NCBI GenBank assembly: GCA_022710935.1
Contig: JAKLFY010000018.1
Coordinates: 31,551 to 95,550 of the forward strand
Length of the DNA stretch: 64,000 nt
Direction: 5' to 3'
Source: Verrucomicrobiota bacterium
GTDB taxonomy: Bacteria; Verrucomicrobiota; Verrucomicrobiia; Limisphaerales; J093
Position numbers and translations under genes: made by a program. The notes under the pieces were generated by a model that was given only the letters and a program-made list of their open reading frames with translations, did not search any database and was not told the DNA's origin. Shown in pieces: positions 1-64,000 of the stretch (position 1 is the first letter of the stretch; each line of letters starts with the position of its first letter).

Positions 1-977
1 TCCGCCTTCAGGCGCCCAGAGCGGAGGAGGTTGTCGTCACGGGCCAGTGGCCCGACGGGCGGGTGCCGATGACGAAGGACGCGGAGGGTGTCTGGACCGC
101 CGCGATCGGCCCGATCGACGCCGGGGTGTGGGAATACAGCTTCCAGGTCGACGGGTTGGCGATGATCGACCCTGGGAATCCAGCCATCAAACCGATGCGT
201 CAGCCCCGCACCAGCATTCTGCATCTGCCCGGCGATCCCCCGCTCCTCCACGATTTCAGGGATGTTCCCCACGGCGCGCTGCATCAGCACACGTATGTCT
301 CGAAGACCCTGGGCCGCCCGCGCTCGATGGTCGTCTACACGCCGCCCGGATACGGTCTCGAGCCCGATCGGCGGTACCCGGTCCTCTACCTCCAGCACGG
401 GATGGGAGACAGCGAAGCCACCTGGACGGTCCACGGCAAGGCGCATTGGATCCTCGACAACCTGATCGCTCAAGGCCGCGCCCAACCCATGGCGATCGTG
501 ATGCTCGATGGGCACGCCGCAATCGGAGGCCCGACGGCATTCGGCGGCAACTCGGCCGCCTTCGAGCTCGATCTGATCGACGATGCCATGCCCTTCGTCG
601 AGGCCAACTACCGCGTCGCCGCGGAGGCAACATCCCGCGCGATTGTCGGCCTGAGCATGGGAGGTGAGCAGGCCCTCCGCATCGGGCTCACACACCCCGA
701 TCGTTTCGCCTGGATCGGCGGGTTCAGCGCCGCCACGCCGATGCGCGACGCCGTGAAATCCGCGCTCGACAATGCCGCGTCCATCAATGCGCAACTGAAG
801 CTCCTCTGGATTGCGTGCGGCAGGGACGATTTTCTGCTCAAGCGCAACGAGGACTTCATCGCCGTGCTCAAGGAGAAGGAGATCCGACACGAATGGCTGC
901 TGACCGAAGGGAACCATAGCTGGCCGGTCTGGCGAGGGTACCTGGGCCAGATCGCCTCGCGACTCTTCCAGCCCTAA
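1..977 (+). CDS. CE1-type esterase with N-terminal Ig-like domain (5' end cut by window edge)
   Basis: Probable exported carboxylic-ester hydrolase of the esterase D / feruloyl-esterase (CE1) group, which removes acyl groups from plant polysaccharides. The reading frame is open to the left edge, so the true start and signal peptide lie outside. The first ~70 visible residues read like the early-set (CBM48-like) domain that precedes this esterase family (TGQWPDGRVPM, then YSFQVDGL). The alpha/beta-hydrolase part follows with YVSKTLGRPRSMVVYTPPGY, YPVLYLQHG, the nucleophile elbow GLSMGGEQA (Ser about residue 199 counted from the GTG at 63), a likely acid in ACGRDDF and a catalytic His in EGNHSWPVW. 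The gene stops inside a family-B repeat and converges on the gene at 1042. The exact ester substrate cannot be read from sequence. Confidence 0.85.
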   Translation, partial: RLQAPRAEEVVVTGQWPDGRVPMTKDAEGVWTAAIGPIDAGVWEYSFQVDGLAMIDPGNPAIKPMRQPRTSILHLPGDPPLLHDFRDVPHGALHQHTYVSKTLGRPRSMVVYTPPGYGLEPDRRYPVLYLQHGMGDSEATWTVHGKAHWILDNLIAQGRAQPMAIVMLDGHAAIGGPTAFGGNSAAFELDLIDDAMPFVEANYRVAAEATSRAIVGLSMGGEQALRIGLTHPDRFAWIGGFSAATPMRDAVKSALDNAASINAQLKLLWIACGRDDFLLKRNEDFIAVLKEKEIRHEWLLTEGNHSWPVWRGYLGQIASRLFQP

Positions 978-1045
978 CCCGGAAATCTCACCAGTAGGGC
1001 GGTCCCGGCATTCCTGACGGTCCGTGGGTGAGAAATGCGGGCTAA
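974..1045. repeat. Family B inverted-repeat element, copy 1
   Basis: A 72-bp element with imperfect inverted ends (14 of 19 positions): CTAACCCGGAAATCTCACC on the left and, read on the other strand, TTAGCCCGCATTTCTCACC on the right. It fills the gap between two convergent genes, and each end supplies a stop codon: TAA for the esterase and TAG for the LolA-like gene. Related elements lie at 22814, 24832 and 30434. Probably a REP/MITE-like palindrome that could also act as a bidirectional terminator. Confidence 0.6.
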
Positions 1046-1815
1046 CGATCCTCGATCTCGAGATCGAACTCGATCCGCGTCCGGGCGTCTGTCTCTTCGT
1101 TGCGAATCTCCATCGACTTCAATTGCCAGCGGCCCTGGACCTTCTTGAAGCTGCCGATCGAGAACTCCTTCAGGAGCCGGCGCTCCCGATCGTACCCCTC
1201 GGCACGGAGAATGCCCCGATGCTCGATGTCGATCCACGACAGCACGCGCGCGTAGTTGGTTGAACTCGGGTTTGGATTCAGACTCTCGAGGACTTTGCAG
1301 GATCGTCCCTTGCGCATCTCGCTCCGCACCACCCGCTGCCCCGGCCAATCGAGAAACTCGAGCCCCAAATCTGACAGCCAAAACTCGGACCCCGCGAACG
1401 GAATAGACGCCGCGTCGCCGGTCAAAGTGACCGCATCCGAGGCGCCCACGGCCGTCCCGAGCGCGCGCGAGTGGTCGTAGCGCGTCGGCGCCCCCTCCGC
1501 ACGGGTCACAGTCAGAGTTTCGATCGGCTCCTGGCCGGGCCCCAAGGCCAAATACCGGGTCTGCCAGTACTCGGCGCGGGGCGTGATCTCCAGACGCACG
1601 GGAATCGCCTCCCGCCATTTGCCGTAAGGATCCCGGGTCCGCAGAACGCCGCCGCTGCTGAGCGGCTCTTCCGGGCGTTGACTCCGCAGTTCAGCCGCCA
1701 ACAGCCGGCCCTCGGCCTCCGCGGGCGTCTGTTCCGCGGACAACGCAAGGCCTGGGACGAACGCGATCGCGATCGCGAGAGCCAGGCGAGCCTGGAGGAT
1801 GATACGCGGTTTCAT
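1042..1815 (-). CDS. Exported LolA-like (outer-membrane-lipoprotein-sorting) protein
   Basis: A 257-residue protein with a clear signal peptide (hydrophobic ALAIAIAFVPGLALS, cleavage near ALS-AEQ). The mature part resembles the LolA/LolB-fold 'outer membrane lipoprotein-sorting protein' family common in Verrucomicrobiota: an early YLALGPGQEP strand, a FAGSEFWLSDLGLEFLDW segment, a single RSCKVLES cysteine, and the ending RWQLKSMEIRNEETDARTRI. Members are periplasmic and thought to bind lipid or lipoprotein; no specific role is known. The ATG overlaps the lon stop (ATGA), so it is translationally coupled to lon, suggesting envelope-stress expression. The stop codon lies in repeat B copy 1. Confidence 0.7.
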   Translation of the reverse strand: MKPRIILQARLALAIAIAFVPGLALSAEQTPAEAEGRLLAAELRSQRPEEPLSSGGVLRTRDPYGKWREAIPVRLEITPRAEYWQTRYLALGPGQEPIETLTVTRAEGAPTRYDHSRALGTAVGASDAVTLTGDAASIPFAGSEFWLSDLGLEFLDWPGQRVVRSEMRKGRSCKVLESLNPNPSSTNYARVLSWIDIEHRGILRAEGYDRERRLLKEFSIGSFKKVQGRWQLKSMEIRNEETDARTRIEFDLEIEDR

Positions 1816-4277
1816 GAGGTTCGCCTCCCTTTCCTCCGATTCGATGATGCGCGCGCGTGCCCGTCGGCCAGCGCCGCTTCGAGCGCCCGATCAATCCGAT
1901 CCACAAACTCGACCGCCAGCCGCCGACTCACCTCTTTGGGGATTTCACGCCAGTCCTTCTGGTTCCCTCGGGGCAGGATGACACGCCGGATGCCCGATCG
2001 GGCCGCTGCAAGGACCTTCTCCTTGATGCCTCCCACAGGCAGAACCCGCCCGCGCAGGCTGATCTCACCGGTCATCGCCGTATCCGACCGCACCCGCCGC
2101 TGGTGCAGCAGCGAGGCCAGGGCCACCACCATCGTCAAACCCGCGCTGGGACCGTCCTTGGGTGTGGCGCCGGCGGGGACATGGATGTGCAAGTCGTGCT
2201 TGTCGAACTTGAGACCGGGGGTTTCCGGGCCTGAATTCAGGCTCCGCAAATAGCTCAGAGCCGCCATGGCGCTCTCTTTCATCACCTCGCCCAACGAGCC
2301 GGTCAGCGTCAGTTTGCCGGTCCCCGGCATGCGCGTCGCTTCCACGAAGAGGATCTCGCCACCCACAGGCGTCCAGGCCAGGCCCGTGGCAATCCCGCAA
2401 TCGCGGATCGTCTCGGCCGTCTCGGCCAGAAACTTCAGCGGCCCCAGGTAATCCGACAACGCGTCGGGGCGCACCGAGAGTGGCTTGGCCTTTCCCCCGC
2501 GCCGCGCCAGGCGGCGGGCGGCCTTCCGAGACAGGGCCGCGAGTTCGCGGTCCAACTGGCGCACGCCGGCCTCGCGGGTGTAATCGCGGATGAGGCGGCG
2601 CAGCGTGGCGGACGGCAGGCGGATGTCACGCGGACCCAGGCCGTGCTCGGCCAGTTGACGCGGCAACAGGTGGCGGCGCGCGATGTGGAGTTTCTCCTCC
2701 GCCGTGTAACTGGGCAGTTCGATGACTTCGAGCCGATCCCGCAGGGCGGGGTGAACGGGGTCCAGCCAGTTGGCCGTCGTAATGAACAGAACGCGCGAGA
2801 GATCGAAGGGCAGATCGAGGTAATGATCGACAAACGCCTGGTTCTGCTCCGGATCGAGCACTTCGAGGAGCGCGGACGCGGGATCGCCCCGGAAATCGGC
2901 GCCGACCTTGTCGATCTCGTCGAGCAGCATGACCGGGTTGCGGCTCTCGACACGCCGCAGGCTCTGCAGGATCCGACCCGGCAGGGCGCCGATATAGGTG
3001 CGGCGATGACCGCGGATTTCGGCCTCGTCACGCATTCCCCCGAGGGCAATCCGCACGAACTTGCGCCCGAGGGCATCGGCGACGCTCTTGCCCAGGGAGG
3101 TCTTGCCGACGCCGGGGGGCCCGACCAGGCAGAGGATGGGTCCTTTGAGTTGCTGCCGCAGCTTGAGCACGGCCAGGAACTCGATCAGCCGGTCCTTGAC
3201 TTTGGCCAGGCCATAGTGCTGCGCATCGAGAATGCGCTCCGCCTCGGCCAGATCGAGCTTGTCCGGCGTCGTTTTGGCCCACGGCAGGTTCACGATCCAA
3301 TCGAGGTAGTTGCGTGAGACCGTGTACTCGGCCGCGGCGGGCGGGATCTGGCGCAGCCGTTCGAGTTCTTTCAGCGCGACCTTGTGAGCCTCGGGCGGCA
3401 ATTGGGCGGCCTCGATCTGTTCGCGCAAGGCGGCGGCCTCCGTGTTTCCCTCCTCGCCTTCGCCCAGTTCGCGCTGGATCGCCCGGATTTGCTCGCGCAG
3501 GAAGTAATCGCGCTGGCTCTTCGACATCGAGGTTGTGACCTCTTTTTGGATCTTCGAGCCCAGTTTCAAAACCTCGAGCTCGCGTGTGAGCAGGGGCAGG
3601 ATCCGCTTGAGCCGCTGGTTGACATCCGCCGTCTCGAGCAGTGTCTGGCGTTCTTCGAGTGTGAGATTCAGGTTGGCCGCCATCAGGTCCGCCAGGCGGC
3701 TCGGCGCCTCGGTCTGAAGAGCGGGAATCTTGATCTGCTCGTTGAGCGTCGGCGAGTGCTCGATCACCTCCACGAAATGCTCGCGCGCGCTCCGCGCCAG
3801 GGCCGTCGTCTCGATCGAGTCGTCCGCCATGTCCGGCACATGCTCGTGGCGCGCCCGCAAGTACGGGTCCTGGCAGACGAACTCGAGGAGGCGGATGCGG
3901 CGGAGGCCTTCCACGAGCACACGCGTCGTGTTGTCCGGGAACTTCAACATGCGGAGCACGCGCGCGGCGCAGCCCACGGTCCACAGGTCGTCCGGACCCG
4001 GATTCTCGAGCTCGGCCTTCTTCTGGAGCACCAGTCCCACAAACCGGTCCCCCGCCACCACATCGTCAATCAGGCGCGTGCTCGGGGACGACTCGACGAC
4101 CAGCGGAACCACCATCCCCGGGAACACGACGATGTCCGAAAGCCCGAGGATCGGCAGGACCTCGGGCAATGCCCGCCCTGCGGCGCGCGGGTTGGGCAAA
4201 TCCGCGGGAGTCCCGGTCTGATTCGAGATACTGATCGATTCGGTGTCGGCGGAGTGCATCCCCAGTTCAGTCTCCAC
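1812..4277 (-). CDS. lon: ATP-dependent protease Lon
   Basis: An 821-residue LonA-type cytoplasmic AAA+ protease that degrades damaged and regulatory proteins. The N-terminal substrate-binding domain (about 40-240) begins LPILGLSDIVVFPGM. The coiled coil carries QRDYFLREQIRAIQRELGE. Walker A is GPPGVGKTS (about 386), Walker B is VMLLDEIDKV, and the proteolytic domain holds the catalytic Ser in KDGPSAGLTM (about 711) and the catalytic Lys in GGIKEKVLAA (about 752). Length is normal for the family. A small heat-shock protein gene lies 43 bp upstream and a LolA-like gene overlaps downstream, so this is probably a protein-quality-control operon. The annotated ATG gives an N-terminal tail slightly longer than usual. 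Confidence 0.97.
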   Translation of the reverse strand: METELGMHSADTESISISNQTGTPADLPNPRAAGRALPEVLPILGLSDIVVFPGMVVPLVVESSPSTRLIDDVVAGDRFVGLVLQKKAELENPGPDDLWTVGCAARVLRMLKFPDNTTRVLVEGLRRIRLLEFVCQDPYLRARHEHVPDMADDSIETTALARSAREHFVEVIEHSPTLNEQIKIPALQTEAPSRLADLMAANLNLTLEERQTLLETADVNQRLKRILPLLTRELEVLKLGSKIQKEVTTSMSKSQRDYFLREQIRAIQRELGEGEEGNTEAAALREQIEAAQLPPEAHKVALKELERLRQIPPAAAEYTVSRNYLDWIVNLPWAKTTPDKLDLAEAERILDAQHYGLAKVKDRLIEFLAVLKLRQQLKGPILCLVGPPGVGKTSLGKSVADALGRKFVRIALGGMRDEAEIRGHRRTYIGALPGRILQSLRRVESRNPVMLLDEIDKVGADFRGDPASALLEVLDPEQNQAFVDHYLDLPFDLSRVLFITTANWLDPVHPALRDRLEVIELPSYTAEEKLHIARRHLLPRQLAEHGLGPRDIRLPSATLRRLIRDYTREAGVRQLDRELAALSRKAARRLARRGGKAKPLSVRPDALSDYLGPLKFLAETAETIRDCGIATGLAWTPVGGEILFVEATRMPGTGKLTLTGSLGEVMKESAMAALSYLRSLNSGPETPGLKFDKHDLHIHVPAGATPKDGPSAGLTMVVALASLLHQRRVRSDTAMTGEISLRGRVLPVGGIKEKVLAAARSGIRRVILPRGNQKDWREIPKEVSRRLAVEFVDRIDRALEAALADGHARASSNRRKGRRTS

Positions 4278-4320
4278 AGGCGATTAGATGCACCCGCCTC
4301 GAAGAAGCTTCACGGAAAAG

Positions 4321-4743
4321 TCAAAAACCGTCGTCGGTGTCGATCGGGACACTGAACGTCTGGGCTGCAGCGGGCGAGGACAGGGGAACGTCCACCCGCA
4401 GGAAGCCGTTCTGATAGGCCGCCTTGGCGCTGCTCGGGTCATAACCGGGAGGCAGATCGATCACGCTCTCGAATGGCCCGTAGTTGATCTCCATCAGCAC
4501 AAACTTGCACCGGCCCTCCCGACACGCGTCCCGCCGCAAACCGCAAATCCGCAACCGGTTGCCCTCGACGGTCAGTTCGAGATCTTCCCGCCTCATCCCC
4601 GCCAGCTCGACTTTGATCACCAACCCGGCGTCAGTCAGGTAGACGTCCGTATTCGGAGTCCATGCCGCCTCGGAAGCCGCTTCCGTGCGAAGCTGGGGCC
4701 GTTTGGCAAACTGAAATGTTGCCGAAATCTTGTTCAAGGCCAT
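4321..4743 (-). CDS. Small heat-shock protein, Hsp20 / alpha-crystallin family
   Basis: A 140-residue ATP-independent holdase chaperone. The alpha-crystallin domain runs from about residue 28 (TPNTDVYLTDAGLVIKVELA) through AGMRREDLELTVEGNRLRI to the conserved NGFLRVDVPL near the C-terminus. The short N-terminal arm and the lack of a clear IxI tail are within family variation. It is the first gene of the apparent hsp20-lon-LolA-like run, with 43 bp to lon, consistent with shared heat or misfolding control. No CIRCE-type operator was recognised upstream. Confidence 0.9.
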   Translation of the reverse strand: MALNKISATFQFAKRPQLRTEAASEAAWTPNTDVYLTDAGLVIKVELAGMRREDLELTVEGNRLRICGLRRDACREGRCKFVLMEINYGPFESVIDLPPGYDPSSAKAAYQNGFLRVDVPLSSPAAAQTFSVPIDTDDGF

Positions 4744-4757
4744 TGATGCCCGTGAAG

Positions 4758-4946
4758 CTAATGCACCTCCGCCCGCCTTTCAAGCGTCGGCTTGCGACGC
4801 TCGCCTTTCCGGCCCGCCGCGCAGTCGCACCTCGCGCAGACGCCCACGCCCGCGCCGAGCCGAGCCCGCCGCCTCAGCCAACCCCTCACCATCAGCCCCG
4901 CGGTCAACACAACGATCCCCAGCGCCGCGATCTGCTGTCCATCCAT
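4758..4946 (-). CDS. Small single-span membrane protein with C-terminal cysteines
   Basis: A 62-residue protein with one N-terminal transmembrane helix (IAALGIVVLTAGLMVRGW), a basic stretch, and a CARCDC cysteine motif (about residues 37-42). This layout resembles the FeoB-associated Cys-rich membrane proteins (virus-attachment p12-like), which accompany iron transport. No feoB is present here, so the link is only by architecture. It lies 14 bp upstream of hsp20 on the same strand and 71 bp downstream of nnr. It could also be an unrelated short membrane peptide. Confidence 0.45.
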   Translation of the reverse strand: MDGQQIAALGIVVLTAGLMVRGWLRRRARLGAGVGVCARCDCAAGRKGERRKPTLERRAEVH

Positions 4947-5017
4947 GCGCCCAGCTTATCGCTTTCTGCCGCGACCGCAACTCAGAGGCCACCAACACTC
5001 GGACGCCCCTCCCGATC

Positions 5018-6430
5018 TCAGCCCCGACCGCCCAGGTGCGCGGCAAGATCCTCGATCGTCCAGTTGGGATGGACTTCCGACAACCGATCCGCCGCCGCGC
5101 CGTGCTGCCAGACGGCGTAGCGCGCCGCCAACGCCGGGTCGCCCGCGAGCGCCGGTTGCGCCAGCAAGCCCGCCAGGTAGCCCGCCAACAAGTCGCCGCT
5201 CCCGCCTTGAGCCAGCCCGGGATTCCCCGTCGAGTTCACAAAGACAGGTCCGCGGTCGCGTCCGACAACCGTCTGGTGCCCCTTCAACACCACCCAACAC
5301 CCGCCGTACCGCCGCGACAATGCGCGCAGGGCCGCCATCCGATCCCGCTGCACCTCCGCCACGCTCGAACCGAGCATCCGGGCCGCCTCGCCCGGATGTG
5401 GCGTGACGACGCGCGCCGCCCGGATGGCTGTGGACTTCGCCGGGAGCCAATCCAGCGCGCTGGCGTCCACAATCACCGGATCGTCGGCATCCTGCCACAG
5501 CTCGAGCACGGTATGGCGCAGGTCGCCCGGCACATCTCGATCCGCCAAACCCGGCCCGCACAAAAAGGCGCTCACCCCATTGGGCCAGCGGACATCGGAG
5601 CGCCACGGGTGGACCATGACGGCCTGCAACTGGCTCGCCACCGGCGCGTACACGGGCGGGGCTGTGTAGAGCGAGATCAAGCCCGGACCGGCCCGCTGCG
5701 CCCCGCGCGCCGCCAGCACGGCGGCGCCGTGATACCCGAGGCTGCCTGCCACGATCGCAAGATGTCCGAAGCTCCCCTTGTGAGCGGCGGCAAGCCGGGC
5801 TGGAGGATAACCGGCAAAGTCGCTTCCGGGCGTCCACTGCAAATCCGACTCGCAGGGACACGGGACCAGGCCGATATCGGATTCGAGTTCGAGCCGCCCG
5901 ACCGCCGCCCATGCCCCCGCGCGAAGCAAGCCGACCTTGGGCGCGCCCAGGGTGAGCGTCACCGCGGCCTCCACCGCCGCCCCGAGCGCTTCCCCCGTGT
6001 CGGCATCGATCCCGGACGGGACATCGACCGACAGCACCCGCACCCGGGCCGCGTTGAGCGCCGCAATGAACTCGATCCACGCCGAATCCAGCGGGCGGTT
6101 CAACCCGATGCCGAACAGGCCGTCGATGACCAGCCCGGGGCCTTGGCCCAAGGCGGCGACCAATGCGGTCCGGCTGGCGGCGGGATCCCGAATCGACAGG
6201 ACGTCGACGCGCCGCCCGCCCAGGTGCGGCTCGGCGCACCGCGCGTCGTCGCCATTGTGCCCGCGTCCCGCAAGGATCAGGATCAAGTCGCCCTCCCGGG
6301 TCAGGCTGAGAGCGCGCCGCGCCAGGCATTCGCCGACGCGCCGGATCACGGCGTCGGGGGTCTGTCCCGCGGCCCACGTCGCCTGTTCCCATTCCCGCAT
6401 CTGGCTGATCGTGACAACGGGGATTGGCAT
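5018..6430 (-). CDS. nnr: Bifunctional NAD(P)HX epimerase / ADP-dependent dehydratase
   Basis: A cytoplasmic metabolite-repair enzyme that restores hydrated NAD(P)H. The N-terminal YjeF_N epimerase domain shows AGRGHNGDDA, VIDGLFGIGLNRPL and SVDVPSGIDADTGE. The C-terminal ADP-dependent dehydratase (YjeF_C/CARKD) domain has FGHLAIVAGSLGYHGAA, RVVTPHPGEAARML and the nucleotide loop NPGLAQGGSGDLLAGYLAGL. An in-frame ATG 13 codons upstream exists, but the ATG at 6430 (MPIPVVTISQMREWE) fits the family start; the extra codons run towards a tandem-repeat region. The E. coli homologue has the same fused order. Confidence 0.93.
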   Translation of the reverse strand: MPIPVVTISQMREWEQATWAAGQTPDAVIRRVGECLARRALSLTREGDLILILAGRGHNGDDARCAEPHLGGRRVDVLSIRDPAASRTALVAALGQGPGLVIDGLFGIGLNRPLDSAWIEFIAALNAARVRVLSVDVPSGIDADTGEALGAAVEAAVTLTLGAPKVGLLRAGAWAAVGRLELESDIGLVPCPCESDLQWTPGSDFAGYPPARLAAAHKGSFGHLAIVAGSLGYHGAAVLAARGAQRAGPGLISLYTAPPVYAPVASQLQAVMVHPWRSDVRWPNGVSAFLCGPGLADRDVPGDLRHTVLELWQDADDPVIVDASALDWLPAKSTAIRAARVVTPHPGEAARMLGSSVAEVQRDRMAALRALSRRYGGCWVVLKGHQTVVGRDRGPVFVNSTGNPGLAQGGSGDLLAGYLAGLLAQPALAGDPALAARYAVWQHGAAADRLSEVHPNWTIEDLAAHLGGRG

Positions 6431-6525
6431 TGGTCCAAATCTGATAGTCCCCCCCATCTGAAATCTCAAATCTCAAATCTCAAATCTCAAATCTAACGGG
6501 GATTGGTCTAAATCTGGTAATCCCC
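6419..6525. repeat. Heptamer tandem repeat between two near-identical gene-end copies
   Basis: Six 7-bp units (consensus ATCTCAA) occupy 6456-6497. They are flanked by two similar segments, GGGGATTGG at 6419 and again at 6498, each followed by an AAATCTG/GGTAA-like stretch. The block separates the nnr start from the cysE stop. It looks like slippage or duplication at the gene boundary; no function is evident. Confidence 0.65.
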
Positions 6526-7452
6526 TCCAGGCGCCAGGTCCGACTTCGCCAGCACGCGGACTCGGACGTCTTCGCTGAGCACAAGCGAGCCGGGCGGCAC
6601 GCTTTGGGTGAGGAAGACGTTGGCGCCGATGGTGCTGCCGGCCCCCACCACCGTGTCGCCCCCCATGATGGTCGCCCCGGCGTAAACAGTCACCCGATCC
6701 TCGATGGTCGGATGCCGTTTGTGTCCGCGCAAAGCCTGGCCGCCCGCGAGCGAACGGGCCACCAGGCCGACGCCCTGATACAACTTCACGTTGCGCCCGA
6801 TCTCCGAGGTCTCGCCCACGACCGTGCCGGTGCAATGGTCCACAAAAAAGTGACTGCCGATCCGCGCACCCGGGTGCAGATCCAACCCCGTGCGCGCATG
6901 CGCCCACTCGGTCATGATGCGCGGAATCAGGGGCACCCGGCGCCGATACAACTCATGGGCGAGCCGCTGGACAGCGATCGCCTCGATAAACGGGTACGCC
7001 ACGATGACCTCTTCCTCGCTCAGCGCGGCCGGATCGCCCTGGTAAGCCGCCTCGACATCCGTCTGGAGCACCTCGCGCACCCGCGGCAGGCAACGGAGGA
7101 ACTCGACCGTCAGTTCCGACGCCAGACCCCCCAGATCTCCGCGCTCACGATCCGCCGGCGGCGCGTATTCGAGGCTCTTGCGCAACTCGTCCGCCAGCCG
7201 CCGCTGCACCGATCCCATCAGCGCGTCCGTCTGCGTCCGCACCTGCGACGAGTGGACGATCCGCTCGTCGAAGTACCCCGGAAACAGCAGGCGCAACAGA
7301 TCGACCGTGATCACTGCAATCGCCCGTTTCGACGGCAGGTTCTCGCCGTCCAAGTGGTTGATTCCGCCAAACTGCGCGTACGATGCGATCAGGTCCTCGG
7401 TTAACGTGGAAATCGGCCCGTTCACCACCCGAGTATTCAGCACCTGAACCAT
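6508..7452 (-). CDS. cysE: Serine O-acetyltransferase (EpsC/CysE type)
   Basis: Transfers acetyl from acetyl-CoA to L-serine, the first step of cysteine synthesis; cytoplasmic. The C-terminal left-handed beta-helix carries the serine acetyltransferase signature: GLDLHPGARIGSHFFVDHCT, then GETSEIGRNVKLYQGVGL, RHPTIEDRVTVYAGATI and GAGSTIGANVFL. The alpha-helical N-terminal part (about 200 residues) is longer than in E. coli CysE, as in the EpsC-like SATs of many PVC bacteria. The ATG at 7452 (MVQVLNTRVV) was chosen over one 41 codons upstream, because that extension translates an 8-bp tandem repeat and family-A repeat DNA. Confidence 0.9.
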   Translation of the reverse strand: MVQVLNTRVVNGPISTLTEDLIASYAQFGGINHLDGENLPSKRAIAVITVDLLRLLFPGYFDERIVHSSQVRTQTDALMGSVQRRLADELRKSLEYAPPADRERGDLGGLASELTVEFLRCLPRVREVLQTDVEAAYQGDPAALSEEEVIVAYPFIEAIAVQRLAHELYRRRVPLIPRIMTEWAHARTGLDLHPGARIGSHFFVDHCTGTVVGETSEIGRNVKLYQGVGLVARSLAGGQALRGHKRHPTIEDRVTVYAGATIMGGDTVVGAGSTIGANVFLTQSVPPGSLVLSEDVRVRVLAKSDLAPGGDYQI

Positions 7453-7480
7453 GAACGCAAGCCGCCCGCCCCCGACACCG

Positions 7481-7528
7481 CGCACTGCCGCACTGCCGCA
7501 CTGTCGCACTGCCGCGGTGCTGCAGTGC
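7481..7528. repeat. Octamer tandem repeat (CGCACTGC units)
   Basis: About five imperfect head-to-tail copies of CGCACTGC lie just upstream of the cysE start and run into repeat A copy 1. This is probably slippage DNA; it could place variable spacing between the cysE promoter and start. Confidence 0.6.
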
Positions 7529-7660
7529 GTCTGGAGGTTGTCGGCGGGAATCGAGTTTGCGCCGCGTGGGGGCAACGCGGCCTACAGCGGGAGTCTCCAT
7601 CCGTTGTAGGCCCGGTGCCCTCACCGGGCGACAGAACACCAACAACAACCAGATGCACCG
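7525..7660. repeat. Family A REPIN-like element, copy 1 (full)
   Basis: About 135 bp. It starts GTGCGTCTGGAGGTTGTCGG and ends CAACAACAACCAGATGCACC, which are inverted with respect to each other. Inside are two GC-rich hairpins, one built on GCCGCGTGGGGGCAACGCGGC and one on GCCCGGTGCCCTCACCGGGC, each beside a GTAGGCC/GGCCTAC tag. Full copies recur at 55352 and 57715, with half or short copies at 17948, 30530, 31552 and 39047. Confidence 0.75.
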
Positions 7661-7731
7661 GCGCTGCTGTCCGACTCGAAATCCGCGTTGACGACCGCAC
7701 TGGTTCTCTTCTAAAGTGCCGGTCCCAGTGC

Positions 7732-7808
7732 GGGGGCGTAGCTCAATTGGTTAGAGCGCTGCCCTGTCACGGCAGAGGTTACGGGTTCGAGCCCCGCCGC
7801 TCCCGCCA
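7732..7808 (+). tRNA. tRNA-Asp (GTC anticodon)
   Basis: A 77-nt cloverleaf with encoded CCA. Acceptor GGGGGCG pairs with CGCTCCC; discriminator G73 is usual for tRNA-Asp. The anticodon loop reads CTGTCAC (anticodon GTC) within the CTGCC/GGCAG stem, and the T loop is TTCGAGC. The outermost T-stem pair is an A-C mismatch. It is directly followed by an integrase remnant. Confidence 0.96.
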
Positions 7809-7868
7809 TTGTTCTGTTGGTGTTTTCGAGATTCTCTTTGTTTTCCTGACAGAGGCCTGACAGCTTGG

Positions 7869-8165
7869 CCGAAGCGAAAGCCGAAGTTCCCCTTCACGGT
7901 CAAAAGGGGTCACACCGTCGTCAAAACCTACCGCACGCCTTCCAAGGGGCGTCAGGCTTGCACCGTCGTTTACTATCTCGGCCGGCAACGGCAGCGGAAA
8001 ATGTTCGCGGATTGGGATGAAGCGGTCACCGAGGCCGAGACCGCCGCCAACAAACTCTCGACCGGGGCAATGGACGTGCTGACGCTTCGCAATGAGGACC
8101 GCCTTGGCTACGTGCGTGTCCTGGAAGCCCTGAAGCCCACCGGGGTGGGGTTGGAATTGGCGGTC
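7869..8165 (+). pseudogene. Tyrosine-recombinase (phage integrase) N-terminal remnant beside tRNA-Asp
   Basis: About 99 codons resembling the N-terminal, arm/core-binding region of integrases found in Verrucomicrobiota and Planctomycetes: VKTYRTPSKGRQACTVVYYL, then FADWDEAVTEAETAANKLS and LRNEDRLGYVRVLEALKPTG. The frame stays open past 8165 but the residues no longer look like an integrase. The catalytic core (R, HxxR, Y) is absent. Its position 60 bp after the tRNA 3' end is the classic place for an integrated element, so it probably marks a decayed one. No second copy of the tRNA 3' end was noticed in the window. Confidence 0.6.
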
Positions 8166-8452
8166 CAGGCAGACGGAGCGGTGGCGAGGGCTGCCGCGAG
8201 GGGAAACAGGGCCAAGAGAGTCTTCATGATGGGAGGGAACATGGCTGGTCGAGGCGCGGATTCAAGTCGTGCCATCATTGTGGTGATTTGTGACCGCGCA
8301 AGCCTTGGAGTTGCCCTAGCCCAGCCTCTGGCGGGGGAGGTTGCCGGGTTGGTTCAGGCCCAACCTCGCCTGTTGTCCCGGGACAGACGACACACGGGGG
8401 AAAGTCCTTGTGGGGGGCTCTTGTCGCATGGTACGAGAGGCAAGCATTCGTC

Positions 8453-11400
8453 ATGAAGACTCAGTGGTTGTTCAAGGTTGCCGGTGGGGGGGGCTGCCTC
8501 GCCTGGCTGATGATGTTGGCGTTGGCACAGACGGCGCTTAGCCTGCACGGAGCGGATGGCGAAGAACCGCTGGTCCTCCGGGGCTACCGGGGCGGGGACA
8601 TCAACGCTCTGCCGGGACGGGTGATCACCATCACGGACTGCGTGCTGGACAGGTTGCCGGTCATCATCTGCGACAGCCTGACCATCACCGACTCGATCCT
8701 GCGGGGTCCGGTGACGATCTGGGAGGCGAAGTCCCTCTCGATTCGCAACTGCGAGTTCCACCACTCCTTCAGCGCCAATCTGACGGGCGGGGGGAGCGGA
8801 GCGATCATGGACAGCGTGTTCACGGTCCCCCTCGAGGTGAACTTCGACCCGGGTGCCCCGCCCACCATCCGCGGAAACAGCTTCATCGGCCCCTTCCAGG
8901 CGGTCCAGAGCCCCCGGGTCCTGCCCCTGCCCGGGAACTACTGGGGATCCAGTTCCGGCCCGAAATACCCGAACAAACCCTACCGCGGCTGGCTGCAGGT
9001 GGAAGGGGCGCACTGCGACTTCTTGGATCCCAAGGAAACGTTCCTTCTCTCCGGCATCACGCGCGCTGCGACGCACATCCCCGATTCGTTCCGGCCCCAT
9101 CCGTGGGTCTGGGTCAAGGAGGCCCGGGTCGGGCAGAACGTGTTGCGCCCCGGTCCCTACCAGGGAGGCGGACTCCTGGCCCGGCAAGGCCGCGACCTTT
9201 TGGTGTGCCTCGACTTGAAGACCTCGGTGGCGGAGTACGCCGCCGAGTTCACACTCACCTGCAATGGAACCCAGGTCGGAAGCTCCCAACCCTTCTCGGT
9301 CCGCCGGGTTTACCCGATCATCCAGGAAGGAAGCGATAATCAAAACCGCACGCTCAATTTCGTTGTCCCGGCAGCCCTGACCGAGGCGACGAACCTGGCG
9401 CTCGAGTTGAAGATGACGGCGCTGAACGTCACGGCCTACGCCGGGCAACCCAAGGACGGCGTCGTCTGGCGGACGGAAGTGCAGCCCCAGTACCGCTTCG
9501 GGCGCCGGCTGCGGCTCGGCGTGATGCCGGTGAACCTCGAGGTTCCGTTCTGGATCACCGCGAAGGCCGATTCCAGCGCCACCCGGCAGCGGTTGGAGGG
9601 GGAACTCCCCGCGCTGTGGCCCCTGCTGCGGAGCGACTTGACGGTGGTCCAACTGCCGCCCCTGACCATCAGCCGCGGCTACCTCCGCGGCGCCGCCACC
9701 ACCCTCGCTGGCGGCAACCTGATGCCATTCATGATCGCGCGCTCCGCCTCGAGCTACCTCAATTCCTGGAACGCGTCCCGGCCGCCGGAACGCTGGCTCG
9801 ACGGCCTGGTCTGTGTCGTGCCCAATTCGGCGTTGAGCGGTTGGTGGGGGCTGTCCGACAACGCGGGCGCCGCCCTGGAAGTGTTTTCCTCCGTGGTGAT
9901 GGTCGAGGAGGACAACCCGGCGGCCGTGCTGCACGAACTGGGACACACCCTCGGTCTCTACCTCGGCACCGAACAATACGATTTCACGACGACCGATCAC
10001 CTGGGCAATCCGATTGCCCAAGTCCAATTCGGCAACTACCGCGAATGGAATGGAGCGATGGTCCAGAGCGCCGTCATCTTCAATGACCAGGGCTTCGGCG
10101 GTATCCCGAGGATCCTCCATGTCCCGCCGCGTCCGACGGTCAACTACTACGACTTCATGGGGGCTTCGACGCCTCAGTGGATCATCCCCACCTCCCTCGA
10201 CGCGGTGTACAAGGGTCTGCGGCCGCTGCTCGGATCACGACCGACGTCGGGTGCCCTGCTCGCCGGCGCCGGGGGCGAGATCCCCGGCTCGCGACAGGTG
10301 GCGCTGATGGGCCCCCCGCCCCCGGGGCATCGGCGCGTCCTGTTCACCGGCCTGCTGCGTCGTTACCAGGACCGCAACACGCTCGCCTACTACTACCGCA
10401 CCTACCCGGACACCGTGCGCATCCGCGACGTGAGCATCGAGAACTTCAACCTCACGGAAGGCAATCGGGGCACGTGGCAGTTCCTCGAGTGCCTGGACGC
10501 CGACGGACAGCCGGTGGCGCCGCGCATCCCGATTGTCACGAGCCTGCCCGATCCGGCGCAGTCGCCGGTGGATCCGGACTGGTTCCAGGTGGTGGACGTG
10601 CCGGTGGCCACCGCGCGGTTCGCCATTACCGACCAGGAATTCCAAGGGTTCGAGTTTCTGTCGGTCGCCGACGACGGGATCGCTTTCCAGCCGAGTTTGG
10701 CGGCCAATCCTGGCAGCGGGGCCCTGACCGGGCCGATCACGCTCGACCTCGGCCCCAACGTCGCCGGCAAGCCGCTGCCGGTCTTCAACCAGGTGTACTA
10801 CAGCGCGGACGGCCGCCAGACGTGGGTGCCCATCGGGGAGATGACCACCGACCAGATGGTGACGATCGAGGCCCGGGACCTGCCGGCTGCGGACGACCTC
10901 GCGTTCAAGGTCGTCGCGGCGGATGCGTTCCGGTCGGCGCAGGCCCAACTCACCGGCTTCCGCGTGGGGAACCGCGCTCCCGTCGTGCGGATTCTCAGTC
11001 CCAAGCCCGGGGATGCCGCCGAAGCCGGCCAGGCGTGGTTCCTCTCGGCCGAGGCCTTCGACCTCGAAGACGGCCTGCTCGCGGAGGGCACATGGCATTC
11101 CTCGCGGGACGGCCTGCTGGGCACGAACGCGGTCCTCTCATCGGTCCGCTTGAGCGCTGGCGCACACACGCTGCAATTCGCGGCCACGGATGCAGCAGGA
11201 GTGGCGGGTTCAGCCTCTGTCCAGGTCTCGAGCGGCCCGGTGGCGGCGACGGACCTGGCTCTGGGTGAGGATTCCCTGCATATCCGCCCGGCGGGCAGCG
11301 ATCCGCTCGAGCCCACGCCCAACCGCCTGCAAACCGACCGGCTCAACCTGATCCGGGTCACCATACGCAACGGCGGCCTGACCAACGAAGCCCGGCTATC

Positions 11401-12598
11401 GCTCTACCTGACCATCGAGAACGCGCCGGAGGTGCTCCTGGCCTCCACCGCCGTGACCAACTGGGCGCCGTTCATGCCCGGTTCACTCGAAGTGCCCTAC
11501 GTCTTCCCCGGCGCGGACCGCTACTCACTCCGCGCGGTGATCAGCGACCCGCTCGTGCCTGATCCTGACCCAGCCGACAACAGCCGCTCCTGGAGCTTCA
11601 CGAACCAGCCGCCGGTCGCCGCGCCCGCCCGCTTCGATCTGACCCCCCAGTATCCGCTGGACTTCCGCCTGTCCGGGACGGATCCGGATGGCGATCCCCT
11701 GGAATACCGACTGGTGACCGGCCCGTCGCAGGGCGTGCTCGAACGCCGGGGCGACGTGTGGCGCTATCGTCCGCTCAACGCCGGGCAGGACAGCCTCACC
11801 TTCACCGTCAACGATGGCCGGTTCGAGTCGGCGCCCGCCACCGTGACCTTCTTCACGAGCACCACCGCCGCGCCCGTGCCGGTCCCGCCCAGCATCGTGA
11901 GTGCGGATCGCGTGCTGGGAACCGTGGGCGAAGACTTCTCCCATGCGGTTGTCGTCGCCGCGCCGCCCGCGACCTTCGCCGCGTACGGCCTGCCCGACGG
12001 GCTGAACATCCACCCCACGACCGGCGTGATCTCGGGCCAGCCGACGCAGCCCGGCGAATTCGTGGTGTTCGTGGAAGTCGTCAAGAATGGCGCCGCCTCG
12101 ACCCAGGAACTCCGGCTCCGGGTGCAGGACACGTACGCACGATGGATCGCGTCGTTCGGGTTGACCGGCGCGGACGCGGCGCCCGAGAGCAATCCGGACG
12201 GCGACGGCTACGACAACCTCGCCGAGTACGCGCATCAGTTGAACCCCAAAGTGAAGGATTTCGAGGGCGGGCCGGCAGCATCGAGAAAGGCCGAGTCCGG
12301 CCCGGAATGGCTGCGGGAGGTCCAGTACCTCGTGGTCACATACCGTCAACGCAAAGGCGGTGTAAGCAACCCCGCCCTGGATTACCGCGTGGACGGCGTT
12401 CGTTATTGTCTCGAGTACAACGACAGCCTCGACGACTCGATCGCCTGGGCCGGTGGCGACCGCGTGTTCGAAGTTCTTGAAAGCTGGCGGGTCGACAACG
12501 GCGACGGCTCCGAATGGATCAGCGTCCGGTGCCGAATCCCGATCACCGACAATCCGGGCGGGCAAGGGTATGTCCGGCTCAGGTTGATGTTGCCGTGA
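8453..12598 (+). CDS. Large exported multidomain protein with zincin-like HELGH motif
   Basis: A 1381-residue exported protein; the ATG at 8453 (MKTQWLFKVAG) gives a signal peptide (CLAWLMMLALAQTALSLHG), so an in-frame upstream ATG was rejected. About residues 30-170 look like a short right-handed beta-helix, ending in GNYWGSSSGPKYPNKPY. A metzincin-like site VLHELGHTLGLYLG sits near residue 495. Beta-sandwich segments follow: a PKD/HYR-like unit (NRAPVVRILSPKPGDAAEAG), a CARDB-like domain (LNLIRVTIRNGGLTNEARLS), a cadherin-like unit (DPDGDPLEYRLVTGP) and a putative Ig domain (GLPDGLNIHPTTGVISGQP). The tail NPDGDGYDNLAEYAHQLNP is a calcium-loop type common in Verrucomicrobiota. The third metzincin His is not obvious, so protease activity is a hypothesis. 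Confidence 0.75.
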   Translation: MKTQWLFKVAGGGGCLAWLMMLALAQTALSLHGADGEEPLVLRGYRGGDINALPGRVITITDCVLDRLPVIICDSLTITDSILRGPVTIWEAKSLSIRNCEFHHSFSANLTGGGSGAIMDSVFTVPLEVNFDPGAPPTIRGNSFIGPFQAVQSPRVLPLPGNYWGSSSGPKYPNKPYRGWLQVEGAHCDFLDPKETFLLSGITRAATHIPDSFRPHPWVWVKEARVGQNVLRPGPYQGGGLLARQGRDLLVCLDLKTSVAEYAAEFTLTCNGTQVGSSQPFSVRRVYPIIQEGSDNQNRTLNFVVPAALTEATNLALELKMTALNVTAYAGQPKDGVVWRTEVQPQYRFGRRLRLGVMPVNLEVPFWITAKADSSATRQRLEGELPALWPLLRSDLTVVQLPPLTISRGYLRGAATTLAGGNLMPFMIARSASSYLNSWNASRPPERWLDGLVCVVPNSALSGWWGLSDNAGAALEVFSSVVMVEEDNPAAVLHELGHTLGLYLGTEQYDFTTTDHLGNPIAQVQFGNYREWNGAMVQSAVIFNDQGFGGIPRILHVPPRPTVNYYDFMGASTPQWIIPTSLDAVYKGLRPLLGSRPTSGALLAGAGGEIPGSRQVALMGPPPPGHRRVLFTGLLRRYQDRNTLAYYYRTYPDTVRIRDVSIENFNLTEGNRGTWQFLECLDADGQPVAPRIPIVTSLPDPAQSPVDPDWFQVVDVPVATARFAITDQEFQGFEFLSVADDGIAFQPSLAANPGSGALTGPITLDLGPNVAGKPLPVFNQVYYSADGRQTWVPIGEMTTDQMVTIEARDLPAADDLAFKVVAADAFRSAQAQLTGFRVGNRAPVVRILSPKPGDAAEAGQAWFLSAEAFDLEDGLLAEGTWHSSRDGLLGTNAVLSSVRLSAGAHTLQFAATDAAGVAGSASVQVSSGPVAATDLALGEDSLHIRPAGSDPLEPTPNRLQTDRLNLIRVTIRNGGLTNEARLSLYLTIENAPEVLLASTAVTNWAPFMPGSLEVPYVFPGADRYSLRAVISDPLVPDPDPADNSRSWSFTNQPPVAAPARFDLTPQYPLDFRLSGTDPDGDPLEYRLVTGPSQGVLERRGDVWRYRPLNAGQDSLTFTVNDGRFESAPATVTFFTSTTAAPVPVPPSIVSADRVLGTVGEDFSHAVVVAAPPATFAAYGLPDGLNIHPTTGVISGQPTQPGEFVVFVEVVKNGAASTQELRLRVQDTYARWIASFGLTGADAAPESNPDGDGYDNLAEYAHQLNPKVKDFEGGPAASRKAESGPEWLREVQYLVVTYRQRKGGVSNPALDYRVDGVRYCLEYNDSLDDSIAWAGGDRVFEVLESWRVDNGDGSEWISVRCRIPITDNPGGQGYVRLRLMLP

Positions 12599-12649
12599 TC
12601 GCAAGATCGCGGCACGGGTGCGGCACGCGCGCAGAGAGGAAATCAGACC

Positions 12650-13135
12650 ATGAAGAATCCCTATTCGACAGAGACCGGTTGTTGTTCCCGGTTCAATCCC
12701 GAGCCGTGGGACGGGAAGGAGTTCCGCTGGCAGGACAAGCTCTTCATCAAGGACCGCGTTCGATGCCTGTTCTACATGCCGATCGGCTTTGGGAATGTGA
12801 TGACCCGCATCATGGAGAGGATCAGCACGGCCGATGCGTTCACGCCCGAACCCCCCATCGCCCTCTCAGACCACACCTCGAAGTGGAACATGGACCTTTA
12901 CGTCGAGGTCGCCAGGGAAGTGCCTGGCGCCGAGAACGTGCGACTCAGCGGGACTTTCCTGACCAAGGTCTTTGAAGGGCCGTTCAAGGAGACCGGACGA
13001 TGGTGCGCCCAGATGAGCGAGTGGGTTCAGGCGCAGGGGAAACAGGTCAAGCGCCAGTTGATGTACTACACCACGTGCCCGAAGTGCGCCAAACACTACG
13101 GCAAGAACTACGTGGTGATCCTGGCCGAGGTCTGA
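12650..13135 (+). CDS. Conserved protein of unknown function with CPKC motif
   Basis: A 161-residue, probably cytoplasmic protein. The highly patterned start (NPYSTETGCCSRFNPEPWDG) and the C-terminal TTCPKCAKHYGKNYVV look like a widespread small family known only by conserved sequence. The CC pair near the N-terminus and the CxxC near the C-terminus could bind metal. There is no signal peptide or membrane span. It follows the large exported protein by 51 bp on the same strand, but the products have nothing visible in common. Confidence 0.7.
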   Translation: MKNPYSTETGCCSRFNPEPWDGKEFRWQDKLFIKDRVRCLFYMPIGFGNVMTRIMERISTADAFTPEPPIALSDHTSKWNMDLYVEVAREVPGAENVRLSGTFLTKVFEGPFKETGRWCAQMSEWVQAQGKQVKRQLMYYTTCPKCAKHYGKNYVVILAEV

Positions 13136-13196
13136 CGCGCCTTGGCTCGCATCTGTCTAGGCTGTTCCGGTCGAGATGGAGTTGGTAGCCTCGTCG

Positions 13197-13301
13197 GCAG
13201 AATCTGTGGGCCAGAATGGTCAGGATTCAAACGCAACATATTCACCAGGAGCATCTTGCCACACAGAACGCGGCAGAGTGAGTTTGTACCCACAGATTCT
13301 G
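13197..13301. repeat. 14-bp perfect inverted repeat (105-bp element) upstream of the TA pair
   Basis: GCAGAATCTGTGGG at 13197-13210 is exactly complementary to 13288-13301, separated by 77 bp. It lies in the 236-bp gap before the DUF433/PIN-like gene pair. It could be an autoregulatory operator, a long hairpin, or a tiny non-autonomous element. No other copy was seen in the window. Confidence 0.55.
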
Positions 13302-13371
13302 CTACAGACCCGAGTCGGCGTTCACCAAGACTGGCAGTGCAAAAGCGGATTGGACGATGTAGAATACTCGT

Positions 13372-13587
13372 ATGAATCGAATTACGATTGATCCGGAGCA
13401 GTGTGGCGGCCGCCCCTGCATCAGGGGCATGCGCATCCGCGTCATTGACGTTCTGGACCTGTTGGGAAACGGTTTGACCCCCGAACAGGTTTTGGAGGAG
13501 TTGCCAGACCTCGAAGCCGACGACATTAACGCCTGCCTGCAATACGCCAGCCGCAAGCTGAACCATCCCCTTCTGGTGACTGCATGA
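13372..13587 (+). CDS. DUF433 family antitoxin
   Basis: A 71-residue protein with the DUF433 (VapB45-like) pattern: RITIDPEQCGGRPCIRGMRI, then IDVLDLLGNGLTPEQVLEE and a C-terminal helix DLEADDINACLQYASR. DUF433 proteins are winged-helix antitoxins that bind their own promoter and a PIN-like toxin. The stop codon overlaps the next ATG (ATGA), giving coupled antitoxin-toxin translation. The inverted repeat upstream could be the operator. Confidence 0.85.
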   Translation: MNRITIDPEQCGGRPCIRGMRIRVIDVLDLLGNGLTPEQVLEELPDLEADDINACLQYASRKLNHPLLVTA

Positions 13588-13955
13588 TTTGGATTGACGT
13601 CCATCTTTCGCCCGCCCTAGCGAAATGGACTGCGGAGGAGTTTGGCGAAGCCGCCCAGTCCATGCGCGACGTTGGGTTTCTCGAAGCGAAAGACAAGGAC
13701 ATCTTCGCTGCGGCCCGTCAGACGAATGCCATTGTAATGACCAAGGACGCGGATTTTGCAGAGATGGTGGACAGGCTCGGCCCGCCCCCGCATGTGATCT
13801 GGCTGACCTGCGGGAACACGAGCAATGCCGCGTTGCGCCTCCTTCTCAAGAATACACTGCCCAAAGCGCTTCAACTTATCAGGCAGGGGAACACTTTGGT
13901 TGAGATTTCCGGCTCGTTATATCCACCCCGGTGTCGGCATCATTATCTACCATGA
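13584..13955 (+). CDS. DUF5615 PIN-like toxin
   Basis: A 123-residue partner of DUF433. It begins with the family's MIWIDVHLSPALAKW (an acidic residue in the first strand) and carries AKDKDIFAAARQTNAIVMTK with DADFAEMV, the acidic PIN-like metal site. The usual C-terminal part is present (LTCGNTSNAALRLLL). Expected to be a ribonuclease toxin held in check by the adjacent antitoxin. The last ~12 residues (SLYPPRCRHHYLP) look like read-through beyond the normal family end. Confidence 0.85.
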   Translation: MIWIDVHLSPALAKWTAEEFGEAAQSMRDVGFLEAKDKDIFAAARQTNAIVMTKDADFAEMVDRLGPPPHVIWLTCGNTSNAALRLLLKNTLPKALQLIRQGNTLVEISGSLYPPRCRHHYLP

Positions 13956-14450
13956 GCACGCGATACCCGCTCTCTATCGATGAAGAACAGGCGCTTCGTG
14001 ATTTGGGCGGTTTTGAGCACTGTCGGACTATCGCCGATGCGATCCTGCGAAGCCGACCCTTCGCTGAAGATCAAGTTGACCCCTACCACGGTCCCCGAAT
14101 AGCGCGCTCTGCTGTTGCCCTTGCTGCTTCGGGCGTGTCCCGACCGCCGTGGGGTGGCGTCCTTTGGCGAGCGGAATCGAGGATGTCCGACGTTCCTGGC
14201 CAAAATTGAGTCGCCGCCGCGGTGAGGTTTCCGCTTCCTGCTGCGCCCGGTCCGACTTTGGAGCCGATCCTGCCATCCTCAAAACTGCCTAATAAGGTAT
14301 TGACATCTACGCGTCTGGATCTAGCTTTCAGGGCAGTGATTTGATTCGGGTGGCGGTACGTTTCTTCAGCGGGGTTCCCCACCCCCACCTCCTTGGCGTC
14401 TGCTACCCGAATCTTGCTTCTTCTGCGTATCCCATTGGCGGTTGATGGAC
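13956..14450. other. Intergenic region with an imperfect hairpin; no supported gene
   Basis: A short open frame from 13952 (STRYPLSIDEEQALRD) has no recognisable relative. A near-palindrome, GATTCGGGTGGC at 14342 against GCTACCCGAATC at 14402 (11 of 12 pairs), brackets a C-rich stretch. It lies downstream of both the toxin gene and the convergent DUF6807 gene, so it may serve as a terminator. Nothing else was recognised. Confidence 0.4.
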
Positions 14451-16340
14451 CTACTGCGACCCAGTCCAGGCCCGGTAAAACGCGGCGATTTCGTCCGAAG
14501 AAGGCGCGTCGGAATGGACCAGCACACGGTAGCGGAGACGAACGGTTTCGTCGGGTTCGAGTTCGAACGAACCGTCTGCGGGCCAATACATTGGCGTGGG
14601 GGAGAAGAAACCGTAATCGCGCGTGAACCAGGGGGGCCGCGACCACCGATTGGCGGGATGGGCCAGGATCGTCACGCCCTCGGTCGCTCCACCCCATTGA
14701 CCGCGGTAATCCGCCCAAAGGGCAGGCTTGCCAAATGTCCCCTTCTCGCCTTGATCGCCGGCGTCGTTCATCAGGGTCCCGCCGCCGGTCACGGCGAGCT
14801 CGGGCGCCATTCGAGCCGAGAAAAGCGAGTGGTTGGTTTTTTCGATTCGGACCTTGCCGCGCGCGCGCAGGGTGATGTCGAAGTCAATGATGCGCCGGTC
14901 CGGCGTGGGAGCGGTGATGACGATGCGGCGCCGGTCGGTGAACGGCGACTCGGCGTCGGGGCGTTGCCAGGCGCATTCCTGTTCGAACTCGACGGCGTCG
15001 CCGGCGGCTTTGATGAGCCGCACGGACTGGGAAGCGATGCGTCCGCGTTCGAGGCCCTCCTGCCAGTAGTTGCCGCCATTCACACGATCGCATCCGAAGA
15101 AGATCGAGCTGTGGTGCGGGTAGGGATCTGAGCCGCATGTGGTCACGCTTCGTCCGGTGCGCGGCCCCATAACAGGATAGAAGAAGGGATACTTGCCGTC
15201 GGGGGTCAACAGGTACTCCGTGAACAAGCGGTCGCCGGCGTACACTCGCACACGGTCCTCGAGGGCCTCGGCGCGCAGGCCCGGTGCAGCCGAAGAGACC
15301 GGTGCAGGCGACGGGGTCGCGCCGGGCTGCGGTCGGGAGCCCTTCTTGATAGCGGACTCATAGGATGCGTAGGCCTGTGCGAGAACCGCGGGTTCGAGAC
15401 TGCCGCGATGAACCAAGACCCGGTAGCCGCAGCGGATGGGCTTGTCCGGCGGGAACGTCTGCCTTTCCACGCCCGGCCAACCCAGGCAGAGAACCCCGTA
15501 GTGCCGGGTCAGCCACATCGGCGGGTAATCCGGGTGATCGGGCGCGACGAGGATCGCCGCGCCGCTCGATGCGGACTGCCCGGCGAAGCGCGCGCTCAGA
15601 TCGGCCCAGGCGAGCCGGGTCATGTAGAGATCGTCCTTGCTGGTGCCGAGCGAGGTTGTGATCACCGTGTTGGTCCGGGGCGCAAACCGGAGAGTGAGGC
15701 CGCCGTAGCTCTTGCCTTCCGCACCGGCGAGGCTGATCGGCTTGCCGATCGGCTGCCAGGTGAACTCGAAGTCGATTGCGCGCTGCGTGTCGGTGGCGCG
15801 GTGGACGGTCATCCAGACGCGCTCCTGCATGACCTTCGAGGCGCCGATGTACCAACCATTCTCGATGCCGAGCAGCGCGGCGTCGGCGCGCGTCTCCCGG
15901 GTCAGCCATCGCACGAACCGCTGCTCGATGCCCTTGAGCATCCAGAGATCGGTCTCCTGGCCGCCCACGCCCACATGCGGCCAGGCCCAGAAAAGACCGC
16001 GATGGTGGTAATGGTCCTTCGGAAAATCGTCAGTCAGCACTTCGCCATCCAAACCATAGAGCGGGTGAATGTACGTGCTCCGAAAGCGGTCGGCGGGGAC
16101 GCCCTCCGGCTTGACCAGGTCGTGGCGATACACGAGGACGGGTCGGTCGTTCTCCCACAGCCCAAGCGAGCCTGCATCCACATCGGCAAAACGAAAGCCG
16201 GATTCGGCCAAGGCGGGAAGGGCGGCGCCGAGGACTACGATCGCGCCGATCAGGAAAGACAGTGTGTCCGTCCGCAGGACATGGTCTTGACGACCGAGTC
16301 GAGATGGGGAGGCCGGGGTGAGCGCTGGAGGTGTTTGCAT
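14451..16340 (-). CDS. Exported protein with two DUF6807 (PmoA-like) domains
   Basis: A 629-residue protein with an N-terminal hydrophobic export segment (SFLIGAIVVLGAALPALA). Two copies of the DUF6807 fold lie in tandem. Copy 1 (about 50-345) has YRHDLVKPEGVPADRF, HPLYGLDGEVLTDDFPKDHY, HHRGLFWAW and PIRCGYRVLVHRG. Copy 2 (about 385-625) has PFFYPVMGPRTGRSVTT, HHSSIFFGCDRVNGGNYW and VRLRYRVLVHSD. A Pro/Ala linker joins them. DUF6807 ('methane oxygenase PmoA' in Pfam, a misleading name) is of unknown biochemical role and usually sits near sugar-degradation genes. Members usually have one domain, so this is a duplication-fusion. Confidence 0.8.
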   Translation of the reverse strand: MQTPPALTPASPSRLGRQDHVLRTDTLSFLIGAIVVLGAALPALAESGFRFADVDAGSLGLWENDRPVLVYRHDLVKPEGVPADRFRSTYIHPLYGLDGEVLTDDFPKDHYHHRGLFWAWPHVGVGGQETDLWMLKGIEQRFVRWLTRETRADAALLGIENGWYIGASKVMQERVWMTVHRATDTQRAIDFEFTWQPIGKPISLAGAEGKSYGGLTLRFAPRTNTVITTSLGTSKDDLYMTRLAWADLSARFAGQSASSGAAILVAPDHPDYPPMWLTRHYGVLCLGWPGVERQTFPPDKPIRCGYRVLVHRGSLEPAVLAQAYASYESAIKKGSRPQPGATPSPAPVSSAAPGLRAEALEDRVRVYAGDRLFTEYLLTPDGKYPFFYPVMGPRTGRSVTTCGSDPYPHHSSIFFGCDRVNGGNYWQEGLERGRIASQSVRLIKAAGDAVEFEQECAWQRPDAESPFTDRRRIVITAPTPDRRIIDFDITLRARGKVRIEKTNHSLFSARMAPELAVTGGGTLMNDAGDQGEKGTFGKPALWADYRGQWGGATEGVTILAHPANRWSRPPWFTRDYGFFSPTPMYWPADGSFELEPDETVRLRYRVLVHSDAPSSDEIAAFYRAWTGSQ

Positions 16341-16405
16341 AGGCGTGGCGTGAGGGGGACGGGGCGTTGACGGGTGCAGAATACAAATCGCGGACGCCGC
16401 TCACG

Positions 16406-17881
16406 TCATTTTGGCCGATGAGATCCTCGCCCCCCCTGTTTCCTCTTGGGGGCGACCGTCTTGGGGCGGGACCGCGGGATGAGCACGATCGGGCATCCCT
16501 CGTAGCCGAACGCGCGGCGCAGTTGATCGGCCAGGTACTTCTCGTAGACGGGGGTGGAGAGCTCGGCGCGATTGACAAACAGGAGGAATGTGGGTGGGGC
16601 CTGCTTGACCTGGGTTGCGTAGTAGAACTTCATTCGCGCCCCGGCGGCGCTGACCGGTTGGCGGCGCTCGATGGCGTCGCGAAGCGTGCGATTCAGGATG
16701 GCCGTGGGGATCCGCTGCTGCATTTGCGAGGCGACGAAGCGGACAGCCTCGAGCAGGCGGTCCAGGTGGAATCCCGACTGCGCGGAGGTGAAGATGACCG
16801 GCGCATAGTCGAGGAAAAAGAGCTTCTCCTGCACCCATTGACCGAACTGAGCCAGCGTGCTCCGCGGACGCTCCCCGCGCCTGCCCCTGGCCCCGCCGGG
16901 CGTCCGCGCCCGCTGCTGCGCGCTTTGGACCGCCGCCTCGAACAAGTCCCATTTGTTGACCACCACGAGACAGCCCTTGCGGGCCTCGACAATGCGGTCG
17001 GCGATCTTCTTGTCCTGTTCGAGGATCCCGGCCTCGGCGTCGAGGACGAAGATGACCAGATCGCATCGCTCGATCGACTGCTCGGCGCGCTTGACGCTGA
17101 AGAACTCGATCGAGTCAGCCACGCTGCGTGTCTTGCGAATGCCCGCCGTGTCCACCAGCACGTAGCGCTCGCGCCGCCCGTCGGTCTCGACCTCGAAGGG
17201 CACGTCGATCGCGTCCCGTGTCGTCCCGGGGATCGGGCTGACGATCACCCGCTCGGATCGGGTCAGGGCGTTAACGAGCGAGGACTTGCCCACATTCGGA
17301 CGCCCGACAACGGCCAGCTTGAGCGGTGCCGACTCGGCCTCATCGCCCGTTCCGAGGGCGGCGGCCGGGTCGGTGTCGGGAAGAAGGCCCGCGGCCGCTT
17401 CGATCAACGACTCGATCCCGCGGCCGTGAATGGCCGAGATCGGGAAGATCCGCTCGAATCCGAGCGCGCTGAACTCGGGGAGCCCCGCCTCCGCACGCGG
17501 TTCGTCGACCTTGTTGACGGCGACCAGGACGGGTTTGCCGGCGCGTCGGAGGTGTTGGGCCACCTCCTGGTCGAGCGGGGCCACCCCTTCCTGGACATTC
17601 GTCACCAGGATGATGCCGTGGGCCGCATCCAGGGCAAGATCCACCTGCTCGGTCGTCGCCCGGACCACGACGTCGTCGGCCTTCTCCCCGCGCATCAGGC
17701 CAAGTCCGCCGGTGTCGATCAGCGTGAACGAACGCCCGCGCCACTCGGCCTCGGCCGTGATCCGGTCGCGGGTCACGCCGGGCTGATCGTGGACGATCGC
17801 GATGCGGCGTCCGACGATGCGATTGAACAGAGCGGACTTGCCGACATTGGGACGTCCGACTATGGCGATCAGACCAGGCAC
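16406..17881 (-). CDS. der: Ribosome-biogenesis GTPase Der (EngA)
   Basis: A 491-residue double-GTPase needed for 50S subunit maturation. G domain 1 starts at once with GLIAIVGRPNVGKSALFNRI, DQPGVTRDRI, DTGGLGLM and NKVDEP. G domain 2 has LAVVGRPNVGKSSLVNAL, PIPGTTRDAIDVPF, DTAGIRKT and VVNKWDLFE. The KH-like C-terminal domain ends with a basic tail (KTVAPKRKQGGRG). The start is GTG at 17881, which puts the first P-loop at the usual distance. An insertion rich in Arg/Gly (ARTPGGARGRRGERPRS) lies within domain 2 after the NKWD motif. Confidence 0.96.
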   Translation of the reverse strand: MPGLIAIVGRPNVGKSALFNRIVGRRIAIVHDQPGVTRDRITAEAEWRGRSFTLIDTGGLGLMRGEKADDVVVRATTEQVDLALDAAHGIILVTNVQEGVAPLDQEVAQHLRRAGKPVLVAVNKVDEPRAEAGLPEFSALGFERIFPISAIHGRGIESLIEAAAGLLPDTDPAAALGTGDEAESAPLKLAVVGRPNVGKSSLVNALTRSERVIVSPIPGTTRDAIDVPFEVETDGRRERYVLVDTAGIRKTRSVADSIEFFSVKRAEQSIERCDLVIFVLDAEAGILEQDKKIADRIVEARKGCLVVVNKWDLFEAAVQSAQQRARTPGGARGRRGERPRSTLAQFGQWVQEKLFFLDYAPVIFTSAQSGFHLDRLLEAVRFVASQMQQRIPTAILNRTLRDAIERRQPVSAAGARMKFYYATQVKQAPPTFLLFVNRAELSTPVYEKYLADQLRRAFGYEGCPIVLIPRSRPKTVAPKRKQGGRGSHRPK

Positions 17882-17947
17882 GCCCCGAGAATGACTTGGG
17901 GAGCGACCGTGCGAAAGTCAAAAGGTGGGCTGCCGAGCGCCCTCAGC

Positions 17948-18070
17948 GCATCTGGTTGTTGCGGGTGTTCTGTCTCCCAGTGAGGGCACCGGGCCTACAA
18001 CGGACCGAGACTCCTGGTGTAGGCCGCGTGCCCCCACGCGGCGCAAGGACAGACATCGGTGCGGACGCCG
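17948..18070. repeat. Family A REPIN-like element, half copy
   Basis: Contains the GCATCTGGTTGTTGCGGGTG end, the hairpin around CCCAGTGAGGGCACCGGG and the GTAGGCCGCGTG hairpin, then diverges. It sits between the divergently transcribed der and CPBP genes, likely in or near their promoters. Confidence 0.65.
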
Positions 18071-18139
18071 GGTCAGGCGACCCGGCCAAGCCGATGATGC
18101 CCAGAGGAAGCCGCGCGCCCTGCCTCACGCCGCTGCGGG

Positions 18140-19249
18140 ATGGGCGGATCGAGAATGGCCAGTTGCGCAGGAAGTTCCGCGGGAAGTTCCTTGAAACCGG
18201 GGCGGGAAAGAGGCCAATGTCGGCCCGATCTCGACTTGATTGACGTGTTGAATCAGGACCCTGCCTATCCGAATTTCCGACACGCCCTGCTCTTGGTGGC
18301 GGTTGTGCTGGCTTTGCAGGTGGCGTTCGCGATCCCGCTGGCGGTGCTGGGCGTCGCGCTGAAATCGCCCGTGGTCGAGAGCCCGTGGAGCCTGGGCGTG
18401 ATGAACCTGCTGGCGATCGGGGCCGTGCTGGGATGGGGGTGTTGGAAAACCGGGGCGCCTTGGTCTGAACTCTTCCCCCTGCGCGCCGTCCCGCTCGCGG
18501 TCTGGCCTGCCGTCCTCGTCAGCCAGGCGGGAATGCTGATCGTCGGATCCGAGCTCGACAACCTCGTCCGCTCCCTGCTGCCTCCACCCTCTTTCTTTGT
18601 CGACATGTTTGCCGGTCTCACCGCCGACGCGTCCGCAGGCTCGTTTTTTGCCCTCGTCCTGGTGGCCCCGGCGACCGAAGAACTCCTCTTCCGCGGTCTC
18701 ATCCTGCGCGGATTGCTTCGGCGCGGCTCCCTGACGGCCGCGATTGTCCTGTCCGCCCTCCTTTTCGGGCTGGTGCATCTGAACCCCTGGCAATCGACCA
18801 CGACAACGATGATGGGGCTGTTGCTCGGGTGGTGGACGGTGCGCACTGGTTCGCTGCTGCCCGCGTTGGCGGCGCACGCCCTGAACAACTCGAGCGTTCT
18901 GTGGCATCGGCATCTGCCATTCGAGGTCACAGGATTCAACAACGCCGATGTCATGTCGGCGACCGCCCAGTTCCAGCCGTTGTGGTTCGATACGATCGGC
19001 GTGATGCTGCTCGCCGCGGGAATCGTCTGGCTTCACCGCGCCCTGCCCCCTCGGAGTCTTCGGCTTGCGGGTCCGGGCGAGCCCGCTCCGAACGCGCCGG
19101 ACCTCGGGGTCGAGCCGGCCAGGCCCGGCGAAGTCCCGCCCGTGATCGACCGCGCCCCGGGCTTGGCGAGCGAGGGGCCGGTCAACTCTCCGCAGAATTC
19201 CTTTGACAGAACCGGCATCGACGGCTCGCATGGCGGCAAATCATCTTAA
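18140..19249 (+). CDS. CPBP-family intramembrane glutamic protease
   Basis: A multispan membrane protein of the CAAX-prenyl-endopeptidase / bacteriocin-processing (CPBP, ABI) family. The signature motifs are TEELLFRGLILRGLLRR (EExxxR) and FGLVHLNPWQ, followed by HALNNS. Several hydrophobic helices are clear (LLLVAVVLALQVAFAIPLAV, SLGVMNLLAIGAVLGW). The first ~32 codons read as low-quality sequence, so the true start may be ATG 18155, TTG 18236 or GTG 18245. The Pro-rich C-terminal tail is unusual. Such proteases can mature peptides, but this one is 27 kb from the RiPP locus and has no visible tie to it. Confidence 0.85.
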   Translation: MGGSRMASCAGSSAGSSLKPGRERGQCRPDLDLIDVLNQDPAYPNFRHALLLVAVVLALQVAFAIPLAVLGVALKSPVVESPWSLGVMNLLAIGAVLGWGCWKTGAPWSELFPLRAVPLAVWPAVLVSQAGMLIVGSELDNLVRSLLPPPSFFVDMFAGLTADASAGSFFALVLVAPATEELLFRGLILRGLLRRGSLTAAIVLSALLFGLVHLNPWQSTTTTMMGLLLGWWTVRTGSLLPALAAHALNNSSVLWHRHLPFEVTGFNNADVMSATAQFQPLWFDTIGVMLLAAGIVWLHRALPPRSLRLAGPGEPAPNAPDLGVEPARPGEVPPVIDRAPGLASEGPVNSPQNSFDRTGIDGSHGGKSS

Positions 19250-19255
19250 GAGCAC

Positions 19256-19999
19256 ATGAGAAACTCGCTTATGACCCGCCGCGAGGCGATGCAACGAGCC
19301 GGGCTGGCGGCGACGGCCTGCGTGGCCGGCGCCGCTCAATTCCAGGTCGCGGCCCAGAATTCAGCTTCACCCGCCGCCGCCGGGGCGGAGCCGTATCGAC
19401 TCCCGCCGCTCCCCTATGCCGCGGATGCCCTCGAGCCGCATATCGACGCCCGAACGATGGAGATTCACCATGGCAAACACCACGCCGCGTACGTGCAGAA
19501 CCTCAACAGGGCGGTCGCCGAATTCCCCGCCCTGGCCGCCAAACCGGTCGAGGCGCTCGTCCGCGACCTGTCGGCACTCCCCGACAAGATTCGCACCGCA
19601 GTCCGTAACAACGGGGGCGGGCATGTGAATCACGCCCTCTTCTGGCAGTTGCTCAAGAGGAACGAGAACGGACGGCCCACCGGGGCTCTCGCCAAAGCCA
19701 TCGACGACAAGTTCGGCAGTCTCGACAACTTCCGCCAGGAATTCACCAAGGCGGCCCTGGGCGTGTTTGGGAGCGGATGGGCCTGGCTGACGGTCGACGG
19801 CGCCGGTCTGCGCCTCGAAGCGACGCCCAACCAGGATACACCGATCTCGTTGAACCGGACGCCCATTCTCGGCCTCGATGTCTGGGAACACGCGTACTAC
19901 CTCAAGTACCAGAACCGGCGCGCGGATTACATCGCCGCCTTCTTCAACGTGATCCATTGGGACGCCGTAGCGGATCTGTACAACCGGGCGCGCGCCTAG
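19256..19999 (+). CDS. Exported Fe/Mn superoxide dismutase (Tat signal)
   Basis: Converts superoxide to peroxide and oxygen. The N-terminus has a twin-arginine signal ([20 protein letters not shown]), so the enzyme is likely folded in the cytoplasm and exported. The catalytic domain begins [18 protein letters not shown] and shows all four metal ligands: His in [13 protein letters not shown], His in [10 protein letters not shown], and Asp and His in [20 protein letters not shown]. The start is 7 bp after the CPBP stop. It converges on the YkuD gene, and the two stop codons overlap by 4 bp. Confidence 0.93.
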
Positions 20000-20631
20000 T
20001 CGGAGATCCATACCAGCGTCCCCACAGCCAGCCGGTCGTAGAGCGGCATCAGGTCGCGTGCCGCCAGGTGAACGCATCCGCGCGAGGCGGGGCGGCCCAA
20101 GGTGAGTTCATTTCCGACGCCGTGGACGTAGATGCAGCGTTCGAGCGTGTCGACATTTCCGCCGCGATTCCACCCTGGTTCGAGGCCTTCGAGCCACAAA
20201 ACCCGATGAGCGATGGCGGCCTGGGGCTGCCCTTGCCACGTGAGGCCGACCGGTTCCCGGTTCACGAGCACAACCCCGACCGGCCATCCGCCTCCGGCCT
20301 TGTGCGCGATGCGGTGGAGTCCGAGCGGCGTGCGGTTGGTGTCCATGACCTGCCCGATGCCGAAGCGCGAGGTCGAGATTCGGTACCGCATGCGTCGGCG
20401 CGCTGTGCCTGGGAGGACAGGCCGGTGGGTGGGGATCGCCTGAGCCGCGGGATCCAGTTCGAGCCATTCCATCTGTTGGGTCTGCACCCGCACAAGCAGG
20501 AGATGGCGGGTCAACCGGATCCCAAGTCTGCGGCAGGCCTGGATCATCCCCGCGGGCAGGCTTTGGGGCATTGCACGACAAGGCTTCGTCTGGTCTGCGC
20601 CAGGCACGAAGGTGGGCGGCGCGGTCCTCAC
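19996..20631 (-). CDS. L,D-transpeptidase (YkuD domain)
   Basis: A 211-residue cell-wall cross-linking or anchoring enzyme. The catalytic YkuD motif is plain: [20 protein letters not shown] followed by VHL, with His and Cys as the active residues. No signal peptide is visible at the GTG at 20631, which overlaps the argA stop (GTGA); a cytoplasmic or weakly exported form is possible. Co-transcription with argA is implied by the overlap, although the functions differ. Confidence 0.82.
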
Positions 20632-21962
20632 CTCAGGCTCTTGACCAACACCTTCGAGCGCCGTCCGTTCTGGCTGTACTTCTCGCGACGCCCGGGCGGC
20701 AGATCGTCGGGAGAGCCTTCCTGGAACCCGCCTTTGGACTGGAAGTAGGTGAAGGCCTGGGTGGACAGGGCGATCAACTCGCGCAGGCCCAGCTCGCGCG
20801 CCTTGTTCTCGATGAACTGCAGCAGCTTGCGCCCGATGCCCTGGTTCTCATGCGAGGGATTCACATACAGACAGGCCAGCTCTCCCTTGCCCGACTCGGG
20901 GTGGATATGCAGGGCCACACAGGCGACCGGGTTCTTGTCGATCTCGAAAATGTAGTAGTCGCCGAGCGTTTTCTCGATGCTGCTCCGGCTCCGCTTCACG
21001 AGTTCCTCGGACTCGACCGAGGGCTGGATCAGTTTCAGGATGCTGGGGATGTCCTTCTTCATCGCGCGGCGCACGTGCTGGTATTCGTTGGCGTAGACGA
21101 GCGTGCCGACCCCTTCGTTCGAGAAGACCTCGGTCAGCAACGCCTCGTCGAGTCGCCCATTGATCACGTGCACGCGTTGGACGCCGGCGCGACAGGCGGC
21201 CACGGCGTGAATGGCTTTCGAGAGCGTTTCCGCCGGCAACTGCTCCCGGTCCTCAGCCAGAACGTGGTCGAGGTCGCTGGCCAGGATCTGCCGGAACAGG
21301 CGGCCCTGCCGGAACAGGCCGTCATACGTGGTCACAAAGATCAGTTTGATCGCTTTGAGCGCCTCGGCGACCGCCACGGCGATGCCGTCGGAATTCACAC
21401 GGTAGGTGCGGCCCTCTCCATCGAAACCGAGGGGCGGGATGATGGGGATCACGTCCTGCTCGAGCAGGGTCTGGATCAGCTCGATGTCGATCCGCTCCAC
21501 CTTCCCTGTGAAGAGGTGATCGACCCCCTGAAGGATGCCCATCGGATGGGCCACGATGGCGTTCGGGCAGGCGGCCCGCAGATCCTGGGTCGCCAGGCCC
21601 TCGAGGATTTCGTGGGTGAGCCTGTTGGCGGCCGTGAGAGCCAGCTTGAGCGTCTCGGCATCCGTCACCCCGCTGCCATCCAGATTGGAGGGGTGAATCT
21701 GTTGTTGGCTGGCGAGCAGGCGGATTTGGGCCGACGCACCGTGCACCAGCACGACGCGAATATTCAAGGACCGCAGCACGGCCACATCCATCAGGATGTT
21801 GGCGAAGTTCTCGTCCGTGACGATGGCCCCATCAACGCTGATCACGAACGTTCGTTCGCGAAAGCGCGGGATATATTGCAGGATGCCCCGCAGATCGGTT
21901 GGTTTCACTCTGACACCCGCATGTGTTCGTTGCGGCGCCGCCAATAGGTAGGCACTCGCCAC
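20628..21962 (-). CDS. argA: N-acetylglutamate synthase (amino-acid kinase + GNAT)
   Basis: Makes N-acetyl-L-glutamate from glutamate and acetyl-CoA, the first step of arginine synthesis. The N-terminal amino-acid-kinase-like domain has TFVISVDGAIVTDENFANIL, VVLVHGASAQIR and DVIPIIPPLGFDGEGRTYRV. The C-terminal GNAT domain carries LACLYVNPSHENQGIGRKLL, the acetyl-CoA loop, then ALSTQAFTYFQSKGGFQEG. The layout matches ArgA rather than a kinase. Start choice is uncertain: ATG 21962, or GTG 21908 (VKPTDLRGILQYIP), which is nearer the family start. Divergent from the ThiF-family gene. Confidence 0.9.
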   Translation of the reverse strand: MASAYLLAAPQRTHAGVRVKPTDLRGILQYIPRFRERTFVISVDGAIVTDENFANILMDVAVLRSLNIRVVLVHGASAQIRLLASQQQIHPSNLDGSGVTDAETLKLALTAANRLTHEILEGLATQDLRAACPNAIVAHPMGILQGVDHLFTGKVERIDIELIQTLLEQDVIPIIPPLGFDGEGRTYRVNSDGIAVAVAEALKAIKLIFVTTYDGLFRQGRLFRQILASDLDHVLAEDREQLPAETLSKAIHAVAACRAGVQRVHVINGRLDEALLTEVFSNEGVGTLVYANEYQHVRRAMKKDIPSILKLIQPSVESEELVKRSRSSIEKTLGDYYIFEIDKNPVACVALHIHPESGKGELACLYVNPSHENQGIGRKLLQFIENKARELGLRELIALSTQAFTYFQSKGGFQEGSPDDLPPGRREKYSQNGRRSKVLVKSLR

Positions 21963-22031
21963 GCAGATTCAATGAATTTCTGTCGGCCTTGTGCAATGTC
22001 CCGGCTCGAGCCATCTTCGCCCTCGACGAAA

Positions 22032-22817
22032 ATGACCATGCCTCTCAGCGACGAGGAAATGCGCCGGTACGCGCGGCATCTGATCCTGCCGGAGATCGGT
22101 TTGGCCGGGCAGCACAAGCTGCGCGCGGGGAGCGTCTTGTGCGTCGGCGCCGGCGGGCTCGGGTCGCCCGTCGCGCTGTACCTGGCAGCGGCCGGCATTG
22201 GACGGCTGGGGATTGTGGATGCCGACGTTGTGGATTGTTCGAATCTCCAGCGCCAAATCCTGCACGGGACCGGCGATTTGGGCCGGGCCAAGACCGACTC
22301 GGCCGCCAACGCCTTGCGGCGTCTGAATCCGCACGTGGATGTCGTGCTCCACGCGGTTCGACTGACGCGGGACAACGCGCCGCACTTGCTGGAGGGGTGG
22401 GACGTGGTCGTGGGAGCCACCGACAATCTCGACGCGCGGTACTGGATCAACGAGGCCGCCGTGCGGCTTGGGAAACCGAATGTTTACGGCGCGATCGGAC
22501 GATTCGACGGACAGGCCAGCGTGTTCGCCCCGCATCGGCGCGGGCCGTGCTATCGCTGTCTGTACCCCGAACCGTCCGCGCCGGGACATGAGTCGGAGGC
22601 GGCATCCAACGGAGTCCTGGGAGTGGTGCCTGGGATCGTCGGTTGCATCCAGGCAACCGAGGCTCTCAAGTGGATTCTCGGCATCGGATCTTCGCTGCTC
22701 GGACGGCTGTTGGTCCTCAACGCCCTCGAGATGCGGTTCCGCGAAGTCCAGATCCGTCGCGACCCGGCGTGTCCGGTCTGCGGCAAGCGCCCTGCCAGCG
22801 ATGAGACGGCCGGCTAA
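22032..22817 (+). CDS. moeB: ThiF/MoeB-family sulfur-carrier adenylyltransferase
   Basis: Activates the C-terminus of a ubiquitin-like sulfur carrier (MoaD or ThiS) by adenylation. It begins LSDEEMRRYARHLILPEIGL. The nucleotide site has CVGAGGLGSPVALYLAAAG and DADVVDCSNLQRQILH; the Asp for metal is in VVGATDNLDARYWIN. Two zinc CxxC pairs are present (CYRC and CPVC). The cysteine normally just before AGVLG is missing here (EAASNGVLGVVPG). The ATG at 22032 (MTMPLSDEE) was preferred over one 20 codons upstream. No rhodanese domain, so MoeB/ThiF cannot be told apart; the symbol is a best guess. The stop lies in repeat B copy 2. Confidence 0.88.
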   Translation: MTMPLSDEEMRRYARHLILPEIGLAGQHKLRAGSVLCVGAGGLGSPVALYLAAAGIGRLGIVDADVVDCSNLQRQILHGTGDLGRAKTDSAANALRRLNPHVDVVLHAVRLTRDNAPHLLEGWDVVVGATDNLDARYWINEAAVRLGKPNVYGAIGRFDGQASVFAPHRRGPCYRCLYPEPSAPGHESEAASNGVLGVVPGIVGCIQATEALKWILGIGSSLLGRLLVLNALEMRFREVQIRRDPACPVCGKRPASDETAG

Positions 22818-22886
22818 CCCGCATATTGACACACCGTCAGTGCACAGGCCGGTCAGACCTCGCAGGAAGACTGCTATGCGGGTTAG
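22814..22886. repeat. Family B inverted-repeat element, copy 2
   Basis: A 73-bp element bounded by a perfect 11-bp inverted repeat, CTAACCCGCAT at 22814 and its complement at 22876-22886. The left end provides the TAA stop of the ThiF/MoeB gene. After the left end it continues ATTGACACACC, similar to the TTTCTCACC of the other copies. Confidence 0.65.
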
Positions 22887-23231
22887 AGAGGCAGAACCGC
22901 GCCAGGATCTCCTGGGCCGCCCCGAGCAAGACGACGGCCTGTTGATCGAGAAACCGATTCGTGTCCCCCCAGTGGTTCTTGGTCGGGAGCGGAGCCGGAT
23001 CGGCCTTGGTGCACGAGGACCGGGTCGTCCTGTTTTTCAGCCTCAGGCAATATGCCACAAGGGGCAGAGGCAATCAAAGGAGCTGAATGCGGCGCACCGC
23101 CCGATCAACGGTGATCTCGGCTGGGGAGCATCCGTCCCGGTCTCCCGTCTAACCGCAGGTGACGGACGGTCGAAGACGTCATCCTGGCCCCACGGCTGGC
23201 ACCGAACTGCACCGCATCCTGAAAAGTCGAC
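22887..23231. other. Intergenic region, no gene recognised
   Basis: 345 bp between repeat B copy 2 and the serpin. A minus-strand frame (TKNHWGDTNRFLDQQAVVLL) has protein-like composition but no family was recognised, and it may be another gene fragment. The serpin promoter presumably lies in the last part. Confidence 0.35.
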
Positions 23232-24521
23232 ATGAAAGCTGATCTTCTCCTGGTCGCGTCTCTCGCGTTGAATCTCGTGCTCCGCCCATCCGCCGCTGGC
23301 GAAGCAGGCGCTCCGCCGGGCAATCCGGCCGCCGCGGCCCAGGCCATCAATGCGCTGGGCCTCGAACTGCTGGCCAGAGGAACGGCGGTCGACGCCAACG
23401 CGTTGCTCTCGCCCTATTCGATCCAGACGGCGCTGGCGATGACCTTCGCCGGAGCAGCCGGCGCCACGCGCGCCGAGATGGCCGATGTGCTCCATTACGC
23501 CGGGGACGAAGCGGCCTTGCACCGATCATTTGCCGCGCTGCGACAGGCCTTGGAGGAGGTTGCCCGGAAGACGGCGGCGCAGGCCGAAGACGCCCGAACG
23601 TGGGGCGGCTCCAGCGAACCCGTTGTGCTCACCGTTGCGAACCGCTTGTTCGGCCAGGACGGCTACGCGTTTCGCGCGCCGTTCTTGACCCTGGTGAAAA
23701 ACACCTATCACGCGCCGTGTCAGCCGCTGGACTTCGCCCGGGACCCTCAGGCGGCGACGCGCAAGATCAACGGGTGGGTCGAACAGGAGACGCGGCAGCG
23801 CATCCGCGATCTGGTTCCTCCCGATGGTCTCGACAAGGATACCCGGCTCGTTCTGGTGAACGCGATCTACCTGAAGGCGCCGTGGGCGGAGGAGTTCTCG
23901 GCTTCGGCGACCCAACCGCGTCCGTTCCATGTGAAGGGCGGTGCGGCGCAGGATGTGCCCACCATGGTCCGCCAGGCCCAGTTCGGGTACAGCCATCGGG
24001 ACGGCTTCAGCGTGGTCACGATCCCTTACAGCGGCGGCGAGGTTCAGTTCCTCATCCTGCTGCCGGACCGGACCGATGGCTTGGCCGGGTTGGAAGCGAA
24101 AGCCACCCCAGCACTCCTGGCGGAGTGCGCCAAGCCCGAACCCACCGACGTGATCCTCTACCTGCCCAGGTTCAGGGTCGAGCCGCCGCTATTTCGACTC
24201 GGCAAGGTGCTCCAATCGCTGGGTATGCGCTCGGCCTTCGATCAACCGCCGGGCACGGCCGACTTCGACCGGATGGCGCCCCGGAGAGCGGATGACTATC
24301 TCCGCATCTCGGAGGTCTTCCACAAGACGTTCCTGGCGCTGGACGAGCGTGGGACGGAAGCGGCGGCCGCCACAGCCGTGGTGATGGCTAGGGTGACGGC
24401 CATGGTCGGGACGAAGCCCAAGCCGGTCGAGGTGCGGGTGGATCATCCCTTTCTCTTTGCCATTCAGCATCGTCCGAGCGGGGCCTGCCTGTTCCTGGGG
24501 CGGATCACCGAACCGCGGTAG
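23232..24521 (+). CDS. Exported serpin (serine-protease inhibitor)
   Basis: A 429-residue serpin with a signal peptide (LLLVASLALNLVLRPSAAG). Fold markers are NALLSPYSIQTALAMTFAGA, LVLVNAIYLKAPWAEEF, RFRVEPPLFRLGKVLQSLGM and the C-terminal VDHPFLFAIQHRPSGACLFL. The reactive loop has an inhibitory-type hinge, DERGTEAAAATAVVMAR, with small residues that allow loop insertion. Counting from the hinge places P1 near the R-V pair, suggesting trypsin- or elastase-like targets. It probably inhibits a protease in the cell envelope or surroundings. The loop is several residues longer on the primed side than in alpha-1-antitrypsin. Confidence 0.93.
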   Translation: MKADLLLVASLALNLVLRPSAAGEAGAPPGNPAAAAQAINALGLELLARGTAVDANALLSPYSIQTALAMTFAGAAGATRAEMADVLHYAGDEAALHRSFAALRQALEEVARKTAAQAEDARTWGGSSEPVVLTVANRLFGQDGYAFRAPFLTLVKNTYHAPCQPLDFARDPQAATRKINGWVEQETRQRIRDLVPPDGLDKDTRLVLVNAIYLKAPWAEEFSASATQPRPFHVKGGAAQDVPTMVRQAQFGYSHRDGFSVVTIPYSGGEVQFLILLPDRTDGLAGLEAKATPALLAECAKPEPTDVILYLPRFRVEPPLFRLGKVLQSLGMRSAFDQPPGTADFDRMAPRRADDYLRISEVFHKTFLALDERGTEAAAATAVVMARVTAMVGTKPKPVEVRVDHPFLFAIQHRPSGACLFLGRITEPR

Positions 24522-24576
24522 GCGCGCCGGGCTGCCACAGCGGCTCCAGGCACGCTCTCCCGGCGTGCCGCGCGCT

Positions 24577-24831
24577 TCACTCGTAGACTTCCAACTCCGC
24601 AACGGCCATTTGCGCGCCTTTCTCGTCCGGCCCGTCCGGCTTGACTGCGCTCACGCGGACAAACTGCGCTTGAACAGACTTGGGCAACTCGCAGGCGTAG
24701 GGCTTGCCATCGAGGAACACATCAATCGACACCACCCCGCCGGTCCGATTCACCTCGGCGATGCACTCGGTCAAATCGGTTTTCGAGTACCGCACGCCCG
24801 GTTGCCCCCAACCGGCGCCCAGGTAGTTGCC
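24577..24831 (-). pseudogene. C-terminal fragment of an alpha-L-fucosidase-like / discoidin-tailed hydrolase
   Basis: About 85 codons: NYLGAGWGQPGVRYS, then VNRTGGVVSIDVFLDGK resembles the end of the catalytic barrel in GH29-like proteins, and QFVRVSAVKPDG with AELEVYE resembles a discoidin-type ending. Everything upstream is missing: the similarity stops exactly where repeat B copy 3 begins, so the deletion breakpoint coincides with the repeat. Convergent with the serpin. Family assignment is tentative. Confidence 0.45.
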
Positions 24832-24901
24832 TAGCGCGCATTTCTCACCAGGTTTTGGACGGCGCGAAGCCGATGTCATCGAAAGCGGTAGCCAGGCGCT
24901 A
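24832..24901. repeat. Family B inverted-repeat element, copy 3
   Basis: About 70 bp, left end TAGCGCGCATTTCTCACCA, right end CAGGCGCTA (7 of 9 pairs). The inner part (CGAAGCCGATGTCATCGAAAG) is closely shared with copy 4 at 30434. Abuts the truncated fucosidase-like fragment. Confidence 0.6.
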
Positions 24902-25024
24902 GAAAAGCAAAATCGCCTTTTCTCGCCAGCATGGAACATTTAGAAATCGACATCAATTTCGTCGATGTGCCCGCCAACCTCTGGGGTTGGAACGGGGAAA
25001 CGTTCTGACGACTGCAATCCGGCT

Positions 25025-26710
25025 GTGAACACGCACTTCGTTCTTTTCATGACCCAGCTGACACTGGTGCAGGGACTGGCGTTGGCGGGCGATGCGGTGC
25101 CGTCGGTCCGCGTCATGATGCCCGATGAGCCCGGTGCCATCACCAGGCGGGCGGTCGAGATTCTCAGCCGACAGATTGGCCAACGATGCGGGGCCAAAGT
25201 GGTTAGCAGCGGTGAAGCCGCAGGGTTGGTGGAAGTGGGCATCGAAGCCGGCATCGGGACGGAAGGTTACCGGATCGTGGACGGACCCGGGGGGGCAGTG
25301 AGGATCGTGGGTAACGACGAGAGAGGGCTGCTCTACGGCGTGGGCAGATTCCTGCGAAGCTCGCGCTATGATCGCGGTGGGTTCACTCCCGGCGCCTGGC
25401 GAGGCACCTCCGTGCCGCGCTGTCCGATGCGCGGCATCTACCTCGCAACCCACTTCAATAATTACTACGAGGCCGCTTCGCCCGAGGAACTCGAACGTTA
25501 CGTCGAGGACCTGTCGTTGTGGGGTTTCAACCTGTTGATGCTCGCTTATCCTCACTGGCAGTATGCCGGCTACAATGATGCGGCGGCCCGCAAGATGACC
25601 GAGCATCTGCGCCGGATCATGAGGGTGGCCAAGCAGGTGGGGATGCGCGTGAGCGTCGGCGACGCCCTCAACGGCGGGTTTACCTCGACGCCCCAGGAGA
25701 TGCGCTGCACCCCCGTCCCGGATCCGCTGGGCCGGCACGGCAACTTTGGCGTGAACCTCTGCCCCAGCAAGCCGGCGGCGAGGGCACAGTTGCTGAAGAA
25801 CTGGGAACAGTTGCTGGACCAGTTCGCTGACCCCGGCTTGGATTGCGTCACCTACTGGCCGTACGACGAAGGCGGTTGTGGCTGTCCGGACTGCTGGCCG
25901 TGGGGTGCGCGGGGGTATCTGAGTCTGTCCCGTGCCGTGTCGGCGCTGGTGCGTCAGCAAAGCCCCCACGTCAATGTCATTCTCTCGACGTGGACCTTCG
26001 ACACGCCCCCCGCCGGCGAGTGGGAAGCGCTGAGCGCGGCTCTCGAGCAGGACAAGAGCTGGGCGGATTACATTCAAGCCGACGCGCACGAGGACTTTCC
26101 GCGATTCCCGCTGGAGCGGGGCGTGCCCGGCGGTCTGCCGCTAATCAACTTTCCCGAGATCAGCATGTGGGGCCAGAACCCCTGGGGCGGCTACGGGGCC
26201 AACCCCCTGCCCGGTCGCCTCCAACGGCTCTGGGACCAAACCCAGCGCAAACTCTCTGGCGGAACCCCCTATTCGGAGGGCATCTACGAAGATATCAACA
26301 AGGCGATCTGCAGCCAGTTCTACTGGGACCCGGAACGCCCGGCGATCGAGACGGTTCGGGAGTATGCGGCCTTCGAGTATTCACCTGCGGTCGCCGATGA
26401 CGTGGTGAAGGTGGTGGAGGTATTCGAGACGAACCATCGGCGAGAGCAAATCGGCCCGAGCGCTCAAGAGGCGTTCGAGCGCGTCAAGGGCATCGAGGCC
26501 AGGTTGGCGCCCCAGGCTCGGGAGGCGTGGCGGTGGCGGATTGTCTATCTGCGTGCGCTGATCGACTGTGAATTGCTCAGGACGCGGGGGAAGCTCGAAG
26601 GCGAGCCGCTGCAGGCGGCTTTTCGCGAGCTGACGGCGATCTACCACGCCGAACACGCTCACTCGATGCCCATTCGCCCGCCGCAAATTGGCGGTGCCGG
26701 CTCGAAGTGA
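25025..26710 (+). CDS. Exported GH20-like glycosidase-fold protein
   Basis: A protein of ~561 residues. The N-terminal part (about 25-110) looks like the alpha/beta domain that precedes hexosaminidase-type barrels (GYRIVDGPGGAVRIVGNDER, GLLYGVGRFLR). A TIM-barrel-like region follows, with MRGIYLATHFNNYYEAASPE, WGFNLLMLAYPHWQYAGYND and YWPYDEGGCGCPDCW. The GH20 catalytic DE pair could correspond to YDEGGC, but this is not certain. The C-terminal third is helical. Start: ATG 25049 or GTG 25025; the latter gives a fuller hydrophobic signal (FVLFMTQLTLVQGLALA). Likely degrades a glycan outside the cytoplasm; substrate unknown. Confidence 0.65.
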   Translation: MNTHFVLFMTQLTLVQGLALAGDAVPSVRVMMPDEPGAITRRAVEILSRQIGQRCGAKVVSSGEAAGLVEVGIEAGIGTEGYRIVDGPGGAVRIVGNDERGLLYGVGRFLRSSRYDRGGFTPGAWRGTSVPRCPMRGIYLATHFNNYYEAASPEELERYVEDLSLWGFNLLMLAYPHWQYAGYNDAAARKMTEHLRRIMRVAKQVGMRVSVGDALNGGFTSTPQEMRCTPVPDPLGRHGNFGVNLCPSKPAARAQLLKNWEQLLDQFADPGLDCVTYWPYDEGGCGCPDCWPWGARGYLSLSRAVSALVRQQSPHVNVILSTWTFDTPPAGEWEALSAALEQDKSWADYIQADAHEDFPRFPLERGVPGGLPLINFPEISMWGQNPWGGYGANPLPGRLQRLWDQTQRKLSGGTPYSEGIYEDINKAICSQFYWDPERPAIETVREYAAFEYSPAVADDVVKVVEVFETNHRREQIGPSAQEAFERVKGIEARLAPQAREAWRWRIVYLRALIDCELLRTRGKLEGEPLQAAFRELTAIYHAEHAHSMPIRPPQIGGAGSK

Positions 26711-26718
26711 GCGTTTGA

Positions 26719-27381
26719 CCCGCCGAATCCGTCGGGGCCAACCGCCCCACCATCACGACGACGCTATCCAGTTGGGACAGAAGAAGCATCGGGCCGCGGG
26801 CAACACCGTCCGCAACAATTTCGCCCACAGCGCTCTTCCTGACGACGGCGCGAACCACATTCGATCGCTCTCGAGTCGCCCTGATTATCGGGAACAGAAG
26901 CTACCCGGTGACCTTTGCGACTCCCTCGCAGATGTCCACCGCCCTCGGCTCCATGGACCGAGGACGCATCGAGCGCCTCGATCTGACGGTCCACATTCCC
27001 ATCGCCGACGTTGACAGGGACGGCCTGCCCGACGACTGGGAAACTGTGTACTGCGGCTGCGTGACCTGCTGCGACCCAGAGGCCGATGTAGACGGCGCCG
27101 GCCTGGCGATGTGGGAGGAGTATCACGCCGGCACCGACCCAAACGACCCGCAGTCTGCCTTCCGCTTCATCCGCTACGACGTCCACCTGGCTGGCGGTTT
27201 CCAGGTGGAATGGTCCAGCATGGCCGGCCGCGCCTACGTCCTCGAGCGTTCGGCCGCCCTGGCAAACGACTGGGTTGTCGTGCGCAGTGACGTCGCAGCC
27301 ACCCCGCCCCAGAACCTGTACCACGACACCACAGCCACCGGAGCCGGCCCGTACTTCTACCGGCTCCGCCTGTCGCCCTGA
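26719..27381 (+). pseudogene. C-terminal piece of a large surface protein
   Basis: The frame is open from the stop at 26716 to 27381 but has no plausible start. It reads ISPTALFLTTARTTFDRSR (beta-sandwich), then IPIADVDRDGLPDDWETVY, a calcium-loop type tail with CGCVTCCDPEADVDG, and ends in a sandwich domain (FQVEWSSMAGRAYVLERSAA). This ending is typical of multi-domain exported Verrucomicrobial proteins thousands of residues long, so the 5' part has been lost. The first GTG/ATG in frame would start mid-domain. Lies just after the GH20-like gene. Confidence 0.6.
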
Positions 27382-27393
27382 CCCACGCCTCCT

Positions 27394-28530
27394 ATGCGCC
27401 GTTACTTGCTCGCAATCTGTGTCGCCGCAGGCGTGCTCACCGCCTTGCCGTTCATCACAACCACCAATACATCAACCTTCCAATGGACTCTCCGCGGTCA
27501 GCCAGTGCGCCGCCAAATCCACTGGCTTCGCGACTCGCTCAACCTGGTGGGTTTCGGCCTGCCAACCTCCGGCACGCCCCGCTTCGACACCTTCTTCGCC
27601 GGCGAACCTGCCCTGGGCGACTTCACCCTCTTCCGCCTCGACACCCAAGGCCGCTGGGTGCCGACCTCGGGGTCGGCCCTGATGCAACCGGGTGAGGCCT
27701 TCTGGATCCGCACTCGAGGCTTGCCCGCCTTTCAAGGCCCGATCCAGGTTCAATTGGACCGCCGGGTCGGCCTGGACTTCGGCCGCATCCTGACGGAGCA
27801 AAAGCTGCGTCTCTACAACGCCTCACCCAGCCCGCGCACCATTGCGGTCCGCCTGCTGCAGTCCCAGCCTCCACCCGTCGGGAGCGGCACGGCCCTGGCC
27901 GGCGATGTGCCGTTCGCCGTCAAGCTCATCGTGCACCTGGACGCCGCGGGTCAGGCTCGGCTGCTGCAGAAGGTGGTCCAGGTCTGGCTGCCGGGCACCT
28001 ACCGCTGGGCTGACGACGGCTCGGGTCACCTCGTGGCTGACCAACCGGGCCGCTTCGTGCTGCTGACGGACGACAGCCTCGCGGCGCGCTGCACCGGCGC
28101 CGCCATGGAAGACAACCACATCTCCGTCCACCCGATGACCATAGCAGCCGGCGATGAATCTCGCAGGGCCGAGTTCCCGCCTTCGCCTACGTCGCTTTGG
28201 TGTACCGCTTGTGATCGAGCACGGGCATCGGCGGGTCAATTCCCGGCGGCAGAAGGGCGTGGCGTTTACGATTCGCAGGCCGGCGACGCTTTGAAATTCC
28301 GCGACGTTGAGCGTGGCGACTTCATGGTCCAAGGCCAGGAACCCGACCATGTTGAATTTGGCTCGCTCGTCCGCGGCCCCGATGAGAAGATGCACCTCGG
28401 GACCTGGGACGAATGGGCGACACCCAAATGTACACCCGCTCCGTCGCCTGCGGCCCCACCGGCAAGACGTACACGGGGATTGGCTACGGACGCGCGAATG
28501 TGGTGGCCTACGAGCCGAAGAGCGGCCTGA
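27394..28530 (+). CDS. Exported protein of unknown function, C-terminus scrambled
   Basis: A signal peptide (YLLAICVAAGVLTALPF) is followed by beta-rich sequence with a pattern seen in Verrucomicrobial surface proteins: HWLRDSLNLVGFGLPTSGTP, LMQPGEAFWIRTRG and GLDFGRILTEQKLRLYNASP. The recognisable part ends near residue 245. The last ~92 codons run antisense over a VapC remnant and out of frame through a propeller fragment, so they are probably not the original C-terminus. Starts 12 bp after the preceding fragment. It may be a degraded gene that still has an intact 5' half. No function can be assigned. Confidence 0.5.
   Translation: MRRYLLAICVAAGVLTALPFITTTNTSTFQWTLRGQPVRRQIHWLRDSLNLVGFGLPTSGTPRFDTFFAGEPALGDFTLFRLDTQGRWVPTSGSALMQPGEAFWIRTRGLPAFQGPIQVQLDRRVGLDFGRILTEQKLRLYNASPSPRTIAVRLLQSQPPPVGSGTALAGDVPFAVKLIVHLDAAGQARLLQKVVQVWLPGTYRWADDGSGHLVADQPGRFVLLTDDSLAARCTGAAMEDNHISVHPMTIAAGDESRRAEFPPSPTSLWCTACDRARASAGQFPAAEGRGVYDSQAGDALKFRDVERGDFMVQGQEPDHVEFGSLVRGPDEKMHLGTWDEWATPKCTPAPSPAAPPARRTRGLATDARMWWPTSRRAA
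28252..28395 (-). pseudogene. C-terminal remnant of a VapC-type PIN toxin
   Basis: 48 codons antisense to the preceding gene's tail: FLALDHEVATLNVAEFQSVA followed by GLRIVNATPF. This is the conserved last strand-helix block of PIN toxins ('TLNVxEF ... GLRVVN'). The N-terminal acidic residues are gone. The likely antitoxin gene is not present. Confidence 0.5.
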
Positions 28531-28694
28531 TCTGGGGACTCACCGGCCACAGCGTTTTTGCGGTTGATCCGGACAGCGGGGAAGTGGCCGCCATGGCCGA
28601 TGCGCCGGTTCCAATCCGTTGCGGTTTCGCTCTCCGAGACGACGCGGTCTATTTTGGGTCCGGCGCGCATCTGTGGCGATATCGCTTCCGCTGA
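28413..28694 (+). pseudogene. Beta-propeller fragment with internal deletion
   Basis: The translation (VACGPTGKTYTGIGYGRANV, then GHSVFAVDPDSGEVAAM and DDAVYFGSGAHLWRYRF) resembles blades of a PQQ/NHL-type propeller protein, but only about 1.5 blades remain and the first and last blades appear joined. Out of frame with the gene it overlaps. Ends 12 bp before the nitrilase gene. Confidence 0.45.
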
Positions 28695-28706
28695 TTCACT
28701 TCGAGT

Positions 28707-30062
28707 ATGAAAACACCTGCCTGTTTCTGTCTTGTTCTCGCCAATCTCTGGATGGGCATCGCGGCTTCCACAGCGGCCGACGGACCCACTCCGCCGGACG
28801 GCTGGCAGGGCGTCGCCGCCCGCGAGGAAATCCGGCCCGCGTTCGCCTTCGATCCATCCGGCGGCCCCGATGGCAAAGGCTGCCTCGTGATCACATCGGA
28901 CGCGCGCGAGGGCCTGGATGGTCATTGGACCAAAACCCTCGCGATCCAGGGCGGTCGCCACTACCGCTTCGCCGCGCTGCGCCGCACGGAGAACGTGCCG
29001 ACACCCCGCCGCAACGTGCTCGTGCGCATCCTCTGGCAGAACGACCAGGGGCGCCAGGTCCTCCACGACGATCCCGGGGCCCTCAGCTACCGCGACGGGC
29101 CCTTGCCCGTGGCCGAACCCGAGTATCCGACCGATAAAGGCCCGGACACCCCAGGGTGGACCGAAGTCTCGGACACCTACCTGGCGCCGCTGAAGGCAAC
29201 CCGCGCAGTGATCGAACTGCATCTGCGCTGGGCCGCCGGCGCCCGGGTCGAGTGGAGCCGCATCTCCCTCGATGAAGTCCCTGCCCCGCAGCCCCGAATG
29301 GTCCGCCTCGCCACCGCCCATTTCCGCCCGTCCGGCCAGAAGACCGCCGCGGACAACTGCCGCCTGTTCGCCCCGTTGGTTGCGGAAGCCGCCCGCCAGA
29401 AGGCGGACCTGCTGGTGTTGCCCGAGACCATCACCATCTGCGGCAATGGCCTCAGCTTTGCGGACGCCGCCGAACCGATTCCCGGCCCCTCGACGGACTA
29501 CTTCGCCGCCCTCGCCCGCGAGCACGATCTGCACCTGGTGGTGGGTTTGCTGGAACGCGATCGGCACTTGATCTTCAACGTGGCCGTGTTGATCGGCCCC
29601 GACGGACAGCTCCTGGGCAAGTACCGCAAGGTCGCCCTGCCGCGGACCGAGATCGAAGGGGGAGTCGCCCCCGGCCATGACTACCCGGTGTTCAACACCC
29701 GGTTCGGCAAGGTCGGAATGATGATCTGTTACGACGGTTTCTTCCCCGAGGTGGCGCGTCAACTCAGCATCAACGGAGCTGAAGTCATCGCCTTTCCCGT
29801 TTGGGGCTGCAATCCGCTGCTCGCCGCCGCGCGCGCTTGCGAGAACCATGTCTACATCGTCAGCAGCACCTATACGGACGCGGCGACCCGCTGGATGATC
29901 TCGGGCGTCTATGACCACGAAGGCCGCGTCCTCGCCCAAGCCAGGGAATGGGGCACCGTCGCCGTCGCGGAGGTGGACCTGAACCGGCGGCTGCATTGGT
30001 CGAGCCTGGGCGATTTCAAAGCCGAAATCCCTCGCCATCGCCCGGTCTGGAAGGGAGAGTGA
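28707..30062 (+). CDS. Exported carbon-nitrogen hydrolase (nitrilase family) with N-terminal beta-domain
   Basis: A 451-residue protein with a signal peptide ([19 protein letters not shown]). Residues ~25-195 form a carbohydrate-binding-like beta-sandwich ([20 protein letters not shown] ... [12 protein letters not shown]). The nitrilase domain (about 205-445) has the complete catalytic set: Glu in [13 protein letters not shown], Lys in [13 protein letters not shown] and Cys in [15 protein letters not shown]. It would hydrolyse an amide or nitrile C-N bond outside the cytoplasm; substrate unknown. This two-domain exported form recurs in Planctomycetes/Verrucomicrobiota near sugar-catabolism genes. 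Confidence 0.85.
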
Positions 30063-30433
30063 GGTCATGGAGGACGAGCGCATGATGCACCCGCTGCGCC
30101 GTCCTTGAGAACGCCGCGCGCGTTGCCACAGCCGGGAAATCCGGATCGTCGTCCCGGGCTGGCCCCGATCGATCACAGGCTCGGGGCTCGACCTGATCCA
30201 GGCCTGTCCTCAAGTGAGACACCCCTTGGATCGCCGGCTCAACAACAGGACACCCGCCCGCAAAACCGCGGGATCGCGACCAAAGACCGGAGGTGACTGT
30301 TCGCGTGGCTTGAATTGAACCGCGAAATACGAAATACGCGAACCCGGCGCTGTCTGATTCACGTCCATTCGCGTCTATTCGCGGTTTGGGGGTTTGTCTG
30401 AGGCGCGCCTCGCGAGGCATGAGATTTCAGGGC

Positions 30434-30505
30434 TAGCGCGCATTTCACACCAACTTCTGAAGAACGCGGAGCCGCTGTCATCGAAAGGTGCACTGATGCG
30501 CGCTA
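30434..30505. repeat. Family B inverted-repeat element, copy 4
   Basis: 72 bp bounded by TAGCGCGCA and its exact complement TGCGCGCTA. The interior shares CGGAGCCGCTGTCATCGAAAG with copy 3 (about 75% overall match by eye). Confidence 0.65.
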
Positions 30506-30529
30506 TACAGAGCGACATAAATGATGCAG

Positions 30530-30597
30530 CGCCGGGTCAGGGGACCCGGCCTACAAACCTGTAGGCCGCGTGCCCTCACGCGGCGGAACTTCTGACG
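30530..30597. repeat. Family A repeat, short copy
   Basis: Hairpin CGCCGGGTCAGGGGACCCGG, then GGCCTACA, then GTAGGCCGCGTGCCCTCACG. Lacks the terminal segments of the full element. Confidence 0.65.
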
Positions 30598-30777
30598 CTG
30601 TGTATAGCAATCCTGGCACGCCAACTGCATACACGTCCCGGCACGAGGAGGTCGACACCAGGTCGGATGAGGCCAAGGTCGGATCGCTTGAATCGAACGC
30701 CAGGTCTCGGCCGACAGATGGAAGCCCTCCTCGCCAAGGAAAACACCAAACACGTATCCATAACAGTCAGGAGCACC

Positions 30778-31425
30778 ATGAAGAAACTGTTCGTCTCATT
30801 CGTCGGCGGGGCTGTGGCGTTCACAGTCCACGCCCAAGTGTTGTTCACCTATGAATTCCCCGGGAGCGATCCGGGCGGAGATGCCACGGTCCCGGCGCCG
30901 GAACATCTGACTCTGAGCGCCTTCTCGCGGACCCAGGTCAACGCCGCGAGTCAAATCGATGCCTTCTCGAGCTCCCAATGGACACAGGGAGCGGAGCAGG
31001 ATCCGAGTGAATTCGTCTCGTTCTCGTTTCGCCCGGACGTCGGATACGAGGTCGCGCTCACCTCGCTGAGTTGGGACACCTCGCGCAGCAGCACCGGCCC
31101 GCAGATGGGCAAGGTGGAACTCTGGCGCAACGGCGTGAACTTCGAAAGCTGCCAGGAGTTCGAAGTGACCACCACACTCGGCCATCGCGCCTTTGACTTC
31201 ACGCCCACAACGGGATTGTCGAGCGATTCTTACGAGTTCCGCTTCTACGGCTGGAACGCGAGCGGCACGGGCAATCTCCGGCTCGATAACGTCGCCGTCG
31301 TCGGCGCCATCACCCCGATCCCCGAACCGTCGGCCTCCGGCCTGGTCCTCGCCGCCGGCCTCGTCGGAATGACCTGGCACCGCCTGCGCCGCACCCGCCG
31401 CACCGCGTTCATCCCGAGTGCCTAG
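30778..31425 (+). CDS. PEP-CTERM sorted exported protein
   Basis: A 215-residue protein with a signal peptide (KKLFVSFVGGAVAFTVHA) and a C-terminal PEP-CTERM sorting signal: ITPIPEPSASGLVLAAGLVG, then the basic stop-transfer RLRRTRRT. The signal is expected to be recognised by an exosortase, which cleaves it and links the protein to the envelope or extracellular matrix. The mature domain is a jelly-roll-like beta domain (FTYEFPGSDPGG, YEFRFYGWNASGTGNLRLDN). The ATG at 30778 was chosen for its Shine-Dalgarno and signal peptide. No exosortase gene is in the window. Confidence 0.85.
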   Translation: MKKLFVSFVGGAVAFTVHAQVLFTYEFPGSDPGGDATVPAPEHLTLSAFSRTQVNAASQIDAFSSSQWTQGAEQDPSEFVSFSFRPDVGYEVALTSLSWDTSRSSTGPQMGKVELWRNGVNFESCQEFEVTTTLGHRAFDFTPTTGLSSDSYEFRFYGWNASGTGNLRLDNVAVVGAITPIPEPSASGLVLAAGLVGMTWHRLRRTRRTAFIPSA

Positions 31426-31449
31426 CCGTGCCCGAACCGTGCCCGTCAG

Positions 31450-31496
31450 AGGCCCGGGCCTTGCCCGCCCACCCGGCGAGCCCAAGGTCCGGGCCT
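31450..31496 (+). terminator. Possible hairpin terminator after the PEP-CTERM gene
   Basis: AGGCCCGGGCCTTG pairs with CAAGGTCCGGGCCT (13 of 14) across a 19-nt loop, 25 bp after the stop codon. There is no strong U-run, so it may instead be an mRNA-stabilising hairpin. Confidence 0.35.
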
Positions 31497-31551
31497 TCTG
31501 ACTCAGCCGAATCGCCGGGCACTCTCACGCCAACTCTTAGTGAACTGTCCT

Positions 31552-31626
31552 TGCGCCGCGTAGGGGCACGCGGCCTACAACACCGATGTCTGCCCCTTGT
31601 TGGCCGGGTCCCCTGACCCGGCGTTC
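31552..31626. repeat. Family A repeat, short copy
   Basis: GCGCCGCGTAGGGGCACGCG hairpin, GGCCTACAACACC tag, then GCCGGGTCCCCTGACCCGGC hairpin. Lies between the PEP-CTERM and PQQ-propeller genes. Confidence 0.65.
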
Positions 31627-31806
31627 ACCCTGGTGACCTTTTGATCCTGCTGCGCGAGGATTCGGGCACCTTCACTTTTCGCGCACTGAACGCTCGCTTT
31701 CCCAAAGGCGGCATCGGATCATCTGCCCATGCTAAACCTCAGAGATCCGAACCGCGATCGCCCCCAATCGAGTCCCGGACTCCGATCCTGCCGCGGACCA
31801 GCCCTC

Positions 31807-33039
31807 GTGACCCGCTCCCTTCTCCTCCTGTCCGCCCTTTGCGTGGTGTCCAGTCTCGCCGCCGTCAATTGGCCGGAATTGCGCGGCCCCCTCAGGAACG
31901 GGCATGCCCTCGACGCAAACCCGCCGCTGTCGTGGAGTGAAACCAACCACATCGTCTGGAAGACGGCCATCCACGATCTGGGCTGGTCTTCGCCGGTCGT
32001 CTGGGGAAAGCAGATCTGGCTCACGACGGCCACCACCAACGGGCGTGAGATGTACGCCGTGTGCGTGGATGCCGAGACCGGGCGCGTCGTGCTGGACGTC
32101 AAGGTCTTCGATACGCCCGAGCCGGAGTACATCTCCAGCATCAACAGCTACGCGTCGCCCACTTCGGCAATCGAAGCGGACAGGGTCTATGTCCATTACG
32201 GGACATATGGGACCGCATGCCTCGGCACGCAAAATGGCAAGGTCCTTTGGAGTCGTCGTGACTTGAATTGCGACCATCACGAAGGCCCGGGAGCATCGCT
32301 GATGCTCGATGGGGACCGCCTCTACGTTCCGGTGGATGGCCGCGATGTTCAATACGTGGTCGCCCTCGACAAGGCCACGGGTCGCACCGTGTGGAAAACA
32401 AACCGGTCGATCGATTACAGCCAGTTTACGAGCAATTGCCGAAAGGCCTTCTGCACACCCATCGTGATCGAGGCCGGCGGGCGCCGCCAGCTCTTCAGCC
32501 CGGGCGCCAAGGCCATGTTCGCCTACGATCCGGACACCGGCGCCGAACTCTGGAAGGCGCGGTACAATGGCTGGTCCATGGTCCCGCGCCCGCTCTTCGG
32601 TCACGGATTGCTCTACGTCATCACCGACTATGAACGCCCGGAACTCTGGGCCGTGCGGCCCGACGGAGAAGGCGACGTCACGGACACTCATGTCGCCTGG
32701 AAGGTGGTCAAAGACATGCCTTCCACAGCCTCGCTGCTGCTGATCGAGGACCTTCTCTACATGGTCAATGACCAGGGATTCGCCCTCTGCGTCGAGGCCA
32801 AGACCGGCACCGTCGTCTGGCGCGAACGCATCGGAGGGAAGCACTCCGCATCGCCCATCTACACCCCCGACCGCATCTACTTCTTCAACGAGAGAAACCG
32901 CGCGACCGTCATCGCGCCCGGACGCGAGTTCCGCGTGCTGGCGGAAAGCCAACTCGATGATCCTCTCATGGCGAGTCCCGCCGTCACCGGAGACGCCTTG
33001 ATCCTCAGAAGCAGGACTCACCTGTACCGAATCCAATAG
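31807..33039 (+). CDS. Exported PQQ-like beta-propeller protein
   Basis: About 410 residues. The GTG at 31807 gives a clean signal peptide (TRSLLLLSALCVVSSLAA); an ATG at 31729 would add 26 unconvincing residues. The mature part starts WPELRGPLRNGHA and repeats the propeller motif with the Ala/Gly-Trp signature: GLGTQNGKVLW-like units seen as CLGTQNGKVLWSRRDL, ALDKATGRTVWKTNRS, AYDPDTGAELWKARYN and EAKTGTVVWRERIGG. These are typical of the PQQ-binding-like ('outer membrane protein assembly BamB-like') propellers that PVC bacteria export in large numbers. Whether it binds PQQ is unknown. The CotH gene starts 13 bp downstream, so they may be co-transcribed. Confidence 0.85.
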   Translation: MTRSLLLLSALCVVSSLAAVNWPELRGPLRNGHALDANPPLSWSETNHIVWKTAIHDLGWSSPVVWGKQIWLTTATTNGREMYAVCVDAETGRVVLDVKVFDTPEPEYISSINSYASPTSAIEADRVYVHYGTYGTACLGTQNGKVLWSRRDLNCDHHEGPGASLMLDGDRLYVPVDGRDVQYVVALDKATGRTVWKTNRSIDYSQFTSNCRKAFCTPIVIEAGGRRQLFSPGAKAMFAYDPDTGAELWKARYNGWSMVPRPLFGHGLLYVITDYERPELWAVRPDGEGDVTDTHVAWKVVKDMPSTASLLLIEDLLYMVNDQGFALCVEAKTGTVVWRERIGGKHSASPIYTPDRIYFFNERNRATVIAPGREFRVLAESQLDDPLMASPAVTGDALILRSRTHLYRIQ

Positions 33040-33052
33040 ACGAAGTCCCGCC

Positions 33053-36000
33053 ATGCGATTGGAATACCCCAGGCCCGGCCCGGCCCCCGCGCTGCACGCA
33101 GGTTCTCGAATTGCCCGCCTGATCGCCCTGGTCTGGGCGGGCGCCCTCGCTTCCGCCCTGTCGTCTCTGGGCGCAGTTCAGTTGGACCTGGCCCGGCTGG
33201 GCACGGCCACCCAGACCGGTGACCTGTCCGCTGCCAACGCGCCGGCCCGCGCGCTGGATGGAAACGCAAACACCTTCAGCGCGACTACCGAGATTCCGAA
33301 TGCACATTGGGAGTGCGAACTCAGCCGGGACTACAGATTCACCCGCATCGAAATCATCGCCCCGTCCGACGCCTCCTATCGCGATGCCCTCGATGGCCTC
33401 GTGCTCCGGTTCCAGGATCTGCGCGATCGCACTGTCTTCGAGACGCTGGTCAACGATCCTGGCCCGGGTTCGACTTGGGCCGCAGACCTCCCCACCGGCC
33501 TGAGCGCGCGCATCCTCCGGATCGGCCTCGAAAACGGCCAGCCCAACGGAGTCGGCAAACACCAGGTCGCCCTGGCCGAGGTCCGGGCGTTCGGCGACCC
33601 CTCGACGGCGGCGGGCCCGATTGCGCTCAAAGCCATCGCCACAGCGCAACAATCGAGCGACTTCAGCTCGTCCTATCCGGCCAGCCTGGCCATCGACGGC
33701 GATCCGGCGACCTTCTCCCAGACCGCCGACCTCACAAACAGTTCTTGGATCCTCACGCTCGACCGCACCCGCCCGATCCACCGCATCGAGGTCGTCAACC
33801 GGCGCGACACCGCGGCAGCCCGACTCGCCGGATTGGCCCTGCGAATCCTCGACGATCAGTCCAATACAGTCGCCTCGGCGACCCTGACCAACCCGGGTCT
33901 GGGCGGGGTCTGGGGATTCGATTGCCCGGCGAACATGTCGGGCCGTCACGTGCGCGTCGGACTCGAAGATGGCGCCGCCAACGGCGCCGGCGACCGGATC
34001 GTGTCACTGGCCGAAGTGATCGTCCTGACCGCGCCGAACCTGGCCCTGGGACGGGACTGCTACATGGTCCGGTACCAGGACAACCTGCCGCCCGCGTCGA
34101 ACGCGAACGACGGCAACTACGCCACCGCAATTGAGACGACCGACAAGTCCGTAGACGCCTATTGGGAGGTCGACCTCGGCCAGGCCCACGCGCTCGATTG
34201 CATTCGTGCCGTGGCTGCCCAGGGATTCGCCGCCCGGCTCAGCCACGCCACGGTCCGCCTGTTCGATGCCAACCATGATTCGGTGTTCTCCCAGCACCTG
34301 GCCGGCACCAACCCGACCTTCGACGTGGACGTTGCGGGGCCGATCACAGCGCGCTATGTCCGGGTCGGCTTCGAGAACAAGGAACGGTCGGACATCTCCG
34401 GCGGCATCGAGTGGTACTTGGGCCTGCGCGAAGTCCAGGTCTTCGGACGCCCCGCGGACCAGATCGGCCTGCTCGCCTTCAGTGCGTCCACCAACCGCAT
34501 CGCATCGGGCGACTCCACCACGTTGACCTGGCAGGCCGAGGAGTTGCATCGGCTCGATCTCTACCCCGGCGGACAATCGGTTGGCGCCCTCACGGATAAG
34601 GGCGGCGCGGGCCAGATCACCGTCTCACCCGCGACCTCCATCGAGTATCTGTTGGTCGGCACCAACCGCAACGGCGCATCGGTGCGCGCGGTGAGCGTGA
34701 TCGTCGATGACCACCTCCTCCCGGTGCGGATCAACGAGTTCATGGCCGACAACCACCTCTCGATCGAAGACGGGCGCGGGGAACCATCCGACTGGATCGA
34801 ATTGTATAATCCCAACAACCAACCCTGCGACCTTGCCGGTTATGGACTCAGCGACGATCCCGCCACGCCCATGAAGTGGGTGTTCCCGTCCGTCTCGATC
34901 CCGGCCCACGGCTGCCTCCTTGTGTTTGCGTCCGGGCGCAGTGCGCCGTGGGACGAGGCCGGTGGACTGCACGCGAACTTCCAACTCGATGCCGAGGGCG
35001 AATCGGTGGTGCTGACCGCCCCGGACGGCGCATCGGTGGTCGATGGCATCTCCGCTTTTCCCCCGCAGCGCGAAGACCTGGCGTATGGAAGAACGCTCGA
35101 CGGGCGGCTGACGTTTCTCGATCCCACGCCGGGCGGTCCCAACCTGGCCGCATCGTATGAAGGCTGGTTGCAGCCCCCGGCCTTCAGCCATGCCCGCGGT
35201 TTCCACACCAACGCCTTCGCACTCACGATCACGAACCCGAATCAAGGCGCCGATCTGTTCTACTCGATCGACGGGCGCGAGCCTGCCCTGCGCTACGGCG
35301 GGCCGCTGCCCGTCTCGACCAGCCTGAGCGTGCGCGCGACCGTGCGCCGACCCGGCTACAAATCGCCCCGCACCGTCACCCATTCGTACGTGCTCATCGA
35401 TGCCGTCATGGCGTCCGCCTCCATGAACCAGAACATGGTCCGCGACGCCCGCTACACCGACCGGATCCGGCGCGGGCTGACGGATCTGCCCACGCTGATG
35501 ATCGCCGTGCCGCAGATTCCCGACGACTACATCGAGCGCGAGGCCTCGGTCGAGCTGCTCTGGCCGGACCAGAAACCGCACGCCCAGGCGAACTGCGGCT
35601 TCTTCCGCTTCGGAGGCGCCTGGACCACTTTCAACAAGAAGAACTACCGGCTCAAGTTCCGAGGCGAGTACGGCGCGACCAAGCTGAGGGCGCCCCTGTT
35701 CCGCGGCATGGACCGCGGCTTCCTCGCCCGCGAAAGCTTCGACGAAATCGACCTGGTCGGCGGATCACACGACATGATCGATCGCGGCTTCTACATGGCG
35801 GGCCGCTTCACCGAGGACACCATGCTCGACATGGGAAGCCTCAACCCGCACGGACGTTTCGTGAACGTTTATCTCAACGGCAAGTACTGGGGCCAATACC
35901 ACGCGCGCGAACGCCTCACCGACAGCTTCCTGGCCGATTACCTCGGCGGCAAACGCGAAGACTATGTCAACGTGCGCGGCAACGACAACGTCGGCGACAG

Positions 36001-39000
36001 CTTCATCCCAGGCACGCCCGATCCACGCAACCGCGCCCCCTGGGAAAACCTGCGGGCCAACCGCACCTCCTACGCCGCGTCGAAACCGTGCCTCGATGTG
36101 CCTCACCTCATCGATTTCATGCTGATGTGGTTCTACGGCGATTGCGAAACCGAGTACCGGGCCGCCGGCCCCATCGCCCCCGGCAGCGGATTCAAATTCT
36201 GGATCGGCGACGCGGACGGTTTCCTGCGGACCTCGGCCCTCAACTCGGATCGAACCTCCAACCCCGGCCCGGGCGGCCTGTTCGGCGCGCTGGTCTCCGA
36301 AAAGCACCCCGATTTCATGACCCTGCTGGCCGATCGGATCCAGCGCCACTTCTTCCTCGATGGCGCGTTGACCCCCGCGCGCAACCTGTCCCGCCTCGAC
36401 GAGCGCATGCTCGAAATCACCAACAGCCTCGTCGCCGAATGCGCCCGCTGGGGCATCCGCACGCCCGAAAACTGGCAAAGCGCCGCCCAAACAATCCGCA
36501 CCGGCCTCTTCCCCGGCCGCACCACCAATCTCTTCAACCTGCTGCGCAACCGCGGCCTCTATCCCTCGCTCAAAGCCCCCCAAATGAACCAATGGGGCGG
36601 CACCGTGACCAACGGTTTCACCGTCCTCTTCGCCGGAACCGGCGGCACCATCTACTACACCCTCGATGGATCGGATCCGCGCCTGCCCGGCGGCGCCGTG
36701 GCGCCGGGGGCGCTCGTCGCCGGCACCGGAGGCGAGGAGACGTTGATTGCGCCGGGCGCAGTGTGGCGGTACTGGGACAAGGGGGCGCCGCCGGCGACAT
36801 GGAACACCCCCGCCTTCAACGACCAAGGCTGGAACACCGGGCGGTCCGAGCTGGGCTACGGCGACGGTGACGAAGCCACGGTGCTCGGGTTCGGCCCCGA
36901 CCCAAACAACAAATACCCGACCTGTTACTTTCGTCACGCATTCACGGTGTCCGATCCCGCGGCCATCACCGAACTGGTTATCGAGCTGCTCCGCGACGAT
37001 GGCGCGATCGTCTACCTCAACGGCAAGGAACTCTTCCGCGACAACTTGCCCGCGGGCCTTGTGCAGTACTCGGACTTCGCTTTGACGGCCGTGGGAGGCG
37101 CGAGCGAGTCGCAGTTCTACAACTTCCCATTGGCTCCGACCGGCCTGGTGGCGGGTACGAACCTCCTGGCCGTCGAGGTCCATCAGTCCGGTGCAAACAG
37201 CACCGACGTCAGCTTCAACCTGGCCCTGCGCGCGCGCTCGACAACCGCGGCAGCCGGCATCGTCATCGCTGATAACGCCTTGATCCGCGCCCGCGCGCTC
37301 AGCGGGACCACGTGGAGCGCCCTGGTCGAGGCCCGCTTCGATGTCGCCGAACCGCAACCGCTCGCTCCCGGCCAGATCGTCATCTCCGAGATCCATTACA
37401 ACCCGGCCGGATCGCCCGACTGCGAGTTCATCGAACTCTCGAATATCAGCTCGAACCTCGTCGACCTCACCGGCGCCCGCCTGGCCGGTGGCGTCGACTT
37501 CCTGTTCCCCTCAGGGTTCCGCATCCCGCCCGGCGGCTTCGCCCTGGTGGTCGAAGACACAGCCGCCTTCGCTGCCCGCTATCAATCGCCCGATTCGTTT
37601 TGCTATCACCCCGACCTGGCAGTGGCCGGCGCATGGGCCGGACGACTCGACAACAACGGCGAAACCGTCGTCTTGCTGACGCCCAAGCTCGATGCCCTCT
37701 GCTCAGTCACGTACCGACCGGATGGCTCCTGGCCTCGCAGGGCGGACGGCCAGGGCAGCTCGATCGAACTGCGTGATCCGACATCCGTCCCCACAAACGC
37801 GCCGGCCCAGATGGACTACCTGGCCCAGGGACGTCATTGGCGCCCAAGCCCGCTTTACCACGGCTCCCCAGGGCGCCTTGACGCCTGGGTGTCACCGATC
37901 GTCATCAGTGAATCCTGGGCTGGTGGCGACAGGATCACCGACTGGATCGAACTCCATAACCCGGGCCCGGAGCCGTTCGATTTGCTCGGCCTGTATCTGA
38001 GCGACCAATACGACCAGCCGTTCCGGCACGCCTTCGAGCAGGAGCTCCATGTCCCGGCGGGCGGACGCCTCGTGCTGTCGGCAGCCCAGTTCGGATTCGG
38101 ACTCAGCACCCGTGGATCCGACATCCTGCTCGTGAGCGCATCGGGGACGAACATCGTGCGGTTCATCGACACGGTCGATTTCCCGGCGGTCGACCGCGAG
38201 GAGACTTGTGGGCGTTACGAGCGTTCGGACGGGATGGTCGATTACACCGAACTGCGCGCCGCAACGCCAGGAGAAGCCAACGCACTGCCGCGGGTCGGCC
38301 CCGTCGTGTTCAGCGAGATCATGTACCACCCCAGCCCCGGCCTGGCCGAGTATGTCGAATTGGTCAACATCTCCGACGCAGCCGTTGACCTCTACGACCC
38401 GGCTGTTCCGACCAACGTGTGGGAGTTGACGGGAGCTGTCCGACTTGCATTTCCGCCGGGTCAGAGCCTGCCACCCTGCACACCGCTGATTGTCTGCAAT
38501 ACAAACGCCGCCGCGTTTCGAAGCCAATACGCCGTGAGCGACGAAGTCACGGTGCTCGGCCCCTGGACCGGCTTGCTCGACAATGCGGGTGAGAGCCTTC
38601 GACTCGTCCGGCCCGGACCCCCCGGAACCGATGGCACAGTGCCTTTCTATCGAGTGGACCGTGTCGAGTACGAGCCTCGAACGCCGTGGCCCCTCGTCCC
38701 AGACACCGGCGGCGCCAGCCTCGAACGGGTCACGCTCGAAGGATATGGCAATGATCCGGCAAATTGGATTACCTGCACCAGCGGAGGCACGCCGGGCCGG
38801 CTCCAGACCAATCGACCGCCTCTTCGCATCCGATGCGTGTTTGACCCCGCCCAGGGAATCCCCCGCTTCTTCATCGAGGGGTGTCCCGGCGCCACGTACG
38901 AGATCCAATACACGGACACGCTTGCCCCGAGTGTCTGGCGCCTCCTCAAGACAATCGAGGATGCGAAGCCCGACCCGATCGAGTTCCTTGACCCCGAGTT

Positions 39001-39049
39001 CCCGCTCCCGCATCACCGCTTCTACCGCGTCGTCGTCTGTCGCCCATAG
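33053..39049 (+). CDS. Giant exported CotH-kinase / lamin-tail-domain protein
   Basis: 1998 residues with an N-terminal export signal (ARLIALVWAGALASALSSLG). Order seen: three discoidin-like (F5/8 type C) units (about 45-185, 195-325, 330-470); a lamin-tail domain (NEFMADNHLSIEDGRGEPSD, about 555); a chitobiase-type segment (NQGADLFYSIDGREPA); the CotH kinase-like domain (about 800-1200: FFRFGGAWTTFNKKNYRLKF, NVYLNGKYWGQYHARERLTD); a second chitobiase-like segment (GTIYYTLDGSDPRLPGG); a sandwich domain (LRDDGAIVYLNGKELF); and three more lamin-tail domains (ISEIHYNPAGSPDCEFIELS, ISESWAGGDRITDWIELHN, FSEIMYHPSPGLAEYVEL). CotH proteins can phosphorylate partner proteins; the role of this exported version is unknown. 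The stop abuts a family-A repeat cluster. Confidence 0.88.
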   Translation: MRLEYPRPGPAPALHAGSRIARLIALVWAGALASALSSLGAVQLDLARLGTATQTGDLSAANAPARALDGNANTFSATTEIPNAHWECELSRDYRFTRIEIIAPSDASYRDALDGLVLRFQDLRDRTVFETLVNDPGPGSTWAADLPTGLSARILRIGLENGQPNGVGKHQVALAEVRAFGDPSTAAGPIALKAIATAQQSSDFSSSYPASLAIDGDPATFSQTADLTNSSWILTLDRTRPIHRIEVVNRRDTAAARLAGLALRILDDQSNTVASATLTNPGLGGVWGFDCPANMSGRHVRVGLEDGAANGAGDRIVSLAEVIVLTAPNLALGRDCYMVRYQDNLPPASNANDGNYATAIETTDKSVDAYWEVDLGQAHALDCIRAVAAQGFAARLSHATVRLFDANHDSVFSQHLAGTNPTFDVDVAGPITARYVRVGFENKERSDISGGIEWYLGLREVQVFGRPADQIGLLAFSASTNRIASGDSTTLTWQAEELHRLDLYPGGQSVGALTDKGGAGQITVSPATSIEYLLVGTNRNGASVRAVSVIVDDHLLPVRINEFMADNHLSIEDGRGEPSDWIELYNPNNQPCDLAGYGLSDDPATPMKWVFPSVSIPAHGCLLVFASGRSAPWDEAGGLHANFQLDAEGESVVLTAPDGASVVDGISAFPPQREDLAYGRTLDGRLTFLDPTPGGPNLAASYEGWLQPPAFSHARGFHTNAFALTITNPNQGADLFYSIDGREPALRYGGPLPVSTSLSVRATVRRPGYKSPRTVTHSYVLIDAVMASASMNQNMVRDARYTDRIRRGLTDLPTLMIAVPQIPDDYIEREASVELLWPDQKPHAQANCGFFRFGGAWTTFNKKNYRLKFRGEYGATKLRAPLFRGMDRGFLARESFDEIDLVGGSHDMIDRGFYMAGRFTEDTMLDMGSLNPHGRFVNVYLNGKYWGQYHARERLTDSFLADYLGGKREDYVNVRGNDNVGDSFIPGTPDPRNRAPWENLRANRTSYAASKPCLDVPHLIDFMLMWFYGDCETEYRAAGPIAPGSGFKFWIGDADGFLRTSALNSDRTSNPGPGGLFGALVSEKHPDFMTLLADRIQRHFFLDGALTPARNLSRLDERMLEITNSLVAECARWGIRTPENWQSAAQTIRTGLFPGRTTNLFNLLRNRGLYPSLKAPQMNQWGGTVTNGFTVLFAGTGGTIYYTLDGSDPRLPGGAVAPGALVAGTGGEETLIAPGAVWRYWDKGAPPATWNTPAFNDQGWNTGRSELGYGDGDEATVLGFGPDPNNKYPTCYFRHAFTVSDPAAITELVIELLRDDGAIVYLNGKELFRDNLPAGLVQYSDFALTAVGGASESQFYNFPLAPTGLVAGTNLLAVEVHQSGANSTDVSFNLALRARSTTAAAGIVIADNALIRARALSGTTWSALVEARFDVAEPQPLAPGQIVISEIHYNPAGSPDCEFIELSNISSNLVDLTGARLAGGVDFLFPSGFRIPPGGFALVVEDTAAFAARYQSPDSFCYHPDLAVAGAWAGRLDNNGETVVLLTPKLDALCSVTYRPDGSWPRRADGQGSSIELRDPTSVPTNAPAQMDYLAQGRHWRPSPLYHGSPGRLDAWVSPIVISESWAGGDRITDWIELHNPGPEPFDLLGLYLSDQYDQPFRHAFEQELHVPAGGRLVLSAAQFGFGLSTRGSDILLVSASGTNIVRFIDTVDFPAVDREETCGRYERSDGMVDYTELRAATPGEANALPRVGPVVFSEIMYHPSPGLAEYVELVNISDAAVDLYDPAVPTNVWELTGAVRLAFPPGQSLPPCTPLIVCNTNAAAFRSQYAVSDEVTVLGPWTGLLDNAGESLRLVRPGPPGTDGTVPFYRVDRVEYEPRTPWPLVPDTGGASLERVTLEGYGNDPANWITCTSGGTPGRLQTNRPPLRIRCVFDPAQGIPRFFIEGCPGATYEIQYTDTLAPSVWRLLKTIEDAKPDPIEFLDPEFPLPHHRFYRVVVCRP

Positions 39050-39215
39050 CAGGCCGGGTCCCCTGACCCGGCGCGGTGCTGTAGGCCGGGTGCCCTCACC
39101 CGGCGCTGTGCTGTTGCCGATGTCCGACTCGCGCCGCGTGAGGCCACGCGGCTTACAACCGCTACATTCTCGGGTGCTGTAGGCCAGGTGCCCTCACCCG
39201 GCGGCGACGCCATAC
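39047..39215. repeat. Family A repeat cluster (several hairpins in a row)
   Basis: Four hairpin units in succession after the CotH stop: GGCCGGGTCCCCTGACCCGG, GCCGGGTGCCCTCACCCGGC, GCGCCGCGTGAGGCCACGCG and GCCAGGTGCCCTCACCCGGC, each near a GTAGGCC-type tag. This is the largest array of the family in the window. Confidence 0.7.
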
Positions 39216-39900
39216 ACCCAGAATGAGAACCGCTCGACTTTGCGCCTTGATGGGCGGCTTTCGCGGCGGGTGACTGTTCACGTGGCTCGAATGGAACCGC
39301 GAACAGCGGAGGCGATGATCGAAGCCTGCCTCTCTGTCGTTGGGTCTTGGCGTGAATCACTCTCCCCGTTCAGGGCTCATGAAGGATGTCGCGCAGCACC
39401 GACTCGCGTTGCTCGCGACTCATCCGCCCGTGCCACAGCGCCTGCCGGTCCTTCACGTCCTGCACCGACATGCACACCAGTTCCGCAGTGGCCCGGCGCC
39501 GTTCTTTGTCGTCACTGACCTGGGGCCAGGACACAGCGGAACCCACGCTTCATGGCCCAATGCTTCGGTGCTCCCCGGTCCGTCAACCCGACCCAGATGA
39601 CCGGACGGTCGACCGGTTGGTAACCGGTGATTCGACCCTTGACTGCAACCCCTATTATCAATACCGGTCACGCTGGCAAAGCAGACACCACAGGTCAATC
39701 GAGAATCGCCTGATCATCCCCTGAGCTGTCAGGCGATCGCCAAAAACCACCACGAAGTCACGAAGTCCTCGAAGGCAGGAGTGAGACCGCCCCCTTCAAC
39801 CTCCAGGTTCCCCGTCGCGCGCGAGTGAGCGGCCGCTTCACATGCGATGCTTCTCTCCTTCTTCGTGCCCTTCGTGTCCTTCGTGGTGAAAAGAAACACA
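39216..39900. other. Gap with repeat copies and a probable gene fragment
   Basis: 39269-39303 repeats the 30292 segment. On the minus strand, codons ending at 39370 read VCMSVQDVKDRQALWHGRM and REQRESVLRDILHEP, like a protein C-terminus, with an out-of-frame piece upstream (PVDRPVIWVGLTDRG); no family was recognised. 39859-39888 has direct 9-mers of the CTTCGTGYC type, and a GTGGTTTTTGG / CACCACGAAGT motif lies near 39748. Confidence 0.4.
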
Positions 39901-40116
39901 GGCCAGGATGGGGCTACAATCCTCGACGACGAAGGCAAGCTAGTAGCGGCGGGCGCGATCGTGAATGTGGACGCCGGGAGCGAGGGCGGGGGACGACTGG
40001 CGGCAGCCAGAACCCTTAGTGGATATGGACTTGGCATAAAGATCTCAAGTGACGGCGAGATTCGTGGATTCAAATACGGCCACTCGGGCCCTGAAGAGGT
40101 GTTCCGGGTCGGATGA
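39901..40116 (+). pseudogene. C-terminal fragment resembling a diadenylate-cyclase-like sensor (DACNV) domain
   Basis: About 72 codons: GQDGATILDDEGKLVAAGAI, then GSEGGGRLAAARTLSGYGLG and IKISSDGEIRGFKYG. The GATxxDxxGxxxAxGAI and GGGRxAAAxxLSxxG pattern is what closes the DisA-like/DACNV fold. No start codon or N-terminal half is present; the frame begins in CTTCGTG repeat DNA. Probably a deletion remnant. Confidence 0.45.
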
Positions 40117-40163
40117 TGGTCACATTCATGCCTCAGCGCATCTCCCAACAGCAGCTCGTGCCC

Positions 40164-40188
40164 GGGGTCGGTCCCGGAATTCAGGAAT
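40164..40188 (+). repeat. 25-bp direct repeat, left copy
   Basis: GGGGTCGGTCCCGGAATTCA plus GGAAT; identical to 41370-41394. Left flank of the RraA-family gene. Confidence 0.75.
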
Positions 40189-40439
40189 TCAGGAATATCC
40201 GGCAACGATTTCCGACAGGATTGACACGAGACACACGATTCCCAGGTCGGAGCAGTGCGCATACGACCAGAACGCGTCTCTACGTTGACCTGCGCCTGGT
40301 CGACTTCGTGCGGAAGGTTCGTTCGCGACAAAGGTTCGTTCGCGAGTTGATGTTCGTCGCACAGTCTGTTAGACGAAAACCACGTATGCCTATCCCTGAT
40401 GCTCAATCCGTAACACGACCACGGATGGACGATCCTTTC

Positions 40440-41300
40440 ATGCCCCTGATGTTCCGCTGGTCGCGGAGCGTGGCTGTCCTGGCTGGCTCTTTGGCGCTCC
40501 TACCCGGGCATGAGCTTGTCGCAGCCGAACCGCCCGCCGACGCCGATCCGCGCGCCGGACGCGGATTCATCGCCACTCCCGTGTCCTCGGACGTCGAGGA
40601 CCAGCGGGTGCTCGGGCTCTTCGCCGGGCTGCGTGTGGCGGACGTGTCCGATGGCCTGGACGCCGTCGGGTTGCCGAACACCGGCTTGATGGACGCGGCC
40701 ATTCGACCGCTCTGGCGTGACACCGAGCACTACCGCCACCGGTTCGTGGGCGTCGCTGTGACAGCTCGTTATGTCCCAACCCAACTCCCGCGGGTTGGCC
40801 CCTCGAAAACGGAGGACTACGATCGCTGGGTTTCGGCGTGGTACACGACACGGTCTCCCGAGCCGTTCGTGCCCCTGTTGCGGCCCGGGTCTGCCCTCGT
40901 GATCGAAGACGCTCCCCAGGCGGATGTGGGATCGATCGGCTCGAACAACATCATGAGTTGGAAACTGCGCGGGTGTGTGGGTGTGGTCACCAGCGCCACC
41001 GCGCGCGACACCGACGAGATTGTCACGGAGAAGATCCCCCTGTACTTCCGCCACCCGGGGCGTGGCATTCGACCCGGACGCAACGAGATCGAGTCCGTGA
41101 ACCGTCCGGTTGTGGTCGGCGGAGTGACGGTGATCCCGGGCGATATCATCGTGGCCGATGGGGATGGCGTCGCGGTCGTGCCGCGCGCTCGTGCCGAGGA
41201 GGTCGCCCGTTACGCGCGCAAGATCCTCGAAGGCGACAAACAGGGCCGTCGGGAGCTCTACAAGAAACTCGAAATCCCAACAGACGATTCCGTGCAATGA
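40440..41300 (+). CDS. Exported RraA / HMG-aldolase-family protein
   Basis: About 286 residues. The ATG at 40440 (MPLMFRWSRSVAVLAG) gives a signal peptide ending near LVAAEP; the longer upstream frame includes repeat DNA. The RraA fold is shown by GLRVADVSDGLDAVGLPNTG, GSALVIEDAPQADVGSIGSN and VVVGGVTVIPGDIIVADGDG with GVAVVPR. Cytoplasmic relatives are 4-hydroxy-4-methyl-2-oxoglutarate aldolases / oxaloacetate decarboxylases or the RNase E regulator RraA. Here the segment after GSIGS reads NNIMSWKLRGCVGVVTSATA, where the usual Arg-Asp metal pair (RD) appears later as ARDTDEI. Export is atypical for the family. Flanked by 25-bp direct repeats. Confidence 0.75.
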   Translation: MPLMFRWSRSVAVLAGSLALLPGHELVAAEPPADADPRAGRGFIATPVSSDVEDQRVLGLFAGLRVADVSDGLDAVGLPNTGLMDAAIRPLWRDTEHYRHRFVGVAVTARYVPTQLPRVGPSKTEDYDRWVSAWYTTRSPEPFVPLLRPGSALVIEDAPQADVGSIGSNNIMSWKLRGCVGVVTSATARDTDEIVTEKIPLYFRHPGRGIRPGRNEIESVNRPVVVGGVTVIPGDIIVADGDGVAVVPRARAEEVARYARKILEGDKQGRRELYKKLEIPTDDSVQ

Positions 41301-41369
41301 TCGAGGCTGCTTGGAGAATGGGATTCGGCCCAGACAAGACCCGGACAAACTCATCAAGGGGTCGGTCAA

Positions 41370-41394
41370 GGGGTCGGTCCCGGAATTCAGGAAT
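41370..41394 (+). repeat. 25-bp direct repeat, right copy
   Basis: Perfect second copy of the 40164 repeat, preceded by a partial third unit (AAGGGGTCGGTC at 41356). Right flank of the RraA-family gene, 69 bp after its stop. Confidence 0.75.
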
Positions 41395-41568
41395 ATTCTC
41401 CATCGACTCTCCTCCGCCCCTCCGAAATCCGTCGTTGGCTGCTCAGACTGTGGACGATTGTACCGTGAAGAGACGAGGCCCGCGGTGTCTGGCCTTGGCG
41501 TCCTGGCGCGGGACCACGGCCTGTTTGGCGCGGCCGCGCACGCCTGCCGACGGTCGGGCGACAGCCCA

Positions 41569-44500
41569 TCACGGCCCGCGCGGCAAGCCGTCCGCGCCGT
41601 AGAACGTCACCTCAACGTCGCGGGGACCAATGAGCGATCGGGTAACGTAGATCCACTGAATGTCCTTCGCCTGCCACTCGGCGCGTTGTTCGGGTGAAAG
41701 ACCGGGGTCCAGGGCAGGCTCGAACAGATAATACGACCACAGGTACTTGTGTGTCGGCATGGCGGACTGGGCGTAGTAGTCGCGCAGAGCCAGGGGCTCG
41801 AGCGTTGCACCTTCAATCTCAGACTCGAGCCAGGTCGAGTAAGAGGCGGGATAGGTTCCCCAGAAGTTCTGGTCGACTCCCAGAGGCGGCCCCGATTGAT
41901 TGGTCGGGTTCAGGAAGCGGACCTGGAAATGGAGGTTGCCCGGACCCTCAAAAGCCTCGGGCGGATCGGGCGACAGCGTGGCGGCGCCGGGCAACGTCAC
42001 AAGTTGCACTTCCTCGGTGGCTGTCGTCCGAGGCGCGCCCGCGGTGCCGAAGATCGGCTGGGGCGTGGCATAGGTGACCCGCAGCCATTTGCGGATCTCC
42101 GCCTGGGCGAGGAAGGGCGTGGCTTCGCTCGCCGCGGACGGGATCACCGAGGTCAACAAAAACGTCCAACGGTTGCTGCCTGTGCCGAACGTCCAGCCGT
42201 CCTCGACAATGGTGCCGCGGCGGGGGTCCTGGCTCACGGCGTGCGTGGCGTCCGGCCACTCGGACGGCATCCCCTCGATCGTGTGCAACGCAGAACCCTG
42301 GCGGAACTCGAGGCGTGCGTGCGCATAGAGCGCCTCGGCGAGATTGGTGTCCGTCAGTCGCCCGCCGAAGGTCCGCAGGTCGAGCCGGCACTTGAGCCGG
42401 TGGTTTGCCAGAATATCTGAGCCTTCGCGCGGGTAAACACCATACGTCACCGCCTCGCCCAAGAGGTACCGCGTCGAGGAAAGGGGGGGCGGCTGCGGCA
42501 CGGGCCGGACCTGTTTGACGAGGAGCTTCCCCGGTTCGACTTTCTTATATTCAAAATCCAGCACGAGGTTCGTCGGCGCCCCGCCGCCGGCCTCGTCGAC
42601 GTAATCCGTGTATACGCGGAACAGCAGGCCGGCGAGGGTTTCGTACTCCTTGGGCCAGTCCAGCACCTGGCTCCCCAGCGGGACCAGGCCGGAGGGCTGC
42701 AGCAATTCGATTTGATCGGGGTCAAACACCTCGACCACTTCGGGTAACGCGCTGCCCGCGGGGTTGGTGACGGACACCGCCCCCTTCTGCGTGACGAGTC
42801 TGGCCTTCAACCGGGCGCCGCCCCAAAGCTGAGCCTCGATCGAGACCGTCGCCACGCCGTTCGCCAGCTCGTACTCGTCCGGCGTCGAATAATGGACCAG
42901 GACCGCCATGCCGACGGCCCGTTCGTCCAGACCATGCCGGAGCCGTTCGAGAAACGCGTTGTCGTTGTAGAAGCAGGCGTAGACCTTCTGGATCGCCCGG
43001 AATACGCCCCGTTCGTTCCCCTCCGTCGGGTCGCACCGGCACGGGCCGCGGGTGTCGTCGTCGAGGTCATCCGCCAGACAACCGCTGTAACTGTCGTACA
43101 GACCCGCGGCGCTGAACGTCTCCCCGTCCTCGGCGTTGCTCGAACTGCGGAAGCGAATCCGCCGGAGCGGGTCGAAATGCGACAGCGCATTGGTGATCGC
43201 CGTCTGCTGCTCGGGCGTGAACCGGGCAGTGCGCGTCACGAGGTCGCGGACCGCCTCGAGGTCCTGGCGCACCCGCGCGATGTCCGGCGGGTAGTTCGTG
43301 TGAGCGGCCAGGCGCATCTGGATTTCGTCCGCCAACCGGCGGCCGCTGGGGAGGACCTGGCTCATGAACGCCGTCCACAAGTCAAACGAGAAAGCGATGG
43401 CCTCGGGAGAATCGGCGGGGATGCTGCGCCGCAGCAGGCCGAAGTGAGCCGCTTTGCCGCCAAAGTAACGGATGTCGTCCGGACGCAGCGCATCGACCGG
43501 GGCGATGAAGGCGCCGTACGCGCTGACCGGTTGAATCCGCGGAGTCGGTGGGCGCTTCAGGCCCAGCAACTCCTCCCGCAGCGCCGGGGTGAGCGCCTCT
43601 TCCGCTTCGAGGACCGACACCTGTGCGAAACCGGACCGCAGCGTGGCCTGCAACACAACCTCGCGCCCGTCCAGTTGCGCCAGACGCGCCTGGGCGGCCG
43701 CGCCGGCAACGAACGCGAACGGGATGCCGTAGGCTTGAGCCAGGATGGCGACGTGCGAATTGGGCGTCGCGGGCGTGGTCGAGAGAATGCCCGATAGAAA
43801 GGGCACCTCGGCGGGCACGCCGTCCGTCACCAGAATGTCCTGTGGCGACAGGCGTCCGTCCGCGTACGCCGCGTCAATTTGCGCCGCGGGCAGGACGCGC
43901 AGGCGCCCCAGGGCCCAGCCGGCAGCGTACACCTGATCGGAGGTCACCCAGCGGTTGACGCTGCTGACGCGAATGCCGTGCGCCTCGAAATAGGCCTCGT
44001 CGATCAGGGCCGTCTCGGATTGCTCGAAGGCCGGCAGGTAGAACGGCGTGACGTCCGCCGGAGCAACCACCGTCGAGACCACCCGCTCGAAAAACGTCCG
44101 CACCAGTTCGCGCGGATACGGATCCCGCCCGGCGAACTGAATCCCGTACTCGCGGATCCCCGGACGCGGCGGGAACAGCACCGTCCCGAGCAGCACCTGC
44201 TGGTTGGACGCAAAGAGGGAGACCCGGTCGAATTCATCCGCCGAGAGGCCGCGGAACGGCGCCAGGCGATTCGTGGCAAACTGGTGATGAAGCAGGTAGA
44301 CGCGTCCGTCCTGGTAGACCACCCGGTACGGATCATCGAAAAGCACGGCGAACTTGACCCAGCGGATCGCGTCCAGATCCGAATTCAGACCGCTTTGAGC
44401 AAACGCATCATCCGTGGAGAGCACCTGGTTCTTCCAGTCATTCGTCGCTTCAAATGGCGCGGTGTGGAAACGATAGAAGCGTCGGGGCTGTGTGGGAGCG

Positions 44501-44832
44501 GCCAGGTCCAGGAAGGCGAACGTGTCATTGGTCGCCCACCACTCGTTGTATGCGTCCGGCTTGGGCTGCCGAAAGTCCAGCAACGCCAGGTCCTCCCAAC
44601 GCCTCAGATCAGGCGACCACTCGAGTTGGACGGTCTGGTTGGTGGCCATGTGCCCGGCGACACGCACCCAACCATTGGTCTCGGGCCGGATCTCGGACAG
44701 AAGGTTCGCCGCATGGCTGGCCGGCCAGGCCGACAGAATCGCGAGGGCAAGGGCCGTGACCAGGCGCCACTTACCACCCACGCACGGGGCTCGACTTTCG
44801 ATATCGGTCACGCGGTCTCCCCTGTCCTCCAT
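41569..44832 (-). CDS. Exported PEP/pyruvate-binding-domain protein
   Basis: About 1087 residues. The ATG at 44832 gives a signal peptide (LVTALALAILSAWPASHA); an in-frame start 41 codons further out was rejected. An N-terminal Verrucomicrobial beta-domain (VQLEWSPDLRRWEDLALLDF) is followed by a CotH-distinct middle part, and then an ATP-grasp-like PEP/pyruvate-binding domain: YFGGKAAHFGLLRRSIP, RIRFRSSSNAEDGETFSAAG, LYDSYSG, and LVLDFEYKKVEPGKLLVKQV with RPVPQ. In PEP synthase and PPDK that domain phosphorylates pyruvate; why an exported protein carries it is unknown. The C-terminal ~280 residues are of unknown type. Confidence 0.75.
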   Translation of the reverse strand: MEDRGDRVTDIESRAPCVGGKWRLVTALALAILSAWPASHAANLLSEIRPETNGWVRVAGHMATNQTVQLEWSPDLRRWEDLALLDFRQPKPDAYNEWWATNDTFAFLDLAAPTQPRRFYRFHTAPFEATNDWKNQVLSTDDAFAQSGLNSDLDAIRWVKFAVLFDDPYRVVYQDGRVYLLHHQFATNRLAPFRGLSADEFDRVSLFASNQQVLLGTVLFPPRPGIREYGIQFAGRDPYPRELVRTFFERVVSTVVAPADVTPFYLPAFEQSETALIDEAYFEAHGIRVSSVNRWVTSDQVYAAGWALGRLRVLPAAQIDAAYADGRLSPQDILVTDGVPAEVPFLSGILSTTPATPNSHVAILAQAYGIPFAFVAGAAAQARLAQLDGREVVLQATLRSGFAQVSVLEAEEALTPALREELLGLKRPPTPRIQPVSAYGAFIAPVDALRPDDIRYFGGKAAHFGLLRRSIPADSPEAIAFSFDLWTAFMSQVLPSGRRLADEIQMRLAAHTNYPPDIARVRQDLEAVRDLVTRTARFTPEQQTAITNALSHFDPLRRIRFRSSSNAEDGETFSAAGLYDSYSGCLADDLDDDTRGPCRCDPTEGNERGVFRAIQKVYACFYNDNAFLERLRHGLDERAVGMAVLVHYSTPDEYELANGVATVSIEAQLWGGARLKARLVTQKGAVSVTNPAGSALPEVVEVFDPDQIELLQPSGLVPLGSQVLDWPKEYETLAGLLFRVYTDYVDEAGGGAPTNLVLDFEYKKVEPGKLLVKQVRPVPQPPPLSSTRYLLGEAVTYGVYPREGSDILANHRLKCRLDLRTFGGRLTDTNLAEALYAHARLEFRQGSALHTIEGMPSEWPDATHAVSQDPRRGTIVEDGWTFGTGSNRWTFLLTSVIPSAASEATPFLAQAEIRKWLRVTYATPQPIFGTAGAPRTTATEEVQLVTLPGAATLSPDPPEAFEGPGNLHFQVRFLNPTNQSGPPLGVDQNFWGTYPASYSTWLESEIEGATLEPLALRDYYAQSAMPTHKYLWSYYLFEPALDPGLSPEQRAEWQAKDIQWIYVTRSLIGPRDVEVTFYGADGLPRGP

Positions 44833-45033
44833 TGTGAGCAAATCCGGACGCGGCGCGGCCACAATGGCGGAGCGTGAATAGATCGGGTCTCGGTTCTTCA
44901 CGGCCGTTGAGGATAAGTCTGTCGACACACTACGCGCCTGAACCCGCGGCAACAAGGCGGAATCTGATTGTCGAATGACATAATCAAGAACTGACCCCTA
45001 TTCGCCGCGCGGCACAGTTCGGGAGTGATCTGT
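44833..45033. other. Short gap before the RiPP locus
   Basis: About 200 bp between two same-strand genes. Contains AAGAACTGACCCCTATTCGC, a phrase that also appears loosely as AAGTTGACCCCTACC near 14072. No gene or clear terminator seen. Confidence 0.3.
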
Positions 45034-46710
45034 TCACGGTGCCCTGCTGTCGGCAGGTGCTGGATCAGCCGAGAGCACGGAACGGCACATGGCATCGACC
45101 AGCAGGGCCGTTGCCTCGCGGACGGCCCGGCGCGGGAACACGATCTCGCGGCCGCCGATGCGCACGGCGACCGGCGCGCAACGCTCGAACCTCCCGCGCT
45201 CCGCGGCGCGGGCGATGGCAACGGTCGCGCGATCGAGTTCGGCCAGGGTCGCGCGGACGCCCGCAGCGGCAGGGCCGGGTTGGTCCGAAGCCAGGAGATC
45301 GAGGCAACATTCGAGCACAGCCCGGGTCGAGGCCTGCTTGACTTCAGCCCCGAAGGCCAGAACCTCGCGTTCGTTGAACGGGGCACGAAACAGGCGCCGC
45401 AGCCGCTCCGAGGCCTTGTGAAGGCCGCGGGCCAACAGGCGGACCTGCGGGTAGAGCCGCCTCATGCGCCGATCCAGGAAGCGGTAGCCGAGGCGCCCCG
45501 CGGCAATCCCGCCGCTCGAGGAACCGAGCACGCCTTCCTTCCGCAAGCGTTCGTGAATCGCCGTCCCTTTGAAGGGGATCAGCCGAGTGAGGAACGAATT
45601 CTCGTGGAAGTGCTCGAGACCGATCCGTGCCACGGCTTCGAGGTTCTGGCGCAGCTCCTCGGGCGTCACGTACGGGTCGATGGGCATCACATAGAGCCGG
45701 TAGGGAATACCCAGGCGTTCGAGCGTCTTGACGGCAGCCCAGTTCTGGGCAACCGACACGCCTTTGCCATAGAGGGCCAGTTGCCGCGGCACCCAGGATT
45801 CGACGCCGACGTCCACGCATTCGAGACCCGCCTTCATCAAGTCCTGCAGCAGATCCGCATCCAGGCTGTCGGGCCGGCACACCACGGTAAAGCGGATGTC
45901 CAGGCGGCGCCCGAGGATCTCCGCCGCAATGGCCCGCGCGCGCCGACGCCCCCGCTCGCCGGGCCCGGCGAATTCATCGTCCATGAAGCGAATCCGATTG
46001 ACCCCGTGCGCGCGCACAAGGGCTTCGATCTCGTCCACGACACGGCGCGGGCTGAACGGACGCCAGCACGGGCCCTCGGAGAAGCGATAGAAGGCGCGGA
46101 TGCTGCAGAAGGCGCAGCGACCGAAACAGCCGCGGCTCGACACAACCGTGGCGGTGCGGGTGCGCCGAAGGGTGCGGGAGAAAGCCTCTCTGTGCGGATG
46201 CGGCAATTGGCTGAGGTCGGCAATCAGAGGGCGGCATGGGTTGGCGTGCGGCTGGCCGTCCCGTCGGCACGCGAGGTTGGGCAGCGCATCCCAGGCCTGC
46301 CCGGTCGAGACCGCGCGCGCCAGGTCGACCAGGGTGCCTTCGCCTTCGCCGCAGACCACCGAATCGACGCCCGGCCATTCGACCAGGAGATCGAAGGCGT
46401 TGAAGGTGGCATGGTGGCCCCCCAGTGTGACATGGCTGCGGCACCCGGCCCCTCGGAGATCTTCGATGATGCGGGCGGTTGCGTCCGCGTTGTTGTAGTA
46501 GAGGGTGAAACCGATGAGCGCGGGAGCCTCCTCTTGAATTCGACGCAGGAGGACGCGCCGGGGAATCGGCTCGTAATTCGCATCGAGCACGGTGACGCTA
46601 AAACCGTCCCGATCCAGGACCGCAGCGAGTGAAGCCAGCCCGAGATGTTCGGTGGCGAGGCGCGTTGCGGATCCGGCCCCACGGCAGTTGACGAGGACGA
46701 TGCGCGTCAT
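45034..46710 (-). CDS. Cobalamin-binding radical SAM enzyme, RiPP-maturase type (paralog 1)
   Basis: 558 residues; last gene of the row. The ATG at 46710 (MTRIVLVNCRG) overlaps the upstream stop (ATGA), which fixes the start although the frame runs on upstream. The N-terminal cobalamin-binding-like domain has EHLGLASLAAVLDRDG and VTLGGHHATFNAF; no canonical DxHxxG is present. Radical SAM cluster motif GCFGRCAFCSIRAFYR gives C195, C199 and C202. The SAM barrel continues with NRIRFMDDEFAGPGERGRRR and CVDVGVESWVPRQLALYGKG. The C-terminal helical domain ends with the shared signature F-x2-C-x5-R-x-G (FERCAPVAVRIGGREIVFP). By family this should be a C-methyltransferase or related modifier of the precursor at 54818. 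Confidence 0.85.
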   Translation of the reverse strand: MTRIVLVNCRGAGSATRLATEHLGLASLAAVLDRDGFSVTVLDANYEPIPRRVLLRRIQEEAPALIGFTLYYNNADATARIIEDLRGAGCRSHVTLGGHHATFNAFDLLVEWPGVDSVVCGEGEGTLVDLARAVSTGQAWDALPNLACRRDGQPHANPCRPLIADLSQLPHPHREAFSRTLRRTRTATVVSSRGCFGRCAFCSIRAFYRFSEGPCWRPFSPRRVVDEIEALVRAHGVNRIRFMDDEFAGPGERGRRRARAIAAEILGRRLDIRFTVVCRPDSLDADLLQDLMKAGLECVDVGVESWVPRQLALYGKGVSVAQNWAAVKTLERLGIPYRLYVMPIDPYVTPEELRQNLEAVARIGLEHFHENSFLTRLIPFKGTAIHERLRKEGVLGSSSGGIAAGRLGYRFLDRRMRRLYPQVRLLARGLHKASERLRRLFRAPFNEREVLAFGAEVKQASTRAVLECCLDLLASDQPGPAAAGVRATLAELDRATVAIARAAERGRFERCAPVAVRIGGREIVFPRRAVREATALLVDAMCRSVLSADPAPADSRAP

Positions 46711-48371
46711 GACGCCTTGGGGGATCGAATGCGCAGGGCGGCGTTCGCGAGCGTCCGCTGCAACGTGGCGAATGCCGGGGGAGGGAATCGGACCGTGCGG
46801 CGCCCGACGCGGACGCGAAACGGCTTGAAGGTCGCGAAGGACTGTTCTTGCCACGCCCGGCGCACGCGTCGCACCCCGGCGGCGAGCGCCCGATTGCCGC
46901 GGCGAAGCCGTTCGCGCGCGGCGCCGGGGCGTCCGCGCCGATAGGCGCAGAGAACCTGCCGGGCAGTTTCGAGGGCGGCCTCGTTGATCGCCGCCATCCA
47001 GTCCATCGCAAACCCCAGGACAGGTGGCGGCGCGGCAGCCAACGGCAGCAGCGCCTTGGCGGCATTCACCGTGCGCGCCAGGGACTGATCCAATCGCCGC
47101 AGCGCGCGATCCACAGCGGTCATCCGCGGATCGGCGAATCGGTAGGGGCGTCCGTGCTCGCAGGCACACACTCCGGCGCGGCGAGAGAGAAGGCCGTCCC
47201 GAGCAATCCGCTCCGCCAGCGGGGTGCCGGCGAACGCGGCGAGCCGGTTGAATAATGGGTGTGTGACGTGCCGTCCGCCGCGCCGCTGCATCCGCCGCAC
47301 GTTGTGTTCGAGTTCGGGCACCTGCACGTACGGATCGATGGGGATGAGGTACAGACGATAGTCGAGGCCGAGCCGTTCGAGCAGGTCGATCGCGCGATCG
47401 TTCTGTTCGGGCGTCAGAGCCTTGTCGTAAAGCTCGAGTTGCCGCGGCGTCCACGATTCCACGCCGAGGTCCACCCGGACAAGGCCTGCCTCCCGAAGCC
47501 GGACCAGGGTCGTCGCCTCGAGATCGTTCGCCCGGCAGGCGAGGGTCCACTGGATCCGCAGACCCGACCCCCGCACGAGATCGGCGATCGCGCCGGCCCG
47601 CCGTCGGCCCGTCAGCCCCGGTCCCATGAAATTGTCGTCCACGAAGATAATCTGCCGCGCGCCAAAGCGGCCCTGAAGATCCTCCATCTCGGCCACCACG
47701 CCCGCCGGAGAGCGCGGACGCCAGAGCGGGCCTGCGGCGAGCTGGGTGAACGCGCGGACACTGCAGAAGCCGCAGTGCGCGTAACAGCCGCGGCTCGAGA
47801 CCATTGTGGTGACGCCACTGTGTTCGACGGCGCTGCGATAGGGATCGCGGTTTGGCGGCGGCAGCCGATCCAGATCGGTGATCAACGGGCGGCAGGGATT
47901 CGCGTACGGCACGCCGGCGGAGTCGCGGCTGGCGAGGTTCGGGGTGTCCTGCCAGGGCCTCCTCTGGCGGAGACGCCCGGCCAGGTCGGCGAGCGCCAGC
48001 TCGCTTTCGCCCCGCAGGATCGAGTCGAGTTCCGGGTGGTTCGCGAGGATCTCGCGCCAATGGAAGGTGGCGTGATGCCCGCCCAGAGTGATGTGGGCCC
48101 GGCAGTCGCTGCGGCGCAAAGCTCGGATTGCGCGCAACGTGACCGTCACATTGTTGAGGTAGAGGCTGAACCCGACGAGTGTCGGACGCTCGAGGGCGAT
48201 CCTCTCGACAAGGGTGTCGACGTCGAGACCTTCGTGCGCGGCGTCGATGAAGCCGCAGCGATGTCCGGCGGCGGTCACGGAGGAGGTCAGATAAGCCAGG
48301 CCGAGGTGCTCGCGCTGAGCCGGGGCTGCGGCGTGCGGGGCGCCCACATAGGCGAGCATCACGTCCGTCAT
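46707..48371 (-). CDS. Cobalamin-binding radical SAM enzyme, RiPP-maturase type (paralog 2)
   Basis: 554 residues. The ATG at 48371 overlaps the preceding stop (ATGA). EHLGLAYLTSSVTAAGHRCG and ITLGGHHATFHWREIL mark the N-terminal domain. The cluster motif GCYAHCGFCSVRAF gives C196, C200 and C203. Barrel motifs: IIFVDDNFMGPGLTGRRRAG and VRVDLGVESWTPRQLELYDK. Shared C-terminal signature FATFKPFRVRVGRRTVRFP. It has a distinctive mid-region CACEHGRPYRF. Likely acts on the same precursor as its neighbours. Confidence 0.85.
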   Translation of the reverse strand: MTDVMLAYVGAPHAAAPAQREHLGLAYLTSSVTAAGHRCGFIDAAHEGLDVDTLVERIALERPTLVGFSLYLNNVTVTLRAIRALRRSDCRAHITLGGHHATFHWREILANHPELDSILRGESELALADLAGRLRQRRPWQDTPNLASRDSAGVPYANPCRPLITDLDRLPPPNRDPYRSAVEHSGVTTMVSSRGCYAHCGFCSVRAFTQLAAGPLWRPRSPAGVVAEMEDLQGRFGARQIIFVDDNFMGPGLTGRRRAGAIADLVRGSGLRIQWTLACRANDLEATTLVRLREAGLVRVDLGVESWTPRQLELYDKALTPEQNDRAIDLLERLGLDYRLYLIPIDPYVQVPELEHNVRRMQRRGGRHVTHPLFNRLAAFAGTPLAERIARDGLLSRRAGVCACEHGRPYRFADPRMTAVDRALRRLDQSLARTVNAAKALLPLAAAPPPVLGFAMDWMAAINEAALETARQVLCAYRRGRPGAARERLRRGNRALAAGVRRVRRAWQEQSFATFKPFRVRVGRRTVRFPPPAFATLQRTLANAALRIRSPKAS

Positions 48372-50014
48372 GGTCCGGTCTCCTCGATCTGGGCGACCAA
48401 CCGCTCGCCCATCGCGGCAATCGACGGCGGAGGAAAGCGCAGGACGTCGCGGCCAAAGCGCAGGCGCGTCGGGGCGAACTGGCGGAAGCGCCCAGACGCC
48501 TGAGCCGCCTCGATGGCTGCCATCTGGGCACCGAGCCGGGCGAAGCCGCGATCGAGCATCGGGCGCGGCGAGCGGCCGGACTGACACAACCGGAGGGACC
48601 GCTGGAACAAATCGAGCGCGGCGCGCTTGAGTGCGGCCTGGAGCTCGAAGGAATAGAGGGTCTCGGCGGGATTGCCCCGCTTGAGATCGACGAGGCTCTT
48701 GGCGCGCCGATCCAGCGCGGCGTAAGCCGGCAGACGTGCCTGCCAGGCCGCGAAGAGGCGCCGCACTTCCGGGCGCTGGAACCGGCACTCGGGATCCCGG
48801 CTGTACGCGCCCCCGGCGGCCGGGGATTGCAACAAGCCGTCCCGTTCGAGGGACTCGGCCAACGGCGTTCCCGGGAAGGCCTGGAGACGACTGAAGAGCC
48901 ACATGTCGAGCAGATGGCGGGGCCCCAGGCGTTGCCCCACCGTCACCGCGGCTTCGAGTTCCTCGAGCGCGATGTAGGGATCGAACAGAACCATGTAGAC
49001 ACGGTATTCGACACCGACCCGCTGGAGAGTCTCGATCGCCGCGTCGTTCTTCGCCGGGGTGGTCTTCTTGCGGTAGAGTTCGAGCTGGCGAGGCAGCCAC
49101 GATTCCGCCCCGATATCGACGCAAATCAAGCCGGCTTCTTTCAACCGCCGCAGTGTCGGTCCGTCGAGGTTGTCGGGGCGCGCCGAGATGATGAAGGTGA
49201 CGCCCAGGCGCCGTGCCTCGAGGAGAGATGCGATGGCCAGCGCCCGCTCCTTTCCCCGGCGTCCGGGACCCAGGAAGTCGTCGTCGACAAAGTTCACGTG
49301 TCGAACTCCATAGTCGCGTGCCAGCGCTTCGATCTCATCCACAACACTCGCAGGGCTTCGCGCGCGCCAACAGGGACCCGGCTGGAGGGCGAGGAAGGAC
49401 CGGATGCTACAAAAGCTGCAACCGCCGTAGCACCCTCGACTTGAACTCACACACGCCCAGCCATCCGCCCGGATGGCGTCGGCGTAGGCCCGCCTCGATG
49501 GCGACGGGAGACGGTCCAAATCGGCCAGTGGGCGGCACCGATTGAGACGCAGCCGCCCGTCGGGCTCACGGCACGCCACGTTGGGCACGTCGCGCCACTC
49601 GCGCCCCTCAACCAGCCGGTCCGCCAACTCGACCAGAGCCTCTTCACCCTCCCCGCGCACCACCGAATCGACCTCGGGCCAGTCGGCGAGCAGTTCGCGG
49701 CAGGTGAAGGTCGCGTGATGCCCGCCGAGAGTGATGTGGCCGCGCAGCCCGCCTCTCCGCAACCGCCGGATGAGCCGCAACGTCTCATCCGCGTTGTTAA
49801 AGAAAAGCGAGAAACCGAGGAGCAATGGCTGGCGCCCGCGCAGACAGCCTGCCAGCCAATTCGCCGTGCGTCCGTGGAAGCTGGCATCGAGAACCTCGAC
49901 GGTGTGCCCCCCGCGTTCGAGGGCCGCGGCCAGGAAGCCCAGCCCGAGGTTCTCCATGCGCTTGCGCCCCTCGTTGCGCCGCCCTCTGCAATCGGCCAGC
50001 AGCACCTCGCCCAT
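48368..50014 (-). CDS. Cobalamin-binding radical SAM enzyme, RiPP-maturase type (paralog 3)
   Basis: 548 residues. ATG at 50014, 2 bp after the upstream stop. Its own stop overlaps the next ATG. N-terminal domain: ENLGLGFLAAALERGGHTVE, ITLGGHHATFTCRELL. Cluster motif GCYGGCSFCSIRSF gives C195, C199 and C202. Barrel: VNFVDDDFLGPGRRGKERAL and CVDIGAESWLPRQLELYRKK (Ala replaces the Val of the relatives in the GVES motif). C-terminal signature FRQFAPTRLRFGRDVLRFP. Confidence 0.85.
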   Translation of the reverse strand: MGEVLLADCRGRRNEGRKRMENLGLGFLAAALERGGHTVEVLDASFHGRTANWLAGCLRGRQPLLLGFSLFFNNADETLRLIRRLRRGGLRGHITLGGHHATFTCRELLADWPEVDSVVRGEGEEALVELADRLVEGREWRDVPNVACREPDGRLRLNRCRPLADLDRLPSPSRRAYADAIRADGWACVSSSRGCYGGCSFCSIRSFLALQPGPCWRARSPASVVDEIEALARDYGVRHVNFVDDDFLGPGRRGKERALAIASLLEARRLGVTFIISARPDNLDGPTLRRLKEAGLICVDIGAESWLPRQLELYRKKTTPAKNDAAIETLQRVGVEYRVYMVLFDPYIALEELEAAVTVGQRLGPRHLLDMWLFSRLQAFPGTPLAESLERDGLLQSPAAGGAYSRDPECRFQRPEVRRLFAAWQARLPAYAALDRRAKSLVDLKRGNPAETLYSFELQAALKRAALDLFQRSLRLCQSGRSPRPMLDRGFARLGAQMAAIEAAQASGRFRQFAPTRLRFGRDVLRFPPPSIAAMGERLVAQIEETGP

Positions 50015-50016
50015 GG

Positions 50017-51708
50017 TCAGACCTCCGCGCCGGCGCGCGCCCCGGCAGGCGCAGCAGGTGCGGCCTCCAGCCCCATGACCTGACTCACTTCCGCGACCAG
50101 GCGACGCACCGTCTGGGGCGGATACCGCACGGCCGAACTGCCGATGCGAAACGTCATGGTGGCGAATCGGGCAAAATCACCGCGCCGCTCGCGCGCATGG
50201 ACGCGCGCGACCTGTCGACGGATCCGGGCCAGGCGCGGGGCAAGACGGAGAACCGTCGGCGCTCGTCCGTCCCGCGCCGCGCGCTGGACAACGGTCTTGA
50301 ACAAGGCGAAGACGGCGCGGTAGACCGCCTGGCTGGCGGCATCGGCGAACTGCCGCTCGCAGGTGTTGCGGTTTGGGCCCGCCAGACGGGCGCGGAGCCG
50401 CTCGACCAGACGCGCCTGAGCCAGATAGAGCCGTTCCCCTTGGCGATGCACGTCCGCCATCGCCGGGTGAACGAATCGGTAGGGCAGCGGTCCCTCGAAG
50501 GAGGCCCTTCCCCGAGGCGCGGTCAGCAGGCCAGCCTTCCGCAACTGCTGCTCGATCGGGCTGCCCTTGAACACAGTGAGCCGATTGAACGCCGCCGACT
50601 CGGGGAAATGATCGAGCCCGACGCGTTCGAGTTCCTCGAGGTTGGTCAGGAGTTCGGCGGGCGTGGCGTAGGGATTGGACGGGATAAGATAGAAACGGTT
50701 GGCCAGCCCCAACTCCTTCAGAAGCGCAACGCCCCGGCGGTTTTGTTCCACATGCAGGCCCTTGCGATAAAGCCGCAGATGGCTGGGCACCCAGGATTCC
50801 ACCCCAATGTCCACGCCCCGAAGCCCGGCCTCATGCAGAAACCGCAACAGATCCGGATCGAGATCGTTCGCGCGGCAGATGAAAAAGAAGGTGATCGCCA
50901 GCTTCCGACGAAGGATCTCCCGGCCCAGTTCCCACGCCCGAGCCCGCCCCGCCCGCCCGTATCCAATCAGGTTGTCGTCGGCGAACTCGATGTGCCGCAC
51001 GCCGTGGCGCCGCACGAGCTCTTCGATCTCGTCAGCCACCCCAGCAGCGGAACGCGCCCGCCAGGCCGGACCGGGTGAGAGGCGGTGAAAGGCCCGGATG
51101 CTGCAGAAACTGCATGCCCCATAACAGCCGCGACTGGACAGGATCGTCGCCGTGCCCTCCCGCCGCATGTGTTCGAGGTAGGGACGCCGGTCCGGAAACG
51201 GCAGCGCATCGAGGTCGGACACCAGCGGCGGGCAGGCGTTGCTCAACACGTGGTCGCGCCCCCGCACGCAGAGCCCGGGCACGCCCTTCCAGTCCTGGCC
51301 AGAGGCCAGGCACCGCGCCAATGAAACGAGCGGCTCCTCGCCTTCACCGAGCACGACCGAGTCGACCTCCGGCCAGGCTTCCAGAATCTCGCGGCTGTTA
51401 AAGGTCGCATGGTGGCCGCCCAACGTGATGTGCCGCCGATCGCCGGCGGCCCGCAGGGCGCGCACGATGCGCTTGGTTTCCTCGACGTTGTTTACGAAGA
51501 GACTGAACCCCGCGATGCGGGAAGGAAGCGCGTCGAGCCGCTCGACCACCGCCTCGCTCGGAAGGTCGTGGAAGTGGGCATCGACGATCTCCGCGCGCCG
51601 GCCCGCCGCACCAAGGGTCGAAGACAAGTAGCCGAGACCCAGATGCTCGATCTTGCCCGGCTTGCCAAACTTCCGGCAGCGCGCGTTGACCAGGATCACG
51701 TCGTGCAT
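50017..51708 (-). CDS. Cobalamin-binding radical SAM enzyme, RiPP-maturase type (paralog 4)
   Basis: 563 residues from the ATG at 51708 (MHDVILVNARC); the longer open frame upstream crosses a dispersed repeat and was rejected. N-terminal domain: EHLGLGYLSSTLGAAGRRAE, a VDAHFHDLP stretch with DxH (possible cobalamin contact), ITLGGHHATFNSREIL. Cluster motif GCYGACSFCSIRAF gives C195, C199 and C202. Barrel: IEFADDNLIGYGRAGRARAW and GVDIGVESWVPSHLRLYRKG. C-terminal signature FARFATMTFRIGSSAVRYP, then an Ala-rich tail. The 88-bp gap to paralog 5 is the only sizeable gap in the row. Confidence 0.85.
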   Translation of the reverse strand: MHDVILVNARCRKFGKPGKIEHLGLGYLSSTLGAAGRRAEIVDAHFHDLPSEAVVERLDALPSRIAGFSLFVNNVEETKRIVRALRAAGDRRHITLGGHHATFNSREILEAWPEVDSVVLGEGEEPLVSLARCLASGQDWKGVPGLCVRGRDHVLSNACPPLVSDLDALPFPDRRPYLEHMRREGTATILSSRGCYGACSFCSIRAFHRLSPGPAWRARSAAGVADEIEELVRRHGVRHIEFADDNLIGYGRAGRARAWELGREILRRKLAITFFFICRANDLDPDLLRFLHEAGLRGVDIGVESWVPSHLRLYRKGLHVEQNRRGVALLKELGLANRFYLIPSNPYATPAELLTNLEELERVGLDHFPESAAFNRLTVFKGSPIEQQLRKAGLLTAPRGRASFEGPLPYRFVHPAMADVHRQGERLYLAQARLVERLRARLAGPNRNTCERQFADAASQAVYRAVFALFKTVVQRAARDGRAPTVLRLAPRLARIRRQVARVHARERRGDFARFATMTFRIGSSAVRYPPQTVRRLVAEVSQVMGLEAAPAAPAGARAGAEV

Positions 51709-51743
51709 GAACCGCGCACGCGCCGCCGAGCCCCGCAGCGGTC

Positions 51744-51793
51744 CGCATTCTGGAGTTTTCGGATTCGCCGTGGTCACAAGTCGACAAAGATGC
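51744..51793. repeat. Dispersed repeat C, copy 1 (inside the radical SAM row)
   Basis: GCATTCTGGAGTTTTCGGAT then TCGCCGTGGTCACAAGT, closely matching 57945-57996 (GCATTTTGGAGTCTTCAGCT ...). It fills most of the gap between paralogs 4 and 5. Confidence 0.6.
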
Positions 51794-51796
51794 AGG

Positions 51797-53545
51797 CTAG
51801 CAGCCTCCGGCGGCCAAGGGACGGACAACGGCCTCCTGCGTCGAGGGCTTCGCGACGCGCCCGCCACGGCCGCGGCCGCGGCCGAGCCCTGCCGTTTTGC
51901 GGACGGGCTTCGAGGCGGGCTGCGACGGCGCAAGGGCCTCGACCAGCACCGCCAGTTCCCGAGGCGGAAACGAGACGATCTCCGTCCCAAATCGGAAACT
52001 CCGGGTGGCGAATCGGCGGAATGTTCCGGCGCGCTTCGCCCTGCGGATCTGGTCGATGCCATGCCGAAGCTCGGCGAAGCGGTCCTGGACCGCCTGCCAT
52101 GCCTTCTTCACCTCGCCGTCCTTGGCGCCCCGCAGGAGCAGCCGCACCGAGTCGAACTTGTGACGCTTGATGATTTCATCAATCTGTTGGACGAAGCGTT
52201 GGACGAGACGGTTGTCGCTGGCCAGTTCCTCGAGGGGCCCCTCGCGAAGGCCCACGTAGTGATGATGCAGTTCGTAGAGGCGCGGAAGCAGCGGCCCGAG
52301 GCGCGAGTCGCGCACCACGTAGGGCTGCCCCCAGGCGAAGTCCTCGGTCGACCCGTCCGGCCGTGTCCACAGCACCCCCTCGCGCCGCAAACGCTCGATC
52401 AGGGTCGTCCCCTCCAACACCACCAGCCAGGCGGGGATCTGTCCTTCGATGAAGTGGCTCAGCCCAATTCGCTCCATCCATTCCAGGCTCTCAATCAGCT
52501 CCTCGACAGTGGCGTAGGGATCAAGCGGGATGTAGTAAAGGCGATAGTCCAGACCCAGACGTTCGAGAGTCTCGATCGCCCGCAGATTCTGTTCTACCGT
52601 CGTGCCCTTCCGGTAGAGCTTCAACTGGCGGGGAATCATCGATTCGATGCCCGTTCCCACGGCACGGAGCCCTGCGGTCTGCAGGAAAGCGAATGTCTCC
52701 TCGTGCACGTCGGTGGGACGGCAATCCAGATCGAACGTCAGATCGAGCTTGCGCCGCATCAGCTCCCGTCCGAACGCCCTGGCGCGCTCCCGTCCGATCT
52801 CGCCGCGCCCCATGAAATTGTCGTCCACAAAATGGACGTGCCGCGCCCCCTGCCCGGCAAGCCACTCCATCTCGTCCACGATGTGGCGCGGACTGCGCGC
52901 GCGCCAGCCCGTTCCCAGCCCGAGGCGGTAAAAGGCGCTCACGCTGCAGAAACTGCAACACGCATAGCAGCCCCGGCTCGATGCAACGTCCGCCACACCC
53001 TCTTCCCGCAGCCGCCGCCGGTACACCGACCGGTCAGGAAACGGCAGGGCATCGAGGTCGGGTAGCAATGCCCGCGCCGCCGTGTGCCGGACGCCCCCGG
53101 CCTCATCCCGACAGGCGAGGCCTGGCGTGTCCCGCCACTCCTGCCGCCGCCGGACTCGCCGCACCAACTCGGTGAGCGTCAGCTCTCCCTCGCCGCGCAC
53201 CACGGCGTCCACCGCCGGTTCCGCCAGCAGGGAGGCGGGACGGAAGCTGGCATGATGGCCTCCCATGCAGATGTGGCGCACCGAAGGCAAGGCACGGACA
53301 ATCCGGGCAGTGGCGAGGGCTTCAGCCTGATTGCTGAAAAAGATGGTGAACCCGACGACCGTGGGCCGGAGCTCGCCCAGGCGCCGGGCAATGTCCTGCG
53401 CGTCCAGGCGATCGAAGTGGCCGTCAACGATCTCGGTGTCGATTCCTTCGCGGCGGAGGTAGCTCGAGAGGCAGCCCAACCCCAGGTGCTCCCGCCGCTC
53501 CGGGACGATCCGCCCGCGACAATTGACCAGAACGACTTCAGGCAT
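51797..53545 (-). CDS. Cobalamin-binding radical SAM enzyme, RiPP-maturase type (paralog 5) with RG-rich tail
   Basis: 582 residues from the ATG at 53545 (MPEVVLVNCRGRI), 13 bp after the U32-like gene's stop. N-terminal domain: EHLGLGCLSSYLRREGIDTE, VDGHFDRLD (DxH), CMGGHHASFRPASLL (the most divergent GGHHA segment). Cluster motif GCYACCSFCSVSAF gives C193, C197 and C200 with an extra C196. Barrel: VHFVDDNFMGRGEIGRERAR and VGTGIESMIPRQLKLYRKGT, where GxES is kept but the following W is M. C-terminal signature FRRFATRSFRFGTEIVSFP, followed by a unique ~45-residue tail containing GLGRGRGRGGRVAKPS and ending LAAGGC. Confidence 0.85.
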   Translation of the reverse strand: MPEVVLVNCRGRIVPERREHLGLGCLSSYLRREGIDTEIVDGHFDRLDAQDIARRLGELRPTVVGFTIFFSNQAEALATARIVRALPSVRHICMGGHHASFRPASLLAEPAVDAVVRGEGELTLTELVRRVRRRQEWRDTPGLACRDEAGGVRHTAARALLPDLDALPFPDRSVYRRRLREEGVADVASSRGCYACCSFCSVSAFYRLGLGTGWRARSPRHIVDEMEWLAGQGARHVHFVDDNFMGRGEIGRERARAFGRELMRRKLDLTFDLDCRPTDVHEETFAFLQTAGLRAVGTGIESMIPRQLKLYRKGTTVEQNLRAIETLERLGLDYRLYYIPLDPYATVEELIESLEWMERIGLSHFIEGQIPAWLVVLEGTTLIERLRREGVLWTRPDGSTEDFAWGQPYVVRDSRLGPLLPRLYELHHHYVGLREGPLEELASDNRLVQRFVQQIDEIIKRHKFDSVRLLLRGAKDGEVKKAWQAVQDRFAELRHGIDQIRRAKRAGTFRRFATRSFRFGTEIVSFPPRELAVLVEALAPSQPASKPVRKTAGLGRGRGRGGRVAKPSTQEAVVRPLAAGGC

Positions 53546-53558
53546 ACGCTGGCATGAA

Positions 53559-54821
53559 CTACCCCGTCCGGGCTCGAACCGATGCGCGCCTGCTTTGAAG
53601 TTTGGTCGCCACGCCTGCCGCGAGGGCGTCGATTCGCGCCTGGTAATCAACCGCCGCTGCCGCCATGGTCCGGGCGCTGGCGACCACCTGGCGCGCCACA
53701 TCGCCCTCCTCCTCCTCCGTCACCACACGCTCGGCCCAGTCGTGGCAATAGCGGCATGGACCGCATCCTTCCTGACACCGATATGGCGTGTGCAAAAAGT
53801 GGTCGAGGAATCCGGTCATCGCGCGCGCCTTGACTCGAAATCCGGTCCGCCCGCCCGCGAACGCAGTCAACGGCACAGCGCCCGCGGGGGATTCTCCCCG
53901 AAGATATGTTTCCACCGTCTTGAGGAGGTTCTCCGGCCGCGCGCCACGCCCCTGAATCTTGAAATGATCGATGCCCGTCTGCGTGTAAAGATCGAGATCC
54001 TCGGGCCGAATCCATGCCGACATCAAAGCGCGGACTTTGTCTTCATGATTCTGAATCATGCACCGCGCGCCGACGTGGGACAGGGCCGAGCCGGCGTCGA
54101 GCCCTGGTTCCCGCGGACGCGAGAAATGGGCGTTCAGGTTGTAGTGGTGAGCCTTGAGCGGGCACCCCAACAGACAGAGGCTGTTGACGATCAATCCCAG
54201 TTCGAGCCCGGTGGATGCCCGGAGAGCGCGTAGCAGCGGGAAGTTGCGCGTCACGTCGATGTCGAGGGTCACCCGGTCCACCCCCAGACTGGCGAAGAAC
54301 TCGAGCTTGCGTACGGAATCGACATAGCAAATGACCGACGCCCCCACCTTCAGTCCGGGCTCGCACGCACGCGCAAACTCCATCACGAGCGGGGACGTCA
54401 CCGTGACCCGATCCGCACCGGCGTCCGCCAGGCGCCCCAGCAGGGCGCGCAACTCCCGCTGTCCGCTGTAGGTGCCTTCGTCCCCGCCCAGACAGGCCGC
54501 GTTCAACAGGTAGCTGAAAGAGAAGCCCCGACGGCGCGCCGCGCGAATCCATCGGAAGACCGCGGCATCGCCCACTCGAGGCAGAATCATTGCCGCACGT
54601 CCGGATCCGAACCGGCTGCTGGCATGCGAGCCGTAGACCTCGACCACCCGGGCCCGGTCGCCGTACCTCTCGTTCAGCCGCTCATAGCCGTCGAGCACGC
54701 CGCTGTCCCAGACGCAGGGCGCGCTGAAGCGACGCGCTCCAGTCGCGCCCGACGCCCGAGCTCCGTCTGCCCCCGGCCTGACACTCACACGTCCATCAAC
54801 GGCATCCACCCGCCAACTCAC
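53559..54821 (-). CDS. U32-peptidase-family protein in the RiPP operon
   Basis: 420 residues; the GTG at 54821 overlaps the precursor stop (GTGA), so the two are translationally coupled. The barrel resembles peptidase U32 (collagenase-like/UbiU-TrhP) proteins: SAPCVWDSGVLDGYERLNER, YGDRARVVEVYGS, LADAGADRVTVTSPLVMEFA, GLKVGASVICYVDSV and IVNSLCLLGCPLKAHHYNLN. Ten cysteines: C36, C110, C153, C165, C216, C220, C254 and a C-terminal CQEGCGPCRYC with C349, C353, C356 and C359 (eleven if C36 is counted with the rest). U32 relatives hold a 4Fe-4S cluster bound by four Cys; C216/C220/C254 could contribute to one. Some U32 proteins modify tRNA, rRNA or quinones, so protease activity is not assured. 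It may process or further modify the peptide. Confidence 0.75.
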   Translation of the reverse strand: MSWRVDAVDGRVSVRPGADGARASGATGARRFSAPCVWDSGVLDGYERLNERYGDRARVVEVYGSHASSRFGSGRAAMILPRVGDAAVFRWIRAARRRGFSFSYLLNAACLGGDEGTYSGQRELRALLGRLADAGADRVTVTSPLVMEFARACEPGLKVGASVICYVDSVRKLEFFASLGVDRVTLDIDVTRNFPLLRALRASTGLELGLIVNSLCLLGCPLKAHHYNLNAHFSRPREPGLDAGSALSHVGARCMIQNHEDKVRALMSAWIRPEDLDLYTQTGIDHFKIQGRGARPENLLKTVETYLRGESPAGAVPLTAFAGGRTGFRVKARAMTGFLDHFLHTPYRCQEGCGPCRYCHDWAERVVTEEEEGDVARQVVASARTMAAAAVDYQARIDALAAGVATKLQSRRASVRARTG

Positions 54822-55150
54822 GAGAACGCAGCGACGATCGCCACGTCGGCGATCGGGATCAGCACCGCCACCGCGGTCGTCCCCTGCTTCTTGAGTTCTT
54901 CGGCCAGGTTGTCGATCTTGCCTTGGATTTCCTGAATCTGCCGCGCCTGGATCGGCCCGAACCGAATGCCCACCTGCGCCGCGGCCGCCTGAGGATCCTT
55001 GCTCAGCAGCGCGCGGAAGGTCTCGTCGGTCAAGGCCTTTCCCATCAACATCTGCATCTTCGTCGGTGTCGGCCTGCTCAGGCGAGGCTTGGCTTTGGTG
55101 GGAGACTTCGCGCCGGCTTTTCGTGTGGGTCGCCTACTCTTTGGACTCAT
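54818..55150 (-). CDS. Putative RiPP precursor peptide
   Basis: 110 residues; ATG at 55150 with a good Shine-Dalgarno (GGAG, 6 nt spacing). Three parts: residues 1-31 are strongly basic and Pro/Lys/Arg-rich (SPKSRRPTRKAGAKSPTKAK); 32-89 are helical, with ALTDETFRALLSKDPQAAAA followed by QVGIRFGP, the FRxxLLxDPxxAxxxxGI pattern of NHLP/Franean1-type RiPP leaders; 90-110 form a hydrophobic Ala/Val/Ile-rich segment, GTTAVAVLIPIADVAIVAAF then S, as a core. Its gene overlaps the U32-like gene and is followed by five, preceded by one, cobalamin radical SAM genes. Beta-branched residues in the core are typical C-methylation sites. Processing site (near Q89-G90) and product are inferred. Confidence 0.75.
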   Translation of the reverse strand: MSPKSRRPTRKAGAKSPTKAKPRLSRPTPTKMQMLMGKALTDETFRALLSKDPQAAAAQVGIRFGPIQARQIQEIQGKIDNLAEELKKQGTTAVAVLIPIADVAIVAAFS

Positions 55151-55170
55151 GCTTCACTCCATTCGTTCTG
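55142..55170 (-). promoter_or_regulatory. Ribosome-binding site of the precursor gene
   Basis: On the minus strand GGAGTGAAGCATG puts GGAG six bases before the ATG at 55150. Internal ATGs at codons 32, 34 and 36 have no such site, which supports the long basic N-terminus being translated. The promoter itself was not identified. Confidence 0.55.
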
Positions 55171-55351
55171 GTGTTTCACCGCACTCGCCTCGGCCCGCGG
55201 ATGCCCGGTACACATCGTCCGGGAATGACTCACCGCGTGCCAGAAGCGAAAACCGCCCCGTCGTTTTGGCCGATCCATACTTTGGGAAATGTCCGCGGAC
55301 GCTAGACCGGCATCGAACCAATGCCAAGGAAATTCTCCGGTGCGGCGCGCC

Positions 55352-55492
55352 CGCCAGTGCGTCTGAAGGTTGTCGGTGGGAATCGAGTATGCGCCGCGTG
55401 GGGGCGCGCGGCCTGCACCGGCAATCTCCATCCGTTGTAGGCCCGGTGCCTTCACCGGGCGACAGAACACCGACAGCAACCCGATCCACCGC
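55352..55492. repeat. Family A REPIN-like element, full copy 3
   Basis: GTGCGTCTGAAGGTTGTCGG at the left, CGCCGCGTGGGGGCGCGCGG hairpin, GTAGGCCCGGTGCCTTCACC hairpin, and ACACCGACAGCAACCCGATC at the right. Fills most of the gap between paralog 6 and the precursor gene, where it could attenuate or stabilise transcripts. Confidence 0.75.
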
Positions 55493-55542
55493 GCGTCAGC
55501 GGCGCACCCGCGAGGGGTCGCCAGCAATCCCACGCTTCGCTC

Positions 55543-57597
55543 TCATTCCGTCCCGCGTCCGGCCCTCTTCGGTCTGGCTCCGGGCCGGACTCTCTCGCCG
55601 GTTGCAGGGGATGCGTGCGGCCCTTTGGCCGCGCCAGCCAATGTTCGCAGATAGCGGCGGACCAGGCGGCGGACACCCGGGCCAGGGTAGACGAGCCGCA
55701 TGCGCCCCATCCGGATGGTGAAGAAGACGCAGTTCGCGAAGTCGCCTCGGACAGCCGCCTGCTCGATCCTGGCCACTCCGGCGCGCAATGCGCTCAGTTC
55801 GCGGCGGACCACGGCTCGAGCGCGCTCGAAGCGACGCGCCTTGCACAAGGGCACCACGCGGTCGCACAGGTGCAGCGCGCTGTCCCGCAACGCGCAACGC
55901 ACCCGGCGCGCGAACAGCCGATCCCCGCGGCCTTCGAGCCTCGGACGCAGGAGAGCCTCCGCGCGATCCGCAAGCGCCTGGTAGCCCTCAACCACCCCCG
56001 ACCACACCGGACGAATGGCCTCGCGCGCATCGAGCGGGAGGAAACTGCCTTCGCCGTGATCCGACTCGACAGCAGCCTCCAACACCAGCGCGCGCCCGTA
56101 GACCAGCCGGTCCAGATCGTCCTCGAGCATGCGGTCGAAATCATCGAGGGCGGCCGCCCCGGGAGCGGGTTGGCAGGCGCGGACAAGCTCTCGGAACAGG
56201 CGAAATCCGCTGACTGCCAGGGCCTGTTGCCAGCGGCGATTCAGCAGTTCCTCGGGCCCGCCGCGCAGCCAGGTGCGGGGCGAGCGGCCGACGCTCACGC
56301 GCAGCGCGATGAACTCGCCGAACAGATCCCGCCAGCGCCTGTACACCTCGCGCACGCGCACGTCTTGAAACTCGAATGCAGCCGGACCGAGATACTCGGG
56401 CTCCCGCGAATGCCGGCAGGTCAGGCCGGCGGCGTCGAACTGCGCCTTGATGGGCGCGCCGCGGAACGCCATGACCTGGCTGAACGTGAAACCCTCCGCC
56501 GCATGCTCAATCCCCGCCCGCTCGATCTGGTCGAGATTCTCGTTCAGTTCCTCGATCGTGAGATGCGGATCCGCCGGGATGAGAAAATAGAGGTAGTCCA
56601 GACCGAGCCGCCGCACGACCTCCACGGCCCGCAGATTCTGCTCGCGCGTCACGCCCTTGCCGTAGAGGGCGAGTTGGCGGGGAACCCAGGACTCGATGCC
56701 CAGGCTGACGTGGAACAAACCCGCCCGCTGCAGCGCGCCCAGCACCGATTCGTCGACGCTGTCGGGACGGCAGACGATATTGAACTGCAGACCGAGACCC
56801 CGCCGTCTCAATTCCTCGCCGATGCCCAGCGCATGGGCCCGACCCTGGGCGCCCGGACCGATGAATTCGTCGTCCACGAAGTTGATGCGCCGGACGCCAT
56901 GGGCGCGGGCAAGGCCTTCGATTTCGTCCACCACACTCGAACAGCTCCGGGGCCGCCAAATGCGCCCTCGAGCAAGCCGATAAAAGGCGCGGATGCTGCA
57001 GAAGCTGCAACGGCCGTAACAGCCGCGCGTCGAAATCACAGTCGCAATCCCGTGCTCGCGCAAAAACTCGACGTAAGGATCGCGCACAGGAAAAGGCAGT
57101 TCATCCAGATCGACGATCAATGGCCGGCACGGATTGAGAATGATCGCCCCGGCCCTGCGGCAGGCCACGTTCGCGATCCCTCGCCACTCCGACCCCGTCG
57201 CCACCGCAGCCGCCAGGTCGCACAGCGCCCCTTCCCCCTCGCCGCGCACGACGGAATCGATCTCCGGATGGCGCGCAAGAAGATCCTCCGCGTGGAACGT
57301 CGCGTGGTGCCCTCCGAGTGTGATGTGCCCTCGATACCCCTCGAGCCGAAGCTTCCGAATCGCCGACAGAGTCGGGCGGATGTTGTTGTAATAAACCGTG
57401 AAGCCGACCAGACACGACGCCTCGGACGTCAGGTGTTCGAGCGTCTCTCGCAGACGCAGGCGATGAAAACTGGCGTCCACGATCCGGCCTGCAAAGCCGC
57501 GCCTCGCGAGTGTCGCCGCCAGGTAGCCCAGACCAAGATGCTCGACCTTGCTCACCAGGCCGTCGGCTGCGACGTTGGCCAATATTACGCGAAACAT
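55543..57597 (-). CDS. Cobalamin-binding radical SAM enzyme, RiPP-maturase type (paralog 6, upstream of precursor)
   Basis: 684 residues from the ATG at 57597 (MFRVILANVAADG); the longest of the six. N-terminal domain: EHLGLGYLAATLARRGFAGR, ITLGGHHATFHAEDLL. Cluster motif GCYGRCSFCSIRAF gives C193, C197 and C200. Barrel: INFVDDEFIGPGAQGRAHAL and HVSLGIESWVPRQLALYGKG. A ~120-residue helical insertion follows the barrel (about 420-600), then the shared signature FANCVFFTIRMGRMRLVYP and a basic tail (RVRPGARPKRAGRG). Its separation from the row by 392 bp and a family-A element leaves open whether it is co-transcribed with the precursor. Confidence 0.85.
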   Translation of the reverse strand: MFRVILANVAADGLVSKVEHLGLGYLAATLARRGFAGRIVDASFHRLRLRETLEHLTSEASCLVGFTVYYNNIRPTLSAIRKLRLEGYRGHITLGGHHATFHAEDLLARHPEIDSVVRGEGEGALCDLAAAVATGSEWRGIANVACRRAGAIILNPCRPLIVDLDELPFPVRDPYVEFLREHGIATVISTRGCYGRCSFCSIRAFYRLARGRIWRPRSCSSVVDEIEGLARAHGVRRINFVDDEFIGPGAQGRAHALGIGEELRRRGLGLQFNIVCRPDSVDESVLGALQRAGLFHVSLGIESWVPRQLALYGKGVTREQNLRAVEVVRRLGLDYLYFLIPADPHLTIEELNENLDQIERAGIEHAAEGFTFSQVMAFRGAPIKAQFDAAGLTCRHSREPEYLGPAAFEFQDVRVREVYRRWRDLFGEFIALRVSVGRSPRTWLRGGPEELLNRRWQQALAVSGFRLFRELVRACQPAPGAAALDDFDRMLEDDLDRLVYGRALVLEAAVESDHGEGSFLPLDAREAIRPVWSGVVEGYQALADRAEALLRPRLEGRGDRLFARRVRCALRDSALHLCDRVVPLCKARRFERARAVVRRELSALRAGVARIEQAAVRGDFANCVFFTIRMGRMRLVYPGPGVRRLVRRYLRTLAGAAKGPHASPATGERVRPGARPKRAGRGTE

Positions 57598-57714
57598 GGC
57601 CGCTCCCGCAGGGACCCGCAGGCCCGCGCCCGAGTGATCCCCCGCGAATCGGCCTGAAGCGTAGAACCCGCCGACGCCATGGATCAAGTGAATAGTCCGC
57701 CCACACCCGTTCCT

Positions 57715-57848
57715 CGGTGCATCGGGTTGTTGGCGGTGTTCTGTCGCCCGGTGAGGGCACCGGGCCTACAACGGATGGCGATTGTCGATGTAGGCCGCGT
57801 GCCCCCACGCGGCGCATGCTCGATTCCCACCGACAACCTCCAGATGCA
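57715..57848. repeat. Family A REPIN-like element, full copy 4
   Basis: GGTGCATCGGGTTGTTGGCG at the left and CCGACAACCTCCAGATGCAC at the right are inverted ends; between them are the CGCCCGGTGAGGGCACCGGG and GTAGGCCGCGTGCCCCCACG hairpins. Lies just upstream of paralog 6, in inverted orientation to copies 1 and 3. Confidence 0.75.
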
Positions 57849-57944
57849 CCAGCCGTTCCTCACCCTGTCGACTGTCTGGCGTCACGAACGGACTCGCTTC
57901 AACTCTCGGCAACAGGCGAATCGGGCAATTCTGGCCCGCGGCGG

Positions 57945-57996
57945 CGCGCATTTTGGAGTCTTCAGCTTCGCCGCGGTCACGACTGCATGAAGCATG
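57945..57996. repeat. Dispersed repeat C, copy 2
   Basis: GCGCATTTTGGAGTCTTCAG, then CTTCGCCGCGGTCACGACTG. Pairs with 51744-51793; the two copies flank most of the radical SAM locus in the same orientation. Confidence 0.6.
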
Positions 57997-58053
57997 CGGG
58001 GCAGCACACGCCATCTGTAGCCGCAATGATCGAGACGACCGGAGAGGGAAAGA

Positions 58054-58131
58054 TGGTCGGGGCGGTGAGATTTGAACTCACGACCTCTTGTACCCGAAAC
58101 AAGCGCGCTAGCCAGGCTACGCTACGCCCCG
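58054..58131 (-). tRNA. tRNA-Pro (CGG anticodon)
   Basis: 78 nt with encoded CCA. Acceptor CGGGGCG pairs with CGCCCCG, giving the C1-G72 pair and A73 that mark bacterial tRNA-Pro. Anticodon stem CTTGT/ACAAG encloses TTCGGGT, anticodon CGG with G37. T loop TTCAAAT in the GTGAG/CTCAC stem. Confidence 0.96.
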
Positions 58132-58166
58132 AACCAATGGAGGGGATTGTGCCGGCTTCCGGGTGA

Positions 58167-58436
58167 AGGGCAAGCTCTTTCGTCGAAGTCTCAAAACCGC
58201 TGCCCGCGCTCACCGGTCGAGGGTATGAAGGGTTGGCGATCCAAGAGGGGGGCACAGCGAGCCTGGAGTTTCTGCGGATCACGTTAGGGGAGGTCTCTGA
58301 GGTGGAGCGCCAGCGGGTGCGGCGACAATTGGAGGAGTATTGCGGCCAAGACACGGAGGGGATGATCTGGATTGTCGACACCTTGCGCGCGCTGGTGGGG
58401 CCAGATGCGGGAGCTTCAGCCGCTGCTTTCCGTTGA
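58167..58436 (+). pseudogene. DUF2779 C-terminal fragment
   Basis: 90 codons matching the end of DUF2779 (nuclease-like) proteins: KPLPALTGRGYEGLAIQEGG, TASLEFLRITLGEV, and RRQLEEYCGQDTEGMIWIVD followed by TLRAL. The frame begins 36 bp after tRNA-Pro with no start codon that would give a whole domain. The N-terminal ~400 residues of the family are absent. Confidence 0.55.
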
Positions 58437-58829
58437 GCGCCAACGTGCCGGATCGGACGCTTCGATGCCTCAGCCGCCTGCCACCGCCGGCAATGGTCTC
58501 GAAACGAAGCCCCCGCGGCCCATTGCCCAAAGACGAAGACACCGGGCGGCTGCCGCCCGCGCCTGAGCAACGGGCTTCACCTACATCGGTCCGGGAGGAG
58601 GGCAAGGACCCACTCTGACGATTCAATGCCCACCGGTGACGGTGTAGCCCTCGCGGCGCAAACTCTCTACCAGCCTTTGCACGGCCGAGAGCCGGGAGTT
58701 GGACGTTTCACGCTGAGCGTTTCACGTTGAGCGTTGGTTCTGGAGCGGAACGTCCAACGCGCAACTTCCAACCAGGGGCGGCTTGAAAGGGTGTCTGGAG
58801 TCGAGCATGTTGCAGCCGAGGAGGAAACA
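58437..58829. other. Fragment- and repeat-bearing gap
   Basis: Minus strand 58630-58696 reads SNSRLSAVQRLVESLRREGY and TVTGGH then a stop, like a protein's last residues (family not recognised). 58702-58740 has direct copies of GTTTCACGTTGAGC, also seen at 58930-58955; such units translate to NVQRxTLN-type tracts. GGAGGAAAC at 58819 is a ribosome-binding site for the next frame. Confidence 0.4.
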
Positions 58830-58946
58830 ATGATCACGAAGGAGTACGACCTGGAGGATCGGCTGACTGATCCGAATCTTCGCCGCCAGCGTTCGCACCG
58901 CGAAGAGCCGCAGTTTGAGCGTTGGGCGTTGAGCGTTTCACGTTGA
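58830..58946 (+). pseudogene. N-terminal remnant of a four-helix-bundle (S23/IVP) protein
   Basis: A good Shine-Dalgarno (GGAGGAAACA) precedes ATG 58830. The first residues ITKEYDLEDRLTD look like the start of the 23S-rRNA-intervening-sequence / four-helix-bundle family, then the sequence runs into GTTGAGCGTTTCAC repeat DNA. Everything after about residue 14 is unrelated. Weak on length alone. Confidence 0.35.
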
Positions 58947-59050
58947 ACGTTCGGCGCTTCGTTGGCACCCCAGCCGGCATCCTGCAGGGGCATCTCGCGC
59001 CAAAGTCCAAGCCTTGGTTCACCGTCCCGGAAATGGCATCCTGCCTCCCG

Positions 59051-59612
59051 ATGCACCGCGTGATCGCCCACCTGGACATGGACGCGTTCTTCGCCTCGGT
59101 CTGGCGCGCGTTGCCCATCAGCTTCCGAGCACGGTTAAGCCGATGCGGTCCAGGGGGCCACACTTGCGCGCCAGCGTAGCAAAACCGATTGACGGTTTTC
59201 GCCTGAGGCCAAAGCAAGAGGGCGCCGCCAATGAACGCTCAACTCGCAACCATCAACCATCAGCCAACGACCATCAGCCGAGTGCCGTCCGCCCGCGCAT
59301 GGACCGCCACAAGGAGGAGTCCGGCTTCATTCTGGAGATCATGGACGAGACGGGCGCCGTCATCGAACCGATGTCCATCGTTCCTTTCAAGAGCATCAGC
59401 GGTGAGGAGACATTCCTGCGCGACACCGAAGACCGGGGCGTGCTGCGGGCGTGTCTGCGTGGGCAAGCGGCGGAGATCGCGGCCAAGCTCAAGCGGCGTC
59501 ACCCAGCGAGGCGCATACGATCCAGGTGAAGGTGCGGTATGGCGACTTCACCACCTTGACGCGCCAGCTCAGCGTCGAGGACCCGCTCACCGAAGCCAAG
59601 GACATGTATCGG
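59051..59612 (+). pseudogene. dinB: DNA polymerase IV (DinB) pseudogene in three pieces
   Basis: Three segments in order, in different frames. 59051-59098: MHRVIAHLDMDAFFASV, the catalytic-start motif of Y-family polymerases. About 59371-59508: IVPFKSISGEETFLRDTEDR then GVLRACLRGQAAEIAAKLKR, the thumb/little-finger linker. 59511-59612: AHTIQVKVRYGDFTTLTRQL then EDPLTEAKDMYR, the little finger. The palm's second acidic motif and most of fingers and thumb are deleted. A clear large deletion plus frameshift. Confidence 0.65.
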
Positions 59613-59821
59613 CCAGCGAGGCGCCCCTCTGTCCAGCCCCAACCCTCGTTGTCACGAACAGCCCCAGCCTCTCCCCATCGCCTCTCCCCCCGCGCCTCGC
59701 TGTGTCTGGAATCCTCGCACGAGCGAAAGAGGGTGCGGCCGGGACTGAGCCCTAAAACTTGACTTGACCAGCCTGAGTTCCTGGGGGGGCGAGGATTCCA
59801 GTGGGGCGGAAGAAGCTGGTG
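59613..59821. other. Gap with a 13-bp perfect inverted repeat
   Basis: CTGGAATCCTCGC at 59706-59718 is complementary to 59789-59801. May form a hairpin or mark the ends of a lost element. No gene seen. Confidence 0.4.
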
Positions 59822-60160
59822 TCACGTCCCCTGCGACTCCTCGGTCTTGAAGTCAGCAACCTGCGCGAGCCAACGGCCCAGCAATTGGTCTTGTTTTCTT
59901 GACAACGTAATTACGAGCGGGGCGACCATCGCGGCCCGTCGGCGTCCCTTGGGTTGGGGGACCGCTCTGACCTGCGCGGATGCGGGGCTCTTGTTCCACG
60001 CGAAGAACGAGCCGGCCAACGGCGCCACGATCGCATCCGCCTCGGACGCGCGTCCTCCGCGTTCGAGGAGGGCCACGTAATCATAATCCTCGATCGCGTC
60101 GCGCAGCGGGTCAGAGACTGTTTCTCGCTTTCTGCGGTCTGAGGGTCCAATCTGCGTCAT
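59822..60160 (-). pseudogene. DUF4091-like C-terminal fragment
   Basis: Within the frame, 59984-60106 reads LRDAIEDYDYVALLERGGRA then SEADAIVAPLAG, the 'LRDGIEDYEYLxLL' motif that ends DUF4091/glycosidase-like proteins. The possible ATG at 60160 overlaps the start of the divergent GH28 gene, which argues against an intact gene. The last third has no recognisable content. Confidence 0.45.
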
Positions 60161-61664
60161 GGCATCGACATCCTGTTTGGTGAGGGCGGCAATACTGTTT
60201 GCGCTCTGCGCGTTGGCGGGATCAGGAGCACGAACCGCCACCCTGGTGACGTCCTGGGCTGCGCCGCCGGGCGAGACGCTCTGCCCGGACTACGTGGTCC
60301 GTGTCAACGATCAGCCCGTGCCGGTGTATTCCTGCCGGGTGTCGTCCGTGCCGTTTAACCAGGTGTGGCCGGGATATCAGCGCCCTCTGGACCAAACCGA
60401 ACTCGCCGGGTTCGCCCACTGGGGGATGTCCGGCCCGGTCACGGTCCAGATCAAGACACAGCGGTCGTTTACCAACGTCGTGGTCAAGCCCGGCTCACGC
60501 GCGATTCACCCCGCCGTGAGCGCCCAAACGATCACGTTCTCCCTCACAAAACCGGGTCCGGTGACCGTCGAACTGGACGGACCGTCCCGGGCGCTGCATC
60601 TGTTCGCCGATCCGCCGGAAGCTGAGGCACCGAAGAGCGACACAGCCGGGGTCCGGTACTTCGGACCGGGCGTTCATCGTCCGGGCAAGATCAGGCTGCA
60701 GAATGGCGAGACGCTCTATATCGCCGGTGGCGCGGTGGTGTACACCGCGGTCGAAGCGCGCGGGGCGTCGGGGGTGCGGATTCTGGGTCGGGGCATCCTC
60801 GACACAAGCGCGTACGAGCGGGACAAGGGTGGCGGCTGTATCCGACTGACGGATTGCTCGGATGTGAAGATCGAAGGCGTCGTTCTGCGAGACCCAGACG
60901 TCTGGTGTTTGAGCGCGTTCGGATGCCGCGAGATCGAGATCACCAACGTCAAGCTGGTGGGCCTGTGGCGCTACAACGCCGACGGCATCGACATCTGCAA
61001 CAGCCAGAACGTCGTGATCCGCGACTGCTTTGTGCGCGCCTTTGACGACGCCATTGTGCTCAAGGGGCTCAACTGGGGGCGGGGTAGCTTCCACGAGCAG
61101 CCGGTGCGCAACGTGCGCGTTCACGGCAACGTGATCTGGTGCGACTGGGGTCGCGCGCTCGAAATCGGGGCCGAGACCTCGGCGCCCGAGATCGCCGAGG
61201 TTCGGTTCCAGGACTGCGACATCATCCGCACGACGCATATTGCGATGGACATCCAGTGCGGTGACCGGGCGCTGGTGCACGACATTCGGTATGAGAATGT
61301 CCGGGTCGAGATCGACGACGCCTGTCCGGTTCCGCGGATGCAGGGCAGCCGGGAGGAGCGGTACCGGGAAGACCCGGCGGGTGCGCACGTGCCCAATGTG
61401 TTCGTGATTGTGATCGGCAAGAACCCCTACTCGAAAGACGCCGAGCGCGGGAATGTGCGCGATGTGGTCTACTCGAACGTGTCTGTGGCGAGCAAACGCG
61501 TTCCGCGCTCGTTCTTCAACGGTCTGGATGGGGAGCACACGGTTGAGAACATCCTGATCGACAACCTGTGGTTCAACGGCGAGTCTGTGCTCAGTGCCGC
61601 CGCCGCGAACCTGTCGGTTGGGCGGCACGTGAGCAACGTGCAGTTTCGCCGCTCTGAGAATTGA
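60159..61664 (+). CDS. Exported GH28-like pectinase (polygalacturonase family)
   Basis: 501 residues with a signal peptide (LVRAAILFALCALAGSG). An N-terminal beta-domain (about 25-150) precedes a right-handed parallel beta-helix: GGAVVYTAVEARGASGVRIL, GRGILDTSAYERDKGGG, GCREIEITNVKLVGLWRYNA and DGIDICNSQNVVIRDCFVRA followed by FDDAIVLKG. The NADGIDICNS and FDDAIVLKG strands carry the acidic residues that act in GH28 (NxD and DD). GRALEIGAET fits the usual later motif. Probable role: hydrolysis of pectin or another galacturonide outside the cell. A fragment of an oligogalacturonate lyase lies just downstream, hinting at a former pectin locus. Confidence 0.82.
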   Translation: MASTSCLVRAAILFALCALAGSGARTATLVTSWAAPPGETLCPDYVVRVNDQPVPVYSCRVSSVPFNQVWPGYQRPLDQTELAGFAHWGMSGPVTVQIKTQRSFTNVVVKPGSRAIHPAVSAQTITFSLTKPGPVTVELDGPSRALHLFADPPEAEAPKSDTAGVRYFGPGVHRPGKIRLQNGETLYIAGGAVVYTAVEARGASGVRILGRGILDTSAYERDKGGGCIRLTDCSDVKIEGVVLRDPDVWCLSAFGCREIEITNVKLVGLWRYNADGIDICNSQNVVIRDCFVRAFDDAIVLKGLNWGRGSFHEQPVRNVRVHGNVIWCDWGRALEIGAETSAPEIAEVRFQDCDIIRTTHIAMDIQCGDRALVHDIRYENVRVEIDDACPVPRMQGSREERYREDPAGAHVPNVFVIVIGKNPYSKDAERGNVRDVVYSNVSVASKRVPRSFFNGLDGEHTVENILIDNLWFNGESVLSAAAANLSVGRHVSNVQFRRSEN

Positions 61665-61767
61665 TGGTGTTCCTCAGCCAAAGGACGGGGGCAGCACTTA
61701 ATCTGATTTCCTGTTCCCCTCCCTTTTCGGGACCCGCTTTTCGCTCGCGAGGTGATGCGCGGGGCAG

Positions 61768-61899
61768 ACCTTGCGACGTGAAGAAACACCGCCCGCTGCG
61801 CTTCGTGATCGACGGTTCCGGCTGGGGACTTCGGCAGCCGGAGACCGTGGCGACGGCGGCCCCGGCGACACTCGATCTGATGAATTGGCGACGGTTCAT
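61768..61899 (-). pseudogene. N-terminal fragment of an oligogalacturonate-lyase-like (PL22) protein
   Basis: 44 codons from ATG 61899: a twin-arginine signal with lipobox-like end (NRRQFIRSSVAGAAVATVSG then C), followed by SITKRSGRCFFTSQG, the first strand of PL22-type propellers ('FFTSQG'). The rest is absent; the frame continues into unrelated residues. Assignment rests on this short motif and the pectinase neighbour. Confidence 0.4.
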
Positions 61900-61915
61900 G
61901 GGGTGGGGAGGGATG

Positions 61916-63055
61916 TCACTTCGCGCTGGCGGAGGAAGGGGGCGCTCCCAGATCGCGCAGCACATCGAAGGGGGGTTCATAGGCATTGGGCCCCTCCTCG
62001 CGCGAAGTGAAGAAGTTGAACAGGTAGTACATGACCTGGGCGTTGACGCAGACCAGGATGGTGCCGACGCGGCTGGCGGGGTAGGCGACCTCGTCGATCA
62101 GCTTGCGGACGTCGTCGGTGCCGACCGGCACCGGTCCCTTGCTGCCGGCCTTGGTGGAAAGGCAGGAGTCCCCATCGAAGTTGTAGAGCACCCGGCGCGG
62201 CCGCAGGTGCCGGTCGGCAAAGTCGACGTAACGCTGCCAGTCGTACACGGTGATCTCGTGGTCACTCGAGCGCAGATGGTACCCGATGGTGTGGCCGACG
62301 GGGCGGTTCACCTCGGGCAGGGCGGCGACACCCAGTCCCGGGCACCCCAACAGCGCATAGACCGGTTCGGCGTGCCGGGCGGCCAGGAACTCGCCCACCG
62401 GGTCGGACCAGCGATCCAGTTCCGCGCTGGCCACGTAGACGGGCCGCGGCGCCATCAGGGCGATCAGCAGATGGGCGTCGACCGGGAGCGCCGTTTCGCG
62501 GTTGCCGAAGGCAGCGTAGTTTCGGCAGTACCACATGCCCGAAAGCGCGTAGGAGGCCGCCACCGTCTCGCCGTAGCGCCGGCGGGCGAGCGCAGCGCCG
62601 CCCTGGCCGGAGTTATTCGAAATGACGAGCGCGAACCGTTCGTCCTGCGCTCCGGCCCAAAGCGCGGTCTTGCCCGTGCGCGAGTGCCCAAACACGACGA
62701 CTCGCCGAGCATCAACGGCCGCATCCGTTTCGAGGTAATCCAGCGCCCGGCTCAAGCCCCAGGCCCAGGCGCCAATCGAGCCCCAGTCATCGTCGGCAAG
62801 TTCCGTGCGCCCGCTCTGCCGCAGGACGAAGGAGCGGATGCCCTTCTGCCAGCCCTCGAGGGTGAACTGACACCCCGAGCCGTGGCGGTCGAGTTCAAGA
62901 TCGCCACCGTGAAAGATGGCCACCGCATAGCCGCGTTTCAGCAGCCACTCGATCGGCCAGCGCCCCGCGTGTTCCCCGCGCCCGCAGACCGCGTTCCGGG
63001 ACGGGGCGATGCCTGGGTCCGGATGCACTCCCTGGTTTCCGTAGTTCAAGCCGCA
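61916..63055 (-). pseudogene. Truncated CE15 glucuronoyl-esterase fused to a foreign C-terminal piece
   Basis: The recognisable part starts at about 63055 (CGLNYGNQGVHPDPG), lacking signal peptide and first strands. The core is complete: WPIEWLLKRGYAVAIFHGGD, GSIGAWAWGLSRALDYLET, nucleophile VVVFGHSRTGKTALWAGAQD (Ser in GHSRTG), FALVISNNSGQGGAAL, and the His region SSDHEITVYDWQRYVDFADR. CE15 enzymes cleave lignin-glucuronoyl esters. After DRHLRP the frame runs into RRVLYNFDGDSCLSTKAGSK and VCVNAQVMYYLFNFF, which resembles the start of an unrelated exported protein, so the native stop is missing. The upstream glycosidase gene reads into it out of frame. Confidence 0.65.
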
Positions 63056-64000
63056 GGAACCCACCCTCGCGCCGCACGCCGAGTCGCGCATCGATGGCCT
63101 GTCCGACCGGGTCTACCCCGGTTTGGCCGAGGCGCCGGCGGATCTCACGGCGCAGCCACGAGTAACCCGAGTTCCACGAGTAGAGGATGTGTCCGTGCGG
63201 GTGCCCATCCACCGTGCTGATGGACTCGTTGAAGGCGGGCACGCGGGCGATCTCGCGGGCAATGCGTTCGGTGAGCAGCGCATCGACTTCGGCGGCGGGC
63301 AGTCCGTGGACACCGGCGAGCAAGTAGTTCGCAGCGTCGTTCAGAAACCACGACCCGCCGAAGCAGTAAACGCCGCTGTGCCCCGGCAGCAACGAACCAT
63401 CGGCCTGCGAGATGACACGCAGGCCGTAGGGCGTCTTGACTCTCTCGGACGTGCGGTGGTGCGTCAGAACCTGCTCGTCGGTGAGAAGCTTCTCTCCGAA
63501 GACGGCATACGTGAGCGTGGCGCCATAGAGCGTGTCTTGTCCCAGCGTGTCGCGGAGCTTGCGGCTGGTCGGCATGAAACCGCCCTCGGGGTTGAACAAG
63601 GATCGGTAGCCCGCAATGGCCCGCTCGATGTCCGCCGCGCTCACGTCCAACCCCAACTCCTTTGCGGCGAGGAGTGCGCCGCAGTGGAAGCCCTGGTCGC
63701 TCGCGGGACAGTCGTCCGGGTCATACTCGAGGACATCGTGATAGGTCTTCCAGCCCCGGGCGGAGGGCGCCCCCGGCAGCGACGGCGGAACATAAAGGCC
63801 GTTCGTTTCGTGCTGACGGATGAACGCGTACGCCTGGCGCACCAGGGCTTCATTCACCGTCCCGCCGGCGCGCTTCATCAGCACGGCCCAGATCAGGTAG
63901 TACTGCGCGTTGTCCTCGTAATCCATGCGGGTCCAGAATACCGCGCGCTGGGACTCGATGGTCTTCTCCGGGTCGTCGAGCCCCAGCGCGGTGTAGAAAC
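62895..64000 (-). CDS. Six-hairpin glycosidase-like protein (5' end beyond right edge, 3' end scrambled)
   Basis: The frame is open to the right edge. Helical-barrel sequence: MDYEDNAQYYLIWAVLMKRA, DCPASDQGFHCGALLAAKEL, GLRVISQADGSLLPGHSGVY and NESISTVDGHPHGHILYSWN then SGYSWLRREI. The repeated helix pairs suit an (alpha/alpha)6 fold; the DDCPASDQGFH motif could hold a catalytic acid. Family not pinned down. The last ~55 codons (after QAIDARLGV) read out of frame through the CE15 gene, so the true C-terminus is lost or a frameshift joins the two. Likely part of a glycan-degradation group with the CE15 and GH28 proteins. Confidence 0.6.
   Translation of the reverse strand, partial: FYTALGLDDPEKTIESQRAVFWTRMDYEDNAQYYLIWAVLMKRAGGTVNEALVRQAYAFIRQHETNGLYVPPSLPGAPSARGWKTYHDVLEYDPDDCPASDQGFHCGALLAAKELGLDVSAADIERAIAGYRSLFNPEGGFMPTSRKLRDTLGQDTLYGATLTYAVFGEKLLTDEQVLTHHRTSERVKTPYGLRVISQADGSLLPGHSGVYCFGGSWFLNDAANYLLAGVHGLPAAEVDALLTERIAREIARVPAFNESISTVDGHPHGHILYSWNSGYSWLRREIRRRLGQTGVDPVGQAIDARLGVRREGGFLRLELRKPGSASGPRHRPVPERGLRARGTRGALADRVAAETRLCGGHLSRWRS

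What the first reader, a model, noticed from the sequence alone, without database searches (positions are those of the whole stretch)
45034..57597. Candidate new RiPP locus: one precursor, one U32-family protein, six cobalamin radical SAM enzymes
Seen: eight minus-strand genes with a peptide gene (54818-55150) amid six enzymes that each have CxxxCxxC near residue 195-202 and a GGHHA[TS]F cobalamin-domain segment. Known: B12-binding radical SAM enzymes such as those of the polytheonamide pathway methylate unactivated carbons of RiPP cores. Inferred: the product is a short, hydrophobic, multiply C-methylated peptide. Six such enzymes for one short core, joined to a U32-family protein and with no recognisable exporter or nitrile-hydratase-type partner, is a combination I do not recognise as described.
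Basis: partly seen in the sequence, partly recalled or inferred. Interest (0 to 1): 0.95.

Follow-up and report, generated by a model that had tools for sequence, protein, structure and literature searches.

The report
Six-enzyme B12 radical peptide factory
An uncultured Verrucomicrobiota bacterium carries a small peptide gene of a known natural-product precursor family amid six different vitamin-B12 radical enzymes and one U32-family protein, a set that likely builds a heavily modified peptide (predicted to be methylated at several positions and perhaps hydroxylated without oxygen).

Summary
Eight minus-strand genes (45034-57597) encode six B12-binding radical SAM enzymes, a U32-family protein and a 110-residue peptide that passes the cut-off of the Os1348/NHLP precursor family. 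The complete set, peptide in the same place, recurs in the one other genome of the genus that is held. Scans of 97 relatives and 320 genomes of the order (4-14 candidates scored per genome) found no third locus. This suggests separate tasks. The U32 protein is probably not a protease: it has the U32 barrel and conserved cysteines, and its subfamily is linked to chorismate mutase twice, by a fusion in a related cluster and by a chorismate mutase-DAHP synthase gene directly upstream in 6 of 50 loci. Known U32 hydroxylation factors need prephenate, so oxygen-free peptide hydroxylation is my best guess, although the catalytic Glu and cysteine spacing of known U32 oxidases are not kept. No product, methylation or hydroxylation is shown here. 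Verdict: a real, unusual new variant of a RiPP cluster.

The parts
55543..57597 (-). rS1: B12-binding radical SAM enzyme, 684 aa, longest of the six (extra helical stretch of about 110 residues); first gene of the cluster
   Evidence: model mean pLDDT 85.9, best PDB matches OxsB and TsrM; orthologues in other contigs
54818..55150 (-). RiPP precursor, 110 aa, Os1348/NHLP clan leader; near-invariant hydrophobic C-terminus VAVLIPIADVAIV[AS]AF[SA]
   Evidence: NF038399 44.4 bits, cut-off 40; 5 precursors aligned, one of them a shorter form; dN/dS 0.385
55058..55150 (-). basic N-terminal tail of the precursor (residues 1-31), varying mostly between residues 13 and 30; absent from the shorter homologue P0037
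54821..54883 (-). predicted core region of the precursor (residues 90-110, GTTAVAVLIPIADVAIVAAFS); cleavage site unknown, inference
53559..54821 (-). U32-family protein, 420 aa, GTG start overlapping the precursor stop codon; C110, C216, C220, C254 and C349, C353, C356, C359
51797..53545 (-). rS2: B12-binding radical SAM enzyme, 582 aa
50017..51708 (-). rS3: B12-binding radical SAM enzyme, 563 aa
48368..50014 (-). rS4: B12-binding radical SAM enzyme, 548 aa
46707..48371 (-). rS5: B12-binding radical SAM enzyme, 554 aa; overlaps rS4 by 4 nt
45034..46710 (-). rS6: B12-binding radical SAM enzyme, 558 aa; overlaps rS5 by 4 nt; its orthologue P0048 in another contig carries a C-terminal chorismate mutase domain

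Best explanation
This is a cluster of eight minus-strand genes in which a 110-residue NHLP-clan peptide is predicted to be the substrate of six different B12-dependent radical SAM enzymes, each likely modifying (most probably C-methylating) its own position in the conserved hydrophobic C-terminus, while the U32 protein would act not as a peptidase but as an iron-sulfur enzyme that likely hydroxylates the peptide without O2, using prephenate. Shown: the gene set, its conservation and order in a second species, the precursor family match, the six separate orthologous groups, the predicted U32 fold and conserved cysteines, and the chorismate mutase links in related loci. Inferred: that the peptide is the substrate, that each enzyme has its own site, that the reaction is methylation, that the U32 protein binds Fe-S clusters, and that it hydroxylates with prephenate. 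How the leader is removed and the product exported is not explained by any gene in the cluster. Sub-confidences: RiPP locus 0.92; division of labour among six enzymes 0.75; methylation as main reaction 0.7; U32 as Fe-S enzyme rather than protease 0.75; prephenate-dependent hydroxylase 0.45. The overall figure is for the joint claim and is therefore held under its weakest part.
Against: None of the six enzymes passes a methyltransferase model; the best-scoring NCBIfam model for each is BchE, an oxidative cyclase (107.8-141.6 bits, cut-off 481), and the closest solved structure is OxsB, recalled as a ring-contracting enzyme. In the U32 protein, the Glu essential in TrhP/RlhA is Gly (G or A in 9 of 9 sequences of A2, window included), and the CX6CX15CX3C spacing is absent; that column is Glu in 21 of 50 more distant loci. 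The fourth C-terminal cysteine (C349) is kept in 32 of 33 close sequences but in only 3 of 50 loci in that alignment column, so a second cluster is less sure than the first. P0048's mutase keeps 5 of 7 PheA positions (recalled as catalytic); Asp48 and Gln88 positions are Ala and Leu. In 44 of 50 U32 loci, some on short contigs, no mutase gene was detected next to U32, nor is there one in the window. The mutase-U32 pairs are in distant U32 relatives where no B12 radical SAM match was found. Precursors on the other contigs could not be read, and contig co-residence is inferred from equal length.
Confidence: 0.42

Rival explanations
1. The U32 protein is a peptidase that removes the leader or trims the modified peptide; all chemistry is done by the six radical SAM enzymes.
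For: The Pfam name is Peptidase_U32 and one source of the 33 relatives collagenase-like PrtC protease. The gene overlaps the precursor stop. No other protease is in the cluster.
Against: Seven to eight conserved cysteines suit Fe-S clusters better than a protease. A chorismate mutase fusion and neighbours have no place in proteolysis. The characterised bacterial members in the passages read are hydroxylation factors.
Confidence: 0.2
2. The six B12 radical SAM enzymes do not methylate but perform other radical chemistry (oxidation or ring formation like BchE, rearrangement like OxsB, cross-links).
For: BchE is the best-scoring NCBIfam model in 6 of 6 enzymes; OxsB is the top structural and profile hit.
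Against: All scores are far below cut-offs, so the models only show the shared B12/radical SAM scaffold. Described RiPP enzymes of this architecture (Bot/Bmb, Poy) are C-methyltransferases (PMC11285071 passages). An aliphatic core offers few sites for cross-links (inference).
Confidence: 0.2
3. The operon makes a non-peptide product (lipid or glycan) and the small NHLP-clan protein is an accessory, not the substrate.
For: Some distant U32 relatives sit with B12 radical SAM genes in Omnitrophota loci; in the three whose ORFs I printed (L025, L026, L041) there are glycosyltransferase-like and epimerase-like genes by eye and no obvious precursor. One plasmid relative of the enzymes lies in a sugar-acid cluster.
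Against: Those Omnitrophota enzymes are only 22-30% identical to ours. Here the small gene is kept with a constant C-terminus, matches a precursor model and overlaps the U32 start. Precursors of a similar Pseudomonas type are modified RiPP substrates (PMC12636437 passages).
Confidence: 0.07
4. The six enzymes are recent tandem copies that raise dosage or are redundant.
For: They lie in tandem; the other five are 37-43% identical to rS1.
Against: Each is closer to its own orthologue in other lineages than to the other five; the label 'window' needs 6 changes, 6 of them forced by well-supported branches, in both trees that test it.
Confidence: 0.03

Closest known systems
Os1348 / PosA / PflA clusters of Pseudomonas (NHLP-clan precursors)
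   Same: The precursor here passes the NCBIfam model named after Os1348; those clusters have in-cluster modifying enzymes (PMC7726476 passages), and in the similar pfl and pos clusters the precursors are hydroxylated (PMC12636437 passages)
   Different: Those clusters use an acetyltransferase, HEXXH and dehydrogenase- or MNIO/nitroreductase-type enzymes and have transporter genes. No B12 radical SAM and no U32 is named in the passages read; the PosA/PflA C-termini have a Gln run ending in ARMD.
Bottromycin B12 radical SAM methyltransferases (BotRMT1-3 / BmbB, F, J)
   Same: Several B12 radical SAM enzymes, each for its own residue(s) of one peptide (PMC11285071 passages)
   Different: Three enzymes, not six; C-terminal follower; NHLP leader and U32 not mentioned in the passages read
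Polytheonamide PoyB/PoyC
   Same: B12 radical SAM C-methylation of a RiPP, with the two enzymes working on separate regions (PMC11285071 passages)
   Different: Two enzymes for many sites; PoyC has Cx7Cx2C; the six here fall below the cut-off of TIGR03975
U32 oxidases TrhP, RlhA, UbiU/UbiV
   Same: U32 domain, conserved C254 column, K-I-x-G-R segment (UbiV lacks it), link to chorismate/prephenate
   Different: Different cysteine spacing, extra C-terminal CxxxCxxCxxC, essential Glu replaced; the substrates described are RNA bases or ubiquinone precursors
Three-enzyme B12 radical SAM cluster on Burkholderia stagnalis plas2
   Same: Three radical SAM genes beside a 55-aa peptide gene; one of the three was checked and has the B12-binding domain
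   Different: The three enzymes form their own group; TldD pair and M16 peptidase present, no U32 listed; peptide has no Pfam match

Membership tests
RiPP biosynthetic locus | Short precursor gene with recognisable leader beside modifying enzymes | tested here: met
   NF038399 44.4 bits, cut-off 40; gene overlaps U32 start
RiPP biosynthetic locus | Precursor conserved with the enzymes in homologous loci | tested here: met
   1 of 1 readable homologous locus keeps it in place; the other contigs are not readable
RiPP biosynthetic locus | Enzymes act on the precursor | not testable with these tools
   needs co-expression and MS
Os1348-type NHLP clan precursor | Score over the NF038399 cut-off | tested here: met
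   44.4 bits; 45.3 bits
Franean1_4349 precursor (PF14407) | Score over the Pfam gathering cut-off | tested here: not met
   20.7 bits, cut-off 48; homologue P0036 is listed with PF14407
NHLP leader TIGR03793 | Score over cut-off | tested here: not met
   16 bits, cut-off 50.9
RiPP maturation radical SAM C-methyltransferase (TIGR03975) | Score over cut-off 281.85 | tested here: not met
   68.8-117.1 bits in 6 of 6
B12-dependent (class B) radical SAM enzymes | N-terminal B12-binding domain plus radical SAM domain with CxxxCxxC | tested here: met
   6 of 6
B12-dependent (class B) radical SAM enzymes | Methyl transfer activity | not testable with these tools
   biochemistry needed
BchE | Score over cut-off 481.35 | tested here: not met
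   107.8-141.6 bits
RiPP radical SAM ApyD (NF050148) | Score over cut-off 750 | tested here: not met
   72.8-107.3 bits in 6 of 6
Peptidase family U32 (PF01136) | Score over gathering cut-off and U32 barrel fold | tested here: met
U32 oxidases (TrhP/RlhA/UbiU type) | CX6CX15CX3C cysteine motif | tested here: not met
   C216-x3-C220, C254 and a C-terminal CxxxCxxCxxC instead
U32 oxidases (TrhP/RlhA/UbiU type) | Essential Glu (TrhP E162) | tested here: not met
   Gly209 in the window; G or A in 9 of 9 sequences of A2; E in 21 of 50 genome loci
U32 oxidases (TrhP/RlhA/UbiU type) | Dependence on prephenate | tested here: inconclusive
   only indirect: mutase fusion and 6 of 50 adjacent CM-DAHP synthase genes
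Proteusin | NHLP leader with proteusin-type enzyme set (epimerase, LanM or YcaO etc., recalled) | tested here: inconclusive
   leader clan partly met; every gene of the cluster is a B12 radical SAM, U32 or precursor, but flanks were only partly scanned

The most novel reading that the evidence does not exclude
An entirely anaerobic peptide-tailoring line: six B12 radical SAM enzymes, each dedicated to its own site in a 17-residue aliphatic core, together with the first U32-family peptide hydroxylase, an Fe-S enzyme that takes its oxygen atom from prephenate. One sister lineage has even fused the prephenate-making chorismate mutase to one of the six enzymes.
Probability: 0.32. Interest if true: 0.9.

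Novelty: new variant of a known kind. Interest (0 to 1): 0.74.

Why it matters
If right, it gives RiPP chemists a set of six site-dedicated B12 radical SAM enzymes acting on one short peptide, twice the three described for bottromycin. That makes the question of how such enzymes choose their residue directly testable with natural orthologues. It would also extend U32 enzymes from RNA and quinones to peptides. The cluster is specific enough (one fusion, one neighbour gene, defined cysteines) to test the open question of how prephenate takes part in O2-free hydroxylation.
Full report
What is there. Eight genes on the minus strand, transcribed rS1 - precursor - U32 - rS2 - rS3 - rS4 - rS5 - rS6, fill 57597 to 45034. 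The precursor gene overlaps the U32 GTG start by 4 nt, rS4/rS5 and rS5/rS6 overlap by 4 nt, and rS3/rS4 are 2 nt apart, so the genes look like one translationally coupled unit (coordinates; the coupling is inference). All six enzymes carry a B12-binding and a radical SAM domain, with CxxxCxxC starting at residue 193-196 and GGHHA[TS]F at 95 or 97. The other five are 37-43% identical to rS1. rS1 has an extra helical stretch of about 110 residues (alignment; model mean pLDDT 85.9).

The peptide. The 110-residue protein scores 44.4 bits against NF038399, the Os1348 family of the NHLP clan, over the curated cut-off of 40. It stays under the cut-offs of PF14407, TIGR03793 and TIGR04509. It is the only NF038399 match at E 0.001 in the window's 7.5 Mb genome. 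Among 97 genomes (own, one of the same genus, others from family and order), 7 match at E 0.001 but only 2 pass the cut-off, the window's and its genus mate. These are also the only two with the U32 protein at E 1e-15 and the only two with six enzyme matches of over 700 bits; in four further genomes, and as a seventh match in these two, the best at E 1e-50 is 177-183 bits (up to 14 candidates scored per genome). Of 5 precursors aligned, one of them a shorter form, residues 94-106 (VAVLIPIADVAIV) are identical in all, while the basic N-terminal tail varies. The protein search found 4 precursor homologues in all, 79-96% identical, so precursors of more distant clusters were not reached.

Conservation. 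The sister species (Verrucomicrobia bacterium ADurb.Bin006, MWFF01000099, taxonomy) keeps all eight genes in order. Protein identities over aligned codons are 84.5-91.2%, with dN/dS of 0.157-0.289 for the enzymes and U32 and 0.385 for the precursor. DNA collinearity runs from 41497 to 58188 of the window, interrupted on both sides of rS1 by stretches that hold a dispersed repeat and are missing in the sister species. Further scans: 320 genomes of the order gave 3 with a match at E 1e-90, the two species and a lone 333-bit relative in G655 (4 candidates scored per genome). 387 genomes of the phylum gave 8 U32 matches at E 1e-40, the window's at 663 bits and seven at 163-176 (the sister species is not among the matches of this draw). 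The named genome collection holds 50 loci with U32 relatives, the sister species at 89% identity and the other 49 at 23-39%.

Six enzymes, six lineages. A profile search returned 112 proteins at E 1e-60 (capped at 7999 candidates). A tree of 118 rows put all six window enzymes in a 37-row clade (SH-aLRT 99). A careful tree of 39 rows resolves six groups, one per window enzyme (UFBoot/SH-aLRT): rS1 100/99 (7 rows), rS2 100/100 (2), rS3 100/100 (5), rS4 100/100 (5), rS5 100/99 (9), rS6 99/96 (3; a further row, P0065, joins at 84/62). Five enzymes listed with one contig of length 12450 fall in groups 5, 4, 1, 2 and 3, and U32 P0005 is listed with the same length. Four enzymes with contig length 22327 fall in groups 1, 6, 3 and 5, and U32 P0006 has that length too. 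Each of these eleven proteins is listed with a single contig and source 'lgn' (which I take to be assemblies of public reads, no organism named), so I take equal length as the same contig; this is inference. The six-fold set is therefore older than the split of these lineages, and each member was retained at about 50% identity, which points to separate tasks rather than dosage.

What the enzymes do. No listed NCBIfam cut-off is passed by any of them (25 of 27 rows shown for rS1, all rows for the rest). BchE scores best (107.8-141.6 of 481), the RiPP enzyme ApyD is second best for rS4 and rS5 (100.4 and 107.3 of 750), and TIGR03975, the RiPP C-methyltransferase model, scores 68.8-117.1 of 282. 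The best solved relatives by profile and fold are OxsB and TsrM. Methylation is inferred from the architecture and from bottromycin and polytheonamide, where B12 radical SAM enzymes methylate separate residues or regions (PMC11285071, passages). Outside the clade, the plasmid-borne relatives that I opened (3 of 23 records) lie in mixed surroundings. A Burkholderia stagnalis plasmid has three radical SAM genes with a 55-aa peptide gene, an M16 peptidase and a TldD pair; a Rhizobium plasmid has a 44-aa ORF and an MFS transporter; a Solidesulfovibrio plasmid has a sugar-acid cluster.

Link to prephenate. In a related cluster the rS6 orthologue P0048 ends in a type II chorismate mutase domain (PF01817, 63.1 bits, cut-off 27; 1 of 10 proteins scanned; also the only one of 112 with that domain in the listing). 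It keeps 5 of 7 positions that I recall as catalytic in PheA; the Asp48 and Gln88 positions are Ala and Leu, positions where TyrA differs from PheA too. In 6 of the 50 U32 loci (L030, L049, L051, L052, L056, L064; MAGs labelled Myxococcota, Myxococcales or Deltaproteobacteria) a match to CM-DAHP synthase ends 18-135 bp before the U32 match; 4 of the 6 proteins were checked by Pfam and all 4 carry both domains. A seventh locus has a DAHP synthase match 2.3 kb away, and in the other 43 none was found at E 1e-8, some of them on short contigs. These six are related to each other, so they are not six independent events. [quoted passage not shown] Two different kinds of mutase linkage in one U32 subfamily make a prephenate-linked reaction the best single guess for the U32 protein here. 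The sister species comes from an anaerobic-digester-type MAG name (ADurb; recalled meaning), which would suit O2-free hydroxylation.

What is missing. No exporter or leader protease is among the eight genes. Of flanking genes I scanned six by Pfam (PPDK_N protein; GH28, glucuronyl esterase, LTD/CotH, PQQ-repeat and carbon-nitrogen hydrolase proteins); none is an obvious exporter, but not every flanking ORF was scanned.

Comparison and novelty. The precursor belongs to a known clan: Os1348 (PMC7726476, passages) and, from a similar cluster type, PosA/PflA, on which HEXXH and MNIO enzymes act (PMC12636437, passages). Multi-enzyme B12 radical SAM tailoring is known from bottromycin (three) and polytheonamide (two). 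New in combination are six separate enzyme lineages for one NHLP-clan precursor and a U32 protein as partner. The held library gave no paper for cobalamin-dependent radical SAM with U32 and RiPP, two for peptidase U32 with RiPP that look unrelated by title, none recognisable as such a set from the titles and abstract beginnings listed, and none for prephenate with RiPP and radical SAM. Most subscription papers are outside that library, so absence from print is not proven. I rate it a new variant of a known kind.

Noticed in passing
55357-55491 and 57715-57849: A 135-nt dispersed repeat in inverted copies flanks rS1; 41 matches in the genome with 40 of 228 first-look candidates scored. Both stretches are absent from the sister species, and the last 23 or so codons of rS1 lie in the inserted stretch.
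   Followed up: partly
41569-44955: Gene directly downstream on the same strand: PPDK_N (over cut-off) and PEP-utilizers (below cut-off) behind what looks by eye like a signal peptide, an odd place for an ATP-dependent phosphotransferase fold; syntenic in the sister species.
   Followed up: no
58054-58131: tRNA-Pro borders the cluster and the same stretch is kept next to it in the sister species; a possible insertion site for the cluster.
   Followed up: no
L030, L049, L051, L052, L056, L064: CM-DAHP synthase gene directly upstream of a U32 gene of the same cysteine pattern in Myxococcota and deltaproteobacterial MAGs: a candidate prephenate-linked U32 operon of unknown product.
   Followed up: partly
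L025, L026, L027, L031, L032, L034, L037, L041 (Omnitrophota), L059 (Nitrospinota): Arrays mixing several U32 genes and/or B12-type radical SAM genes, in L025, L026 and L041 with glycosyltransferase-like, epimerase-like and aminotransferase-like genes by eye.
   Followed up: partly
L106 6672-13464 (Burkholderia stagnalis plas2): Three radical SAM genes around a 55-aa peptide gene with M16 peptidase and, further upstream, a TldD pair: a candidate RiPP cluster.
   Followed up: partly
L105 9090-11059 (G655): Lone B12-type radical SAM gene in the same order with a 67-aa ORF just upstream on the same strand.
   Followed up: partly
60159-63091: GH28-like and glucuronyl-esterase-like genes near the cluster, typical polysaccharide degradation genes.
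   Followed up: no
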